Assembly (NCBI GenBank): GCA_012516075.1
Contig: JAAYXE010000031.1
Span: 1 to 64,000 of the forward strand
DNA length: 64,000 bases
Origin: Chloroflexota bacterium
GTDB taxonomy: Bacteria > Chloroflexota > Anaerolineae > Anaerolineales > UBA4823
Direction of reading: 5' to 3'
Shown: positions 1-64,000 of the stretch, piece after piece
Layout: the number at the start of each line of letters is the position of its first letter
How positions within the stretch are numbered: position 1 is the first letter of the stretch
The notes under the pieces: generated by a model
The model's database searches: none
Told to the model about the DNA's origin: nothing
The model's input: only the letters and a program-made list of their open reading frames with translations
Translations under genes and position numbers: made by a program

Positions 1-265
1 GAGGTGTTGTTCCCGTGGCAGTCAGGGTCGCCGTCAGTGTGGGGGTTGGGGTTTCTGTTAAGGTGGGCGCCAGGCTGGGAGAAGGGGTGACGGTGAACGT
101 TGCCGTCAGGGTGAATGTGGGGGTAGCCGTCTGATCCGGAAGCGCCGCCCGCTGCTGCACCTGATTAACCAGAAAAAGACCTGCACAATAACAGGGCAGG
201 GTCGCCAGGATAATGGCGACCAGGATGTATCGAATACGGAAACGGGTTTCCGGGTCGAGGCTCAT
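1..265 (-). CDS. Membrane-anchored protein with Thr/Pro-rich linker, truncated by window edge
   Basis: The frame is open from an ATG at 265 to the left edge, 88 codons, so only the N-terminus is seen. It begins MSLDPETRFRIRYILV, a short basic cytoplasmic stretch followed by one hydrophobic segment (about residues 12-33) that should anchor the protein in the membrane. After it comes a low-complexity region of Thr-Pro-Thr repeats typical of extracytoplasmic linkers. A Shine-Dalgarno-like AGGA lies 6 nt before the ATG, and a good promoter lies about 50 bp upstream on the same strand. The functional domain is outside the window, so no function is assigned. Transcription diverges from the PIG-L gene at 411. 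Confidence 0.7.
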   Translation of the reverse strand, partial: MSLDPETRFRIRYILVAIILATLPCYCAGLFLVNQVQQRAALPDQTATPTFTLTATFTVTPSPSLAPTLTETPTPTLTATLTATGTTP

Positions 266-311
266 AGATGTTTCCTGGATCTGCAGCCTTTTTCCTTCAA
301 GTGGTTTCTTG

Positions 312-340
312 ATGATAACACTGCCCCGCAGGTGTGGCAA
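312..340 (-). promoter_or_regulatory. Sigma70-type promoter for the left-edge gene
   Basis: On the minus strand TTGCCA (340-335) and TATCAT (317-312) are separated by 17 nt, a near-consensus arrangement. It points toward the truncated gene that starts at 265. Confidence 0.6.
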
Positions 341-410
341 GCCTGCATGCACGGGCACACGCAGCGGTAAAGTAACTTCACTCTACGGGAATCAGGGGTA
401 AAATCAGTCT

Positions 411-1160
411 GTGAACTGGATATTTCTCTCCCCCCATCTCGATGATGTCGCTCTTTCCTGCGCCGGCCTGGTCTGGGAGCTTGCACAGGCCGGTGAAGGG
501 GTACAGGTCTGGACCATCTGTGCCGGCTCACCAACCGCCGGCGAGCTGTCTCCATTTGCAAGCTCGCTGCACCGGCGGTGGGAGACGGGGGATGATGCGA
601 CCCGGCTGCGCCGCGAGGAAGATCTGCTCGCCTGCCGGCGTATGCAGGCGGAATGCCGCCATTTTTCGATCCCCGACTGTATTTACCGCCGCGATTCTGC
701 AGGCAATTTCCTGTATGCGGACGAGGAAGCGCTCTTCGGTGAGTTCAACCCTGCGGAAGAAAGCCTGGTGAGCGCTTTGAGCGCCGAACTGCAGCAGCAC
801 CTGACCGGGGATGCGCAGGTGGTATCCCCACTGACGATTGGTGGTCATGTGGATCACCAGCTCACACGCCGGGCGGCGGAAGCGCTGCAGGTACCTCTGT
901 GGTATTACGCCGATTACCCTTATATACTCAAGGAGCACGGCGGGCTGGAACGCCTGCAGCAGCAGGGTTGGGAAGCCAGGTTATTCCCGGTCTCCCCGCA
1001 GGGGCTGCAGGCCTGGCAGGATGCTGTGGCTGCTTACCGCTCACAGATCAGCAGCTTCTGGGCTGGGGAGGGTGAGATGCGGGCGGCGATGCAGGCGTAC
1101 TGCGAGGAAATGAACGGCGTAAGGCTGTGGCGCAAAGGCGCAGTCCCCCCACATCCCTGA
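411..1160 (+). CDS. PIG-L/LmbE family deacetylase
   Basis: This 249-residue protein belongs to the PIG-L (LmbE) zinc-dependent N-deacetylase family. The N-terminal strand ends in the metal-binding motif PHLDD at residues 8-12, and the second metal-ligand region is GGHVDH at residues 144-149, so the His, Asp and His zinc ligands and the Asp general base all appear present. No signal peptide is seen, so it should be cytoplasmic. The family removes N-acetyl groups from GlcNAc-containing glycoconjugates; the substrate here cannot be told. The start is a GTG; an AGGGG element lies 12 nt upstream, a slightly long spacing. The gene stands alone, divergent from the left-edge gene and followed by the greA promoter. 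Confidence 0.85.
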   Translation: MNWIFLSPHLDDVALSCAGLVWELAQAGEGVQVWTICAGSPTAGELSPFASSLHRRWETGDDATRLRREEDLLACRRMQAECRHFSIPDCIYRRDSAGNFLYADEEALFGEFNPAEESLVSALSAELQQHLTGDAQVVSPLTIGGHVDHQLTRRAAEALQVPLWYYADYPYILKEHGGLERLQQQGWEARLFPVSPQGLQAWQDAVAAYRSQISSFWAGEGEMRAAMQAYCEEMNGVRLWRKGAVPPHP

Positions 1161-1186
1161 CGGCAGCCGCTGGAGCTGTTCAAATC

Positions 1187-1215
1187 TTGCACTTCAATTA
1201 AAGTTATGCTACAAT
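1187..1215 (+). promoter_or_regulatory. Sigma70-type promoter of greA
   Basis: TTGCAC (1187-1192) and TACAAT (1210-1215) are separated by exactly 17 nt, a near-consensus promoter about 130 nt before the greA start. It implies a 5' leader of roughly 120 nt in which I see no recognisable riboswitch. Confidence 0.65.
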
Positions 1216-1346
1216 TCTACAGCGGCGGCAGGAATGGGGAATTCCGGATCGCCGCTCTCGTTTTCTGCTCAGGCCAGCGTGTAGTTACTACACCGGTCGG
1301 AGTCTTTTTCATTTTAGACCGTTTTATCAGCTAGTAGGGATTGAAA

Positions 1347-1808
1347 ATGCCCCCATCTTTCTTAACACGTCAGGGTTATCAAAAGCTTCAGGAAGAACTG
1401 GAATACTTGCGTACGGTGAAGCGGCAGGAAGTCGCCGACCGTTTGCATGAGGCAATGGAGGGCGGCGAGCTCATCGAGGATGCGGAGTATGAAGCTGCCA
1501 AAAATGAGCAGGCGTTTGTCGAAGGGCGCATCCAGGAGCTCGAAATCCTGCTGGCAAATGCACGCATTATTGAGGAAACAGGAAAACGCGATGTCGTTCA
1601 GGTGGCAGCGCGTGTCACCATTCAGGAGGATGATACGGAACCTGAGGAATACATCATCGTAGGTCCTGCCGAAGCCAACCCGCGCGAAGGGAAAATATCA
1701 AACGAATCGCCCCTCGGCCGCGCGTTGATGGATCATCGCGCCGGGGATCGCGTTCGTGTGGATGCCCCCGGCGGCTCCTTCTACGTTCGTATTTTGAAGG
1801 TGGAGTAA
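1347..1808 (+). CDS. greA: Transcription elongation factor GreA
   Basis: GreA stimulates transcript cleavage by backtracked RNA polymerase. The 153-residue product has the expected layout: an N-terminal antiparallel coiled coil (about residues 1-75) carrying the acidic tip segment around GGELIEDAEYEAAKNEQ, then a C-terminal FKBP-like domain ending SFYVRILKVE. The length matches the family (about 155-160). I place the start at ATG 1347 rather than the in-frame TTG 1341, because AGGGA (1336-1340) is ideally spaced from 1347 and too close to 1341. The gene has its own promoter and is closed by a strong terminator, so it is monocistronic. Confidence 0.95.
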   Translation: MPPSFLTRQGYQKLQEELEYLRTVKRQEVADRLHEAMEGGELIEDAEYEAAKNEQAFVEGRIQELEILLANARIIEETGKRDVVQVAARVTIQEDDTEPEEYIIVGPAEANPREGKISNESPLGRALMDHRAGDRVRVDAPGGSFYVRILKVE

Positions 1809-1830
1809 TTCTGGGGCGCTGCTCAAAATC

Positions 1831-1870
1831 GCCCCGCGCAGATTCACTTTGCGCGGGGCTTTTTGTTTGT
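1831..1870 (+). terminator. Rho-independent terminator of greA
   Basis: A perfect 10-bp GC-rich stem (1831-1840 with 1850-1859, loop 9 nt) is followed by a T-rich tract at 1860-1870. It lies directly after the greA stop codon. Confidence 0.9.
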
Positions 1871-1921
1871 AAATTGTGCTATCATCGCTAAAATGTTTTT
1901 ACTCTGTTAAAGGAACACGTT

Positions 1922-3442
1922 ATGGCATACGAATACACCAACCTAGAAAAAGCCAGGCTGGAGAAAATTAATACACTGCGTGCTGAGGGGATTGAACCTT
2001 ATCCAAACCGGGTTAACCGCACGCATACCAGCCAGCAGGCGATCCGGTTATTCGAAGAGGCTGAAGCAGCCGGGAGCGAAGAGTCGGTGCAGGTGACCCT
2101 GGCCGGACGGCTGCGTTCGATGCGTCCAATGGGGAACGTTGTTTTCGCACATATTGAAGATGGTGATGGGCGTGTCCAGCTCTTTTTCCGCGCCAACGAT
2201 CTCGGGAAAGAGCAGTTGAAATTCTTCACCCGTGAATTTGATCTGGGCGATTTTATTGAGGCTGCGGGTGAGATGTTCCGCACGCGCGCCGGTGAGGTCA
2301 CGCTGCGTGTTGAATCTTTCCGCATGCTGGCCAAGGCGATCACACCGCTCCCGCCCGCCAAAGATCAGGTAGTCGACGGCGAGGTGATCCGCTACGCCAC
2401 ACTTTCCGAACCCGAGCTGCGCTACCGGCAGCGCTATGCCGACCTGGCGGTAAACCCCGAAGTGCGCCAGATCTTCCGCACCCGTGCGGCGGTGGTGCGC
2501 GCCCTGCGCGAATATCTGGATTCACACGGCTTTCTCGAGGTGGAAACGCCGATCCTGCAGCCCATTTACGGCGGTGCGGCTGCACGACCCTTTATTACCC
2601 ATCACAACCAGCTCAAGCAGGATCTCTATCTGCGTATCTCTTTTGAGCTTTACCTCAAGCGCCTGCTTGTGGGCGGCTTCGAGCGCGTGTACGAGATCGG
2701 GCGCGATTTTCGCAATGAAGGGGTCGACCGCACGCACAACCCTGAATTCACGCAGTTAGAGTTCTATATGGCGTATGCGGATTACTACCAGATCATGGAG
2801 TTCTCGGAGAACATGATCGCATATGTGGCCGACAAGGTCCTCGGAACGCGCAAGCTGGTCTATCAGGGGAAAGAAATCGACCTCAATCCCCCCTGGCGGC
2901 GCCTGGAGCTGCGTGAGGGCCTGATCGAAGCCACCGGCATTGATATCGAGGAGCACCCTACGGCCGAGAGTCTGGCTGAAGCCATGCGCGCCCGCGGTAT
3001 GCAGGTGGATCCCAATGCTCCACGCGGTAAGTTAATTGACGGGCTGCTCGGAGATTACCTGGAACCCACCCTGATCCAGCCCACTTTCCTCTACAACTAT
3101 CCGCGCGACATCTCTCCCCTGGCCAAGAGCCAGCCGGGCAACAGCCAGATCGTGGAACGTTTTGAGGGCTTCATGGCCGGGATGGAGCTGTGCAACGCCT
3201 TCACCGAGCTGAACGACCCTCTGGATCAGGAAGCGCGCTTCATCGAAATGGGGCGCTCCTACGAGCGTGATGACGAACAGCGTCATCCCATGGACGAAGA
3301 CTACCTGCGTGCAATGCGCTACGGCATGCCGCCGAACGGTGGTTACGGTATCGGCGTCGACCGGCTGACCATGCTGTTTACCGACAGCCCGAATATTCGC
3401 GAGGTCATCCTGTTCCCGCACCTGCGCTCACGTGAGGAATGA
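1922..3442 (+). CDS. lysS: Lysyl-tRNA synthetase, class II
   Basis: LysS charges tRNA-Lys. The 506-residue protein has an N-terminal OB-fold anticodon-binding domain (about residues 55-150) and the class II catalytic core. Motif 2 is visible around residues 260-275 (RDFRNEGVDRTHNPEFTQ) and motif 3 near residues 474-486 (GIGVDRLTM), and the protein ends with the usual ILFPHLR tail. The length is typical of bacterial LysS. The start ATG is preceded by AAAGGAA at good spacing. Its promoter is uncertain: a TATCAT at 1880-1885 is a possible -10 box without a good -35. The next gene, serS, has its own promoter and leader, so the two synthetase genes are regulated separately. Confidence 0.97.
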   Translation: MAYEYTNLEKARLEKINTLRAEGIEPYPNRVNRTHTSQQAIRLFEEAEAAGSEESVQVTLAGRLRSMRPMGNVVFAHIEDGDGRVQLFFRANDLGKEQLKFFTREFDLGDFIEAAGEMFRTRAGEVTLRVESFRMLAKAITPLPPAKDQVVDGEVIRYATLSEPELRYRQRYADLAVNPEVRQIFRTRAAVVRALREYLDSHGFLEVETPILQPIYGGAAARPFITHHNQLKQDLYLRISFELYLKRLLVGGFERVYEIGRDFRNEGVDRTHNPEFTQLEFYMAYADYYQIMEFSENMIAYVADKVLGTRKLVYQGKEIDLNPPWRRLELREGLIEATGIDIEEHPTAESLAEAMRARGMQVDPNAPRGKLIDGLLGDYLEPTLIQPTFLYNYPRDISPLAKSQPGNSQIVERFEGFMAGMELCNAFTELNDPLDQEARFIEMGRSYERDDEQRHPMDEDYLRAMRYGMPPNGGYGIGVDRLTMLFTDSPNIREVILFPHLRSREE

Positions 3443-3472
3443 TGGTGCGCAACGCCCGCTGCCGGGTTGTGC

Positions 3473-3500
3473 TTGACATGCGGTGTGTCTTCGTTATAAT
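3473..3500 (+). promoter_or_regulatory. Consensus sigma70 promoter of the serS T-box transcript
   Basis: TTGACA (3473-3478) and TATAAT (3495-3500) are both perfect consensus hexamers, spaced 16 nt apart. Initiation near 3507 would give a leader of about 365 nt that carries the T-box. Confidence 0.9.
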
Positions 3501-3506
3501 CTAAGG

Positions 3507-3790
3507 AAATTGATCGTATTTGTGACCAGCGCGGAGACAAGTACGCTCTCAAACCTTACAGAGAGCTGCCGGGTGGTGCGAGGCAGCAGGATCAGGGAGC
3601 GGAAATCCCCTCCGTCGGCCTGAACTGGCCAGTTACCCCCGCAGGGGTCAGCTGCTGCGGCTGATCGTAAGGGGGACGGGTGCGCCCGTTAGCGCGTACA
3701 AGAGGCTGTTCCCCTTCTGGGGAGCAGTGAAAGCAGGTGGCACCACGAACGCCCCCCTCGTCCTGCCAGACGAGCGGGGGCTGTTTTATT
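3507..3790 (+). promoter_or_regulatory. T-box leader controlling serS
   Basis: The leader between promoter and serS has T-box riboswitch hallmarks. A Stem I region at about 3528-3640 contains the segment AGAGAGC followed by the distal-loop-like GGTGGTGCGAGGCAGC. A T-box sequence AGGTGGCACCACG lies at 3735-3747, directly before an intrinsic terminator. The four bases TGGC (3738-3741) would pair with an uncharged tRNA ending GCCA, which fits tRNA-Ser (discriminator G). A UCC serine codon at 3606-3608, between GGAAA and CCTCC, is the best specifier candidate; another UCC occurs at 3611-3613. Uncharged tRNA-Ser should therefore stabilise the antiterminator and switch serS on during serine starvation. 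The overall call is firm; the specifier position is tentative. Confidence 0.9.
3751..3789 (+). terminator. Terminator of the serS T-box
   Basis: A long GC-rich stem, GCCCCC-CTCGTC (about 3751-3762) pairing with GACGAG-CGGGGGC (about 3769-3781), is followed by TTTT at 3784-3787. It begins just after the T-box sequence and is mutually exclusive with the antiterminator. Confidence 0.88.
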
Positions 3791-3873
3791 CTCGCTAGAA
3801 GGTCAGGCCATAACTCTGTGAGATTTGTTACACCCTGCAGTCACCTGGCCTTCCATCATCAGGAGGTGCTGTG

Positions 3874-5190
3874 ATGTTAGATATCAATCTCATTCGTGAC
3901 AATCCAGAGCTGGTTCGCAAGGCGCTCAGGGACCGGCAGATGGAACCGGAACCGGTGGATATCATCCTTGGACTGGACGAGCAGCGGAGAACGCTGATCC
4001 AGGAGGTCGAAGCGCTCAAAGCGGAGCGCAACACCGGATCGAAGGAAATCGGCCGTACAAAAGACCCGCAAGAGCGCCAGGCAAAGATCGAGGCCATGCG
4101 CGTCATCGGAGAGCGCATCAGTGCGCTGGACGATGAACTGCGCCAGGTGGAAGCCCGCCTGAACGACGTTCTGGCCGGACTACCGAACATCCCCGATCCA
4201 CGCGTGCCGTACGGCAGGGATGAGCACGAAAATGTGGTGCTGCGCACCGTCGGCGAGATTCCCGAGTTCGACTTTGAGCCGCTGCCTCACTGGGACCTGG
4301 GGCCGAAGTTGGGGATCATCAATTTCGAACAGGGCGTAAAGATCACCGGTTCGCGCTTCTACGTGCTCAGCGGTGCGGGGGCCAGGCTGCAGCGCGCCCT
4401 GATTTCGTGGATGCTCGATCTGCACACTCGCCAGGGATACCTCGAAAAGTACCCGCCTTTCATGATCCGCGAGGAAACGCTGTTCGGCGCCGGTCAGCTG
4501 CCGAAATTCCGCGACAACCTGTACAAGGATTATGAAGAAGACCTGTTTATGGTGCCGACTGCGGAGGTACCGCTCACCGGGCTGCACATGAACGAGATCC
4601 TGGATGAGCGCAGTCTGCCGCTGCGCTACACCGCTTACACACCCTGCTTCCGGCGAGAGAAAATGAGCGCCGGGCGGGATGTGCGCGGCATTAAGCGCGG
4701 TCACCAGTTTGACAAGGTCGAGATGTACATCTTCTCCAAACCGGAAGACTCGGAAGCGGAACTGGAGAAGATGCGCCAGGATGCCGAGCAGACCTGCGCT
4801 GAGCTGGGCCTGACCTACCGGGTTGTACAGCTCTGCACCGGTGACCTGGGCTTCGGGTCGAGCATTACCTATGATATTGAGGTCTGGGCTCCCGGTGGGG
4901 GAGAGTGGCTGGAGGGCTCGTCGGTCTCGAACGTGACCGATTTCCAGGCGCGGCGGGCCAATATCAAATACCGGCCGGCGGACGGCGGGCGGGCCCGCCT
5001 GGTGCACACCCTTAACGGGTCGGGCCTGGGGCTGCCGCGCACATTGATCGCTGTCATGGAGAACTACCAGCAGGCCGATGGTTCGATCGTGGTGCCTGAG
5101 GTGCTTCGCCCCTGGATGGGCGGCATCGATGTGATCCGTCCGGAAGATGTACAGACGGCACCGCAGGATGCAGTTAAGGAACAGTCCTGA
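3874..5190 (+). CDS. serS: Seryl-tRNA synthetase
   Basis: SerS charges tRNA-Ser. The 438-residue product has the N-terminal long coiled-coil arm (about residues 1-110) that grips the tRNA variable arm, then the class II core. Motif 2 is [20 protein letters not shown] and motif 3 begins [19 protein letters not shown]. The length is normal. ATG 3874 is preferred to the adjacent GTG 3871 because AGGAGGT (3861-3867) is 6 nt from the ATG. The gene is under T-box control. Its TGA overlaps the ATG of the next gene (TGATG), so the downstream membrane protein should be translationally coupled and share the serine response. Confidence 0.97.
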
Positions 5191-5693
5191 TGCCTGAATT
5201 ATCGGGCATGACCCTGTTTGTGGTCATCCAGTTGTTCATGCTCCTGGGCCTGGTCGTGCTGGTCATCCCCATCTTCCCCGGGCTGGTGGTCGTGTGGCTG
5301 GCCGCGCTGGTTTACGGGCTGATCGCCGGCTGGGAGCCTCTGGGGATCGTCCTCTTCGTGATCATCACGATCCTGATGATCGTTGGCAGCCTGATCGATA
5401 ACCTGATGATGGGGGCGGGGGCGCGCAAAAGCGGGGCCTCCTGGCTGACCATCGGGGTTGCTCTGGGAGCCGGAATCCTGGGGACGCTGATCCTCCCGCC
5501 TTTTGGAGGCCTGATCGCCGCGCCGTTATCCGTGCTGCTGCTGGAATACCGCCGCATCGGCGATTGGGAAAAGGCCTGGGCCTCCCTGCGCGGGCTGATC
5601 GCCGGCTGGGGATTATCTTACTTTGTGCGCCTGGGGATCGGGTTCTTGCTGATGGCCCTCTGGTGGGTGTGGGTCTGGGCTGCTGGTACGTAA
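5190..5693 (+). CDS. DUF456-type small integral membrane protein
   Basis: The 167-residue product is almost entirely hydrophobic. There are four to five likely transmembrane segments, roughly residues 9-28, 30-45, 52-72, 84-105 and 140-163, with Gly-rich helices and a GTLILPPFGGLIAAPL hairpin typical of DUF456 proteins. No catalytic motif is visible and the family has no settled function. The start codon overlaps the serS stop, so it is the second gene of the T-box-controlled transcript. A strong terminator follows at once. The family name is assigned from memory of the Gly/Pro pattern. Confidence 0.75.
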   Translation: MPELSGMTLFVVIQLFMLLGLVVLVIPIFPGLVVVWLAALVYGLIAGWEPLGIVLFVIITILMIVGSLIDNLMMGAGARKSGASWLTIGVALGAGILGTLILPPFGGLIAAPLSVLLLEYRRIGDWEKAWASLRGLIAGWGLSYFVRLGIGFLLMALWWVWVWAAGT

Positions 5694-5720
5694 CAGGGGC
5701 AGCCTGCAGGAAGAAACTCG

Positions 5721-5753
5721 CAGCACGGCCGGAATACGGCCGTGCTGTTTTTT
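5721..5753 (+). terminator. Terminator of the serS operon
   Basis: A perfect 11-bp stem (5721-5731 with 5737-5747) with a 5-nt loop is followed by six T residues at 5748-5753. The T tract touches the end of the convergent HEAT-repeat gene. Confidence 0.92.
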
Positions 5754-6345
5754 ACGGTTTGAAAAAGCTCATTCCAACGCCCATGCGGTCCAGCCCTTCA
5801 GAAGCCCAGTATTCCATCAACGTGGAGTCTGCTTCAAGGGCTCTGAACAGCGCCGGGATGGCGCGCCGGTCGCCGATATATGCCAGGGCGCGCACGGCGC
5901 GAATGCGGGCGGGATGGGAGCCACTCTCCAGCACTTCCAGCAGCTTGGGCACGGCCGGTTCGCCTGCAGCGATCAGCGCCTCTCTAGCCAGATCTGCGCA
6001 CAGGGTGTCCGGATCGTCCAGTGCCGCACTCAGTGCCGGCACAGCTCTGGGGCTGCGCTGGCGCGCCAGGCCCAGGGCTGCACACTGCCGCAGGCTGGGA
6101 TCCGGACTCTGCAGGGCCTCAATGAGGATCTCCACAGCCTGCGGGTCGTCAATTTCGGCCAGGGCGCGCAGAATCCACCAGCGGCGATCTACCGCACTGC
6201 TCGCATCCTCGTTTTCCCTCTGCCAGTGTTCGCGCAGGGCTTTCACTGCCGCCAGGCCGTGAGCCGCGAAAGCGGGGGCCGCTGCTTCCGCCTGTTCCTC
6301 GTCGCCGCTGAACAACTGCTCGAACAGGGTCTGGAGGGTTTCCAT
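5752..6345 (-). CDS. HEAT-repeat protein
   Basis: This 197-residue cytoplasmic protein is built of helical repeats of the HEAT/PBS-lyase type. Four units are readable after an acidic N-terminal helix, each with the pattern of a short helix, Asp-Pro or Asp-Arg, Ala-Val/Ile-Pro-Xaa-Leu and a second helix, for example DDPQAVEILIEALQSPDPSL and DRRAIPALFRALEAD. Such repeats form a solenoid for protein binding; no enzymatic residue is evident. It starts 5 nt after the stop of the upstream Trm112-like gene, so the two are co-transcribed. Confidence 0.85.
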   Translation of the reverse strand: METLQTLFEQLFSGDEEQAEAAAPAFAAHGLAAVKALREHWQRENEDASSAVDRRWWILRALAEIDDPQAVEILIEALQSPDPSLRQCAALGLARQRSPRAVPALSAALDDPDTLCADLAREALIAAGEPAVPKLLEVLESGSHPARIRAVRALAYIGDRRAIPALFRALEADSTLMEYWASEGLDRMGVGMSFFKP

Positions 6346-6350
6346 TTTGA

Positions 6351-6569
6351 CTACTCAGCAGGAGGGGGGACGGGCAGATCCTTGACCTCAACCTCGCGCC
6401 ACTTATCCCCTTCTTCAATCAACATCACAGGGATGTCATCACGAATGGGGTATTTACGCCCGCAGTCCTGGCAGACCAGCCACGATTCGGCGACATAATC
6501 CAGCAGGCCATCCCGTTCACGGACGCAGGCCGGGCAGCGCAGTATCTCGAGTAAGTCTTTACTGACCAT
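6351..6569 (-). CDS. Trm112-like / UPF0434 zinc-ribbon protein
   Basis: The 72-residue protein matches the Trm112p-like (YcaR/UPF0434) family. It starts with KDLLEILRCPAC, has a second Cys pair in LVCQDCGRKYPI and ends the core with DDIPVMLIEE. The two CxxC pairs should hold one zinc. Trm112-type proteins act as small activating partners of methyltransferases or other enzymes; the partner here is unknown. AGGAG stands at good spacing before the ATG. A TATAAT on the minus strand at 6645-6640 could be its -10 box, without a good -35. Confidence 0.88.
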   Translation of the reverse strand: MVSKDLLEILRCPACVRERDGLLDYVAESWLVCQDCGRKYPIRDDIPVMLIEEGDKWREVEVKDLPVPPPAE

Positions 6570-6649
6570 TGAATTCTCCTGATAGTTTGTTTTGAAGCGA
6601 TTGGCTCAGCAATCGAATCAGGGCAAAACAGTAAATGGAATTATACACA

Positions 6650-6687
6650 GAAAGAAACTGGCGGTGTTGGGTACCAACACCGCCAGT
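6650..6687 (-). terminator. Terminator of the VanW-family gene
   Basis: A perfect 14-bp inverted repeat (6657-6670 with 6674-6687, loop 3 nt) lies 28 bp past the stop of the vanW-like gene. On the minus strand it is followed by the T-rich TTTCTTTCTG. Confidence 0.88.
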
Positions 6688-6714
6688 CAATCTGGTATGG
6701 ATTATTCCGGCGGA

Positions 6715-8574
6715 TCATCCCTCGCCGCGGTTCTTCGGAATTTTGGTGCCCGGGCCGTACTCGTACACAGCCTGCCAGGGGACATAATGAGTGACGAAAT
6801 TGTCCTCCAGGTAGAGTTCCCCATTGCGGTAAACCCTGCGCACAATGCTTACGTCTGCACCTTCCACCTCGTAGTCCACCTTTTTAATCTCCCCTTTGGC
6901 CAGCTTGGGGTTTTCGTTGTAAACGGGTTCGGGGGGCGGTGTGACGTTCTTCAGCCCACTGGTGTGCCATTCCACCGTGCGACCGTCCGATGTGGAGTAA
7001 AACTTCCAGGTCAGGCTGACGTTGTCGTAGTAGGTCTCCATCAGGATGTAGTAGGGCGTATCGTTTTTGAACTTGAAATCAACGACGGGGACGAACACGG
7101 TCGCATCCAGGCCGGCCAGGCTGGGATCATACCCTCCCGAAGCGGTCTGTTCGTAGTACCCAACGCGGTAAGCGTGCGGGTACCTTTCCAGAATCGGATA
7201 CCCGCCGAAGAAAGCGGTGCGGAAGAGCGTGGTGCTCACCTGGCAGACCCCACCGCCAACGCCTTCGATGGTGCGGTCGCCGTAGATGATTAATGCCTCG
7301 GCATAGCCGTTATCCAGGCTGATATCGCCCAGCACTTCTGCCATAGAAAAAGTGGCTCCGGGCGGGACGAGCACACCGTGGAAGCGCGATGCTGCGGTGT
7401 GAATATTCTGGATGCGGCTGGCGCCGGATCCGTAGAAATAGCTGGTATGGGAGCTGACCAGCTCGGTGATTCCCAGATCGGCTGCTCTGACATCATTGCC
7501 AAATTCAGGCTCCTGGTAGTTGACAACCAGCGAGATCGTATGCTCGCCGCTGGCGATGCCCTCATTGATCGCCTGGATGGAAGCGTCGATATTGAGCCTG
7601 CGCCCGATCTTAGCGCTCTGGATCACTTCCAGCTGGCGTGTATCGTCATTAAAAATGTAGCGTGCGTTTTCCGGGTCGCGAGCGATTTGCGGCGCCAGCC
7701 CCTGCAGGAACGGTTTGAGTTCTTCGGACTTGAAGCGCAGCTGAAGCTGGGCGCCTTCCTCGGTCTCAACCCGTTCCACGGCCAGCATGCTCGCCAGTTT
7801 TTCGGGCTCGAAGATCCACGGACCAGGGTCGCCCTCGCCGGCATCTGGTAAAGTGATGGTCAGCGGCTGGCTGAGGATTTTGCGCGCTGCCTCAGCCTGT
7901 GCGCTTACATCGGCCACCAGCGGGGGTGTTTCCGCCACGGCCACTCCCAGGATACCGTCCGAGAAACTGCGCAGCTGGTCTTGAAGCGGGGCCAGCGTAG
8001 CCGGTACATCAACGCGGAGCCCAACCTGGCCGGGCGTGGCAACCACCTCCAGCCCTCTGATCTCCAGGTTGGCTTCAATCGTGGGCTTGTTAATCTGCTC
8101 CGCAATCTGGTTCACATAGGCGTAGGCCCTGGATTCTTCGTATACGGCCAGCGGCGGCAGATCGATTCCGTAATACCAGGCCCTGAACTGCTGCAGGACA
8201 CGGGTTACCGGGTCGCCCTGCCGGCCCACGCTGTAAGCGGCCAGCGCAGTAGCCTGAGAATCCAGATACATCCCCAGCTCGTTGGGGCGCGCGATCCATA
8301 CTTGATCTCCATACAGGAAAACGATGCGGCCTTTCTGGGCGAACTGCAGCTCTTCCTGGATCCGCTCCGCGGCCTGGTCAGGTGTGAGCCCCGAAACGTC
8401 TACCCCGAAGACGGAAACGCCCGGGTAGATCGTGCCGTAATAAACCATACTGTAGCCAACGGCGATGGCGATGAGCAGCACGACGAACAGGATCACCCCG
8501 CCCGTCATGGTAAGCAGCAGCCGTATGAACGTCGCCGGAGCAGATGATGGAGAAGTCGATCGGGATGGAGACAT
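6715..8574 (-). CDS. VanW family protein with peptidoglycan-binding-like domains
   Basis: The 619-residue protein has a short cytoplasmic N-terminus and a single transmembrane helix (about residues 17-45), so most of it is outside the membrane. Two domains of the kind often called PG_binding_4 follow (about residues 55-340, each with the GLTPDQAAERIQ-like start). A VanW domain then runs from about residue 370, with its hallmark segments HTAASRFHGVLVPPGATFS and GGGVCQVSTTLFRTAFFGG. VanW was first seen in vancomycin-resistance loci, but its biochemical role is unsettled; these proteins are widespread in Gram-positive-like bacteria and Chloroflexota. The ATG is preceded by AGGAAG. It is monocistronic with its own terminator and divergent from the PLP enzyme. 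Confidence 0.9.
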   Translation of the reverse strand: MSPSRSTSPSSAPATFIRLLLTMTGGVILFVVLLIAIAVGYSMVYYGTIYPGVSVFGVDVSGLTPDQAAERIQEELQFAQKGRIVFLYGDQVWIARPNELGMYLDSQATALAAYSVGRQGDPVTRVLQQFRAWYYGIDLPPLAVYEESRAYAYVNQIAEQINKPTIEANLEIRGLEVVATPGQVGLRVDVPATLAPLQDQLRSFSDGILGVAVAETPPLVADVSAQAEAARKILSQPLTITLPDAGEGDPGPWIFEPEKLASMLAVERVETEEGAQLQLRFKSEELKPFLQGLAPQIARDPENARYIFNDDTRQLEVIQSAKIGRRLNIDASIQAINEGIASGEHTISLVVNYQEPEFGNDVRAADLGITELVSSHTSYFYGSGASRIQNIHTAASRFHGVLVPPGATFSMAEVLGDISLDNGYAEALIIYGDRTIEGVGGGVCQVSTTLFRTAFFGGYPILERYPHAYRVGYYEQTASGGYDPSLAGLDATVFVPVVDFKFKNDTPYYILMETYYDNVSLTWKFYSTSDGRTVEWHTSGLKNVTPPPEPVYNENPKLAKGEIKKVDYEVEGADVSIVRRVYRNGELYLEDNFVTHYVPWQAVYEYGPGTKIPKNRGEG

Positions 8575-8752
8575 GTTTACTTCCTGGACACCACTGATAA
8601 AACTACCGCGTACACTCCACTAAGATGGTTCCTGACATAAATACCAACAGGCCTGCAGCCAACCCCCTCTATGGCTCTATTAACCTTTCTCAGGCTATTG
8701 TACCAAATGTGCTCAGCGCAGTTTTCCTGTGCAGCATGCTGATAAGAAGACG

Positions 8753-8758
8753 TATAAT
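8753..8758 (+). promoter_or_regulatory. Possible -10 box of the PLP-enzyme gene
   Basis: A perfect TATAAT lies 43 nt before the GTG start at 8802, in the divergent intergenic region. No convincing -35 hexamer sits 16-18 nt upstream, so the call is tentative. Confidence 0.4.
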
Positions 8759-8801
8759 CTGTAAAAGCCGTTCCTTTTAAATATGATGCCGGGAGGAGAT
8801 T

Positions 8802-10037
8802 GTGGAGAAACTGAATCCGGCCAACCTGGGTCTGAGCACGCTGTTAAACCATGTCGAAGAGGGCAGTAATCCGCACAATGCCCATATTACCCCAATATAC
8901 CAGACGTCGGTGTTCAGCTTTCCAGATTTGAAAACCGGTCTCGCCATCGAAAATGGCGAGCTGGATGGATATTACTACACGCGCTGTGGCAATCCCAACC
9001 ACAGGCAGACGGCGCGCAAAATCGCCCTGCTGGAAGGCCTGGATTTGATCGGCGAGAACCCGCATGATCCTTACAGCGCAGTGGACGGGCTGGTGTTCTC
9101 CTCTGGCATGGCAGCCGTCACAGCCGGTATTCTGGGATGTGTGCGCGCCGGGGAAACCATCGTTGCGCAGCAGGCGCTGTACGGGCAGACCTTCACCTTT
9201 CTGAAGAGCCTGCAGGAGCGATTTGGAATCCACGTGGCATGGGTGAAAGACCTGTCGCCGGCGGGCTGGGAGGCGGCCCTGGCCGGCCATCCTACCGCCC
9301 GGCTGGTGTTTGCGGAGACACCGGTAAACCCTACCCTGGCGGTGATTGACCTGCGCCACCTGGCCGGTGCAGCCCACCGCTGCGGCTGCTGGCTGATGGT
9401 TGACAACACCTTTGCGACGCCCTACTGCCAGCGCCCCCTCAGCCTGGGTGCGGATGTGGTCGTCCACTCCACCACCAAGTATCTCTCCGGGCATGGTGTG
9501 GTGATTGGCGGCGCCCTGGTCAGCCGGCATGTAGACTTTATTTCCACGCGCGTACAGGAGAATCTGGAACTTTTTGGAGGATCGGCGAGTCCTTATGATA
9601 GCTGGCTTGTCAATCTGGGGCTCAAAACCTTCGAACTGCGTATGCAGCGCCACTGCGACAATGCGCAGGCTGTTGCGCGTTTTCTGGAAGCGCATCCGAA
9701 GGTGGAGCGAGTGTTCTATCCGGGCCTGGAAAGTCACCCGAATCATGCGGTTGCTGCAGCACAGATGCAAGGTGGCTTCGGTGGTATGCTGTCCTTTGAG
9801 TTGAAAGGCGGCTACCCGGCAGCCGCCAGATTGATGGACCGCCTGCAGGTGATCACGCTGGCCGTCAGCCTGGGAAACCTGGACAGCCTGATCCAGCACC
9901 CGGCCAGCATGACTCATTCGGACGTCCCTCGCATTGAACGGCTTGAGATGGGCATTGGTGATGGCCTGCTGCGGCTTTCGGTCGGGATCGAAAATATCGA
10001 TGACCTGATCGCCGACCTGGATCACGCCCTGGCTTGA
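8802..10037 (+). CDS. Cys/Met metabolism PLP-dependent enzyme (cystathionine gamma-synthase / methionine gamma-lyase family)
   Basis: The 411-residue product is a fold-type I trans-sulfuration enzyme. The N-terminal active-site arm contains YYYTRCGNPNHRQTARKIALLEG, written here only up to its key residues Tyr-Thr-Arg-Asn-Pro. The PLP-binding region has FSSGMAAVTAGIL and VDNTFATP, and the Schiff-base Lys is about residue 226 in HSTTKYLSGHG. The C-terminal domain has LAVSLGNLDSLIQHPASMTH, the family signature. Whether it works as cystathionine gamma-synthase, gamma-lyase, methionine gamma-lyase or O-acetylhomoserine sulfhydrylase cannot be settled by eye. It starts at GTG behind GGGAGGAG. The macroglobulin gene begins 77 nt downstream and may be co-transcribed. 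Confidence 0.92.
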   Translation: MEKLNPANLGLSTLLNHVEEGSNPHNAHITPIYQTSVFSFPDLKTGLAIENGELDGYYYTRCGNPNHRQTARKIALLEGLDLIGENPHDPYSAVDGLVFSSGMAAVTAGILGCVRAGETIVAQQALYGQTFTFLKSLQERFGIHVAWVKDLSPAGWEAALAGHPTARLVFAETPVNPTLAVIDLRHLAGAAHRCGCWLMVDNTFATPYCQRPLSLGADVVVHSTTKYLSGHGVVIGGALVSRHVDFISTRVQENLELFGGSASPYDSWLVNLGLKTFELRMQRHCDNAQAVARFLEAHPKVERVFYPGLESHPNHAVAAAQMQGGFGGMLSFELKGGYPAAARLMDRLQVITLAVSLGNLDSLIQHPASMTHSDVPRIERLEMGIGDGLLRLSVGIENIDDLIADLDHALA

Positions 10038-10114
10038 TGCAGGTCAGGCAGCATTTTTTTCTGCAGGTCTGCTCAGATGCTGCTCTTGATAAGGGGTCTG
10101 ATAAAGGGGTTTAT

Positions 10115-13100
10115 ATGGAAAAGCTCACCGGGAAAAAAACGTTCGGGATTCTGATCTTCTTGCTGCTGGCGCTTTCCATGGCCTGCTCCATTCCAACGCT
10201 GCCGCGCGCAACGCAAGATGTACCTCAGGTTCTGCCGGACCCTACACCCACTTCGCCCCCACCGACTCCGGCTGCCCCGCTGCCGCCGGCCCTGGTTGAG
10301 AGCGACCCGCCTCAGGGAGCAGAACTGGCGCTTGACCAGCCCATCACGCTCTACTTTAACCAGCCCATGGATCCGGACTCTGTGCAGCAGGCGCTCTCTG
10401 TGCCCGAAGGTGTGGAGGGAGAATGGGAGTGGCTTGACGACTACAGACTGCGCTTCACGCCGCTGCGCTCCTTCACACCGCAGGACGAACTGCGCATTGA
10501 GGTCGGCCCACAGGCGCGCGCCGCAAACGGGCTGGCGCTTGAAGAGCCCGTACAGGTATCCTTTCAAACCGCCGGCTTTTTAAGGCTGGCACATGCCCTG
10601 CCATCGCCCGATGCCCAGGATGTCGACCCGACCTCGGCTATTGTCGCCGCCTTTGACCACCCGGTGGTGCCGCTGGGGGTCAGTTCGGAAGATCTCCCTG
10701 CAGCACTGCAGATTGAACCTGAGACGGCCGGCAGCGGCGAATGGATCAACACGAGCACCTATGTCTTTTATCCCGAGCCGGCGCTCATGGGTGGGGTCTC
10801 GTATACCGTGCGCGTTTCGCCAGACCTCACAAGCGCCGCCGGCGCGCCGCTGGATGGAACCCTGGAATGGAGCTTTTCTACCGCCCGGCCGGTTATTTCC
10901 TCGGTCTCTCCGGTTCCTGGAGCCAGCGCCGTGCGCCTGGACACGGAGATCGTGCTGACCTTTAACCAGCCGATGGATCCAGCCAGTGTGGAAGCCGGGC
11001 TTTTGCTGACCGGGCCCGGTGGGGAGCCTGTATCGGGAACCAGTGCCTGGAACGAGGAGTACACGCAGCTCACCTTCACGCCGTCTGCGCTGCTGGGGCG
11101 TGACAGCACCTATCATCTGACTCTGGGCAGCAGTGCTCTGGGGGTAGGGGGAACACCCCTGAGCGAGCCGCTCGACCTCACCTTTCAGACGGTGGGCGCA
11201 CTGGCGATCACTTCCAGCAGTCCGCCGCAGGGAGGGCAGTCGGAATACTACGCAGGGGTAAGCCTGACTTTTTCCGCCCCAATCAACACTCAGGACCTGC
11301 TGTCGAAGGTGACCGTCATCCCTGCAGTCCCCAACCTGGATTACTTCTGGAATGAAGATGAGCGCACGCTTTTCCTTTACGGCGATTTTTCCCCGAGCGC
11401 AACTTACGGCCTGCGTATCGACCCCTCACTGGAAGACCCCTGGGGAGGAGCGCTGGGCAGTGAATACACCCTGCTGTTCCATACGGCACCGCTGCCCCCC
11501 GGTTTGACAGGCACAACTGGCACCAATACGGTGTTTCTCACCCCGAACGACAACAGTATTTCCATGCAGGCCACCAATGTCAGCAGCATCACGCTCGAAC
11601 TGGCCGGGCTGCCGCTGGATGATCTCCTGCGCATGGCCGGTTCGGGAGGCTTTGAGATCCTGCGCACGTATTTTCCGGAAGGGGCCACTACCTGGAGTCA
11701 GACACTGGACCTGCCGCCAGACCGCAGCCAGGTTGTGCCGGTCTACCTGACTCCTGACCGGCAGCCGCTGGCGCCGGGCCTGTATTTTCTGCGCTTTATC
11801 CTGCCTCCCGAAGCAGGTGAAATTACGCCGTATATCCTGGTAGTTGGCAACACGCACATTACATTCAAGCTCAGTGCCGAAGCTGCGCTGGTGTGGGCTG
11901 TGGATCTGCGCAGCAAACAGCCGCTGGCCGATGCGCCGGTCACCCTGTACAGGGAGGACGGCACCACCCTGGCCGAAGGCCGGACAGACGCGGATGGAGT
12001 TTTCAAAACCTCCATCCCGGTTCAGGAAGAACTTTTCGAAAACTATTTCGCGGTCGTTGGCCAGCCTGGCTCTGAGGAATTTGGTCTGGCTGCACTGAAC
12101 TGGGAGCAGGGGATTGCCAGCTGGCAGTTCAACCTGCCCACGTATCTGGCCGGCCCGCATCTCCAGGCTTATTTGTACTCCGACCGTCCTATATACCGCC
12201 CGGGGCAGACCGTCTATTTCCGCGCCGTTGTGCGCAGGGCTTACAACGGGCGTTATGAGCTGCCCGATACCGGTGCACTGAAGCTGGAACTGACCGATGA
12301 GCGCGGACAGATCCTGGAAACATTCAATTTATCGCTTTCCGCCTTTGGAACTGCCCACGGGCAGATCAACCTGCCTGAATCGATACAGCCCGGAACATAT
12401 TCGCTGCACAGCCCGGAGATCGACCTTGCTTATCTCAGTTTCCAGGTGGCAGAGTACCGTAAGCCGGAGATCGACCTGCGTGTGTCTTTTGCAGAAGAAC
12501 AGGCTGCCGCTGGAGAACCGCTCACTGCCGCCGTTTACGCCAGATACTTTTTTGACGCCCCTGCTGGCAGCCTGCCGCTGCGCTGGTCCCTGTATGCTCG
12601 CGATTCTTACTTCGCTTTGCCTGGCTATCAGGTGGGCCCCCTGGATTTGAGCTGGCTTTCGGCAAATGAAATCTTCTTTTTCCCCGATTCGCTCGGCGAA
12701 CTGGTGATGGAGGGCGAAGGGCAGACCGCCCCGGATGGGACCTTCTTCCTGGAACTGCCGACCGGACCATCTCAACAGCGCCGGCGCTATACCCTCGAGG
12801 TGACTATCCAGGATGAGAGCGGGCAGCCGGTCTCCGGCCGTTCGACGATCGAGGTGAACCCCAGCGATTTCTATATCGGGCTGAAGCCCGATTCCTGGAC
12901 CGCCCAGGCAGGTGAAATGGCAAGCTTTGAAGTGCAGCTTGTCAACTGGGATCAGTCCCCGGCCGGGGCGCAGGATCTGCGCGCGGTGTATCAGAAAGTC
13001 ACCTGGCGTCGAGACGATGTGGCCAATACGGTGATGACAGCTCCCAGCTATACGACGGAATATACCCCGGTTGCCAGCACGGATTTTCGAACCAACGAAC

Positions 13101-16024
13101 AGGGACAGGCGCGTCTGGCGTTCGTTCCACCGGAACCCGGTTCCTACCAGATCACCGTGGAAGGCGGCGGGGCGCGCACCGACATTCTCTTCTGGGTCAG
13201 CGGCGAGGGGCAGGCGTTATGGCCCAGCCTGCCGAACCAGCGTCTGCGCCTGACCGCCGACCAGGATACCTACCGGCCGGGCGATACGGCCCAGATCTTT
13301 ATTCCCAACCCCTTTGAGGAGGGAGCCACTGCTCTGATCTCGATCGAACGCGGCACGCTGCTGCGCCACGAGGTCCTGCCGGTGACCGGCAGCGGACTGG
13401 ACTATGCCCTGCCGCTCAGCAGCGAGGATGCTCCCAATATCTTCGTCTCGATTACCCTGCTGAGCGCGGCCGAAGGCCAGCTCGATTTTCGGAAAGGGTA
13501 TATCGAACTGCTGGTGGAGCCAGTCGAACAGTCCCTGAACGTGACGGTGACCAGCCAGCCGGAGCGCACCGGGCCGGGAGGCGAGGTCAGCTTTGAGATC
13601 CAGGTGACAGATGCGGACGGCAACCCCGTGCAGGGAGAGTTCTCACTGGCTGTGGTCGACCAGGCAGTTCTGGCTCTGGCCGATCCCAACTCGGAGGATA
13701 TCCTGCCGGCTTTCTATGATGAGCAGCCGCTGGGCGTGCGCACCGGGGTGGCGCTGGCTGCTTACGGCAACCGCCTGACCTACCAGCCGCCCGGCCGGGG
13801 AGGCGGGGGCGGAGGCACCCCTGGCCCTGCTCCAGTTGTCCGCCAGGAGTTCCCCGATACCGCCTTCTGGTCGGCGGAAGTGGTCACGGATGAGGACGGT
13901 CGTGCGCAGGTCAGCCTGACCCTTCCGGACAATCTCACAACATGGCATGTCGAAGTGCGTGGGGTGACCAGCGACACACGCGTCGGTCAGGCGGAGACCC
14001 GGGTGATCACCACCCAGCCGTTAATCGTCAGGCCGGTGGCGCCGCGCTTTGTGGTCACCGGGGATCGGATTCAACTGGGCGCGGTAGTCCAGAACAACAC
14101 CGCAGACACGCTGGATGTCAGCGTCAACCTGCGGGCCACCGGGATTACCCTGGATGAAGCCAGCGTGCAGCAGGTGACGGTGGGAGCCGGTGACAGCGCG
14201 CGCGTGGACTGGTGGGGAACCGTGCAGGACGTGGGCGAGGTCGATCTGGTGTTCAATGCACAGGCGGGCGATTTGAGTGACACCGTCCGTCCGGCCGGAG
14301 GGATGATCCCTGTGCTGCAGTACACGGCCGGACAGACGTTCCGCACTGCCGGCGTCCTTGATGAGGGTGGAGAAGTAGTCGAGCTGGTTAGCCTGCCGCA
14401 GTCTTTTGATATTCTGCAGGCGAACAGTGAACTGCAGGTACAGCTTTCACCTTCGCTGACTGCCGTGCTGCTGGACAGCCTGGAGGCGCTGGAGCGCTTC
14501 CCGTATGAGAGTACCGAACTGACCATTGCGCAGCTCCTGCCCAACATCGAGTCTCTCCGCCTGCTCGAGGCGCACCAGCTCGGAAGCGCAGACCAGCGGG
14601 CGCGTCTGAGCAGCAGCGTCGATGATGGGCTGCGCAGGCTGGTTTCACGCCAGAATTTTGACGGCGGCTGGGGCTGGTGGCCGGGCGGAGAGAGTGACCC
14701 TTATATCACTGCCAGTGCCATTTTTGCGCTCTCCAGGGCTAAGGAAGCCGGGCTGGACGTGCCACCCTTCACCCTGTCCAGCGCAGCAGATTACCTGCTC
14801 CAGCGCATCCGTCCGCCGCAGGATGATTCTGAAGTCTGGGAACTGGACCGGCTGGCCTTTGAACTGTTTGCTCTGGCAAACGCTGGAATTGTAGGCTCAG
14901 GCAGCGAGGAAGAGGCTGTGGCCGATGCCCTGTATGAAGAGCGAGACCGTCTCAGCCCCTGGGCGAATGCGTTCCTGGCGCTGACCTTTGAACGGATCAC
15001 ACCAGGCACCGCGCAGGCCGGCACCCTGCTTTCCGATCTCGGTTCACAGGCTGTGCGCTCGGCCACCGGCGCCCACTGGGAAGCTCAGGACAGCCTCTCC
15101 GAACGCCGTCACATGATGACAACGCTCTCGAACAGCGCCATCGTTCTTTACGCCCTTGCACGGCAGGATCCCGGCTCTCCGCTGGTGGCCGATGCACTCC
15201 GATATTTAATGTCTAACCGCCAGGCGGACGGCGCCTGGATCTCGTCGCACAGCACAGCGTGGACCCTGATGGCGCTGGCCGAGGTGATCCGCGGCACCGG
15301 CGAGCTGGGCGGCGACTTTGCTTTCTCTGCATCGTTGAATGGCTCGATTCTGGCCAGCGGCGAGGCCGCCGGGCCGGGCGCTTCGAACCCGGTGCAGTCG
15401 GCAGCAGGGCTGGGCAGCCTGCGGTCCGACCTGCCTAACACGTTGAGCATCGCGCGCGAGGACGGTTCGGGCAGGCTGTACTACAGCGCAGAACTGTTCG
15501 TCAGCCGCCCGGTGGAAGACCTGCCGGCGCTCTCTCAGGGGATCAGCGTGTCGCGCCTCTACTATCCGGTTGGCGAAGCCTGTGGAAGGGAATGTGCGCC
15601 CATTCAGGAGGTGCAGGCGGGCGATCTGGTGGAGGTGCGCATCTCGCTGACCCTGCCACAGGATGTCTATTACCTGGTGCTTGAGGATTACATCCCGGCA
15701 GGCGCCGAAATCTTAAACGCCAGCCTGAAGACCAGCCAGCTGGGCGCGCTGGAACCCAGCCCCGGGGAACTGCGGCCGCTGTACGACCCGCGCGATCCAT
15801 TCGCCGATGGCTGGGGGTGGTGGCTGTTCCAGGACCCGCAGGTGTATGACGATCATATCGCCTGGGGCGTGGATTATCTGCCGGCCGGGTCCTATGAGCT
15901 GACTTATACCCTGGTCACCCTGCAGGCCGGCGATTTCCGTGTGCTGCCCGCGCAGGCCCATCAACTGTACTTCCCCGAGGTGCAGGGCCGCAGCGAGGGC
16001 ACGCTGTTCACCATCCTGCCCTGA
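10115..16024 (+). CDS. Alpha-2-macroglobulin-like lipoprotein lacking the thioester Cys
   Basis: This 1969-residue protein starts with a lipoprotein signal (hydrophobic core, then ALSMAC with acceptor Cys24) and a Pro/Thr-rich linker. Three Ig-like (Big_5) domains follow (about residues 70-400), each with a FNQPMDP-like strand. The macroglobulin part begins with the classic YSDRPIYRPGQTVYFRAVVR segment. A bait-region domain, a Gly-rich loop (PPGRGGGGGGTPGP) and the alpha/alpha toroid with DGGWGWWPGGESDPY come next. At 14501-14521, where CxEQ normally forms the thioester, the sequence reads PYESTEL: Cys is Ser and Gln is Leu. ATG 10115 is chosen because AAAGGGG precedes it and the signal peptide starts there; an upstream in-frame ATG at 10034 has neither. 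Bacterial homologues are thought to trap proteases in the cell envelope. Confidence 0.92.
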   Translation: MEKLTGKKTFGILIFLLLALSMACSIPTLPRATQDVPQVLPDPTPTSPPPTPAAPLPPALVESDPPQGAELALDQPITLYFNQPMDPDSVQQALSVPEGVEGEWEWLDDYRLRFTPLRSFTPQDELRIEVGPQARAANGLALEEPVQVSFQTAGFLRLAHALPSPDAQDVDPTSAIVAAFDHPVVPLGVSSEDLPAALQIEPETAGSGEWINTSTYVFYPEPALMGGVSYTVRVSPDLTSAAGAPLDGTLEWSFSTARPVISSVSPVPGASAVRLDTEIVLTFNQPMDPASVEAGLLLTGPGGEPVSGTSAWNEEYTQLTFTPSALLGRDSTYHLTLGSSALGVGGTPLSEPLDLTFQTVGALAITSSSPPQGGQSEYYAGVSLTFSAPINTQDLLSKVTVIPAVPNLDYFWNEDERTLFLYGDFSPSATYGLRIDPSLEDPWGGALGSEYTLLFHTAPLPPGLTGTTGTNTVFLTPNDNSISMQATNVSSITLELAGLPLDDLLRMAGSGGFEILRTYFPEGATTWSQTLDLPPDRSQVVPVYLTPDRQPLAPGLYFLRFILPPEAGEITPYILVVGNTHITFKLSAEAALVWAVDLRSKQPLADAPVTLYREDGTTLAEGRTDADGVFKTSIPVQEELFENYFAVVGQPGSEEFGLAALNWEQGIASWQFNLPTYLAGPHLQAYLYSDRPIYRPGQTVYFRAVVRRAYNGRYELPDTGALKLELTDERGQILETFNLSLSAFGTAHGQINLPESIQPGTYSLHSPEIDLAYLSFQVAEYRKPEIDLRVSFAEEQAAAGEPLTAAVYARYFFDAPAGSLPLRWSLYARDSYFALPGYQVGPLDLSWLSANEIFFFPDSLGELVMEGEGQTAPDGTFFLELPTGPSQQRRRYTLEVTIQDESGQPVSGRSTIEVNPSDFYIGLKPDSWTAQAGEMASFEVQLVNWDQSPAGAQDLRAVYQKVTWRRDDVANTVMTAPSYTTEYTPVASTDFRTNEQGQARLAFVPPEPGSYQITVEGGGARTDILFWVSGEGQALWPSLPNQRLRLTADQDTYRPGDTAQIFIPNPFEEGATALISIERGTLLRHEVLPVTGSGLDYALPLSSEDAPNIFVSITLLSAAEGQLDFRKGYIELLVEPVEQSLNVTVTSQPERTGPGGEVSFEIQVTDADGNPVQGEFSLAVVDQAVLALADPNSEDILPAFYDEQPLGVRTGVALAAYGNRLTYQPPGRGGGGGGTPGPAPVVRQEFPDTAFWSAEVVTDEDGRAQVSLTLPDNLTTWHVEVRGVTSDTRVGQAETRVITTQPLIVRPVAPRFVVTGDRIQLGAVVQNNTADTLDVSVNLRATGITLDEASVQQVTVGAGDSARVDWWGTVQDVGEVDLVFNAQAGDLSDTVRPAGGMIPVLQYTAGQTFRTAGVLDEGGEVVELVSLPQSFDILQANSELQVQLSPSLTAVLLDSLEALERFPYESTELTIAQLLPNIESLRLLEAHQLGSADQRARLSSSVDDGLRRLVSRQNFDGGWGWWPGGESDPYITASAIFALSRAKEAGLDVPPFTLSSAADYLLQRIRPPQDDSEVWELDRLAFELFALANAGIVGSGSEEEAVADALYEERDRLSPWANAFLALTFERITPGTAQAGTLLSDLGSQAVRSATGAHWEAQDSLSERRHMMTTLSNSAIVLYALARQDPGSPLVADALRYLMSNRQADGAWISSHSTAWTLMALAEVIRGTGELGGDFAFSASLNGSILASGEAAGPGASNPVQSAAGLGSLRSDLPNTLSIAREDGSGRLYYSAELFVSRPVEDLPALSQGISVSRLYYPVGEACGRECAPIQEVQAGDLVEVRISLTLPQDVYYLVLEDYIPAGAEILNASLKTSQLGALEPSPGELRPLYDPRDPFADGWGWWLFQDPQVYDDHIAWGVDYLPAGSYELTYTLVTLQAGDFRVLPAQAHQLYFPEVQGRSEGTLFTILP

Positions 16025-16031
16025 TAAGCGG

Positions 16032-19000
16032 CTATCCGGCGTCGACCACGGTGCCGGTGCTGCTGGTGGGGCTTCCGATCAGGGCGCTGTCGATTTCGAT
16101 GGTCTCCGCGTAGATCAACCGCCGGGGTTGGGCGCGTGTTCTGCCGTCTCCCTCCCCGGTGGATGTGGAGCGGCTCGGGGAGAAAACTTCATATTCGCAG
16201 ATTAACAGCCGGTACTGGCCGGGGTCGGGCAGGCTGGCGAGGTTCACGGTGCCCGTCCAGCGCACCAGTCCGCCGGGATCGCTGAAGGGCTGGGGTTGGA
16301 TCGCCGCTGCCTCTTCCGGCGCATCCTCCCAGCCGAGGTCCGTTGGTATGTCCGGGATGCGCTGCTGCAGGGTAACGGTAACCCGTGTGGGCGGGTGCAC
16401 GCTCAAATCCGGGGCCGGCCCGTTCGGCGCCGGTCCGCTGATGGTCAGCTTCAGGCGCCGGGGATGGTAAGGGTCGGCCGTCAGCACTGCCGAGCGCTCG
16501 GGCGTGAGCTGGGCATAGTCGGCCAGGACCACCGGCGAAAGCTTCGCATCCGGAAGCGCGCAGGGCTGGTAGCGGGCCAGCGCCAGGCGGATAAATGTGT
16601 TGTAAGCCGGGCTGTCGATCACCAGGTCGCAGAACCATTTCTGGCGGTCCTCGTCAAAGCTGACCGGAAAAGCGGCCGCCACAACGCAGCCCGGGGCCCT
16701 GCCGGGCAAACTCAGCCTGTCTTCGACCACCGGCGCGGTAGGAAACTGGTACGCCAGAGGAACGCCGGTCACCCTGTCGGTTTGCCAGATAGGGTCCCCG
16801 CCCCACTGGGTGATGTAAGGTTTCCAGCGCTCCCGGTCATCCAGAGAACCATTACTGTAATCGTAGAGCACCCCCCCCAGCATCTCCCCCTCTCCTGAAG
16901 AGAACCAGGGCCGGTCCAGATAAACGCGCAGACCGCCGCCAAAGCGCACGCTGCGTTTCATGTTCGTCTCCGTCTGGCGCTGCCATCCAAAAGTGGGGAT
17001 GACATAATCGACGAATGGCGGTGCAGGACGGGATGAGGCAGGGACGTGGACGCTCACGACCGGGCTGGTGCGGGTAAAGTCCAGCTCCTGGTCCTGCGGG
17101 AAATACTCCTGAAAGCGAGATACTGCCCGGGCGTGGTAGTGTACACGGTGATATTTTGTGTCGTTGAAGAAGTGGCGCGGCGCCGCATTTCCGGCGATCA
17201 CCACACCGCTTTTCAGGTTGCCCAGTTGATCTCCATCGCGCACAAAACACAGCAGGTCGTGATCAGCATCATAATAGGCGAGTCTCCGGTAGTTGGACGT
17301 ACCCTCGCCGGTGGCAATGTATCCTTCTGCAGCGCCGGGGACCGGAATTTCTTCGACCAGCGCCGTGTTGTGCTGCCGGTACTCCTGATCGGCCTGGCGG
17401 GGCTGGCTGATATCGTCCAGCGGGTCACTCCATTCGGCCAGCAGGTCCAGTTTTCCGGTGCTGGCCGCGTGCAGCTTGAGGCCGCCCAGCAGGTAGGACT
17501 CCGGCGAATCGGGTTTGCGCCAGGCGGTGATGATATCCAGTTCACCCCCGGCGGTCGGACTGGATTCGGGAACGGTCTGCAGTACGCTGGGGTCGGGGTG
17601 GTATTTCTCGTCCACGGAACCCCAGGGAGCCAGCGACCCGTAAGGCTTGTGCTGTACGGAAATGGCGGTGAAAACGGGACGACCGACCGGCTGCTGGACG
17701 GCGTGGACCAGCGTCAGCAGGCGCGGCGGGGTGATCATCCAGTGGCCGCCTTCCAGCGCGCGCTGCAGCAGGTGGGCGATCTTTTCGCTGTCCAGCTCCG
17801 GGTTTGCAACGGGCGATTCCGGCTGCTGCACGGTGATCTGATCAATATACTCGCGCAGCCACTGCCATACCCCCATGCGCTTTAAGTCGTCGGCGAATAA
17901 AAAGCTGCTGAGAGGCACCACGGTCTGTGCGGCTTTGGGTAAATAGACGGTCAGCACCCGGTTCTGAGGGTCCCAGTGCGGGGTTTGCTCGCCGTCTGCC
18001 AGGGCCAGGCGGAACGGCCGGAGCTGCTGCCAGTCCCCCTCGCCGCCAAAGCTGACCAGCGTGGCCGAACCGGCGCGCGGGTTGGCGCTGGACAGCGGCT
18101 CGTAGGCCACAGGTGCTTCAGCGCCCGGACTTGGCTCCACGCTGGCCAGAGAACCTTCGGGAGCGCCAGGGAGATCGCGCAGCGCCGCGCCGCGCGCCAG
18201 AACATCGGGCAGGTAGGGCAGTGTATCGAGGGTTTCTTCTCCCTGCAGGGGGAACTGCTGCATCTGCCCGGCCACCTCCACTTCTACATGGTTCAATCGG
18301 CCCTGATCTCGTTCGCCGATCAGCTGGTACATGGCCGGGCTGTTCACCAGCTTTCCCGAGGCATCGTCAAACATACCCAGCCGCTCGCCTGTTTCGACGC
18401 TGGTGCTGGGCGGGACGATAAAGCGGTCGGAGGCGGTTAAATCTGCCGGAGCTGTGTCCTGGGACGGGTCGCTGTTGTAGGTGCGGATCACCAGGCGCTC
18501 GAGCTGCGAACCCGGTTCTGTGACCGCCCGTGTGTCACGCAGCACGACCTGCGGCGGGGCCACCGGTTCGAAGCGCAGATAAGGGATGCCTTCCAGGCTG
18601 CGGGGCAGGCCCGCCAGATTGGCCAGCAGAGCCGCCAGTGGGGAATCGTGCTCCAGGCTGTTACCGCACAGGTCCACGGCGCGCAGCCGCAGCCGGTAGC
18701 GGCGGCCAAACCGCAGCGCAGGGAGCGCCCCCCGGACGGCTGTGTAATGGGTCGTCATTTTGAACGGCGTCGCCGGTTCGTTGGGGGGATGGGCGGGATC
18801 CTCCTCGAGAGCCTTATCGGGGTCGGGATCGCGCGACAGCGTCTTGCCCGGGAAGGGGACGCTCAGGCTCCAGCCTGCCCAGCGGGCGAGCGATTCGTTC
18901 AGATACAGGTCGTCGGGAGGCGGGTTCTCGGGGTCCGGGGCAGCCTGGCCGGCGGCCAGTTCGACAAAACCTTCTTCATGCAGGCTGTTAAAGGTCTGTT

Positions 19001-20432
19001 CTCCAATCTGGTACACCGCATCGCGCAGGTGCAGGGAGTGCCAGGCAAGGGTAGCTGAGTCCCAGATATCCATGCGGTAGCCCTGCACCAGGTCTTCAAT
19101 AAAAAACGGCCTTGCGAGTGCACTGCTGCTTTCGAGCTGCTGGTTGAACTGCCTGTTTTCACTCAGCCTGTGCAGCAGACCCAGCGCACGCCCGTCCGCA
19201 AACAGGGAGAAACCGCCTGACCGCAGGGAGGGGAGAGTGGTGGTCTCGTCAAAAACTTCAGGATGGTCCGGCGCAGACATTGCCGGCCGGTCTGCCTGCC
19301 AGGACTCGGCCAGCAAAATGGTCTTGTGCATTCCGCTCTCGACATCCACCTGAGCCAGCCCGTAGCGGGCGGGATCCAGGTTGAGCAGGCCGAAGACCTC
19401 CAGATCGGTCAGCCCCGCGCCCAGGATGCCCGGCGCCGTGGTGAAGACATTCCATGGATCCGGACCGCCGGCCGAAAAATAGAGGTAGGCGGTTTCCAGT
19501 GGAGACAGATTAGGAACCGTCAGAGTCTGGATCTCCCAGCTCTGGCCGGGAAGATCCACTACCGCCAGCCTGCCTGGAGTGGTCAGAGCGGTCTCGGCCA
19601 CGAAATCGACTGGAAGTTGAAAGTCGAACACCAGGCCCAGAGCACGCAGCAGCCGGGGGTAAGTATTCAATGAACTCAGCGCCTGGTGAAAGTCGATCAG
19701 TTCGTCGAAATCCGGCGGGTTTTCGGCCACCGGCGCACCCTGAGGCATGTGCGAATACACGGCAAACTGGGTGGCGACAAACTGTTTGAGGTTTTTCGCT
19801 GCGGTGGTGCCCGCTGCGGGGACATTTTTCAGGGTTCCGTCCTCGTTCAACTGCTCCAGGTTAAAGCGGGGCGGCCGGAACCGTGCTGCGGATCTGAACA
19901 GTGCGAACCCGGAACGGTAGGTGTCGCGCAGCCTTTCCCCCCGCTCCTCGCTCCAGTTGACTTCCAGCCCGGACAGCAGACTGCGGATGAACCTCCGGTT
20001 GGCCGCTTCCTGGCGCCCTTCAATGTCCGCAGGCGTACGGTCAGGCAGCCCTAGAGTGACACCTGCCTGCTGGTAAATGGATTTCAGGGTCGAAAGCGCC
20101 AGGCGCACCGGATAGGAGAAAACGGTGCGCTCTGAATAATCATCAAAGCTGTGCGGCCGGACGAACGTATCCTCATTGAACATCTCCCTCCACAGGGCCG
20201 GCCGCAGGGGCTCCGCAGCGATGTTCAGATCCAGGGTATCGCCCTGGCAGCGAAAGGTGAGCTTTAATCCCTGATCTTTAAGTTTCTGAGTCCAGTTTAA
20301 CCAGTCGGGGAATTCACCCAGTCGCGTGCCGCCCTGCAGGCGGGGGGAAACCAGGACGGACACCGCACAGGTGGTTGGATTAACCTGGATTGCTCGGGGC
20401 ATAACGGTAAAAAGGATGGTTTGCTGAGCCAT
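16032..20432 (-). CDS. Giant protein of unknown function (1466 aa)
   Basis: I do not recognise this protein. It has no signal peptide or transmembrane segment and looks mostly beta-rich. It starts MAQQTILFTVMPRAIQV; a central segment RYRLRLRAVDLCGN resembles the core strand of fibronectin type III-like domains, and the C-terminus (about residues 1330-1460) also reads like beta-sandwich strands. There are many Pro/Asp/Gly-rich loops and no obvious catalytic motif. ATG 20432 is chosen over GTG 20444 because GAAGG lies 5 nt before it. It begins 67 bp after the stop of the 1137-aa gene on the same strand, so the two are almost certainly an operon. It converges with the macroglobulin gene, 7 bp apart, with no visible terminator between them. 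Confidence 0.8.
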   Translation of the reverse strand: MAQQTILFTVMPRAIQVNPTTCAVSVLVSPRLQGGTRLGEFPDWLNWTQKLKDQGLKLTFRCQGDTLDLNIAAEPLRPALWREMFNEDTFVRPHSFDDYSERTVFSYPVRLALSTLKSIYQQAGVTLGLPDRTPADIEGRQEAANRRFIRSLLSGLEVNWSEERGERLRDTYRSGFALFRSAARFRPPRFNLEQLNEDGTLKNVPAAGTTAAKNLKQFVATQFAVYSHMPQGAPVAENPPDFDELIDFHQALSSLNTYPRLLRALGLVFDFQLPVDFVAETALTTPGRLAVVDLPGQSWEIQTLTVPNLSPLETAYLYFSAGGPDPWNVFTTAPGILGAGLTDLEVFGLLNLDPARYGLAQVDVESGMHKTILLAESWQADRPAMSAPDHPEVFDETTTLPSLRSGGFSLFADGRALGLLHRLSENRQFNQQLESSSALARPFFIEDLVQGYRMDIWDSATLAWHSLHLRDAVYQIGEQTFNSLHEEGFVELAAGQAAPDPENPPPDDLYLNESLARWAGWSLSVPFPGKTLSRDPDPDKALEEDPAHPPNEPATPFKMTTHYTAVRGALPALRFGRRYRLRLRAVDLCGNSLEHDSPLAALLANLAGLPRSLEGIPYLRFEPVAPPQVVLRDTRAVTEPGSQLERLVIRTYNSDPSQDTAPADLTASDRFIVPPSTSVETGERLGMFDDASGKLVNSPAMYQLIGERDQGRLNHVEVEVAGQMQQFPLQGEETLDTLPYLPDVLARGAALRDLPGAPEGSLASVEPSPGAEAPVAYEPLSSANPRAGSATLVSFGGEGDWQQLRPFRLALADGEQTPHWDPQNRVLTVYLPKAAQTVVPLSSFLFADDLKRMGVWQWLREYIDQITVQQPESPVANPELDSEKIAHLLQRALEGGHWMITPPRLLTLVHAVQQPVGRPVFTAISVQHKPYGSLAPWGSVDEKYHPDPSVLQTVPESSPTAGGELDIITAWRKPDSPESYLLGGLKLHAASTGKLDLLAEWSDPLDDISQPRQADQEYRQHNTALVEEIPVPGAAEGYIATGEGTSNYRRLAYYDADHDLLCFVRDGDQLGNLKSGVVIAGNAAPRHFFNDTKYHRVHYHARAVSRFQEYFPQDQELDFTRTSPVVSVHVPASSRPAPPFVDYVIPTFGWQRQTETNMKRSVRFGGGLRVYLDRPWFSSGEGEMLGGVLYDYSNGSLDDRERWKPYITQWGGDPIWQTDRVTGVPLAYQFPTAPVVEDRLSLPGRAPGCVVAAAFPVSFDEDRQKWFCDLVIDSPAYNTFIRLALARYQPCALPDAKLSPVVLADYAQLTPERSAVLTADPYHPRRLKLTISGPAPNGPAPDLSVHPPTRVTVTLQQRIPDIPTDLGWEDAPEEAAAIQPQPFSDPGGLVRWTGTVNLASLPDPGQYRLLICEYEVFSPSRSTSTGEGDGRTRAQPRRLIYAETIEIDSALIGSPTSSTGTVVDAG

Positions 20433-20498
20433 AGCAGCCTTCACTTTCTTATGAAACCCGGAAGAAAATACCGCTTCACGACAGACAGGCAGCCCGGG

Positions 20499-23400
20499 CT
20501 AGGCAAACGCCCCGGCATAGGTGTCCCAGACTGCGGGCGTATCAAACGCCTCCAGAAAGGTGGGGTCTCCGCTGGAGCCACCGAAGCGTTTTTCGACGGT
20601 GATCTCTACAGATTTGCTGAAAAAGGCGACCTCCACCTTCACCGTCAGGGTGGCCCGGCCAGAGGCGGCATTTTTCGCTGCCTCATAGGAGAAGACCAGA
20701 TAAAACTCCAGCGAGACGGATATCAGGCCCAGCACCGAGAGCTCACCGCCCATGCGCAGGTAGCCGGCCAGGGTCGCGGCGTCGACCTCCACGCCATCGA
20801 TCATGCGCCGCTGAACAGAGAAGTAAATCCCGGCCATCATGTATACGCCGCCGCTGGCAACCCCCAGATCGATCGATGCGCTGGCGCCGAACTCCAGGGC
20901 CGCCTCCAGCATTTTGATGCCCAGCGTGTCAATCTGCAGGTGGAAGAACCCCCCGCCTCCAAAGATCATCACGGTCAGGTTGAACGGGCGCTCACGGCTG
21001 GAAAAGCTGAAATCAAACGTGGGTTTGCCGTCCAGAAAGGGGAGCTCCAGAAAAGCGCCCAGGGTAATATCGCGCAGGGCGAACACCCCTACAGCCACCG
21101 GAGGCAGCCCCAGGCTGAAGCCTGCTTTAACCCGGCTGGCGTTGATATCCAGGCTGGGGCCGTCGCCAAACAGGTCCGGCGGGATGCTCTTGCGCAGCTC
21201 TTCGACGAACTGCAGGTCTTCCATAAAGCGCACCGGTGTGCTGGGGTCCAGCTCCACAGCCACCGACAGCTTTTTACCTGTCTCTGTATGGAAGGCGAAG
21301 CGGATAAACAGCACTTCTACCACGTGCAGAAGTTCCAGGCGGAAATTCGTCAGGCTGCCGTCCATGACCGCCGCACCAGGATCAGGCGCGCCCGAAGGGG
21401 GGATTTCGATGACTTTCTCAACCCGCCCGTGCACTTCCAGTTTTGCACTGGAGCCGTTTTTGTTCGGGTGAAAAGTGATGATGCCGAGGTTCAATTCTTT
21501 AAGCCCGGGCTCCCAGTCCAGCGTTGTGATCAGCTTAATTTTTTCATTGGGCGGCGGGGTGGCGATCACTTCTTTTTGCAGCTGGACCCTGGGGGCACCG
21601 GCGCTCATGGTCAGGGGCTCGAGCAGATCTGCGAGGGACAGCGTGCCGAACAGTTTGGCCGCATCGCGCACTTCATCGAAAAAATTGTCGGGGTCGAAAA
21701 TGTCGGCGGCCGCGTTGGTGAGATCTCCCGCCAGGGGACCGAGCTGGCTGGTCAGGCCTGAGATGGCCAGATGGGGCGTGGCGAAGCCCCCGGCCTGATC
21801 GGCGCTGAATTCAGAGACCAGTTGAGCAGCATTGAGCACGCCTGGAGAGACCTCTTCGACAACCCTGGCAAACAGCCCCGTCGTGTTACCGGGGCTGGCG
21901 TTGAGATATGGATCCGCATAGGCAATTTGAGTCTCTGCCGGTGCGCCCAGGAGCGCTTCCACAGCCGGCAGATTGACCCTGGCTTTGAACAACCGTGGGA
22001 GAAACCCGCCAAACTCCTTGTTCACCGGGGCGCTGTGCGTGGTGAAGTACAGCGCAGTGGTGTCCAGCGTGGTGTTTTCAGAGGCGCCGTTTGCCGGGGC
22101 GTAGCTCAACTTCTGCCCGGGGACAGCACAGGCGCGCGCTTCTCCGCTGGCCGCGTAGGCGGCGGCCACTACATCGCGGTGTCCCTCTCCAAAGGGCACA
22201 AAGATCAGCGATGCATTGAAGTCGATCTTGTGGCCGTTCCAGTCCTCCGCCTCGGCATGAAATTTGAAATCGTCTTCTGGCTCGTTGCCATCTCCCAACC
22301 GCACCCAGAACGAGTAGGTGCTTCCCGGGATGAGGCTGCCGTCTTCGGGGTTGGCGATATCGGGCGTCACCACTGTTGTCAGGCGGACAGCCTTCAGTGG
22401 AAGGCCGCGCCCCTCATCCTCTAAATGGTTCTTAATTTCGGGGCTTGCGTAGTCGCGCAGCGGCTTGCGCACAACGATGAACATGCGCTGGACCAGGTAG
22501 GCCAGGGTGTGGAAAAGCCCATCCGGACCGGGGACATCCTTGATCTTCCGTTCGGTGACTTTGATCAGGGAGGCCCGGTGGCCAAAGGGGTACAGATGGC
22601 CTTCGTAGACGATGCGAACGTAGTGATCTCTTCCCTGGGTGGCGTTGTGCGTCCATTCCGAAATGTTGAGCAGGTCTCCGGTGGTCCCAAGCAGGGGCGG
22701 CCAGAGGATAACGCTGGTATCCGGGAAAAGCATTTCTCGGGCCTCAGGCAGCGTGATGTCCAGGTTCTGCGGCTGTTCAACGGCTTCCGAACCGGAGACC
22801 GGGCTTTCTGAAGAAAAGGCAGCGCCTTCCCGGGGCTCTTCTGAGGGGGGGCCAGATACAGGCGGATTTTCGATCTCCTCCCTGCCGGGATTGTGAGAAC
22901 CGGTGAGCGGCCTGACCCGGATGAGATCATCGATATAGGATTTCCAGGTGCGGCCGTCCTGCCGGACCACGAGAAAAGAGCGGAAGGGAGCCGGCGGGTC
23001 CCAGGCGCCGCGCGAGCGCAGCCATGCACCCAGGCTGGAGAGCATGAATTTCTCTGCATAGAACGGCTGGGGGATGTACGAGGTCAGATCGTCTTTGTCC
23101 CGCACATAACCGTGAAATGCCGAGGTCAGCACCACGAGTTCGTGGCGGTCGCTGGGCGTCATGGGGGTGAGCACGCCCATGTCGCTGTCCGGCGCGCCAA
23201 ATTTTGGCGGGTCGTCGGCTGTGAACTTATCTGCGTTGAAATCGGGAGACCAGATGGCGCGCAGCGGCGCGGTCTGCTGGCGGGAAAGCTCGATGATTTC
23301 CCCCTCTTCGTCCTTTAGCACCAGGCGCGTATGCCACAGGCCTGTAAATCCCCGGTGAGTGACCGGCTGCAGCGGATGGCGCCACGCGGCCGCCTGGTTG

Positions 23401-23912
23401 GGGGAGATGATCAGGCGGTAGGGCATTTCAATGGCCGTCTCCAGCCGGCCGGGCCGCTGAATATCCGGCGCGTTCTGGCGCTCTTCATAGGTAGGGGCCG
23501 GCGGAACGGCCGCCAGCGGGGTAAGGTTCGGTTCGAAAGATTCCCAGTTCAGCAGGCTCTCGACTTGAAACGGGATGCGGAACATGGCGCCGGCAGGAAA
23601 GCGGAACACCAGCCGGCTGGGGCCGCCCAGGCGCGACTTCACCGGTGGGACAGGGGTTGACCCGGGGGGCGGGTTGGGGTTAAAAGGCTTGCTTTCCTCG
23701 CCCGGCGGCGGGCTGAGGGGAGAAGACTCGAAAAAAGCCTGTTCTGTAATGGTCTGTGGGGGAAAGGTGTAGATGAGAAAAGAGGGGCGCTGCGGTTCGT
23801 CGGGCGCCAGAGCCGGGTCATCCGGCTGGCTGGGATCGAGGCGCATATTGACCGCTTCAATGTGCAGGCACAGTAAATCAGCCGGCCGGAGGAGGTTAAA
23901 TTCAATAGCCAT
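20499..23912 (-). CDS. Giant protein of unknown function (1137 aa), first gene of the pair
   Basis: I do not recognise this protein. It begins MAIEFNLLRPADLLCLHIEA without a signal peptide. The first 400 residues contain beta-rich segments and a Pro-rich loop, and an acidic, Ser/Glu/Pro-rich linker lies near residues 350-390. The last 280 residues are regular amphipathic strands with Gly-rich turns (IFGGGGFFHLQIDTLGIK, FGASASIDLGVASGG). The next gene starts 67 bp downstream. AAGGGGG lies before the ATG and a near-consensus promoter stands about 170 bp upstream. Base use resembles its neighbours, so recent transfer is not indicated. The large size and tandem pairing suggest structural partners, but that is inference. 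Confidence 0.8.
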   Translation of the reverse strand: MAIEFNLLRPADLLCLHIEAVNMRLDPSQPDDPALAPDEPQRPSFLIYTFPPQTITEQAFFESSPLSPPPGEESKPFNPNPPPGSTPVPPVKSRLGGPSRLVFRFPAGAMFRIPFQVESLLNWESFEPNLTPLAAVPPAPTYEERQNAPDIQRPGRLETAIEMPYRLIISPNQAAAWRHPLQPVTHRGFTGLWHTRLVLKDEEGEIIELSRQQTAPLRAIWSPDFNADKFTADDPPKFGAPDSDMGVLTPMTPSDRHELVVLTSAFHGYVRDKDDLTSYIPQPFYAEKFMLSSLGAWLRSRGAWDPPAPFRSFLVVRQDGRTWKSYIDDLIRVRPLTGSHNPGREEIENPPVSGPPSEEPREGAAFSSESPVSGSEAVEQPQNLDITLPEAREMLFPDTSVILWPPLLGTTGDLLNISEWTHNATQGRDHYVRIVYEGHLYPFGHRASLIKVTERKIKDVPGPDGLFHTLAYLVQRMFIVVRKPLRDYASPEIKNHLEDEGRGLPLKAVRLTTVVTPDIANPEDGSLIPGSTYSFWVRLGDGNEPEDDFKFHAEAEDWNGHKIDFNASLIFVPFGEGHRDVVAAAYAASGEARACAVPGQKLSYAPANGASENTTLDTTALYFTTHSAPVNKEFGGFLPRLFKARVNLPAVEALLGAPAETQIAYADPYLNASPGNTTGLFARVVEEVSPGVLNAAQLVSEFSADQAGGFATPHLAISGLTSQLGPLAGDLTNAAADIFDPDNFFDEVRDAAKLFGTLSLADLLEPLTMSAGAPRVQLQKEVIATPPPNEKIKLITTLDWEPGLKELNLGIITFHPNKNGSSAKLEVHGRVEKVIEIPPSGAPDPGAAVMDGSLTNFRLELLHVVEVLFIRFAFHTETGKKLSVAVELDPSTPVRFMEDLQFVEELRKSIPPDLFGDGPSLDINASRVKAGFSLGLPPVAVGVFALRDITLGAFLELPFLDGKPTFDFSFSSRERPFNLTVMIFGGGGFFHLQIDTLGIKMLEAALEFGASASIDLGVASGGVYMMAGIYFSVQRRMIDGVEVDAATLAGYLRMGGELSVLGLISVSLEFYLVFSYEAAKNAASGRATLTVKVEVAFFSKSVEITVEKRFGGSSGDPTFLEAFDTPAVWDTYAGAFA

Positions 23913-23945
23913 CGCCTGGCCCCCTTTCGTGCTAAATACAGAAGA

Positions 23946-23976
23946 GCCAGCCTGATTCGATTTGAGTCAGGCCGGC
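23946..23976 (-). promoter_or_regulatory. Hairpin in the leader of the giant-protein operon
   Basis: A 10-bp inverted repeat with one mismatch (23946-23955 with 23967-23976, loop 11 nt) lies between the promoter at 24080-24107 and the start at 23912. It has no U-run behind it on the minus strand, so it is unlikely to be a plain terminator. Function unknown. Confidence 0.3.
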
Positions 23977-24079
23977 GGGATAAGGAAAGTGCCGGCCAGC
24001 GATGAGGGTGGATGATATGCCGTTTGATCGGTGTTATTAAGTGAGGTTTATTCTCGCAATGAGAATCTCGCCTGTATCT

Positions 24080-24107
24080 ATCATAGCAAAAAGATCGAAT
24101 TAGTCAA
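24080..24107 (-). promoter_or_regulatory. Sigma70-type promoter of the giant-protein operon
   Basis: On the minus strand TTGACT (24107-24102) and TATGAT (24085-24080) are separated by 16 nt. It drives the 1137-aa and 1466-aa genes with a leader of about 160 nt. Confidence 0.75.
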
Positions 24108-24149
24108 CAAAGAGCGCGTTAAGAGAAAACGCCTGGAGGATAGTCAAGG

Positions 24150-24180
24150 CGTGAAAAGCGGCTGTATCAACCTGCAGCCG
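24150..24180 (-). terminator. Weak terminator after ung
   Basis: Six paired bases, CGGCTG (24159-24164) with CAGCCG (24175-24180), are followed on the minus strand by CTTTTC. It sits just after the ung stop. Stem and T-run are short, so efficiency may be low. Confidence 0.45.
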
Positions 24181-24186
24181 GTCGGG

Positions 24187-24870
24187 CTAGCGCGGCAGAT
24201 TGGGAAGCTGCCAGTTGATCTCCGGCAGGCCGGCTTCGCGCAGCGCGGCGTTGGCCCGCGAGAAAGGCCGGCTTCCGAAGAAGCCGTAGGAGGCCGAGTA
24301 CGGAGAGGGATGGGCAGACTGGATAATGACATGCCGGCTGGTGTCCACCAGTTCGGCCTTGCGGCGCGCCGCGTTGCCCCACAGAATGAAAACGACACGC
24401 TCCTGGCGTTTGTTCACCGCCCTGAACACGGCATCGGTGAACTGCTCCCAGCCTTTGCCCTGGTGTGAGTTGGCCTGTCCGGCACGTACGGTCAGCACTG
24501 TGTTGAGTAAGAGCACACCCTGGCGCGCCCAGGGCACCAGGCAGCCGTGATCGGGTGGTGTAGCACCGACGTCTGCCTGCAGCTCGGCAAAGATATTTTT
24601 TAACGAAGGGGGCAGCGGCACGCGCGGACGAACGGAAAAACTGCAGCCATGGGCCTGGTTAGGGCCGTGATAAGGATCCTGTCCGAGGATCAACAGCCGT
24701 ACGATTTCATAGGGTGTGTATTCCAGGGCGGAGAAGATTTCGGATTCGCGCGGGTAGATTGTATAGCGCTGTTTCTCAGCTTCTAAAAATGCCATCAGGT
24801 TTTTAAAGTAGGGTTTTTCCAGTTCGTCTCCTACCACTTTTTGCCAGCTTTCAGGTAGCTTCAGTTCCAT
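24187..24870 (-). CDS. ung: Uracil-DNA glycosylase, family 1
   Basis: Ung removes uracil from DNA to start base-excision repair. The 227-residue protein carries the family 1 motifs: the water-activating GQDPYHG at residues 63-69 (catalytic Asp65), VLLLNTVLTV for uracil recognition, and the DNA-intercalation loop HPSPYSA starting at His187. The length is typical. AGGAG lies 8 nt before the ATG. It follows the pyruvate-kinase-like gene by 37 nt on the same strand and is probably its operon partner. Confidence 0.96.
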   Translation of the reverse strand: MELKLPESWQKVVGDELEKPYFKNLMAFLEAEKQRYTIYPRESEIFSALEYTPYEIVRLLILGQDPYHGPNQAHGCSFSVRPRVPLPPSLKNIFAELQADVGATPPDHGCLVPWARQGVLLLNTVLTVRAGQANSHQGKGWEQFTDAVFRAVNKRQERVVFILWGNAARRKAELVDTSRHVIIQSAHPSPYSASYGFFGSRPFSRANAALREAGLPEINWQLPNLPR

Positions 24871-24907
24871 TTCAGCACTCCTGCTCTATGGATAAAAGTT
24901 GATCTGC

Positions 24908-25891
24908 TCACGTTCCGTACTTAAAAATGGCAGCCGTTCGGCAGCTTTCAACCGGGTAGCGGCCGGCGGCGGTTTCGTCCGAAAGGACCACACCCTGGTA
25001 GCCGGCAGCCAGGGCATCGTACAGGCCACAAATTTCGGCGCGAGTTGGTGAAGGGTTCTCGACCATGTGCTCGAAAACCTGTCCGGCGAGCAGTACAGGG
25101 ACCTGTATCTCCGGCAGCAGGCCGGTGAAGCGGCTTACGGCCTCAGCCATGGATCGCAGGCCCAGCTCGGCGCCCAGGTCTCCTCTGCAGAGCCACAGTT
25201 CATCGGCTGAGGCGGCGATTGCCAGCGCTTCTTCCACGGAAGGGCCGCGTTCAATCTTGGCGGTCAGATATGCTGAAGCGCCAATAAAGGATCGGTAGCG
25301 CCCCATCTCAGCGCCGTCTTTCACGTAAGATATGGCATAACGGACGAAGCCATAGGGACGCGCCAGTTCCAGCACGGCCTGGTCGCTGGCGCGCAGTGTT
25401 TCGATGCGGTAATCGGAGGCGTAAAAAGTAATTCCCTTGCGGGGCCGGATGACCCCACCCTCCACGATATCGGCCAGGATGCAGTCCGGCTGAATCGATC
25501 TGACCTGCAGGTGAATACGGGCGTCGTCTAGGTACAGATCGGCTGCTGAGATGCGGGCTGCGCTGAAAAAGTCGGGATGCGGTACCGGCAGCTTACCCGG
25601 GCGGTCGAATGATGCGGCCGGCAGGATCTGCACCTGCTGGCCGCGAATCAGCTCGAACGGGGGGAACTGGCCCAGCCGCCATTTGCTGCCCTGCAGGTCG
25701 AGGACCACAGGGATCTGGACCTTCTCCTGAAGGAAGAAGTCCTGCAGGTCCTGCAGCCACTGCTGCAGCTGCTTTGTAGAAAGATGTGAGGTGTTCAGAC
25801 GGAACGCGGTCACCCCGGCCTGGATCATGTCGTTCCAGACAGATGGTCTGCTGCTGCCCGGCCCCAGCGTGGCGACGATTTGATAATTCAT
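24908..25891 (-). CDS. Pyruvate kinase-like barrel protein lacking the C-terminal domain
   Basis: The 327-residue product aligns with the catalytic barrel of pyruvate kinase but stops before the C-terminal allosteric domain (normal length about 470 or more). Barrel landmarks are present: IVATLGPGS at the start, FRLNTSHLS, an LDLQGSKWRLG strand, LTAKIERGPS with the catalytic-type Lys and metal-binding-type Glu, RGDLGAELG, and NPSPTRAEICGLYDALAAG followed by VLSDETAAGRYPVE. A compact B domain is inserted near residues 75-150. It may be a catalytic minimal form or a relative with another enolpyruvate substrate. ATG 25891 is chosen over TTG 25900; neither has a ribosome-binding site. A TATAAT at 25907-25902 lies so close that the mRNA may be nearly leaderless. 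Confidence 0.75.
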   Translation of the reverse strand: MNYQIVATLGPGSSRPSVWNDMIQAGVTAFRLNTSHLSTKQLQQWLQDLQDFFLQEKVQIPVVLDLQGSKWRLGQFPPFELIRGQQVQILPAASFDRPGKLPVPHPDFFSAARISAADLYLDDARIHLQVRSIQPDCILADIVEGGVIRPRKGITFYASDYRIETLRASDQAVLELARPYGFVRYAISYVKDGAEMGRYRSFIGASAYLTAKIERGPSVEEALAIAASADELWLCRGDLGAELGLRSMAEAVSRFTGLLPEIQVPVLLAGQVFEHMVENPSPTRAEICGLYDALAAGYQGVVLSDETAAGRYPVESCRTAAIFKYGT

Positions 25892-26618
25892 ATTCTGCAA
25901 TTATATCCACTGGGAAGTGGTTCACCAGCCTGACGGACAGGTAGAATTCCCTTGTAAAGAGTATCTGGAAAATATTATGACAGAAGAGGTAAAGTTTTGC
26001 CATAACTATCACGAATAATCATAACGAAGTAGAAAACCATTTCAACTTTTCTCATCCGGAGACGCTGGGGCCCGCCAGCGCGGTACGGCGGCCGGTTCTC
26101 GTTAATGAGGTAGAAGCGCTCGCAAAGCTGGTGGTGGTCGAGCCTGTTAAAGCCGGCCGGGTGCAGCCATCGGGCTTGAGCAGGATGTGGGGAAGAAATG
26201 CTGTACGAGACCAAACAGGAAACAAGCTGCTCGCAGCCGCCCACAGCCGTTTACCAGACGGCTTTGAAAGCGGTCGAAAGCAGAGTGCTGCGCGATAACC
26301 CGTAGAGCGGCGAGCTTGAAGCCAGCCTCGATAAGTAAATTCTGGGGCGCATCCCTGGTGGCCCGGGTGAACAGCGGGAACGGGGACGCCATCGCCCTGG
26401 TGGTCAAAGCTTATTCCGTCGACGCGGTGGGGCGCAAGCTGATCTCTGGCGCCCGAAAAGGGGTTACCCGGACTGTTCTGACCGGTTTTTTGCCTACGTG
26501 GAACACCGCTCAGAGAAGCAGGAATGAATTTCTGAATAAATGTGCCTGGCTTGCGGCTCCCGTCCTTAAAGAATAAGGCGGAGTTGAATTTTTTAAGCTA
26601 AAAGGCAGCATAAGGTGC
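25892..26618. other. About 730 bp without a convincing gene
   Basis: No frame here has a good start, ribosome-binding site and recognisable product. One plus-strand frame is open from 25993 to 26298 without a usable start; its translation includes VRDQTGNKLLAAAHSRLPDG, loosely like D-Ala-D-Ala dipeptidases, and another plus frame at 26316-26576 encodes an unrecognised 86-residue sequence. These could be remains of a decayed gene, but the evidence is thin. A TATAAT at 25907-25902 (minus) may serve the pyruvate-kinase-like gene. Confidence 0.4.
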
Positions 26619-26647
26619 TTGACTCGCCTTTTGAACTGCACTATACT
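26619..26647 (+). promoter_or_regulatory. Sigma70-type promoter of the amino-sugar operon
   Basis: TTGACT (26619-26624) and TATACT (26642-26647) are separated by 17 nt. Initiation is expected near 26654, inside or next to the operator at 26655-26670. Confidence 0.85.
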
Positions 26648-26654
26648 TGTTTAT

Positions 26655-26670
26655 AGTGGTATAGACCAGT
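26655..26670 (+). promoter_or_regulatory. DasR/NagR-type operator overlapping the transcription start
   Basis: AGTGGTATAGACCAGT is a near-palindrome with the core TGGTnTAnACCA. This is the binding pattern of GlcNAc-responsive GntR/HutC-subfamily regulators (DasR, NagR). It begins 8 nt after the -10 box, so a bound protein would block initiation. The GntR/UTRA regulator encoded 25 nt downstream is the obvious ligand-responsive repressor and would autoregulate. Confidence 0.78.
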
Positions 26671-26694
26671 AAGGACAACCTTTAGGGGAACCTG

Positions 26695-27435
26695 ATGCTG
26701 CTCCGCCGCGACGCTCCTGAACCACTTTACATCCAGATCAAAGAATACCTGATCAACGAAATTAAAGCGGGCACTTTCCAGCCAGATCAGCGCATTCCTT
26801 CTGAACGTGAACTCTCCGAGCAGTTCAAGGTGGGGCGTATGACTGTCCGCCAGGCTTTGCTTGAACTGGCGCACGAGGGGAAAATCTATACCCGTATGGG
26901 AAAGGGTACTTTCGTTCAGGCGCCCAAAATCGACCAGCAGCTGCGCTCGCTGACCGGCTTCAGCGAGGATGTGCGCCAGCGCGGAGGGCATCCTTCCAGC
27001 CGCGTTCTGGAAGCAAAGGTGATCCCTGCATCCCGGACGGTCGCACGTGCTCTGCGCCTCGTTGAGGGGGACCAGATAATTTTTCTCTCACGTTTGCGCC
27101 TTTCCGACGGGGTCCCTCTGGCCCTGGAGTCGGCACACCTCCCTCATGCACAGTTTCCAGACCTGCTTGAGCACAACTTCGAGGTCGAATCGCTCTACGA
27201 AGTGCTGAAGAACGATTACGGGATCAACCTGGTTCAGGCGGAGCAGACGATCGAAGCCGCGCTGGCCACACCTGCCGAAATCGAAATGCTCTCGCTCAAA
27301 CCGCCTGCAGCCGTTTTGAAGATGGAGCGTCTGACCTATAACGACGCCGGCATGCCGGTGGAATACGTCCCCTCCACTTACCGTGGAGATCGCTACAAGT
27401 TCCGATCCGTTTTGCAGACGGGATCGCTGTTCTAA
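26695..27435 (+). CDS. GntR family regulator, HutC/UTRA type, likely amino-sugar repressor
   Basis: The 246-residue protein has an N-terminal winged helix of the GntR family (about residues 8-76; SERELSEQFKVGRMTVRQAL is the recognition region). A UTRA ligand-binding domain follows (about residues 95-240), with LRLSDGVPLALESAHLP and a terminal YRGDRYKF, as in NagR, DasR and PhnF relatives. These regulators sense phosphorylated amino sugars; GlcNAc-6-P or MurNAc-6-P is the likely effector given the downstream murQ and kinase genes, but this is inferred. AGGGGA precedes the ATG. It is the first gene of the locus and lies directly behind a dre-like operator, so negative autoregulation is expected. 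Confidence 0.9.
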   Translation: MLLRRDAPEPLYIQIKEYLINEIKAGTFQPDQRIPSERELSEQFKVGRMTVRQALLELAHEGKIYTRMGKGTFVQAPKIDQQLRSLTGFSEDVRQRGGHPSSRVLEAKVIPASRTVARALRLVEGDQIIFLSRLRLSDGVPLALESAHLPHAQFPDLLEHNFEVESLYEVLKNDYGINLVQAEQTIEAALATPAEIEMLSLKPPAAVLKMERLTYNDAGMPVEYVPSTYRGDRYKFRSVLQTGSLF

Positions 27436-27537
27436 GCGGTCTCAGTTTTCCAGAAACAGCCAGAAATCTATGTGCCTTCTGGCAGCGATGCATTGATCTC
27501 GCTTCAGAGCGTACAACCATTCCTTTGAGGGTGGATA

Positions 27538-28695
<1,158 letters not shown>

Positions 28696-28705
28696 GATGC
28701 GCACA

Positions 28706-29656
28706 ATGGCTGCTGTGCTGATTCGCCCGTACCGGGGCCAGGACGAGCCCGCCCTGCTGGATGTTTGGAACCGCACGCTGACCCATGATCCGGTGGATGC
28801 GGCTGCTTTCCGTACCCGGGTTTTGCTCGACCTGAACTTCCGGCCGGAAGGGCTGCTCGTGGCCGAGGTTGATAACCGCATCGCCGGTTTTCTGCTTTCC
28901 ATCACGCGTCAGGTGCCGCTCTTCCTGCAGGGCCTGGAACCCGAAAAGGCCTGGATCACCGCGTTCGGCGTCCATCCCGATTACCGCCGGCGGGGGATCG
29001 CCACACAGCTCTTTGAAGCGGCACTGGCGAATTTGAAACCGCGCCAGGTACTGATCTCTCCCTATACTCCCAATTACTTTATCCCCGGCGTGGATATTAA
29101 CGCCTATCCGGAGGCGGTGGCCTTTTTACAGGCTGCCGGCTGGGATACCGTCTCCACCCCGATCTCCATGCAGGCAGACCTGACGGCTTTCCAGGTGCCT
29201 GCCGCTATCACCGAACTGCAAGCGCGCCTGGCGAAAGAGCAGGACATCCACATATCCCCGGTGGCATCCGCCGATATCCCGGGGCTGATGGATTTCATCT
29301 GCCGGCATTTTGGCTGGGACTGGGTGCGGGCGGCTCAGGAATATCTGCTCACCCTGTTTGGTACAGGGTCGGACGAGATCACCTTCCTGGTGGCCCGTCA
29401 GGGGGAGCGGATTGTGGGCTACTGCCAGCAGCGGCGCGAACGCTTCGGACCTTTCGGTGTAGATCCGGCGCTGCGCAGTCAGGGCATTGGCCGGGTGCTG
29501 CTTTTCCACTGCCTGGCCGCCCAGCGGGCCCGGGGCTTTCACTGCGCCTGGTTTTTGTGGACCGGGCCAGACGCCTCGCGCCTGTATTCCACTGCCGGTT
29601 TCCGTCCGGTGCGCCAGTTTGCCATTATGCGCTTCAACAATACACAGCCCGATTAA
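28706..29656 (+). CDS. Tandem GNAT-domain acetyltransferase
   Basis: The 316-residue protein contains two GNAT folds. The first (about residues 5-165) has the acetyl-CoA loop in ITAFGVHPDYRRRGIATQLF; the second (about residues 175-310) has FGVDPALRSQGIGRVLLF, both with the Arg/Gln-Gly-Xaa-Gly pyrophosphate-binding pattern. Both lobes may be active, or one may be structural. ATG 28706 is preferred because TAGGA ends 8 nt before it; an in-frame ATG at 28697 is too close. It follows the namZ stop by 10 nt. An acetyltransferase in this locus could act on amino sugars or their peptide-bearing forms, but no substrate can be read from the sequence. Confidence 0.85.
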   Translation: MAAVLIRPYRGQDEPALLDVWNRTLTHDPVDAAAFRTRVLLDLNFRPEGLLVAEVDNRIAGFLLSITRQVPLFLQGLEPEKAWITAFGVHPDYRRRGIATQLFEAALANLKPRQVLISPYTPNYFIPGVDINAYPEAVAFLQAAGWDTVSTPISMQADLTAFQVPAAITELQARLAKEQDIHISPVASADIPGLMDFICRHFGWDWVRAAQEYLLTLFGTGSDEITFLVARQGERIVGYCQQRRERFGPFGVDPALRSQGIGRVLLFHCLAAQRARGFHCAWFLWTGPDASRLYSTAGFRPVRQFAIMRFNNTQPD

Positions 29657-29666
29657 GGATATGGTC

Positions 29667-30395
29667 ATGCAAACACACCCAGGCGTTGGAAAACTGATGG
29701 TGATCGGTGCTCACGCAGGCGATGCGGAAAACATGGCTGCTGCGGTGGTGCTCAAGCACACCCGCGCCGGGCATCAGGCCGTCGTCGTTCACCTGACGCT
29801 GGGAGCCGCAGGTCATCCCACACGTTCGCCCGAAGAGTATGCCCTGCAGCGCCAGCAGGAAGTGCAGGAAGCGGCGCGCCTGATGGGTGCCAGCGTAATC
29901 TGCCTGCCCTACCGGGACGGCGAACTTCCGGTCAATGAAGAGATCAAGTTCGAGGTCTGCGATCTGATCCGTCGTGAAAAGCCCACGCTGATCCTGACGC
30001 ACTGGAAGGGAAGCATTCATAAGGACCATATCGCCGCGCATGCCATCGTGCAGGACGCTGTCTTCTATGCCGCGCTTCCGGGTCTGCAGCGTGAGCTGCC
30101 CCCTCATCGTGTGCAGGGGATATGCTATCCCGAGAACTGGGAGGATATGGAGGGCTGGCGAGCTGATATCTACCTGGATGTCAGCGACGTCTGGGAAGAT
30201 TATCTGGCCGTTCTGGACTCGCACGAACTGATGCGCGGTGGGATTTCATCGTTCCGTTATCGTGATTATTACGACGCATTGGGAACCGTGCGCGGCTGCC
30301 TGGGCGGATTTCGCAAAGCAGTGGCGCTGATGGCTCCGGGCTCCTGGGTGCGGCGGGTTGCGTACCTGCCGGGTATGGAGCCTGTACACATCTGA
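29667..30395 (+). CDS. PIG-L/LmbE-like protein with altered metal motif
   Basis: The 242-residue protein has the PIG-L fold: an N-terminal MVIGAHAGDAENMAAA segment in place of the usual AHPDDAE, and a second ligand motif GSIHKDHIAAH. The zinc ligands His and second Asp are kept, but the first Asp of HPDD, the general base in MshB/LmbE enzymes, is Gly. It may use another base or bind rather than hydrolyse its substrate. In this locus GlcNAc or MurNAc N-deacetylation would be the expected chemistry, possibly replacing NagA, which is absent from the window. ATG 29667 is chosen over ATG 29661 because AAGGA lies 7 nt before it. The gap to the preceding gene is 10 nt. Confidence 0.82.
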   Translation: MQTHPGVGKLMVIGAHAGDAENMAAAVVLKHTRAGHQAVVVHLTLGAAGHPTRSPEEYALQRQQEVQEAARLMGASVICLPYRDGELPVNEEIKFEVCDLIRREKPTLILTHWKGSIHKDHIAAHAIVQDAVFYAALPGLQRELPPHRVQGICYPENWEDMEGWRADIYLDVSDVWEDYLAVLDSHELMRGGISSFRYRDYYDALGTVRGCLGGFRKAVALMAPGSWVRRVAYLPGMEPVHI

Positions 30396-30423
30396 TGCGG
30401 CCGGGAGCCGCAGGTTGAAATCA

Positions 30424-30558
30424 ATGGAGCAAGACCGGAAAACACTGCATGTTTTGAAAGGAGGTGATCCTCAGCAGCAGCGGAAGAATGCCTACAACTG
30501 GATAGCCAAATCCGTATGTCCAATAATCCTGTTGATTTGCGAAGGAGATTTAAGATGA
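30424..30558 (+). CDS. Candidate 44-codon leader ORF before the binding-protein gene
   Basis: An ATG at 30424 opens a 44-codon frame (MEQDRKTLHVLKGGDPQQQR...) that ends in TGA at 30556-30558, overlapping the ATG of the binding protein as ATGA. The frame contains AAAGGAGGTGATCC at 30457-30470, an exact complement of the usual 16S rRNA 3' tail, with no start codon at a useful distance. The overlap suggests translational coupling, and the anti-SD match could pause ribosomes. Its own ribosome-binding site (AGGT, 8 nt upstream) is weak. It could equally be untranslated leader RNA. Confidence 0.3.
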   Translation: MEQDRKTLHVLKGGDPQQQRKNAYNWIAKSVCPIILLICEGDLR

Positions 30559-31928
30559 AGCGCCTGTTTCCGCTTTTTAGCCTGATGCTCATCCTGAGCA
30601 TTCTCATAAGCGCCTGCGCCACAGCTACCCCGGCTGCCCCTGATGTAACCGAGCCCCCCGCTGCCCCGGGAGAGGCCGAAGCCCCGGCCGAAGAACCTTC
30701 AGAGCCCGGGGCTGAAGGCCCCGAGCCGGTCACCATCACTTTCTACCAGCGTGGTTATGTGGAAGGTGGTGAAGACGCCGGTTCGGTCACCACAGCCGCT
30801 GCTGTCAAGAAGTTCATGGAAGATAACCCCCATATCACGGTGAATATTGTGGGTATTCCGTGGACGGTCGAAGGCGATACCAAGCTGGAAGCTGCGCTCG
30901 CAGCCCGCAGCGATATCAACGTCTTCCGCGTGACCAGCCCCAACCTGCCTCGCTATGCAAAACAGGGCATTCTGTCCGAGATCACTCCTTTCCTCACCGA
31001 AGAAGACAAGGCTGACTTCTACGAGTCCGGCTTCCAGATAGCGACCGTGGATGGCAAAGTCTGGGCCTGGCCTCTGTGGGTAACGGCGATCTCGATCTTT
31101 GCCAACACCGAAATCTTCGAAGAGCGCGGCGTGGAACTGCCCAGCATTGAAGACCCCTGGACCTGGGATGAATTTGTCGAAGCTGCCAAACAGCTCACCT
31201 TCACCCGGGAAGACGGCACGCAGGTGTACGGTTTCACCTCTTCCTCGAAGTGGGGCGCGGTAGAATATTATCCCCTGATGTACATCGACGGGGGCCGCAT
31301 TGTCAGCGAAGACGGTAAGACCTTTGTCCAGAACCAGCCGGAAGGCGTGTCAGCTCTGGATAAAATCGCTTCGCTGGCCCTGGAGCACAAGGTAACCCCA
31401 CCTGACTTCGGAACCGTTGACCAGGCCGGTGTGCGCAGCCAGTTCAAAGACATCCGCAATGTTGCCATGCTGATGAGCACCCCGGGCTTCATTCCGGATC
31501 TGGAAGCCGCAGACTTCCCTCTGGCTGTTATTCCGCCTCCGGTTGGTGATCTGGGCCGCCTGGTGACCAACGGCGCTTCCGGCCTGTACGCGGTGGTTGA
31601 TGTCGACGATCCGGCGAAGCTGGAGGCCGCTCACCTGCTGGCCAAATACCTGACCGGCAGCCAGGTCGCCAAGGATGTGGAAGGCTGGCAGCTCGCTCCA
31701 GGCCTGCGCCGCAGCAACACCAGCTACGCTACCACCCCGACCCGTGAAGTGATTGCCAGACTGGTGGAATACGGCGTTTACGAGGTTCCCACGGCGACTT
31801 CCGCCGAACTGGGCAACAACTACGGCGCCATGCTGCAGGCCATCATCCTGGGTGAAATGACCGCACAGGAAGCGATGGACGCCATCGCCCCGCAGTACCA
31901 GGCTGAATTAGACGCAGCCAACCAGTAG
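30555..31928 (+). CDS. ABC sugar transporter substrate-binding lipoprotein
   Basis: The 457-residue protein is a family 1 solute-binding protein for carbohydrates. It has a lipoprotein signal ending ILISAC (acceptor Cys21), an acidic Ala/Pro/Glu-rich spacer to about residue 55, and a two-lobed binding fold with typical segments such as FPLAVIPPP and SGLYAVVD. ATG 30555 is preferred because AAGGAG lies 8 nt before it. It is followed by a strong hairpin and then by the two permease genes. In this locus the ligand is probably a peptidoglycan-derived amino sugar or disaccharide, which is inferred from neighbours only. Confidence 0.93.
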   Translation: MKRLFPLFSLMLILSILISACATATPAAPDVTEPPAAPGEAEAPAEEPSEPGAEGPEPVTITFYQRGYVEGGEDAGSVTTAAAVKKFMEDNPHITVNIVGIPWTVEGDTKLEAALAARSDINVFRVTSPNLPRYAKQGILSEITPFLTEEDKADFYESGFQIATVDGKVWAWPLWVTAISIFANTEIFEERGVELPSIEDPWTWDEFVEAAKQLTFTREDGTQVYGFTSSSKWGAVEYYPLMYIDGGRIVSEDGKTFVQNQPEGVSALDKIASLALEHKVTPPDFGTVDQAGVRSQFKDIRNVAMLMSTPGFIPDLEAADFPLAVIPPPVGDLGRLVTNGASGLYAVVDVDDPAKLEAAHLLAKYLTGSQVAKDVEGWQLAPGLRRSNTSYATTPTREVIARLVEYGVYEVPTATSAELGNNYGAMLQAIILGEMTAQEAMDAIAPQYQAELDAANQ

Positions 31929-31946
31929 CACCCAGCATATAAAGAA

Positions 31947-31991
31947 GGCGAGCGCGATCAGGTCCTGATCGCGCTCGCCGGTATCGATTTT
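31947..31991 (+). terminator. Intra-operon hairpin after the binding-protein gene
   Basis: An almost perfect 16-bp inverted repeat (31947-31962 with 31964-31979) stands 18 nt after the stop and is followed at short distance by TTTTTA (31987-31992). It is probably an attenuator or mRNA-stabilising element that keeps binding protein in excess over the permeases. Confidence 0.7.
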
Positions 31992-32007
31992 TAAAGGCGA
32001 TGAATAG

Positions 32008-32925
32008 ATGACGACTGCCTCCTCACGCATTCGGCCACCTCTGAGCCAGCGTTTGATCCGCGGCTGGCATAAACACAAGTGGAGCTACTTCTTCATTTTC
32101 CCGAGTATGCTCCTCTTCTTCACCTTCACCGCCTATCCGGTAGGCCGCGCTTTTCTGCTTGCTTTTCAAAAAGTAGATTTGCGAGGCAGTGAATGGGCCG
32201 GGCTGGCGAATTTTCGCGATATCTTTGCCAGCCAGTTGTTCTGGGCTTCGATGCAGCACACGTTCATTTATGCGGGGTGTGTGGTCTCTGCATGGCTGAT
32301 CACCTCACTGCTGGTAGCCGCGCTCATTCAACCGCTCCCGAATAAAATCCAGTCTTTATTTCGCGGCGCGTTTTACCTCCCCAATGTGATCAGCATCGTT
32401 GTCATTTCGCTGGTCTGGATCTGGATTTTTGAGCCTCAGTTTGGCTTCTTCAATTTTCTGCTGGGCCTGCTCGGGCAGGAGCCGGTGCGCTGGCTGCAGA
32501 ACCCGCGCATCGCCCTGTGGAGTATTGTGCTGAGCACCATTTTGATTGTGCCAGGCAGCGGTGTGGTGATCTATTCGGCGGCAATTGGCTCTATTCCACG
32601 CGACTATTACGAAGCAGCCGAGGTCGAGGGCGCAAACGGCCTGCAAAAACTGATTTACATTACCATCCCTCTGCTCAATCCCACCACCCTTTACCTGATG
32701 GTGATCTATACAATTGCCGGTTTCCAGATCTTTGAGCGCGTGTACATTATGACCGGCGGCGGGCCGATAAACCGGACCACAACCATTGTGCAGTTGATCT
32801 ACCAGACGGCTTTCAGCGACTTCAATTTTGGTCGCGCAAGCGCTCAGGGCTTGATTTTATTTGCCATTGTGGCTGCCTTTTCCTTTATCCAGTTCAGGGT
32901 GTTGAGCAGCGATATCGAATACTAG
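32008..32925 (+). CDS. ABC sugar transporter permease 1 (MalF-like)
   Basis: The 305-residue protein has six predicted transmembrane helices and the cytoplasmic EAA loop EAAEVEGANGLQKLIYITIP at about residues 203-222, which docks to the ATPase. A long basic N-terminus (residues 1-28) precedes the first helix. It is the MalF/UgpA-type half of a carbohydrate importer, paired with the next gene. Confidence 0.94.
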   Translation: MTTASSRIRPPLSQRLIRGWHKHKWSYFFIFPSMLLFFTFTAYPVGRAFLLAFQKVDLRGSEWAGLANFRDIFASQLFWASMQHTFIYAGCVVSAWLITSLLVAALIQPLPNKIQSLFRGAFYLPNVISIVVISLVWIWIFEPQFGFFNFLLGLLGQEPVRWLQNPRIALWSIVLSTILIVPGSGVVIYSAAIGSIPRDYYEAAEVEGANGLQKLIYITIPLLNPTTLYLMVIYTIAGFQIFERVYIMTGGGPINRTTTIVQLIYQTAFSDFNFGRASAQGLILFAIVAAFSFIQFRVLSSDIEY

Positions 32926-33003
32926 CAGGTGCTGTTTCCCTGACTCAGGAGTGGATGGCCCGCAGACTTTCTCATTAGAACAGGTTTCAGGAGCACAGGC
33001 TGA

Positions 33004-33942
33004 ATGACAACGAAATCAATCGCCGCCCAACCCGCCGACCGTTCGATCCGCATGAGCCCTCATAAATTTATCAGATCGCTTCCCCGCATGTTCATCATGC
33101 TGATCCTGACCGCAGTGGCTGTAGTCAGCCTCTTCCCTCTTTACTGGTTGTTTGTCACTGCACTGACCCCGGCGAGTTCCACGGTGCAGCTCCCGCCCCA
33201 GCTCATTCCGAAAAATCCAACCCTGGAAAATATATCGGAGATCATTCGCATCAGCGGTACGGGTGAACTGAATGTGTTTAACACCGGCTGGATCATCCGT
33301 ATGCCGCGCCTGCTGCTGTGGTTTATCAACACTACATGGATCACTCTCTTCAGCACAGCTTTTCACGTGCTGTTCGATGCTATGGCCGGCTACGCCTTCG
33401 CCAAACGCAGCTTCCCCGGCTCGCGGGTGCTCTTCTATATGGTCGTGGCGGCGCTGATGATCCCCGGGCAGGTGACGCTGGTACCGCTGTACCTGATGAT
33501 CACCCGTATGGGATTGACCAACACGTTTACCGGGGTCATTCTGCCCGGCCTGGCCGACGTGATCGGTATTTTCCTGCTCAAACAGTTCATGCAGACCCTG
33601 CCATCAGAGTTGATCGAGGCCGCCCGCGTGGACGGAGCCTCCGAGTGGACGATTTTCACGCGCATCATTATGCCCCTCTCAGCTCCGGCGCTGGCGGTGA
33701 CCGCAATTTTCGCCTTCCAGCGCTACTGGAACTCGTTCCTGTGGCCTCTGATTGTGCTGCAGAGCCCAGACCTGTTTACGCTGCAGGTCGGCCTCTCGTA
33801 TATTCACACCAGCGAGTTCGGCACCAATTACGGCCTGCTCATGGCCGGGGCGGCACTGGCTGCCGTGCCGATGATCATCTTTTTCTTCACCTTTCAGAAG
33901 TACTTTATGCAGGGCTTGCGTATCGGAGCAATCAAAGGTTAG
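33004..33942 (+). CDS. ABC sugar transporter permease 2 (MalG-like)
   Basis: The 312-residue protein has six predicted transmembrane helices and the EAA motif EAARVDGASEWTIFTRIIMP near residues 205-224, typical of MalG/UgpE-type permeases. AGGAG precedes the ATG. No ATPase gene is found in the locus, so the transporter probably borrows a shared MsmX/MsiK-type ATPase encoded elsewhere. Confidence 0.94.
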   Translation: MTTKSIAAQPADRSIRMSPHKFIRSLPRMFIMLILTAVAVVSLFPLYWLFVTALTPASSTVQLPPQLIPKNPTLENISEIIRISGTGELNVFNTGWIIRMPRLLLWFINTTWITLFSTAFHVLFDAMAGYAFAKRSFPGSRVLFYMVVAALMIPGQVTLVPLYLMITRMGLTNTFTGVILPGLADVIGIFLLKQFMQTLPSELIEAARVDGASEWTIFTRIIMPLSAPALAVTAIFAFQRYWNSFLWPLIVLQSPDLFTLQVGLSYIHTSEFGTNYGLLMAGAALAAVPMIIFFFTFQKYFMQGLRIGAIKG

Positions 33943-33954
33943 AGGACCTGTATT

Positions 33955-34731
33955 ATGCCGGTTGATCACAGACACAGCGTGGTCTTCATCGACCTGGATC
34001 ATACCCTGCTGGACGGCCCTTTCGATTCCCTGGTGTTCCCACAGGTGCTTGGGGAACTGTCTCGCAAGACCGGACTGGATTATGACACCCTTCTAGCGCT
34101 GGTGCGAAGTGAAAACCGTGCCCGGCAGACGGATCCCACCTGTCCGGCGGTCCTGGCAATGGACTGGGATGACATCTTCACCCGGGTAGCGGACCGGCTG
34201 GGTGTCACACTGGAGACGCGCGCCTGCGATGTCCTCCGGGCGCATCCCGGGCCGCCCTATGCCGTTCTGCTTCCCGGAGCAGTCCAGGCGCTGGAGCGGC
34301 TGACTGCCGGGCGCCCCCGCCGGGCTGTGGTGCTGGCGACTAAAGGGCTGGGCCGCTACCAGCTGCCTGTTCTGCGGGCAACGGGCCTGCTGCACTACTT
34401 CGATGATGTCCTGACGCCCGAGATCACCCAGGCCCTTAAATATTCTCCTGAATTCTACGGCTCGTGGCCAGCGAGAACGCGTATACAGATCATGGTGGGA
34501 GATACCTACGAAGATGATGTTCTGCCAGCTCACCGCTTTGGCTTTAAAACCGTCTTGAAAATGGACCAGCCCCCGGGCAGCACGGAAAACGGGGATCCCT
34601 TCATCCGCGCGCAGGAAATATTCAGCGGTGCAGAGCAGACGGTGCGCCCCGACGCCGTAATTTATGCTCTGGATGAACTGCCGGAAGTGATCGAAAAAAT
34701 GGAAAATGAGGTCCAGGATGAAGATTTGTGA
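33955..34731 (+). CDS. HAD-family hydrolase
   Basis: The 258-residue protein has HAD motif I FIDLDHTLLDG (residues 11-21, nucleophile Asp13), a helical cap, a motif II/III region around RRAVVLATKG, and motif IV MVGDTYEDDVLPA, which holds the Mg-binding acidic residues. It is most likely a small-molecule phosphatase. In this context a sugar phosphate such as GlcNAc-6-P or MurNAc-6-P would be plausible, but no substrate residue proves it. It starts 12 nt after the permease gene and overlaps the next gene by 14 nt. Confidence 0.88.
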   Translation: MPVDHRHSVVFIDLDHTLLDGPFDSLVFPQVLGELSRKTGLDYDTLLALVRSENRARQTDPTCPAVLAMDWDDIFTRVADRLGVTLETRACDVLRAHPGPPYAVLLPGAVQALERLTAGRPRRAVVLATKGLGRYQLPVLRATGLLHYFDDVLTPEITQALKYSPEFYGSWPARTRIQIMVGDTYEDDVLPAHRFGFKTVLKMDQPPGSTENGDPFIRAQEIFSGAEQTVRPDAVIYALDELPEVIEKMENEVQDEDL

Positions 34732-35686
34732 GCTGGATACTGGCGCTCCTGAAACGGTACGCCTGGTCACTCAGGTGTGGACCGCGGCCTGCGGGCCGGA
34801 CCTGGCGATCACGGAGCGCTTCGCACGTTTCAACCTCGAGCCGGCAGCCGGAACTGAACTGGCGGGCTGCGTCGCGCTGCACGAAGGCTCACCGGCCGGT
34901 TTTGTTCTGGCCAGCGTCACCCTCCACGACGTGGCCGGCCTGCAGCATCCCAGCGGCTGGATCGAAGCGCTGGCTGTGCTGCCGGAATACCAGCGCCAGG
35001 GGGTGGGCAGTTCGCTGCTGGAATGGGCGCAGACCTGGCTGGCGCAGCGCGGCTGTACATCTTTACGCCTGGGCGGCGGGCTGCGCCCCTTTGTGCCCGG
35101 CCTGCCGGTGCAGCTTGACAGGGAAGCGTTCTTCCGCAGGTATGGTTTTCAACCCGCGCAGACGGAGAGCGTCGTCTGGGATATGGCCGGCCTGCTGGAC
35201 CGCTACCGGCCACCCGATGCGTTGAAGGATCTGGCCGTTTCTGTCCGGCCGCTCCAGGCCGGTGAGGAGCCTGAACTGGACGCCTTTCTGGCTCGCGAGT
35301 TCCCCGGGCGCTGGCGCTACGAATTTCAGGAGCATTTGCGCCAGAACGGACGCCCAGAAGATTACCTGCTGCTGTGGACTTCAAGAGGAGTGGATGGTTT
35401 CTGCCAGATCACACTGGAAGATTCGCTGCGCCCGCTGGACCGCTTCTATATGCACGGTTTGCCGCGCCCCTGGGGACAGCTGGGTCCAATCGGGATCAGC
35501 GCTGGCTGTCGCGGCCAGGGTCTGGGGACAGCCCTGATCGATGTCGCTCTGCGGTTTCTGCGTGAACGCGGCACTGCCGCCTGTATCATCGACTGGACAC
35601 ACCTGCGCACATATTACGAAAAATTTGGTTTTTACGCTCACCGCCAGTACCTCATCCTGTATAAGGAGCTAATCCGCCGTGCATGA
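34718..35686 (+). CDS. Second tandem GNAT-domain acetyltransferase
   Basis: The 322-residue protein again contains two GNAT domains. Acetyl-CoA loops are seen at IEALAVLPEYQRQGVGSSLL (about residues 85-104) and IGISAGCRGQGLGTALI (about residues 259-275). It is similar in build to the GNAT protein at 28706 but clearly diverged. ATG 34718 is chosen because GAGGT lies 5 nt before it; the in-frame ATG at 34706 lacks a site. It overlaps the HAD gene, which indicates coupled translation. The substrate is unknown. Confidence 0.85.
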   Translation: MKICELDTGAPETVRLVTQVWTAACGPDLAITERFARFNLEPAAGTELAGCVALHEGSPAGFVLASVTLHDVAGLQHPSGWIEALAVLPEYQRQGVGSSLLEWAQTWLAQRGCTSLRLGGGLRPFVPGLPVQLDREAFFRRYGFQPAQTESVVWDMAGLLDRYRPPDALKDLAVSVRPLQAGEEPELDAFLAREFPGRWRYEFQEHLRQNGRPEDYLLLWTSRGVDGFCQITLEDSLRPLDRFYMHGLPRPWGQLGPIGISAGCRGQGLGTALIDVALRFLRERGTAACIIDWTHLRTYYEKFGFYAHRQYLILYKELIRRA

Positions 35687-37532
35687 CCAGATCCTCCTTC
35701 TGCCTGTACCCCGCCAGCTGACCTTTTCCACGGATGAGTACCTGCTGGATGGGACGCGGCTTATCGTGATCCAGAACACCCGGCCCCAGGAACTGCTGTT
35801 CACAGCCCGGCGCGTGCAGCAGATCCTGCGGGACTGCTGCACGCTTGACTGGGAAATCGCTGCCGGCGGCGCGATCCCCCCCGACCTGATCGGGCTGACC
35901 CTGCGGGTGGACTCCAGACTGCCGCTCCCCGGTCAGGGCTACGAATTGTCCATTTCTCCCCAGGGTATTCTCATCCAGGGCAGCGATCCGGCAGGTGTCT
36001 TCTACGGCGCCTGCACGCTGATCCAGATCATCGAGCAGTGTACTCCACGCCTGCCCGGGCTGACCATCAGCGACTGGCCCGATTTCCCCGCCCGTGGGGT
36101 GATGCTGGACGTCAGCCGCAACCGGGTGCCCAAGATGGAAACCCTGTTCAACCTGGTCGACCAGCTTGCCGGGTGGAAGATCAACCAGCTTCAACTGTAC
36201 TTCGAGCATGCCTTTGCTTACCGCAGTCATCCCGCTGTGTGGGCGGATGTCTCCCCCATCACCGGTCAGGATGTTCTTGTGCTGGACCGCTACTGCCGGG
36301 AGCGCTTTATTGAACTGGTTCCCAACCAGCAGTCGTTCGGACACCTGGCTCCCTGGTTGAACCGTCCCGAGTACAAACATCTTGCTGAAGTGGAGGACGG
36401 TTTTCAAACCCCGTGGGGTTACCGTGCCGGTTCCTTCAGCCTGGCCCCCGTCGAACCGCGCAGCCTGGAGTTTCTGCGCGGCCTGTATGACGAGCTGCTG
36501 CCCCATTTTTCCAGCCGCATGTTCAATATCGGTGGGGATGAGACCTGGGACCTGGGGCAGGGGCGCAGCCGGCAGGCGTGTGAGGAAAAGGGGCGTGCCC
36601 GCGTCTATCTGACCTTCCTCCAGCAGATCTTCCAGGAAGTCCGCAGTCACGGGCGCATCCCCCAGTTCTGGGGGGATATCATCGTCGAGCACCCGGAGCT
36701 GATCCCTGAGCTGCCCAACGATGTGATTGCCCTGGAGTGGGGGTACGAAGCACACCATCCATTTGACCAGCACGGGGCGCAGTTTGCTGCCAGCGGCATC
36801 CCGTTTTACGTCTGCCCGGGTACTTCGTCATGGTGCTCGCTGGCCGGGCGCACCGATAACGCAGTCGAAAATCTGCACAACGCGGCTGAGAACGGGCTGC
36901 GGCATAGAGCCAGCGGGTATCTGATCACCGACTGGGGTGATTACGGCCACTGGCAGGCCTGGCCGGTGAGTTCGCTGGGGCTGATGGTCGGAGCGGCTCT
37001 CTCATGGTGCTGCGCCGCCAACTGCGACCTGGAGATCTCCAGATCGTTGAGCTGGCATGCGTTTCGAGATGCCAGCGGCGCGGCGGGCAAAGCGGCCTGC
37101 GACCTGGGGAACGTCTACCGCAGTCTGTGGGATGAGCCGCACAACTCATCTATCCTTTTCTGGACCATGCAGTGGCCGCTGGAGAAGATCCGCGCTCATC
37201 CCGGAGCTGCGGCCTCCTATTATGAAAATGCCCTGCGGGCGGCAGAGTCTGCCTGCGAGCCCCTGCAGCAGGCGCGCATTGAACGCCCGGATGCTGACCT
37301 GATCCGCGAGGAGTTTGACCTTACTTTTCGCCTGCTGCGCCACGCCTGCTGGCGGGGGATGTTTGCGCTGGAGGAGGACCCTGGGCGGGCGGATAAATTG
37401 AAGCGAGCGCTGGCCGCCGATCTTCCGGAGCTGGTCTCCGATTATCGCCAGGTCTGGCTGAAGCGCAATCGTCCTGGAGGCCTTCCGGAGAGCGTGGGCC
37501 GGCTGGAAAAATTACAGGCTGATTATGCATGA
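35679..37532 (+). CDS. GH20 beta-N-acetylhexosaminidase, apparently cytoplasmic
   Basis: The 617-residue protein is a glycoside hydrolase family 20 enzyme. An N-terminal GH20b-like alpha/beta domain (residues 1-130) precedes the TIM barrel, which starts at DWPDFPARGVMLDVSRNR. The substrate-assisted catalytic pair Asp287-Glu288 lies in FNIGGDETWD. It should release terminal beta-GlcNAc. No signal peptide is present, so the substrate must be imported. The start is GTG 35679, with AAGGAG 10 nt upstream, overlapping the preceding stop by 8 nt. The C-terminal about 150 residues are helical and outside the barrel. Confidence 0.92.
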   Translation: MHDQILLLPVPRQLTFSTDEYLLDGTRLIVIQNTRPQELLFTARRVQQILRDCCTLDWEIAAGGAIPPDLIGLTLRVDSRLPLPGQGYELSISPQGILIQGSDPAGVFYGACTLIQIIEQCTPRLPGLTISDWPDFPARGVMLDVSRNRVPKMETLFNLVDQLAGWKINQLQLYFEHAFAYRSHPAVWADVSPITGQDVLVLDRYCRERFIELVPNQQSFGHLAPWLNRPEYKHLAEVEDGFQTPWGYRAGSFSLAPVEPRSLEFLRGLYDELLPHFSSRMFNIGGDETWDLGQGRSRQACEEKGRARVYLTFLQQIFQEVRSHGRIPQFWGDIIVEHPELIPELPNDVIALEWGYEAHHPFDQHGAQFAASGIPFYVCPGTSSWCSLAGRTDNAVENLHNAAENGLRHRASGYLITDWGDYGHWQAWPVSSLGLMVGAALSWCCAANCDLEISRSLSWHAFRDASGAAGKAACDLGNVYRSLWDEPHNSSILFWTMQWPLEKIRAHPGAAASYYENALRAAESACEPLQQARIERPDADLIREEFDLTFRLLRHACWRGMFALEEDPGRADKLKRALAADLPELVSDYRQVWLKRNRPGGLPESVGRLEKLQADYA

Positions 37533-37653
37533 CCCCGGATGGATCTGGACGTTTTGCCCATTCTTCCATGCTGCTGCATTGTGAAGGCGCCCGTTTGGGC
37601 TGTCGAAGTTCATCAACTGTTGATGGAAACCTGTTGAAAGTCGGAGAAATTCA

Positions 37654-38574
37654 ATGACACCTGAAGAATCCCCGGCCTATTCTGCTATATACACCGAGGC
37701 GCGCAACCCGGCGACAGAAGATATGGATCTGCTTTCAACTCTGGAAATGGTGCGCCTGATGAACGAAGAGGACGCGCGCGTCGCCCAGGCTGTCGCCGGC
37801 GAACTGGAACGCATCGCCCAGGCGATCGATGCCATCACGGAACGCATGCGTCAGGGCGGCAGGTTAATTTATCTGGGGGCGGGAACTTCGGGGCGCCTGG
37901 GTGTGCTGGATGCCTCTGAGACGCTGCCTACTTTTAACGTTCCTGCCGATATGGTTGTTGGGGTGATCGCCGGCGGCGAGAAGGCGCTGACACAGGCGGT
38001 TGAAAACGCAGAAGATGACCGTCAGGCCGGGGAGCGGGATGTCCTGGCGCTGAATATTACGGAAAAGGACTGCCTGGTGGGGATAGCCGCCAGCGGGCAG
38101 ACACCTTATACGCTGAGTGGGATGAGCGCTGCCCGCAGTCGCGGCGCGCTGGTCATCAGCCTGGCCTGCAATCACCCCTCGCCGATGGCTGCTCTGGCGG
38201 ATATTTACATCGCGCCGATCACCGGTCCGGAAGTGATCAGCGGTTCTACCCGACTGAAAGCCGGCACAGCCCAGAAAATGGTGTTGAACATGATCTCCAC
38301 CTGTGTGATGGTGCGACTTGGAAAAACCTACAGCAACCTGATGGTCGATGTGCAGCCGAACAATGCCAAACTGCGTGAGCGCGCCCGCCGGATTGTGGAA
38401 CAGGCCTGTGGGCTCAGCCCGGAACAGGCTGCCGAGCAGCTCGACCGCGCCGGCGGGGAAGCGAAAGTTGCCATTGTAGCCAGCCTTGCGGAAGTCACCC
38501 CAGAAGAAGCGCGCCTGCTGCTGGCGCAGGCGGATGGCTCGGTGCGCAAAGCAATTGCATTGAAAGCAGGGTAG
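37654..38574 (+). CDS. murQ: N-acetylmuramic acid 6-phosphate etherase
   Basis: MurQ cleaves the lactyl ether of MurNAc-6-phosphate to give GlcNAc-6-phosphate and D-lactate. The 306-residue protein has the SIS sugar-isomerase fold, with the phosphate loop [17 protein letters not shown] at residues 73-89. Glu89 and Glu120 correspond to the two catalytic glutamates of the family, and [14 protein letters not shown] is the second phosphate-site region. The C-terminal UBA-like helices are present. It sits directly before the amino-sugar kinase, and this pair defines the locus as a MurNAc catabolic operon. Confidence 0.97.
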
Positions 38575-38584
38575 AACCATCCTC

Positions 38585-39517
38585 ATGCAGTATTTGATCG
38601 GCGTAGACGGCGGCGGAAGTAAGACCACCGCTCTGGTGTCCCGATTGGACGGCGTTATTGTGGGACGCGGTACCGCTGGATCGTCCAATTACCGGGCTGT
38701 GAGTGTTGAGAACGCCTGTCAGGAGATTGACCGGGCGCTGCGCGCGGCTTTCGCCAGCGCAGGCCTGGAATTTAACCCCCGGCAGGTGCAGATGGCCTGT
38801 TTTGGCCTGGCCGGCGTAGACCGGCCAGGTGACGAACAGCCTCTACAAGTCTGGGCGGAGCGCCTGTGGCCGGGGATGCCGGTGCGCTATGTCAATGACG
38901 CCCGGCTGGTGCTGGCGGCCGGCACACCTGAAGGATGGGGGATCGCCGTCATTTGCGGCACGGGATCCATCGCATACGGCCGCAGCACACAGGGGCAGGT
39001 TGCCCGCGCCGGAGGCTGGGGCTATCTGCTGGGCGATGAAGGCAGCGGGTATGACATCGGCAGGGCAGCCCTGCGCAGCGTGGCCCGGGCAGCCGACGGG
39101 CGCGGTCCGCAGACAGCCCTCACCCACCTGGTGCTGGCGCACTGGTCACTGGAACGGCCTGAGGATTTGATCCGCTACGTTTACCGTTCTGAGCTCCCGC
39201 GTACAGAGATTGCTGCCCTGGCAGCCCTGGTGGAGCAGGCAGCCCTTCAGGGAGATCCGGCTGCCGAAGGAATCCTGGAGCAGGCTGGTGAAGAGCTGGC
39301 CGCTGCAGCCCAGGTGGTCGCAGTGCGGCTGGGTTTCAGCGGTCCGGTGCCCTGCGCCCTGGCGGGGGGCGTAATTGTGCAGGGCACTCGAGTGACACAG
39401 GCCTTCCTGACCGCCGCGGCGAGCCGCGGCCTGCAGCTCGAACCAGTTCAGAAAGTAACCGAACCGGCCGTCGGGGCTGTGCAGCTCGCCAGGGATTATT
39501 TACGCCAGAAGGCGTGA
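38585..39517 (+). CDS. BadF/BadG-type amino-sugar kinase (GlcNAc/MurNAc kinase-like)
   Basis: The 310-residue protein has the ASKHA ATPase fold of the BadF/BadG/BcrA/BcrD family. The N-terminal phosphate loop is GVDGGGSKTTAL (residues 6-17), phosphate 2 is VICGTGSIAYG, and the adenosine region is CALAGGVIVQG. This family includes mammalian NAGK and clostridial MurK, which phosphorylates MurNAc and GlcNAc at O6. Next to murQ, MurNAc kinase activity is the best reading. It starts 10 nt after murQ with a weak ribosome-binding site, so coupling is likely. A strong terminator follows. Confidence 0.9.
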   Translation: MQYLIGVDGGGSKTTALVSRLDGVIVGRGTAGSSNYRAVSVENACQEIDRALRAAFASAGLEFNPRQVQMACFGLAGVDRPGDEQPLQVWAERLWPGMPVRYVNDARLVLAAGTPEGWGIAVICGTGSIAYGRSTQGQVARAGGWGYLLGDEGSGYDIGRAALRSVARAADGRGPQTALTHLVLAHWSLERPEDLIRYVYRSELPRTEIAALAALVEQAALQGDPAAEGILEQAGEELAAAAQVVAVRLGFSGPVPCALAGGVIVQGTRVTQAFLTAAASRGLQLEPVQKVTEPAVGAVQLARDYLRQKA

Positions 39518-39549
39518 GCGGTTTGAAGCCTTTATCAACAACCGTAAAT

Positions 39550-39581
39550 AAAAAAGCGGGCCTTCGAAGGCCCGCTTTTTT
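39550..39581. terminator. Bidirectional terminator between convergent operons
   Basis: A 9-bp stem (39555-39563 with 39568-39576, tetraloop TCGA) is flanked by six A residues and six T residues. It therefore works on both strands: it ends the amino-sugar operon from the left and the biosynthetic cluster from the right. Confidence 0.95.
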
Positions 39582-39615
39582 CTCATGAAAGTGTTCGTTT
39601 GTCGATGGAAAAGAC

Positions 39616-40278
39616 TTACTGCACCGGTAGTTGGTCGCTGGTTATTGTCAGCAGATCCGCTGGTTTGCCCAGGTAGACTTCTTTTTCGTTCGTGTCCTGC
39701 AGGATCAGGGCCCCGGCGCCGACCACACAGGAGCGGGCGAGGCGGACTTTATTGCGGATTGTGGATTTGATGCCCAGAAAACAGTAAGGCTCCACCTTCA
39801 CACTGCCAGCGATGGTGACACAGTCCGAAATGTAGCAGTGATCTTCAATAATGCTGTCGTGGCCTACAAAGGAATTTGCTCCTATGAAGACGTTATCCCC
39901 GATTTTCACGAAGGGATGGACCACAGTGTTGACCCCGATCGAACAGTGTTCCCCGATTTCCACATCTTCACCGATCACCGCGCCTGAACTGATAAAATTG
40001 ACCAGCCGGTAGCCCAAATCTCTGGCCTGTTGAAAACGTGCAGCTCTGACCTGGTTGACCCCCAGGTAACCCACGGCAATGTGCATTCCGTATTCGTCCG
40101 CCGGAAAGACGGTATGGACCTGGTCGAACGGCACCACTGGCAGGCCGAACAGTTCCTGCTCTTTCAGATACTGACTGTCGACCGTGAATCCAGCGACCTG
40201 GTAGTGTGAATCGTACTGGAAGTTATAGTAGGCGACACGCGCTGCGCTGCCGTTTCCGTATAGGATGATTTTGTCCAC
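39616..40278 (-). CDS. NeuD/PglD-like sugar acyltransferase, paralogue 1
   Basis: The 220-residue protein has an N-terminal Rossmann-like nucleotide-sugar domain (IILYGNGSAARVAY) and a C-terminal left-handed beta-helix of hexapeptide repeats, the NeuD/PglD plan. PglD-type enzymes N-acetylate UDP-4-amino-sugars. The segment SFVGHDSIIEDH keeps the His that is the catalytic base in PglD. The start is GTG with GAGAGGA upstream. It is the last gene of the minus-strand cluster and a close paralogue of the gene at 41663, from which it is separated by the DegT aminotransferase, an obvious supplier of its amino-sugar substrate. Confidence 0.88.
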   Translation of the reverse strand: MDKIILYGNGSAARVAYYNFQYDSHYQVAGFTVDSQYLKEQELFGLPVVPFDQVHTVFPADEYGMHIAVGYLGVNQVRAARFQQARDLGYRLVNFISSGAVIGEDVEIGEHCSIGVNTVVHPFVKIGDNVFIGANSFVGHDSIIEDHCYISDCVTIAGSVKVEPYCFLGIKSTIRNKVRLARSCVVGAGALILQDTNEKEVYLGKPADLLTITSDQLPVQ

Positions 40279-40314
40279 AATTTCCTCTCACTGGTGAGCG
40301 GCTGCCCCCTCTGG

Positions 40315-41556
40315 TTATACATGAGCCAGGCGTGCCTGCATGCCGGCCCAGTTCGAAAGCTGGGAAGATAAATCGGAGCGGTTCTCTCTCCCCCAGCTCA
40401 CAACCAGGCTGATAATCTGACAGATGGTGTCGATATCTTCCGTCGAAATGACCGGACCGGTCGGCAGGGACATGACCCGGCTCGCCAGTTTTTCAGTTTC
40501 CTGAAGCAGCAGGCCTGCATGCGGAAAGTATGAACGGTAAGGTTCCATCTGGTGGCAGCCCGGGTAAAAATAACGGCGTGCCAGGATGTTCTCTGCATGC
40601 AGGATCTCAACGAGCTGGTCGCGGGTGACCCCGGTCACTTTTTCATCGACTTCAACGATGATGTACTGGTAATTGTTGTGCTCAGCCTCATTATAGGAGA
40701 TCAACTCAATGCCCGGGATATGCGCCAGCGCCTGGCGGTAGTGGTAGTAGTTGCGGCAGTTGATCGCCACAAATTCATCCATGCTCTCCAGGCTGGTGAG
40801 GCCCATAATGGCGGAGGCCTCATCCATTTTCCCGTTGGTGCCCAGATAGACTACCTGGTCGTAGTCCACAAATCCGAAATTTTTCATCAGCCGGGCTTTA
40901 ATGGCCAGGGTGTCTTCATTGGTCACGATGGCGCCGCCCTCGAAGGTGTTGATGAATTTCGTGCCGTGGAAGCTGAACACTTCGGCGGAGCCGAAATTGC
41001 CAATCATGGTCCCTTCGTAGGAGCAGCCGAAGGCATGTGCGGCGTCGAAGAGCAGCTTTAAATTATACCTTTCGCAAATTTCGGTCAGGGCTTTGATATC
41101 ACAGGGCCGTCCCCAGACGTGCACTCCGATGATCCCGCTGGTTTTGGGAGTGATGAGGGCTTCGACCTTGTTGGGATCGATATTGTGTGTTTTGGGGTCA
41201 ATATCACAGAAGACCGGTGTGATGCCCTGCCACTGCAAAGCGTGGGCGGTGGCGATGAAAGTGAACGAGGGGATAATGACCTCGCCCTGCAGGTTGGCAG
41301 CGCGGATGGCGATTTCCAGACCAATGGTCGCGTTGCACACGGCAACGGCGTGCTTTGCACCGGTAATCTCGCAGATCTTGCGTTCAAATTCGGTGACAAA
41401 CGGGCCGCGATTGGTCAGCCAGCGAGCGTCCAGCATGGCATTCATGCGTTCCATCAGCCGCTCACGATTCCCGATGTAGGGCCGTCCCACGTGCAGCTTT
41501 TCATTAAATGCGGGCGGCTTTCCGAAAATGGCCAGATCTGAAATCTCAGTTTTCAT
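40315..41556 (-). CDS. DegT/DnrJ/EryC1/StrS family sugar aminotransferase
   Basis: The 413-residue PLP enzyme belongs to the family that transaminates keto-sugar nucleotides. The active-site Lys is about residue 200 in SFHGTKFINTFEGG (the usual motif is SFHATK), and VAVCNATIGLEIAI, IIPSFTFIATAHAL and LFDAAHAFG are the family's cofactor and substrate segments. AAGGAG precedes the ATG. It sits between two NeuD/PglD-like acyltransferase genes, so the product is probably an acylated amino-sugar nucleotide. No dehydratase or epimerase is present within the window; the keto-sugar would come from elsewhere. Confidence 0.93.
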   Translation of the reverse strand: MKTEISDLAIFGKPPAFNEKLHVGRPYIGNRERLMERMNAMLDARWLTNRGPFVTEFERKICEITGAKHAVAVCNATIGLEIAIRAANLQGEVIIPSFTFIATAHALQWQGITPVFCDIDPKTHNIDPNKVEALITPKTSGIIGVHVWGRPCDIKALTEICERYNLKLLFDAAHAFGCSYEGTMIGNFGSAEVFSFHGTKFINTFEGGAIVTNEDTLAIKARLMKNFGFVDYDQVVYLGTNGKMDEASAIMGLTSLESMDEFVAINCRNYYHYRQALAHIPGIELISYNEAEHNNYQYIIVEVDEKVTGVTRDQLVEILHAENILARRYFYPGCHQMEPYRSYFPHAGLLLQETEKLASRVMSLPTGPVISTEDIDTICQIISLVVSWGRENRSDLSSQLSNWAGMQARLAHV

Positions 41557-41662
41557 CTTGGCATCTCCTTCACCAGGATCTTAGGTTGGGTATTGAAATT
41601 GACAAGCAGGTTCTCCGGGGGGAGAGCCAGAAAAGCGGCTGACACAGCCGGCAGCAAAGGAC

Positions 41663-42325
41663 TTAGCGCAGAGGCAGGTCATCGCTGGAAATTGAAAGCA
41701 AGTCAGCCGGTTTACCGAGATACACTTCTTTTGCGCGCGTGTCTTGCAGGATCAGCGCACCTGCACCGATCACACAGCCACTCGCGACACGCACGCCGTT
41801 TTTGATGGTGGAATTCAGCCCCAGGAAGCAGTAGGGTTCAATGACAGCGCCGCCGGCAACCGTGACCCGGTTGGCCAGAAAACAGTGATCCTGGATCACC
41901 GCTTCGGGACCGATAAAGGATTTGGCACTGATGGTTACGTTATCGCCAATGCGCACGGATGGTGAAATCACGCAGCCAACGCCGATGGAGCAGTTGGCGC
42001 CAATCTGTACGTCTGGGCCGACCGTCGCTTTCTGACTTACATATGTGAACATGCGATAACCGCAGTCGCGGGCGTGCTGAAAGCGCTCTGCCCGCACCCG
42101 GTTGACGCCCACATAACCTACGGCAACCCACATCAGGAAACGATCGGGCGAGAAAATTGAATGAACCTCTTCAAAAGGTACTACGGGCAGCCCAAACAGC
42201 TCGTCCTCCTGGATGAAGCTGCGGTCCACCGTGAAACCGGCGACCTCATGGGGCGAGTCGAAGGTAATGGCGTGAAAGGCTGCTTTCGCAACCGGCCCGT
42301 TGCCATAGATTACGACCTTGCTCAA
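41663..42325 (-). CDS. NeuD/PglD-like sugar acyltransferase, paralogue 2 with lost catalytic His
   Basis: The 220-residue protein is collinear with the one at 39616 and shares its ending (GAGALILQDTRAKEVYLGKP). In the beta-helix the catalytic region reads SFIGPEAVIQDH, so the PglD-type base His is Pro here. The protein may be inactive, use another base, or partner with paralogue 1, since these enzymes are trimers. The start is TTG 42325 with GGGGAGG 8 nt upstream; a nearby ATG is out of frame. Confidence 0.85.
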   Translation of the reverse strand: MSKVVIYGNGPVAKAAFHAITFDSPHEVAGFTVDRSFIQEDELFGLPVVPFEEVHSIFSPDRFLMWVAVGYVGVNRVRAERFQHARDCGYRMFTYVSQKATVGPDVQIGANCSIGVGCVISPSVRIGDNVTISAKSFIGPEAVIQDHCFLANRVTVAGGAVIEPYCFLGLNSTIKNGVRVASGCVIGAGALILQDTRAKEVYLGKPADLLSISSDDLPLR

Positions 42326-42359
42326 AACATTCCTCCCCAGAACGCGAACAGCTGGTCTG

Positions 42360-43496
42360 TCATTTCGTACTGCTGGCCCCCTGAGGCAGGCGCTCTACGA
42401 ACATGGATGTGGTCACCAGTCCGCTCTGGCGCTGCCTGACGGCGCGCTCAAACACGGCGTGCATAATATCCACAGGCGAATAACGGGTAATTTCCTCATA
42501 AGCACGCTCGACGATCTGCAGGCGTTCTTCTTCATGCTCCAGGTAGTAACAGATCTGGTCGGCAATTTGCTCAATTGGAGCCTGCACCAGGTGAACCCCG
42601 GGCACGAATGCGGTAGGGGGCAGGGTGGGTTCTCCGACGACCAGGGCGCCCTTCGGCATTGAGAGCACATAGCGCATGGAGTTGTCATCCCACCAGTTGC
42701 GCAGGATGTTCAACACGATCTTCGTGCGCGACAGCAGGAGATCACGCTTTTTGCCAAACACATAAGGGTGTTCGATGCCGTCGATCACCATCAGTTCGAC
42801 ACCTCTCTGTTTCAAATCCTCCCGGACGCGTTTTAAGATGCGCGCACGCCGTCCGGAGCCCGGTTTGCCCAGCCACAGGACGGGAATATCGCGCTCGTTG
42901 CGGAAGTTAACGGTTGGATCTTTGGGTATGCTCAGGGGCAGATAGAGAGGGTCGAAGCCGCGCTGGCGCAGGAAATCTACATTCCAGCGCGAAGGGATGC
43001 CCAGCACCGTCAGGATCCCCTCGCGCTGCATCCACATCAGGTCGCCGTAATAATTGAAGCGGTAAGCTTTGAGCATTGAAAGGGGGAAAGAGGGTACAGC
43101 CTTCCAGACCCCATCGGGAGCCTGACGGTAAGCTATGCGCTCTACCGCCGAGCGAGACCATCCGGCGGCACGCCGCAGCCATTCGGGTAGTCCGGGATGC
43201 GGCAGCGGTTCGACCATCACATAAACGAAGGCAGGCCGCCGGTGCGCGGGTGTGGCTGTGAGCTGTTTCCCGAGCGGAGCCAGACTGCCGTACGGTCCGC
43301 GCACGAAGATCACATCCAGCCCTTCCGGGATTGTTGTGTTATAGGGAAAGATCGTGGTCTCAAAGCCCATATGCGCAAACACATCTTCGAGATTGCGCAC
43401 GGCGTTGTAGTTGTTCCAGTAAAGTAAACCAACCCGTAGGCCTTCTAAATCCATTTTCTCGGCCGATTCGATCTGCGCTGCGATTGGGTTATCCAT
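42360..43496 (-). CDS. Glycosyltransferase-like protein (CgeB/GT4-like)
   Basis: The 378-residue protein resembles CgeB/YkvP-type and GT-B glycosyltransferases. The N-terminal Rossmann-like half (about residues 20-150) includes GLRVGLLYWNNYNAVRNLED; the C-terminal half contains IPVLWLGKPGSGRRA and the conserved RTKIVLNILRNWWDDNSMRY segment with a downstream Glu-Pro loop (GALVVGEPTLP). No signal peptide or membrane segment is seen. It would attach the sugar built by the DegT/NeuD genes to the polyketide product or to another acceptor. The family call rests on pattern, not on a search. Confidence 0.65.
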   Translation of the reverse strand: MDNPIAAQIESAEKMDLEGLRVGLLYWNNYNAVRNLEDVFAHMGFETTIFPYNTTIPEGLDVIFVRGPYGSLAPLGKQLTATPAHRRPAFVYVMVEPLPHPGLPEWLRRAAGWSRSAVERIAYRQAPDGVWKAVPSFPLSMLKAYRFNYYGDLMWMQREGILTVLGIPSRWNVDFLRQRGFDPLYLPLSIPKDPTVNFRNERDIPVLWLGKPGSGRRARILKRVREDLKQRGVELMVIDGIEHPYVFGKKRDLLLSRTKIVLNILRNWWDDNSMRYVLSMPKGALVVGEPTLPPTAFVPGVHLVQAPIEQIADQICYYLEHEEERLQIVERAYEEITRYSPVDIMHAVFERAVRQRQSGLVTTSMFVERLPQGASSTK

Positions 43497-43590
43497 AATT
43501 CTTCTCCGTTCTCCGGGATATGGAGCTTATTACCATCCAGCAGGTTGACTACCGTTTACTTCAACTGCCTGCTGGAAAACTGGGCACCGC

Positions 43591-46500
43591 TCAGAATTCG
43601 AGCAGCTTCAATGCATCATCACGGTCCAGCGGTGAAGTCGGGTGTGTTGTGGATTCAGCCTGGATGCGTTCAGCTTCCACTTTTTCGGCCAGCTGGGCGA
43701 TGGTGGCCGCGTCAAAGATCGTGCGCAGCGGCAGATTAACCCGAAAAGCCTGATTCAGGCGGCTGATGACCTGAGCAGCCAGCAGCGAATGACCTCCCAG
43801 GTCGAAGAAATTATCCTGAACTCCAACACGGTCCAGCTTGAGCAGCGTTCCCCAGATCTGCGCCAGTTCCTGTTCCACCGGCGATCGCGGGGCTACAAAA
43901 CCCACCTCCAGATCGGGGCGTTCCTGGTCGGGCGCCGGCAGCGCTTTGCGGTCGATCTTTTTGTTGGCAGTGAGCGGGAAAGAGTCCAGGAACACAAACG
44001 CCGATGGCAGCATGTAATCCGGAAGTTGTTCGCGCAGGAACTGCCGCAGTTCGCTGACGGTAGCGCTCATCCCGGGTTTGAGGATCACGTAGCCGACCAG
44101 GCGCTTCTCCCCTGGAGAGTCCTGCCGTGCTACGACCACAGTCTCCTGGACGGCAGGGTGCTGCCGCAGCCGGGTTTCGATTTCTCCCAGTTCAACCCGG
44201 AAGCCGCGGATTTTTACCTGGTGATCGATGCGGCCCAGATATTCGATGTTCCCGTCCGGCAGATAGCGTGCCAGATCTCCGGTGCGGTACAGCCGGGCGC
44301 CGGGCTGTGGGTCAAAGGGGTGGGGGATGAACTTCTCCGCCGTTAGTTCGGGTTTGTTAAGATAACCGTCTGCCAGGCCCTTTCCACCGATGTACAGCTC
44401 TCCGGTGACGCCCACGGGTACGGGCTGCAGATTGGAATCGAGGATATAGCACTGGGTGTTTGCGATTGGGCGTCCGATGTGGATCGGGCCATCCCCTGCT
44501 TCCACCCGGCAGCCGGCGGCGTATACGGTAATTTCGGTCGGGCCGTAGAGATTCCACAGCTCCTTAACGCGCTTCAGCAGTGCGTCTGCCAGGTGTGGTG
44601 TCAGCGCCTCGCCGCCTGTCACTGCCCGCAGTTGAGGGGAGCCCTGCCAGCCGGAATGCACAAGCAGCTGCCAGGTAGTCGGAGTGGCCTGCAGCACAGT
44701 GGCCCCGCTGTCCTCCAGAAGCTTTGCCAGACGCACGCCATCTGCGGCTGTATCGCTGCTGGCGATCACCACGCGCGCGCCTACCGTAAGGGGCACAAAC
44801 AGTTCAAAGACCGACATGTCGAACGACAGGGTGATCACTGCAACCAGCACATCATCCACCGAGAAGCCGGGTTGGGCGCGCATGGCGTGAACAAAGTGCT
44901 GCAGGGCTTTGTGAGGGATCTGCACTCCTTTGGGCTGACCAGTTGATCCCGAAGTATGGATGATGTAGGCCGGGTCATCGGCGTCGATCTGGCACGCCGG
45001 CGGGTGGCAGCTTTCCTGGCTGATTTCCGTCCAGCCGGCGTCGATCAGCACCACGCGGGCATCATGCTCCGGCAGACGGTCAGTCAGCTTTTCCTGGGTG
45101 AGGATGATGGGAGCACGGGTGTCCTGCAGTAAGTACGACAGCCGTTCGCGCGGGTAGGTCGGGTCCAGGGGAACGTAGGCCCCGCCGGCTTTCAGGATCC
45201 CCAGGACGCCCACCAGCATCTCCAGGGAGCGCTCCACGCAGATCGCGATCAGTGTCCCCGGACCGGCGCCCAGTTTTTGCAGGTAGTGGGCGAGCTGGTT
45301 GGCGCGCTCATCCAGTTCACGATAGGTGAGCTGCTGGTCTTCGAAAACCGCAGCCACTGCATGCGGCGTTATCTGGGCCTGAGCGGCGATTAATTCGTGG
45401 GCGAAGCGATCCGCCGGGTATTCCAGATCTGTGGCGTTCCACTCGACCAGGATCTGGTGGCGCTCCTGTGGGCTGAGCAGGTTCAATTTGCTCAGGGGCA
45501 AAGCGGGGTTTTCCACGATGCTCTCGAGCAGCGTTTGCATGTGGATGGCCATGCGCTCGACCGTCTCGGGTGGAAACAGATCGGTGTTGTACTCGATGAA
45601 CCCGGTCAGTTCGGGGCCGGTTTCCGTAAAGGAGAACATCAGGTCGAACTTGGCCGTCCCCGTGTGGATGTTTTCCAGCGGCGAGAGCGTCAGGCCCGGA
45701 AGCTCGATGACGTTCATGGGCGTGTTCTGCAGCACCAGCATGACCTGGAAGAGCGGTGAACGGCTCAGGTCCCGCTCGGGCTGCAGCTCTTCCACCAGGC
45801 GATCGAAGGGGATATCCTGGTTTTCGTAGGCTTCCAGTGCCACCCGGCGCACCTGGGCCAGGAAAGCGCGGAATTCCGGGTCGTCAGAGAGATCGGCGCG
45901 CATCACCAGTGTGTTGGCGAAGTAGCCGATGAGCGGAGTGATCTCCGGCCGGTTCCGCCCGGAAATGGGTGTGCCGATCGTGATGTCTTTCTGGCCTGTG
46001 TAGCGGTGCAGCAGGGTGTGGCAGGCGGCCAGCAGCAGCATAAACAGGGTGACCCCTTCTTCTCGGCTCAGCGCTTTCAGGCTGGAAGTCAGGCTGGCTG
46101 GCAGCCGGACCGGCAGCCGGTCACCGCGGTGAGTCTGCACGGCAGGGCGCGGGCGCCCGGTGGTCAAGTCCAGCGGCGGCGGCGGGTTTTCACCGAGCTG
46201 CTTTTTCCAGTAGGCGAGCTGCTTTTCAATCTCCTGCACGCGCTCCGGCTGCTGCTGGAGCAGCATATCATCGGCATACTGCAGGGGCAGGGGATCGAGC
46301 TGCGGCTGTGCGCCCTGAACATAGCCCCGGTACAGCGTGGTGAGCTCATTGAGCAGCACACCAAGCGACCATCCATCCGAGGCGATGTGGTGCAGGGTGA
46401 GCGCCAGGAAGTGCACCTCAGGCTCCAGGCGGAAGAGGGCTGCCCGCAGCTTGAGATCACGGGTAAGGTCGAACGGCCGGCGGACCTCCTCGAGCACCTG

Positions 46501-49500
46501 CTGCCGGGCCTCTGCTTCACGCCGGTCAGCGGGCAGATGCTGCAGATCGATGATGCGCAGGGTCAGTGGGGCCGGCTGGATCTGCTGGTACCACTGTCCA
46601 TCTTCCTGGACAAAATTGGTATGCAGCGGTTCGTGGCGCAGGACGATATCATTCAGGCTGCGTTCGAGCGCAGCGTGATCCAGGCTGCCCTGCAGGCGCA
46701 TGGCAAGCGGGATGTGGTAGGTGGCCTCGCCCGGGTCGAACTGGTCGATGAACAGCAGGCGCTGCTGCCCGGGAGAGAGCGGCAGCTTCGCCGGGCGCGC
46801 GGGTGGGGCGGCTGGTGTGCGGGAACTACTCTTCTTTTCAGCAGCGGGCTGCAGCGGCCAGGGCATCTCGTAGCCCAGTTCGGCGGCGATGCGGCGTACA
46901 GCGCCGCCCGGCCGGTAGGGCAGGCGCGCCTGACGCCAGGCCTCTGCGTACCGCGCTTCAATCTTCTGGTGCTTGTGGAAGTTGGGGTCGCCGATCGAGA
47001 GGGATGCGCCGTGTACACCGTCGGTCATGCGCTCGCCGCTGTAGGGCTCCAGCAGTTCGGGGACGAAAGGCAGGTTCAGGAATGCACAGACCTGCTGTGT
47101 AATCTCTTCCGGACGGCTGACCAGATCCTCGAACTTGACCAGCAGGCTGCGCTCAGGGTCAAGCGAAGCGAGGAAATCCAGGGTGTTGCCCGTGGTCGTG
47201 GCCCAGATATGTTCGGCCAGGCGAGCGGGATCCATACCGCCGGTGTTCAACAGGCGATCCATGCGCACGCGCAGGAAGGAATCGATCATGGCGTATGGAT
47301 GGCGCACCAGGTGAATGTAACGGGGCGAATCAAACAGGGCCTCGGCGCGCTCCAGCACTTCCATCTCCATTCCGTATGCAGGAGACTTGTCCACCAGGAT
47401 GCGGGGATAGGCCCATTCCTGCAGCAGGCGGTAAACCCCCTGTACCGGCAGGTCCTGCTCCACCCATTCGGCGATCAGCGCTCCCGCCTGATCGGCGTCC
47501 AGATCTTTCAGGGCCATGACGGCCCGCAGCAGCCCTTCTTCCAGGTAACTGCCGGCGAGCTTCTGGGTGCGCTCCTTCATGGTGTTGAAGGGCAGCAGGT
47601 GCAGCTCGGGCGGGCTGAACAGGTCGGGATGACCGGCCAGCATCACCCGTAGCAGGGTGGACCCGGCGCGCGGGCTGGAGAGCAGGAAGATGATTCCCGG
47701 ATTGCGCTGCTGCGGAGTGACGAAGGCTTTCTCTGCTTCTGCAGAACTGAACGAGATCTGGATCTCGCCGGCATCAGCATCCGCAGCGGCTGGCTCGACC
47801 GGCTGGTGCACCCGCATTACCTCTCCCAGCAGGTATTCGCCCAGCGCCTGGATAGAGGGCTGTTCGAAGATTTCTCGCGGGAACAGGGTGAGCTGCAGAT
47901 CACGGTCCAGGATGCGGATGAGCTCCATGATCATGATCGAGTCGAAACCGAGCGCCATCAAACTGCTGTCATCCGGGATCTCGCCGGGCTCCATTCGCAG
48001 GACCTGGCCGGCGCGCTGTTTTAACAGCCCCAGCAGCATTTCCAGGCGCTGTTCAGGGGCGGCCTGCAGCAGCAGCTCTACACGCGCCTGCGCCGCTTCC
48101 GGCTCGGTTTCGCCTGGAGCGATCTCACCAGCCAGTTCTTTCAGGAAAGGATCGTCTGCCGGGAAATTCGCTTTCAGTTCAGCGGGTTCTGCCGGAATCA
48201 CGGCAATCCGGGTGATGTCCTGGTAAAGCAGCCGCCCCAGCATTTTCAGTCCCTGACGTGGTGGGATCTGAGCCAGGCCGGAGCGCCGGCGGCCAGCCTT
48301 TTCAGTACGGGCGGCCATCCCCACCTCTGCCCAGGCACCCCAGTTGATACACTGCGCTGCCAGCCCCAGAGCCCGGCGGTAGTGGGCCAGAGCATCCATA
48401 AAGGCGTTGGCCGCTGTGTAGTTCGCCTGTCCCGGTGAACCGGTCAGCGCCGCGCTGGTTGAATAGAGTACAAAGAAATCCAGGGGGGTGTCACGCAGCG
48501 CCTGATGCAGCAGCCAGGCCCCCACGACTTTGGGGCGCAGCACGACCTGCAGTGCATGTGTTTCCATCAGCACCAGCGAGCTGTCCTGTATCAACCCGGC
48601 GGCATGGATAACCCCGAGAATTGGTGGACGGCCTTCTGCTTTGTAGGTCTGGAAAAAGGCGTTGACCTGCGCCTCGTCAGCTACATCGACTGCCGCGGTG
48701 AGCACTTCCGCTCCGCAGGATTCGATGTGCTGCAGAGCCGTAATCGCCGCCGCATAGCGCGGGTTGTTTGCGGCCTCCTGCCAGTCCGTACGCGGCGGCA
48801 GCGGTGTGCGGCCCAGCAGCACCAGGTGACGCGCCCCCTGCTCCGCCATCCACTGTGCGGCCTGCAGGCCCAGTCCTCCCAGCCCGCCTGTAATCAGGTA
48901 AGCGGCATCCGGCTGAAAGGCCGGGAATTCCACGGTTCGCAGGTGCTCTCCGGCGGGCAGCAGCCGGGCAGCATAGCGGAGGCCGCCTCGCAGGGCGATT
49001 TGTTTTTCGGCGTCCGGATGCAGAATCTGGCGCGCCAGCGCCTGCAGCGCTTCACCAGAGCCAGCGGGATCCAGATCGATCAGACCTCCCCACAGGTTGG
49101 GAAGCTCCAGGGCTGCGGTGCGTCCCAGTCCCCACAGCGCAGACTGTTCCAGGGATACGGTCTCTTCAGGAGAGAGTGGCTGGGCGCCGCGCGTGACCAC
49201 CCAGATGCGCGGCGGGACGGGCTGGCTCTTCCAGCCTGCGGCTGTGTTGCTCAGGGCCTGTACCAGGCTCAGCAGACCACCAGTCACCCAGGTCTGCGAC
49301 TCTTCAAGGGCCTGAGCTGTGAGGTCCGTTATGGGGGGCGCATCCAGCCCCCACAGGTAAACGATCCCCTGTAAGGTTTTCTTCTCATCCTGCTGCCAGC
49401 TAACCAGCATCTCTTCCAATTCGGCGCGCTGGAGGGGATCGACAGTTTTTTCACCGTTGTGCGAGAAAGGCGACGGCTGCCGGCGGTAAACAAGCTGGAC

Positions 49501-52500
49501 GCTTTGTCCCAGGCCGGTGAGCAGCGCCGCCAGATCTCTGCCCACACCCTGCTGGTCGGCCAGAATCAGCCAGCTCCCGGAAGCGGGAGCCTCTTCCAGC
49601 TGTTCATCCCTGGGCTGCTCCAGCCAGGAATACGAGTACAGCCATTTCGAAAGATCCGCCTCCTTCTCCAGCGGTTCTTCTGCTTCAACCGCCTGCAGCT
49701 GCATGCCCTGCAGGCGGGCGATCAGGCTGCCGCCGGCGTCATACAGCCGCAGTTCGCCTTGGACGCTGCCACCCTCCACACCACTGATCACGGCATGGCA
49801 CCAGGCCGGCGCACTGCGCTGGTAGATGGTCACCTGGTCAATCTGCTTGAGTAAATGAGTCTGAGAAATATCGCTGTCGACCAGGAGCTGCAGGGCGACA
49901 TCCAGCCAGACCGGGTGAAGGTCATAGACCGGCGGGTCGGGCAGGGGATTCAGGCGCGCCAGTGCTTCTCCACTGCCCAGCCAGAGCTGCTGCAGAGGCT
50001 GGAGGCGCCCCGCGATCTGCAGCCCGCGGCGGGCGCGGACCTCGTACCAGTCCTCGAGGCAGGTTTCCGTCAGGCGGCGCTGTACTTCTTCGGGAGAGAA
50101 CGCATCCTCATGGACATCTGGCCGCGCCTTTGAGATCCTGGCAGAGCACAGCAGACGCCAGCTTTCCTGCGCTGAACCAGCCGGGTTTGCCTGGGCAAAG
50201 ATCTGCAGGGCGGCGCGCCGGGGTCCCTGCGGAGACAGGATCACCTGCAGGGCCTGGCCGTTTTCTTCGAGCGCCAGCCGACCGGTGATAGTTAGATCCT
50301 GCAGCATCAGGGGGTCTGTGGATTGGAAGAAATCGCGGGCCGCGGCCAGGCCGGCCTCCACGCAGGCGCTTTCGGGCAGCGTGGGCCGTTCGAACAACCG
50401 CCGGCTGCTCAGATAGGAGGGCGTGTATGTTCCGATCCGGCTTTCGTAAATAATGTCTTTCAGCGCGACTGGCAGGCGGCGTTCCAGGAAGGGGTGGACA
50501 GGCGCATCCGCTCTACTCAGCCGGATTCCCTGCGGAGAACCGGCGCCGGAGGGCTGGAACCAGTAGCGCTGGCGCTGGAATGGGTAGGTGGGCACCCGCA
50601 CACGCTGGCGCACGTAGTCCCGGTCAAAACCGGCCCAGTCGATGTCCACACCCTGCAGGTATAACTGGCCCAGGCTGTGCAGCATCTGATCCCAGTCGGA
50701 ATGCCGGGGGCTGAGCGAAGGCAGCCAGAGCGCTTCGCCGGTCGGCAGGATTTGCTGCGCCATGGCGATCAGGGTCGGTTTCGGCCCGAGTTCAAGGAAA
50801 ACTCTACAGCCTATTTGCTGCAGGCTGAGGATGGACGGGTGAAACTGTACGGGCTGGCGGATATGCGCCGCCCAGTACGCCGGGTCGCTCAGCTCGTCGC
50901 CCTGAACAACTTTCCCGCTGCGGTTGGAGATCAGCCGGATTTTGGGCCTGGAGAAAGTAACACTGGCGGCAGCCTCTTTAAACGGCTGCAGCACCGGGTC
51001 CATGAGCGGCGAGTGGAAGGCATGCGAAACGTTCAGCGGGTGACTTTTCACCCCTTCGCGTGCCAGCGCATCACAGATGGCTTTGACTGCCGCGCCTTCA
51101 CCGGAGATGACAAAATTCTCCGGGCCATTAACCGCAGCAATATCCACCTGCCCGGTGTAGGACTGCAGCGCTGCTTCCAGGCGGTCCCGGGCAGTAAATA
51201 CTGCCGCCATCGCCCCGCCCGGCGGCAGAGAACCCATCAGCCGGCCGCGTTCGACCACCAGCCGGACAGCATCCTCCAGGCTGAACACGCCGGCTATGCA
51301 GGCGGCGGTGTACTCGCCAATGCTGTGACCCATCACCGCTGCGGGTTTGATCCCCCAGGACATCCACAGCTGTGCCAGGGCATACCCCAGGGCAAACAGG
51401 GCCGGCTGGGTGTAGCGCGTGTCGTCAATAAGGGTTTCTTCCCCTTCGGCAGGGTAAAGGAGCGATAACAGCGAACGCCCCAGGTGGGGCTGCATCAGTT
51501 CATCACAGCGGTCGAGAGCAGCGCGGAAGGTGGGTTGTGTTTCGTAAAGCTCGCGGCCCATCCCGGCATACTGTGCACCCTGCCCGGTAAACAGGAAGGC
51601 GATTTTTGGTTTCTCAGCCGGCACCAGGCTCCCACCCGCTTCTGTCTTCTGCAGCTCCTCCAGTTTGCTTTTCAGATCCTCTCTGGTACCGGCGACCAGA
51701 TATGCCCGGTGGGAAAAGTGTGAACGCCCTGTGTTCGCACTGAAGGCGATATCGGCCAGGGCTGCTTCCGGGTTCTCGTCGAGATAGCGCCTGTAGCGCT
51801 CAACCAGCTCGCTTAAGGCGGCGGCGTTTTTGGCCGAAAGTGCCAGCAGGTGAGCGGGGCGTTCCACCTCGCTGGCAGGAGGCGGCTGGGGTTCCGGCGC
51901 GGCTTCAATGATGATGTGGGCGTTGGTGCCGCTCAGGCCAAATGAGCTGAGACCCGCAATCCGGCGCCCTTCGATCTCCGGCCAGGGCATTTTTTCAGTC
52001 GGGATCCGAATGGGGCTGTTCTCCCAGTCGAAGTGTGGGGTGGGCGTGCGCAGGTGCAGGTGCGGCGGAATCTGCTTATGCTGCAGAGCGAGCACCGTTT
52101 TGATCAGGCCGGCGATGCCGGCGGCGGCTTCCAGATGCCCGATATTCGTTTTTACCGAGCCGACGAACAGCGGACGGCTGCGCGGGCGGTCTTTGCACAG
52201 GGCGCTGTGCAGGGCACGCAGTTCGATGGGATCGCCCAGCGATGTGCCGGTGCCGTGGGCTTCGATATAGCCGACCAGGTGGGGATCAAGTCCTCCTGCA
52301 TCCTGCAGGGCGGCTTCGATCACCGCCTTCTGGGCCTGCCCGTTGGGGACGGTGAGCCCGCTGCTGCGGCCGTCGTGGTTGACAGCCGAGCCGCGAATTA
52401 AGGCCAGCACCATATCGCCGTCTGCCAGAGCGTCGGAGAGGCGCTTCAGCACCACCACGCCGCAGCCTTCACCGCGTACGTAGCCATCCGCATCTTTATC

Positions 52501-53274
52501 AAAGGTTTTACAGCGATTATTGGGGGACAGCGCCCCGGCTTTCGACAATTGGATGGTGCCCGCCGGCGTCAGGATCAGGCCCACACCGGCAGCCAGAGCC
52601 ATATCGCTTTTTCTCAGGCGCAGATCCTGACAGGCATAATGCAGGGCGACCAGCGAAGAAGAGCAGGCCGTGTCCACCACCATGGTGGGGCCGTTCAGCC
52701 CCAGCAGGTAAGCGATCCGCCCTGCAGCAACGCTGAACAGATTGCCGGTGCCCATGTACGTGTCGACCTGCTCCAGCCCACCAGTCAGGAACTGCAGCGT
52801 TCCGTAGTCGTTTGTGCTGATCCCCACGTACACACCGGTGCGGCTGCCGGTCAGGCGGTCAGGCGCCAGCCCGGCATTTTCCAGCGCTTCCCAGCTCGTC
52901 TCCAGCAGGAAGCGCTGCTGGGGGTCCATACTGGCCGTTTCGCGCGGCGACAGCCCGAAGAAGGCCGCATCGAAGCGGTCAACCGGGTCCAAAAAGCCTC
53001 CCCAGCGGGTGTACATCTTCCCAGGCGCTTCCGGGTCGGGATCATAATAGCTGTCTACATCCCAGCGGTCGGCCGGAATTTCCGTAATCCCACTCTCACC
53101 CCGAATGAGCATCTGCCAGAACAGGTCCGGGTTATCTGCGCCGCCTGAAAAGCGGCAGCTCATCCCGATGATGGCAATGGGTTCGGTTTTGGCCTGCTCC
53201 AGAGCATCCAGTTTGCTTTTTAATTCTCGCAGTGCGATCAGGGAGCGCTTGAGGGGGGTCAGATTTTCGGACAT
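43591..53274 (-). CDS. Hybrid PKS-sulfotransferase-NRPS megasynthase
   Basis: The 3227-residue protein has this order. KS (about residues 31-455; [21 protein letters not shown] intact). AT (about 555-890; GHSIGEY, with HAFHSP indicating malonyl-CoA). DH (about 925-1190), where the catalytic DHR is SRR, although the second-site [10 protein letters not shown] Asp remains. KR (about 1455-1640; GGLGGLG, intact). ACP (about 1745-1815; GFDSIM). Sulfotransferase (about 1855-2130; PAPS loop [10 protein letters not shown] and [12 protein letters not shown]). Condensation (about 2160-2590; HHIASDG). Adenylation (about 2605-3100; [10 protein letters not shown]). PCP (about 3125-3200; LGGHSLL). There is no thioesterase. 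The start is placed at ATG 53274, which has GGGCGG 10 nt before it, not at ATG 53295, which has no site. Expected chemistry: chain extension, ketoreduction, O-sulfation, then amide formation with one amino acid. Confidence 0.93.
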
Positions 53275-53340
53275 TCCAGTACTACCGCCCTTCATTTGAT
53301 GTTTGTCACGTAGATAAGGAATAAAAAATGAAAGCAGAGG

Positions 53341-53364
53341 CCAGGGTAGGCGGGCCTACCCTGG
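53341..53364 (-). terminator. Hairpin upstream of the hybrid megasynthase gene
   Basis: A perfect 10-bp stem (53341-53350 with 53355-53364, loop CGGG) lies 47 bp after the dumb-bell protein gene on the minus strand. A run of six T follows about 13 nt later. It may terminate or attenuate before the megasynthase gene. Confidence 0.6.
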
Positions 53365-53410
53365 CACTAGCTGTCGTCCGCCGTAAAGCGGGTTCACGAT
53401 CCTGAAGCGA

Positions 53411-56125
53411 TCAGAAGGGATAGTTGGAAACACACCCGGTGAGATCGTTGACGTAGTTCGGGTTCATGAACAGGAATTCGGTCGCGCCGGTGATGGGATC
53501 AATGCGGTACAGGTTGGAGTAATCCACACCGGCGACGTGATGGATGTCGGCCCCGTAGAGCATACCGTTACAGAAGGCCAGCCCTGACCAGATGTCCACC
53601 TCGTGCCCGGAGAGCATGTCCGCCGCGATCAGAGTGACCTGGCGGGTAATCACGTCGAGCGTATACAGGTGCTGGTTGGTGGCCACATACAGCGTCCCAT
53701 CGGGTGCGAACGCCATATCTCCAGTGCCGCGGAATTCGCCGCTCGCCATACCGCTGGTCGCTCCCAGCAGGGTGATGTCGCCGGTGACCTTATCGATCAG
53801 GTACAGGCGGTCGCGATCGTCCATCATGAACAGGGTGCCGTTTGGATGGAAAGCCATGCGGGAGAAGTTAACCTTTGGCGAGGGGTTGTAGACGCGTACC
53901 AGGGTGTGCGTTCCAGTCACCGGATCCCAATATCCAAAGCGGGTAGCGCTGCGCTGCCATTCGAAGTAGTACATGTACCCGCTCTGCGGATCAACATCAA
54001 TCGCCAGGGATCCGAATGCCAGTTCTCCCACCAGGCTGGAGGTCTGCTGGGTCAGGTTGATGGCGTAGATTTCGTTCAGGTTGTAGGCATTAGCGCCGAA
54101 AACGATCAGATCTCCCGGCGTGCTGACCGGAGTTACAGTGATGGTGACGGTCACCGGCGGGCTGGCCAGTTCCCCGTCCCAGGCGCGATAGGTGAAGCTG
54201 TCTATTCCAGAGAAGCCGGGATTGGGCGTGTAGGTAAACCCACCATCTGCCTGGAAGGAGAGGTCGCCGCTGGCAGGCGGGGTAACCAGCACTGCTACCA
54301 GGTCATCGCCATCAGGATCGCTGTCATTGTCCAGAACACCGGGCGCTGCGACGACCAGAGGAACACCGGCGCTGGTGCTGTAGGCGTCCGCTGCTGCCAC
54401 TGGAGGCTGGTTAGGAGGCGCAATGGGATTCACGGTGATGGTGACCGTGGCAGTATTGCTGGAAAGCTCTCCATCGAAGGCCTGGTAGGTGAAACTGTCG
54501 ACGCCGCTGAAGCCGGGGTTGGGGGTGTAGGTGAAGGCTCCGCTGGTGGAAAGGTTGAGCTGTCCGTTTGCCGGTCCGGAAATCAGAACAGCGCTCAATC
54601 CGTCATTATCGGGATCCGAGTCATTGCCCAGCACGCCCGGAGCGCTGACGTTGAGGGGAGTGTCGGCATCGGTCTGATAGGCGTCGTTCACAGCCTGCGG
54701 CGGCTGGTTGACCGGTGCAGGGGGAGCAACCGTAATGGTGACCGTAGCAGTGTTGCTGGAAAGCTCTCCGTCGAAAGCCTGGTAGGTGAAGCTGTCGAAG
54801 CCGCTGAAACCCGGGTTGGGGGTGTAGGTGAAGGCTCCGCTGGCGGAGAGGTTGAGCTGCCCGTTCGCTGGTCCGGAAACCAGCACTGCGGTCAGTCCAT
54901 CATTATCAGGATCCGAGTCATTGCCCAGTACGCCCGGAGTGCTGACGTTCAGAGGTACACCCGCGTCGGTCTGATAGGCGTCGTTCACAGCCTGCGGCGG
55001 CTGGTTCGTGGGCTGCGGAGGGTTGACGGTGATGGTGACCGTGGCAGTGTTGCTGGAAAGCTCTCCATCGAAAGCCTGGTAGGTGAAGCTGTCGACGCCG
55101 CTGAAACCGGGGTTGGGTGTGTAGGTAAAGGCTCCGCTGGCGGAGAGGTTGAGCTGCCCGTTTGCCGGTCCGGAAACCAGCACTGCGGTCAATCCGTCGT
55201 TATCAGGATCCGAATCGTTGCCCAGTACGCCCGGAGCGCTGACATTCAGAGGCGCACCCGCGTCGGTCTGATAGGCGTCGTTCACAGCCTGTGGCGGCTG
55301 GTTGGCGGGCGGGGTGCTGGTCGCCGCACAGCTCGTCAGGTCGTTGAGGATCGCGGCGCTGGCGAAGAGGAACTCTGTCTGCCCGGTCTGCGGGTTGATG
55401 CGGTAGATGTTTGACCCCCCGACGCTCTCCTCCAGACTGGAACCGTAGAGCATACCGTTGCAGTAAGCCAGGCCGCTCCACACCACAACACCTGACCCGC
55501 CAATCATCCCGCTGTAGAGCAGCGTCGCGCTGCGGGAGGGGATATTCACGCTGTAAAGGCTCTGGTAGGTGGCCACATAGAGCGTGCCATCGGGAGCAAA
55601 CGCCATGTCTCCGGTTGCACCCAGGGTTCCATTTTCCAGGCCGTTGATCTTACCCAGCAGGGTCAGGGCGCCGGTCTGCGGGTTGATCGTGTACAGACGG
55701 TCGTTGTTGTCCATGAGATACAGCGTACCGTCAGGATGGAAGGCCATGCGCTTGGCGTAAATCTTGGGAGATGGGATATAGACGGTGATTTCCGTGCTGG
55801 TTCCGGTCGCCGGGTCCCAGTAGGCAAACTCGTCAGCGGTCTTTTGCCACTCGTAGTAATACACCACGCCAGTGACGGGATCCTGTTCGATAGCCTGCGT
55901 GCCGAAGAGGAGGTTCCCAACCACCCGAGAGCTGTTCTGGGTCAGATTGATTTCTACAATCGTGTTGATATCGTATCCATTGGCCCCATATATGATGAGA
56001 TCGCCCGCCTGGGCGGATGCCTTGCTGACCGGCAGCGCCAGTATGGACAGGGTCAGGCTGATACAGAGCAGCAGATGCAGGGCTCTGACGAACTGCTGCC
56101 CTCTGCGGTGAGTATTATGCATCAT
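53411..56125 (-). CDS. Secreted dumb-bell protein: two propeller-like domains joined by four Ig/cadherin-like repeats
   Basis: The 904-residue protein has a signal peptide ending near VSKASAQAG. An N-terminal domain (about residues 40-285) and a C-terminal domain (about 675-904) are homologous: both start GDLI(I/V)(Y/F)GAN and contain MAFHP(D/N)GTL, GDMAFAPDGTLYVAT and WSGLA(Y/F)CNGMLYG, the pattern of NHL/Kelch-like beta-propellers. Between them lie four tandem domains of about 98 residues with VLGNDSDPDNDGL and NPGFSGVDSFTYQAFDGE, the tandem-95/cadherin-like Ca-binding style. ATG 56125 is chosen for its GGAGG 5 nt upstream. An extracellular or surface role is likely; the link with the PKS cluster is by position and strand only. 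Confidence 0.85.
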   Translation of the reverse strand: MMHNTHRRGQQFVRALHLLLCISLTLSILALPVSKASAQAGDLIIYGANGYDINTIVEINLTQNSSRVVGNLLFGTQAIEQDPVTGVVYYYEWQKTADEFAYWDPATGTSTEITVYIPSPKIYAKRMAFHPDGTLYLMDNNDRLYTINPQTGALTLLGKINGLENGTLGATGDMAFAPDGTLYVATYQSLYSVNIPSRSATLLYSGMIGGSGVVVWSGLAYCNGMLYGSSLEESVGGSNIYRINPQTGQTEFLFASAAILNDLTSCAATSTPPANQPPQAVNDAYQTDAGAPLNVSAPGVLGNDSDPDNDGLTAVLVSGPANGQLNLSASGAFTYTPNPGFSGVDSFTYQAFDGELSSNTATVTITVNPPQPTNQPPQAVNDAYQTDAGVPLNVSTPGVLGNDSDPDNDGLTAVLVSGPANGQLNLSASGAFTYTPNPGFSGFDSFTYQAFDGELSSNTATVTITVAPPAPVNQPPQAVNDAYQTDADTPLNVSAPGVLGNDSDPDNDGLSAVLISGPANGQLNLSTSGAFTYTPNPGFSGVDSFTYQAFDGELSSNTATVTITVNPIAPPNQPPVAAADAYSTSAGVPLVVAAPGVLDNDSDPDGDDLVAVLVTPPASGDLSFQADGGFTYTPNPGFSGIDSFTYRAWDGELASPPVTVTITVTPVSTPGDLIVFGANAYNLNEIYAINLTQQTSSLVGELAFGSLAIDVDPQSGYMYYFEWQRSATRFGYWDPVTGTHTLVRVYNPSPKVNFSRMAFHPNGTLFMMDDRDRLYLIDKVTGDITLLGATSGMASGEFRGTGDMAFAPDGTLYVATNQHLYTLDVITRQVTLIAADMLSGHEVDIWSGLAFCNGMLYGADIHHVAGVDYSNLYRIDPITGATEFLFMNPNYVNDLTGCVSNYPF
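54120..55310 (-). repeat. Four tandem repeats of about 295 bp encoding Ig/cadherin-like domains
   Basis: Three units of 295-297 bp (roughly 54416-54710, 54711-55005, 55006-55302) are nearly identical at DNA level. A fourth, more diverged unit (about 54120-54415) precedes them. The near identity points to recent duplication or gene conversion inside the coding region. Confidence 0.9.
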
Positions 56126-56224
56126 CGTTTTCCTCCACTTCGATGCTGTGATGAATCGACCGCATTTCCTTGACTTAATCAAAGTCAGCTTCGATCCTGC
56201 TTATTTCCGGTTATTCAGATCCGT

Positions 56225-57292
56225 TTAGCGCAGCCCTGCAAGCTGCAGAATTTCCAGATCACTTAAAGGTTCAATATCGTATCCAAAAGCCTGGTTAAAG
56301 GGCTCAACCAGGATGGCGTTGGCCAGCAGGCCAGAAATTACGGTGCCCATATGACCGGAGCGGTCTCTGAGCTGCAAATAGCGCGGGTCGTTGCCTTTTT
56401 CAACAATATTGATTAGTTCACCTCCTACATTCAGGTAACGATCGCCCTCCATGCGCTGGAGCGTTTTTTCCACAAAGACATTCATGTCCACCACAACAAT
56501 GCCGCGTTCCTCGGCCATCAACCGCACGCGCTCATTGGTCTCCTGTATGGCCCGGGAGACACGTTCGCGCCCGGCCTCATTTGGAAAGCGCTGCATTGCC
56601 TCCAGAGACTGCCCGCGGTCGAGGAAGTTGACCAGTACCATCTGCACGTCCCCGGCTTCCAGGACTGTATCTACGGCCAGGGTCAGGTTTTCGATAATGC
56701 GATCAATTTTGCGCTGTACGGCGCGGTCATCCAGGGTGCCGTCATAGATTTCGGCATAGGTGCCGCGTTCCAGGTGGAAGTCTGCACCGCCGATATAGAC
56801 AATGACGTGCGATACTTCACCGTTGGCGACCTGTTCAGCCAGGCCGGTATGCTGGCCCTGCTTGATGAAGCTGCCGGTGGATGCGCCGCTGCGCGCCCAG
56901 TTGTACTTATAGCCGCTGCGGCGCGGTTCTCCCCACTCGCCCCAGGGTCCAAAATTCAGGTTGCGCGCCCGGGCGAGCTGCTCCACCCAGTTGAGGGTGT
57001 ACTGTCTGAAGTTGCCGCCCCGGCTGTCATCTGCCTGATACTCGTCGGAATTACTGTCGCCCATGATCCCGATGCCAATAATCGGCCGGGGTTGTCCCAC
57101 AGGCGTATCCACAGGCGTGGCCTGCCGGGTGGGTGCGGCTGCTTCGGCTGAGGAGCGCGGCGGCGGTAAAGGCCTTTCGCTCTCCTTGGCCTGCGGAAAG
57201 CGGATACTGCCTCCGTTGACGAAAAGAAAAATCACCGCAAACAGAAATGCCAGCAGGGCAAGCCGCAGTCCTGCTTTCACGGGTTGTTTCAT
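56225..57292 (-). CDS. Membrane-anchored SGNH-hydrolase-like protein
   Basis: The 355-residue protein has one N-terminal transmembrane helix or uncleaved signal (residues 9-28) and a Pro/Ala-rich linker to about residue 70. An SGNH/GDSL-like domain follows: block I is IGIMGDSNSDE (nucleophile-type Ser80), block II NWARSGAST, block III VIVYIGGADF where GxND is altered, and block V DRSGHMGT with the His. It should be an extracytoplasmic esterase, acyltransferase or lipase-like protein; the substrate is unknown. GGGGAGG stands 5 nt before ATG 57292. It lies 18 nt after the PKS at 57311, so it is probably co-transcribed and may act on the polyketide product outside the membrane. Confidence 0.78.
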   Translation of the reverse strand: MKQPVKAGLRLALLAFLFAVIFLFVNGGSIRFPQAKESERPLPPPRSSAEAAAPTRQATPVDTPVGQPRPIIGIGIMGDSNSDEYQADDSRGGNFRQYTLNWVEQLARARNLNFGPWGEWGEPRRSGYKYNWARSGASTGSFIKQGQHTGLAEQVANGEVSHVIVYIGGADFHLERGTYAEIYDGTLDDRAVQRKIDRIIENLTLAVDTVLEAGDVQMVLVNFLDRGQSLEAMQRFPNEAGRERVSRAIQETNERVRLMAEERGIVVVDMNVFVEKTLQRMEGDRYLNVGGELINIVEKGNDPRYLQLRDRSGHMGTVISGLLANAILVEPFNQAFGYDIEPLSDLEILQLAGLR

Positions 57293-57310
57293 CAAAACCT
57301 CCCCTGGTGC

Positions 57311-60300
57311 TCAGAAGCCAATATCGTCCAGCTCCTGCAGCAAGGTCGCCTCGATTTCATCATCGCTCATCTGCTCCACTTCCGCCGCGATTTCATCGAT
57401 CTGGCGGCTGCCAGTTTCTCCGGCAGTCTGCGGCTCTGGAGCTGTATCCAGGGACAGCACCTCGTTTAACAGATATTCGGTCAGAGCAGCCGCGGTCGGA
57501 TATTCAAACGCCAGCGTGGTGGGCAGAGGTTTGCCAAGGCTGTTCTTCAAGCGGTTGCTCAGTTCGACCGTCATGAGCGAATCCATTCCCAGGTCGGTCA
57601 GCCCGCGCTGGGGATCAACACTGTAGGAAGCTGGCAGACCCAGCACACGCGTCACCTGTTCACGTACATGTTCGAGGAGCAGTTCATAGCGTTCATCCGG
57701 AGCGGCCTCGTTCAGCATCTGCAGGATCTGAGAACCGGCAGCCGCGCCGCCGGATTCTTCGCGGACAGCCGCCTGCTGCAGCATCTCACGCAGGATGGGG
57801 GCTGCCTCGTTTGCGCTGACCTGCGCAGCGAGCTTTTGCCAGTCCATGGGGTACACGCTCACCTGGGTGTGCTTCTTCATCAGCAGGCGCTCGAAGACCT
57901 GCACTCCTTCATCGGGCGCGATCAGGGTGACCCCGGTGGCACTCCAGCGCTGGCGTTCGCGGTCCTGCTGGGCCGCGGCCATCCCGACCTCAGACCAGGG
58001 GCCCCAGTTAATGCTTGTGGCGGGCAGCCCCTGTGCCCGGCGGTAGTGTGCGAGGGCGTCTAAGAAGGCGTTGGCAGCGGCATAGTTCCCCTGACCGCTG
58101 TTGCTCAACACCGGCGCCATGGACGAGAACAGGACGAAGAAGTCCAGCGGCAGCCTCTGCGTGAGGTTGTGCAGGTGCCATGCACCGTGGATCTTGGGTG
58201 CAAACACTTTCTCAAAGCGCGGCCAGGACTGCTGGCGCAGCACGCCATCGTCGAGCACGCCGGCAGCGTGGATGACACCGCGCAGGGGCGGCATGTTCGC
58301 TTCGATTTCGGCCAGCACTGCAGCCACATCGGTCTCCCTGGAGACGTCCCCCTGCCATGTCAGGACATGAGCTCCGGTGTTTTCCCACTCATCTATTAAA
58401 CCCTGAGCAGTCTGCGAAGGTGCGCTGCGGCCCATCAGAACCAGGTGTCGGGCGCCGCGCTGGATCAGGCCGCCGGCAATGGCGAGGCCCAGGCCGCCCA
58501 GGCCGCCGGTGATCAGGTAGGAGCCGTCTTTCCTTACCACAGAACCGCCGTCCAGGTCTTCATCCTGTGAGACCACAATCTTGCCGGTATGCCTGGCCTG
58601 AGCCATAAAGCGGAAGGCTTCGATCACCTCCTGGATATCGAACACATGCAGCGGCAGGGGTTTCAACTGGCCTGCTGCAAACTCAGGCATCAGCTTTGCC
58701 ATGGTGTCCCGGGCGTAATCCGGGTCTTCCAGCAGCTTCTCGGTGAGATCGTAGGGGTAATACTCCAGTGTGGGGTTGAAGTCTCTCACCTGGCGGTGAT
58801 CCCAGATGCCGCGCTTGCCGATCTCCAGGAAGCGTCCACCGTCGGCCAGCACCGACAGGCTCTTGGGGATAAACTCATCCGCCAGAGCGTTGAGCACAAT
58901 GTCTACGCCCTGTCCATCGGTGTACTGCATCACCTGATCGGCGAAATCGAGGGTGCGGGAACTCATCACATATTCCACACCCAGCGAGCGCAGGAAAGCC
59001 CGTTTCTCCGGGCTGCCGGCCGTTCCGAAGACGATCGCTCCTGCCCGCTGCGCTAACTGCACGGCGGCCAGCCCGACGCCGCCGGCAGCGGCGTGAATGA
59101 GCACCCGGTCACCGGGGCGGATTCTGGCCAGGTCGTGCAGGCCGTAGTACGCCGTCAGGAAGGCGATCGGAATCGACGCCGCACGGGCAAAGGTGAGGTC
59201 TGGCGGTTTGGGGAACACCAGATTTTCATCTGCGATGATGTGGCTCTTGAAAGCGCCTTTTCCAAGGGCAATGACTTCATCCCCCGGAGCGAAGGCGGTA
59301 ACCCCCTCGCCAGTGCGGACAACCACTCCGGCGCATTCTGTACCGATCGGCCCCGCCGGACCCGGGTACATCCCCAGCGCGTTGAGCACATCGCGGAAAT
59401 TCAGGCCGGTTGCCCGCACCCGCACTTCCACTTCACCAGGCCCCGGGCTGGGGCGTGTCATCGGGCGCAGGCGGATGTTATCGAGGATGCCGCGCTCAGG
59501 CAGGTCGAGTTCGAAGGGTTCGTTCGCAGGGGGTTCCACGCGTGTCCCCTTGCGGGACAGGTGAACAAAGCGAGCCACGTAGCGCTCCGGCCCGCGCCAG
59601 GCGATCATATCCTCATCGCCGGCCTGCGCCAGTGCGCGTACTACGAGTTGTGCGTGCTCAGGGGCCGCCAGCAGATCCAGATCCAGGCGAGTGCAGCGCA
59701 GTTCCGGATGTTCTGCAGCGGCGGTGCTGGCCAGCCCCCACAGCGGAGACTGGGACAGGTTAACAGCCGTATTGTTGACCGGCTGAGCTCCGCGCGTCAC
59801 CAGCCAGAGGCGGGCTCCATCCGGAGGTAGTTCTTTTTCAAAGCGGGCGCTTAGCGCCTGGATCAGATGGAGAAAGCCTTTCCCGCTGCGCTCCAGCTCC
59901 GTGGTGATCTTATCCAGCTCAGGCGAACCACTGTCCTCCAGGCTCCATAGATAGCAGGTGCCGCGGTAATCTGCCAGGCTGTCGCCGAATACCTCAGCCA
60001 GCAGGCGCTGGAAATCTTCGCTGCAGTCGGGGTTGATCTGCCAGGAAGCGGGTCCGGTAGAGCGGTATTCATTCCCGGGCTGGACGGTAATACACTTCCC
60101 TCCGGCTTCATGAACGGCCTGCGCCAGGCGGCTGTCCGTTTCTCCCGGGGGAGTGAACAGCAGCCACTTTCCACTGAGGTCCGGCTGGCTGTCGAGCTGC
60201 ACAGGCTGCTTCGGCTGCCACTCCACTGCGTACAGCCACTCGTCAAAGCGCCGCTGTACCATGCGCCAGATATCGGCGCGGCGGACTTTGCGTATCTGCA

Positions 60301-63300
60301 GGCCGCTGATGCGGGAAACCGGTTCGCCGCTTTCTTTCAAGAGGACCAGATCTGCAGTGAAAGCGTCTCCCGGGAGGGCGCCGCGCAGCACAGCCTGTGC
60401 CCAGGCCCCTTCCTGCCCGGGCTGGAATAAGCGGTACTGTTCGAAACCTACAGGAACATACACATTGGAAGTAGCCTGCTCATCATCACCCTGTGGGAAG
60501 GCTGCGCCCAAAATTTGCATGGCCGCGTCGAGCAGGGCCGGGTGGATGAAGTAATCGCCCGCACTGGTTCGGACCTGCTCAGGCAGCAGCAGACGGCCCA
60601 GCGCTTCTCCATCGCCGCGCCACAGCTCAACCACGCCCCGGAAGGTGGGGCCATATTCGGCACCCAGTTCGGTGATCTGCTGGTAGTATGCAGCCGGGTC
60701 TACGGCCTGCGTGCAGCGGCTGCGGATTTCATCCAGGTTCAGGCGCTGCTCCTGTTCGCCGCCTGTGTCGAGGCGGATTTTGCCGCGCGTATGCAGCTTC
60801 CAGGCATCGCCGGCATTCTCTTCCAGGCTGAAAATCTGGAAATCGGCCTGCCCGCCCGCCAGGGGTGAGATGGCCACCTGCACGGTGGTGGTTTTGTCTT
60901 CCGGCAGCACCAGGGCTTCCTGGATGCTGACCTCTTCGAGGGCCAGGCTGCTGGCGCCAAAGGCATCGACAGCGGCCGCCAGGGCCATCTCCAGGTAACC
61001 GGTCGCAGGGAACAGCGGGGTTCCAAAGAAGCGGTGATCGGTTAAGTAGGCCGGGTCGCTGACCGAAAATTCAGATTCATACAGGGTACCGTTGATCAGC
61101 GGGGAGCGCAGGCGCCGGTCCAGCAGGGTGTGTACGCTCTGCTCGCGAGCCCGGGAGGCGCGGCCGGGTTTTACGGCCAGGTTCAGCCAGAAGCGCTCAC
61201 GCTGGAATGGATACGTGGGCAGGGGCACGCGCCGGCGGGGGTAATCCCGGTCGAAAGATGCCCAGTCAATTTCCATGCCAGCGGTGTAAAGCCCTGCAAG
61301 GCTCTCGAGCATCTGCTGCCAGTCATCCCGGCCGGAGCGCAGGGAGGGCAGCCAGATCCCTTCGCTGTCCGGCAGGCAGCGGCGTCCCATTCCCAGCAGG
61401 GTCGGCTGGGGGCCGATCTCCAGGAACAGGCGGTATCCGTGCTCATACAGGGCTTTCATCGAGCGGTCGAATTGAACAGGCGCGCGCAGATGCTGCTGCC
61501 AGTATTCCGGATTCGACATCTCGCTTCCGGTGACCAGGCGGCCGGTCACATTGGAAATCAGCGGGATCTGGGGTTCGTGGTATGTGATTGAGGCTGTGAT
61601 GGCGGCGAAATCCTCCAGGATCGGATCCATAAGCGGCGAATGGAAGGCGTGGGAGACGACCAGCTGTTTGGAGCGGATCCCCTTTTCCGCCAGGCCGTCC
61701 AGCACCTTCTGTACGGTCTGCCCGTCGCCCGAGATAACGATGTTCTCCGGGCCGTTGATCGCGGCGATGGAGATCACATCCTGGAAGGGAGCAACGGCCT
61801 CCCGCACGATTTCCTCGGTGCTGAACACGGCGGCCATGGCTCCACCGGCGGGCAGCGACTGCATCAGCCGGCCGCGGGCGGCAATGAGGCGCAGCCCGTC
61901 CTCCAGGCTGAAAATGCCTGCCAGGCAGGCGGCCACATATTCGCCAACACTGTGTCCCATCACCACTCCCGGCTCGATGCCCCAGGATGCCCAGAGCTGC
62001 GCCAGGGCATATTCAACGGCAAACAGCGCCGGCTGGGTGTAAGCCGTCTGGTCGATCCATGCCGCACTGGCCTCGTCCTGCGGGTAAAGAACGTCCAGCA
62101 GCGGGCGTCCCAGCAGGGGGCGCAGGATCTCATCGCACTGCTCCAGCGTCTTGCGGAAAACAGGCTGTGATTCGTAAAGCTGGCGCCCCATACCGGTGTA
62201 CTGCGAACCCTGACCGGTGAACAGGAAGGCGGCTTCGGGCGCAGACTCGCTGAAAGCGGTCCCGCGCAGCAGGCCAGAGGGTGTGTCCCCGGACAGCCAG
62301 CTTTCCAGCAGCGCCTGGGCCTCTTCGGAACTGCGCGCTGTCAGCGCCAGCCGCTCGGCGAAATGCGTTCGTCCTGCACCGGCGGTAAAGCATATGTCCG
62401 CAAAGGAAAGATCCGGGTGAGATGGCAGGAAGGTGCTGTAAGCCCTGGCCAGATCTTTCAGAGCGGATTCTTTCTTAGCCGAAAGCACCAGCAGGTGGTA
62501 TGGACGTTCGTTTTCGATCACCACCGGTTCCGGCTGGGGCGCTTCGGCGACGATCATGTGTACGTTAGTGCCGCTGAAGCCGAAGGAGCTCAGGCCGCCG
62601 ATGCGGCGGGAACCGGCTGGCACCTCCCATTCGACCGGCGTCGTAGGGACCTCGATCGCCGATTGTTCCCAGGGAAACAGCGGGTTGGGCTCGCGGAAGT
62701 GCAGGTGTGGGGGGATCACTTTGTTATGCAGGCTGAGCACCAGTTTGATCAACCCGGCCACGCCCGCGGCGCCTTCGGTATGCCCGATATTTGTCTTCAC
62801 CGAACCGACGTACAGAGGCGATTCTTTGGTGTGCTCCCGTCCGTATACGGCCTGGAGGGCGCGCAGCTCGATCGGGTCTCCCAGAGAAGTACCGGTCCCG
62901 TGGGCTTCTACATAGCCCACTTCTCCCGGTCGAACGCCGGCGTTCTCCAGCGCAGCACGGATGACCGCTTCCTGTGACAGGCCGTTTGGAGCGGTGAGGC
63001 CGTTGCTGCGCCCATCCTGGTTAGCCGCAGAACCCAGGATCACTGCCAGCACCCGGTCTCCGTTTGCCAGAGCGTCGGAAAGGCGCTTGAGCACCACAAC
63101 CCCGCAGCCCTCGCCGCGCACATAACCATCGGCAGATGCATCAAAGGTCTTGCAGCGGCCGTCGAAGGAGACCATGCGAGCACGGGAGATGGTGATCGTA
63201 CCTTCCGGCGTCAGCAGCACGTTGGCGCCTCCCGCCAGCGCCATGTCGCATTCCCTCAGGCGCAGGCTCTGACAGGCCAGATGGGCAGCGACCAGGGAGG

Positions 63301-63934
63301 ATGAGCAGGCGGTATCGAGAGACAGGTTCGGACCGCGCAGGTCCATGAAGTAAGAAATCCGGCCGGCGGTCACCGATTCGGAGACGCCTGTGCTGAAATA
63401 AGCGTCCAGCGATGCCGGATCATTGGCTCGCGCCCGCATGTACAAGTAATCGTGGGAGGAGATCCCAACGAAAACCCCGGTCAGGCTGCCGATGATATCC
63501 TTCGATGCCAGCCCGGCATTTTCGAGCGCTTCCCAGGCCACCTCCAGCAGCAGGCGCTGTTTGGGGTCCATGCCAACCGCTTCACGCGGCGAGATGCGGA
63601 AAAAGTCGGCGTCGAAAAGATCCACATTCTTCAGGAAAGATCCCCAGCGAGTGTAGGTCTTTCCGGGTTTGTCGGGGTCGGGATCGTAATATGCGTCCAC
63701 GTCCCACCGGTCGGGTGGCACTTCCGTGATCGCGTCAACGCCATTCAGGAGCAGATCCCAGAAGGCTTCAGGCGAGTTTGCGTCGTTGGGGAAGCGGCAT
63801 GCCACGCCGACAACGGCGATGGGTTCCCGGCTTGCGTTTTCCTTTTTTTGCAGCCGGCTCTGCATCTCTTCCAGCGTGGTATAAGCATGCTTCAACAGCG
63901 ACTGGTAATCGGTGGACTTACCATCGGAGCTCAT
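57311..63934 (-). CDS. Type I PKS module, fully reducing (KS-AT-DH-ER-KR-ACP)
   Basis: The 2207-residue protein is one complete reducing module. KS (about residues 37-460; Cys near 207 in DTACSSSL). AT (about 560-900; [17 protein letters not shown], malonyl-type). DH (about 930-1210; DHRFFG and [10 protein letters not shown], both catalytic residues kept). ER (about 1490-1790; [20 protein letters not shown] loop). KR (about 1805-1985; GGLGGLG, with HAAGVLDDG indicating the B-type hydroxyl configuration). ACP (about 2080-2160; GMDSLM). The C-terminus is acidic ([16 protein letters not shown]), a likely docking tail. A GAGGA site precedes ATG 63934, which overlaps the previous gene as ATGA. It should add one fully saturated two-carbon unit to the chain delivered by the upstream PKS. 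Confidence 0.96.
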
Positions 63935-64000
63935 TGAGTCCTCCCATTTATGCTCGATAGTTTCTTCACCAGCAGGGCGGCAATCTCATCTTCTGAAAGA
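63931..64000 (-). CDS. C-terminal end of another PKS gene, cut by the window edge
   Basis: Twenty-three codons are visible, ending LSEDEIAALLVKKLSSINGR plus Thr-Gln and a TGA at 63931-63933 that overlaps the next start as ATGA. The sequence mirrors the acidic tail of the PKS at 57311 ([14 protein letters not shown]), so it is almost surely the C-terminal docking helix of an upstream PKS or loading module. The four-base overlap implies coupled translation. Confidence 0.75.
   Translation of the reverse strand, partial: LSEDEIAALLVKKLSSINGRTQ

Follow-up and report, generated by a model that had tools for sequence, protein, structure and literature searches.

A CurM-type sulfotransferase domain followed by a condensation domain in a PKS-NRPS megasynthase of a Chloroflexota bacterium

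Known assembly lines with sulfotransferase domains

The known role of CurM-type sulfonation is in the formation of terminal alkenes. In CurM, once the sulfotransferase (ST) has acted, a thioesterase (TE) frees the carboxylate, and decarboxylation expels the sulfate. The CurM-type STs are activating enzymes of the CurM and olefin synthase (OLS) pathways, where they place a sulfonate onto the beta-hydroxyl of the ACP-bound chain (PMC3903477). The last PKS module of HlaB from the haliamide pathway, a PKS-NRPS hybrid, also has a CurM-type ST (PMC6274090). A second arrangement is represented by DysB of dysinosin biosynthesis, where a carrier-ST-C-A-PCP segment serves for sulfated glyceric acid, which is passed on by the condensation (C) domain (PMC6520454). 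An ST and a glyceric-acid domain are also present in the oci operons of cyanopeptolin biosynthesis (PMC2533009).

Domain organisation of the megasynthase

The window, that is, the whole 64-kb stretch of DNA that was analysed, is the first part of a 138 kb contig. Its minus strand encodes a PKS-NRPS megasynthase (43591..53295; all domains below are on the same strand) with the order KS-AT-DH-KR-ACP-ST-C-A-PCP, where the DH is dead. The longest reading of the ORF has 3234 codons; the length of 3227 aa given by an earlier note on this DNA fits the second ATG, but not the longest reading. Pfam hits cover KS, AT, a weak DH, KR, Sulfotransfer_3, Condensation, AMP-binding, and two PP-binding stretches.

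The active-site motifs of the KS, AT, KR, ACP, C and PCP are all intact in a motif scan. The ketosynthase (52051..53184) has the active site DTACSSS and both histidine motifs. The acyltransferase (50644..51597) has GHSIGE and a malonyl-type HAFH motif, from which its specificity is predicted. The ketoreductase (48325..48906) retains the Ser-Tyr-Asn residues (GQANYTAAN) and a B-type-like LIQD, as seen in the Pfam match, motif scan and alignment. The ACP (47830..48048, limits approximate) carries the phosphopantetheine serine in GFDSI between the KR and the ST, directly upstream of the latter. The condensation domain (45448..46788, residues 2170-2616) has an intact HHIASDG motif, and is followed by the adenylation domain (43957..45384, AMP-binding match at residues 2638-2979) and the peptidyl carrier protein (43684..43872, residues 3142-3204).

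The GC content is even along the gene, 59-65% from 43800 on, and this, together with the single uninterrupted frame, makes an assembly join unlikely. Chance or artefact as the origin of the domain order is ruled out by the intact single frame and the full-length domain matches. The feature is real and well formed, and it is uncharacterised.

The sulfotransferase domain

The earlier note had placed an ST domain inside the megasynthase at 46870-47710, and these coordinates were right: the domain lies at 46876..47712, with support from Pfam, the match to the CurM ST and conservation. Membership in the sulfotransferase superfamily, on which that assignment hinged, is supported by a Sulfotransfer_3 match of 95.5 bits (cut-off 27) at residues 1869-2077, before the Condensation match. 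Residues 1862-2140 match almost end to end both the CurM ST (4gbm, E 9.9e-103) and the olefin synthase ST (4gox, E 1.1e-85), which are its closest relatives among solved structures; the aligned identity to the CurM ST is 57%.

A tree built from 48 STs splits them into two sides with 100/100 support: one holds every ST preceded by a PKS KR-ACP, including the one considered here, and the other holds all the rest. The comparison with CurM made in the earlier note is borne out. The split reflects the preceding carrier (PKS or NRPS) rather than the following domain (TE or C), and the PKS side has mixed downstream context: TE, C or nothing. An earlier placement with outgroups left the ST ambiguous between the TE and NRPS groups; it became clear once relatives from the host class were added. 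In diagnostic columns, the domain has 21 OLS-type letters out of 28 and two of the glyceric-acid type. The tree and these columns rule out an ST of the glyceric-acid type. The position is also that of the CurM/OLS type, after a KR-ACP expected to supply a beta-hydroxyacyl group.

With catalytic residues judged by conservation alone, the domain retains 63 of 67 positions that the OLS/CurM (TE) group and the glyceric-acid ST group both conserve. The remaining four family-conserved positions differ (I1871L, S1877A, I2038T, L2129P), and one might suppose that the ST lacks activity or has a different hydroxyl of the chain as its target. We consider this distinctly unlikely, given the conservation of the other positions and the fact that the ST adjoins the very ACP that should carry the beta-hydroxyl. 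By its sequence the domain is an intact CurM/olefin synthase-type ST.

The dehydratase and the beta-hydroxyl

The dehydratase remnant (49669..50496) was aligned with the sister modules. The HxxxGxxxxP motif is present in four of the five sister modules and is lost in the megasynthase, where the catalytic histidine is replaced by arginine. A DH without this histidine would leave the beta-hydroxyl in place for the ST. A separate observation concerns the ketoreductases of three upstream modules of the same contig (63931-70740, 70704-78446, 82910-90667), which have histidine at the usual position of the catalytic tyrosine (GQGNHAAAN, GQGNHVAAS).

Gene neighbourhood

Six one-module PKS proteins and a discrete thioesterase are encoded upstream of the megasynthase gene. 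Four of these PKS proteins have methyltransferase domains by Pfam (the modules at 63931, 70704, 78430 and 82910). The preceding module, KS-AT-DH-ER-KR-ACP (57311..63934, minus strand; Pfam and motif scan), ends in a docking-like C-terminal tail, and this tail and the N-terminus of the megasynthase look like a docking pair. Between these two genes (53411-57295) are a GDSL-like hydrolase (356 aa), whose N-terminus resembles a signal sequence, and a 923-aa repeat protein, an odd position within a PKS operon. Downstream are a DesI-like aminotransferase, two hexapeptide acyltransferases, and a glycosyltransferase. The genome also has a gene for an APS kinase, at another locus. In another part of the window, at 10034-16024, there is a bacterial alpha-2-macroglobulin-like protein with Big_5 domains.

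Candidate amino acid and chain release

The adenylation domain code is DMFQVGLVYK, and that of its counterpart in L169, a protein from the same class as the host (see below), is DILQLGLVWK. Both were read by eye from aligned segments; for position 278 the column was chosen, also by eye, so that the Thr and Val codes of that alignment were recovered. The L169 code is close to known glycine codes. On these grounds, glycine is tentatively predicted as the amino acid loaded by the megasynthase.

The condensation domain is the only one found by a search of the host genome, which rules out a downstream NRPS partner. Pfam shows no thioesterase or reductase after the PCP, and no CurM/OLS-type TE was found in the genome with the OLS TE as query. 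The query matched only alpha/beta-hydrolases on other contigs, partially and weakly, with scores no higher than 43.7 bits. The discrete thioesterase of the cluster (contig positions 95791-96486) is a candidate for release of the product.

It might be suggested that this enzyme acts in trans, taking the sulfated chain off the ACP as the TE does in CurM, so that a terminal alkene is formed and C-A-PCP is bypassed. However, the cluster thioesterase belongs to PF00975, the matches to the OLS TE were poor and lay on other contigs, and the OLS-type STs of the surveyed cyanobacteria have the TE fused directly behind. Termination of this kind seems very improbable.

Comparison with known systems

The megasynthase resembles CurM (curacin A) and the OLS in its KS-AT-KR-ACP-ST segment, in the homologous ST and in the likely beta-hydroxyacyl-ACP substrate. 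However, these end in a chain-releasing TE and produce a terminal alkene, whereas here the ST is followed by C-A-PCP and not by TE, and the protein thus lacks the ST-TE module of decarboxylative termination. The same holds for HlaB, which shares the PKS-NRPS pathway context and the CurM-type ST, but has ST-TE leading to a terminal alkene.

DysB and its look-alikes have the same carrier-ST-C-A-PCP order, and the DysB type couples its sulfated acyl group to an amino acid. However, the DysB/OciA type uses FkbH-loaded glyceric acid, whereas the megasynthase has a PKS module and no FkbH; the STs of the FkbH proteins that we found are in the half of the ST tree opposite to the ST of the megasynthase. 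The earlier note knew of no described system with the order KR-ACP-ST-C-A-PCP. Indeed, no characterised KR-ACP-ST-C system, including the relatives L167, L168 and L169, was found in the open-licence literature, so that an example described elsewhere may have been missed; on the other hand, the carrier-ST-C-A-PCP part of the order is known from DysB (PMC6520454). The megasynthase is not a new kind of enzyme but a new combination of known parts, in an order that two or more other proteins share.

Proposed mechanism

The megasynthase would come last in a polyketide line of seven modules with multiple methylations, adding one malonyl unit and reducing the beta-keto group; the beta-hydroxyl would be kept because of the dead DH. 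The ST would then transfer a sulfonate from PAPS to this beta-hydroxyl while the acyl chain is bound to the ACP, and the C domain would couple the sulfated chain to the amino acid that the A domain has loaded, probably glycine. The predicted product is a PCP-bound N-(3-sulfooxyacyl) amino acid that keeps the sulfate, and its release may involve a separate enzyme or hydrolysis. We consider this scheme as a whole rather probable. The transfer of a sulfated chain to an amino acid by the C domain, already suggested in the earlier note, holds up as a prediction.

The scheme is supported by the replaced DH histidine, the genomic APS kinase, the sole C domain and the position of the ST in the tree. 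It is also supported by the same order in L169 and L168, with no Pfam-detectable DH in either, and by the DysB-type precedent, in which a C domain transfers a sulfated acyl group from its carrier. The intact-looking DH of L167 and the lack of a fused release enzyme count against it.

Decarboxylation of the CurM type would be closed off, since the carboxyl would be consumed in the amide and the genome search revealed no CurM-type TE. With the carboxyl so used, the simplest expectation is that the sulfate stays. Another possibility is that the sulfate is a leaving group, lost either by beta-elimination, leaving an N-acyl amino acid with an alpha,beta double bond, or by intramolecular displacement closing a ring. 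This would agree with the activating role of CurM-type STs in the known pathways (PMC3903477) and with the position of the ST in the CurM/OLS half of the family. However, to introduce a simple double bond the line would use a DH, which here is lost, whereas the sister modules keep its motif; nor does any cyclising domain follow the ST. The inactivated DH and the absence of a detected CurM-type TE make elimination less likely than retention, and we regard the loss of sulfate in either way as unlikely.

If the scheme with retained sulfate is correct, an ST of the same kind that feeds a C domain would show that a beta-sulfate need not be lost and can pass to the next step, and the megasynthase would be a defined enzyme for sulfated lipo-amino acids. 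A broader and more speculative idea is that CurM-type STs in PKS-NRPS lines of the host class were recruited away from decarboxylative release. A beta-sulfate formed in mid-line may then survive amide formation, either to remain permanently as an anionic group on a lipo-amino acid or to leave in a later ring closure, e.g. on attack by the amide nitrogen; we would currently bet against this generalisation. If it is true, and taken together with the C-A-PCP-ST-C NRPSs that are numerous in the host class, in-line sulfonation would have a general role that has not been described.

Distribution of related arrangements

The search for the same order in other proteins, proposed in the earlier note, showed that it is not unique. 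Uniqueness of KR-ACP-ST-C had been suggested by searches of relatives and of the phylum, where no other copy of this ST type was observed in a sample of 400 genomes at E 1e-30. However, with only 400 genomes drawn, this absence is weak evidence and relatives from the host class were missed; uniqueness was overturned by the search of 396 genomes of the class, which found such STs in 18 further genomes at E 1e-20.

Two of the proteins from the class, L169 and L168, have the order KR-ACP-ST-C-A(-PCP). L169 is 47% identical to the megasynthase from the KR region to the PCP; like the megasynthase, it is preceded by a reducing PKS module, and another protein with C-A-PCP comes after it. Pfam detects neither AT nor DH in L169 and no DH in L168, which is cut off by contig ends. 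L167 has a split version, in which one protein ends in ACP-ST and neighbouring ones contain C-A-PCP-ST. The DH upstream of its ACP-ST looks intact, and thus a dead DH is not universal in the KR-ACP-ST-C group. None of these proteins was found to be characterised, but as several separate proteins they make the question of sulfate retention testable.

Many NRPSs of the host class have the order C-A-PCP-ST-C-A-PCP. In L171-L175 and L177-L185 the ST directly follows the PCP and often precedes the next C domain; the A codes of these ST-bearing NRPSs are Val/Ile-, Cys- or Asp-like. Serine or threonine as the residue before the NRPS STs is not supported, as the codes include Val/Ile-like and Cys-like ones.

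In the surveyed cyanobacteria, an ST followed by C occurs mostly in FkbH proteins and in two FAAL-like proteins. An FkbH domain is located upstream in 13 cyanobacterial carrier-ST-C proteins, and both FkbH and FkbM were confirmed by HMM in two. Two cyanobacterial proteins of about 1460-1490 aa, L141 and L142, look like FAAL-PCP-ST-C. Finally, an NRPS with the order A-PCP-ST is encoded on a plasmid of Agrobacterium vitis (L022:18057-21704) near ectB and cysDN, and is possibly related to pathways of the monobactam type.
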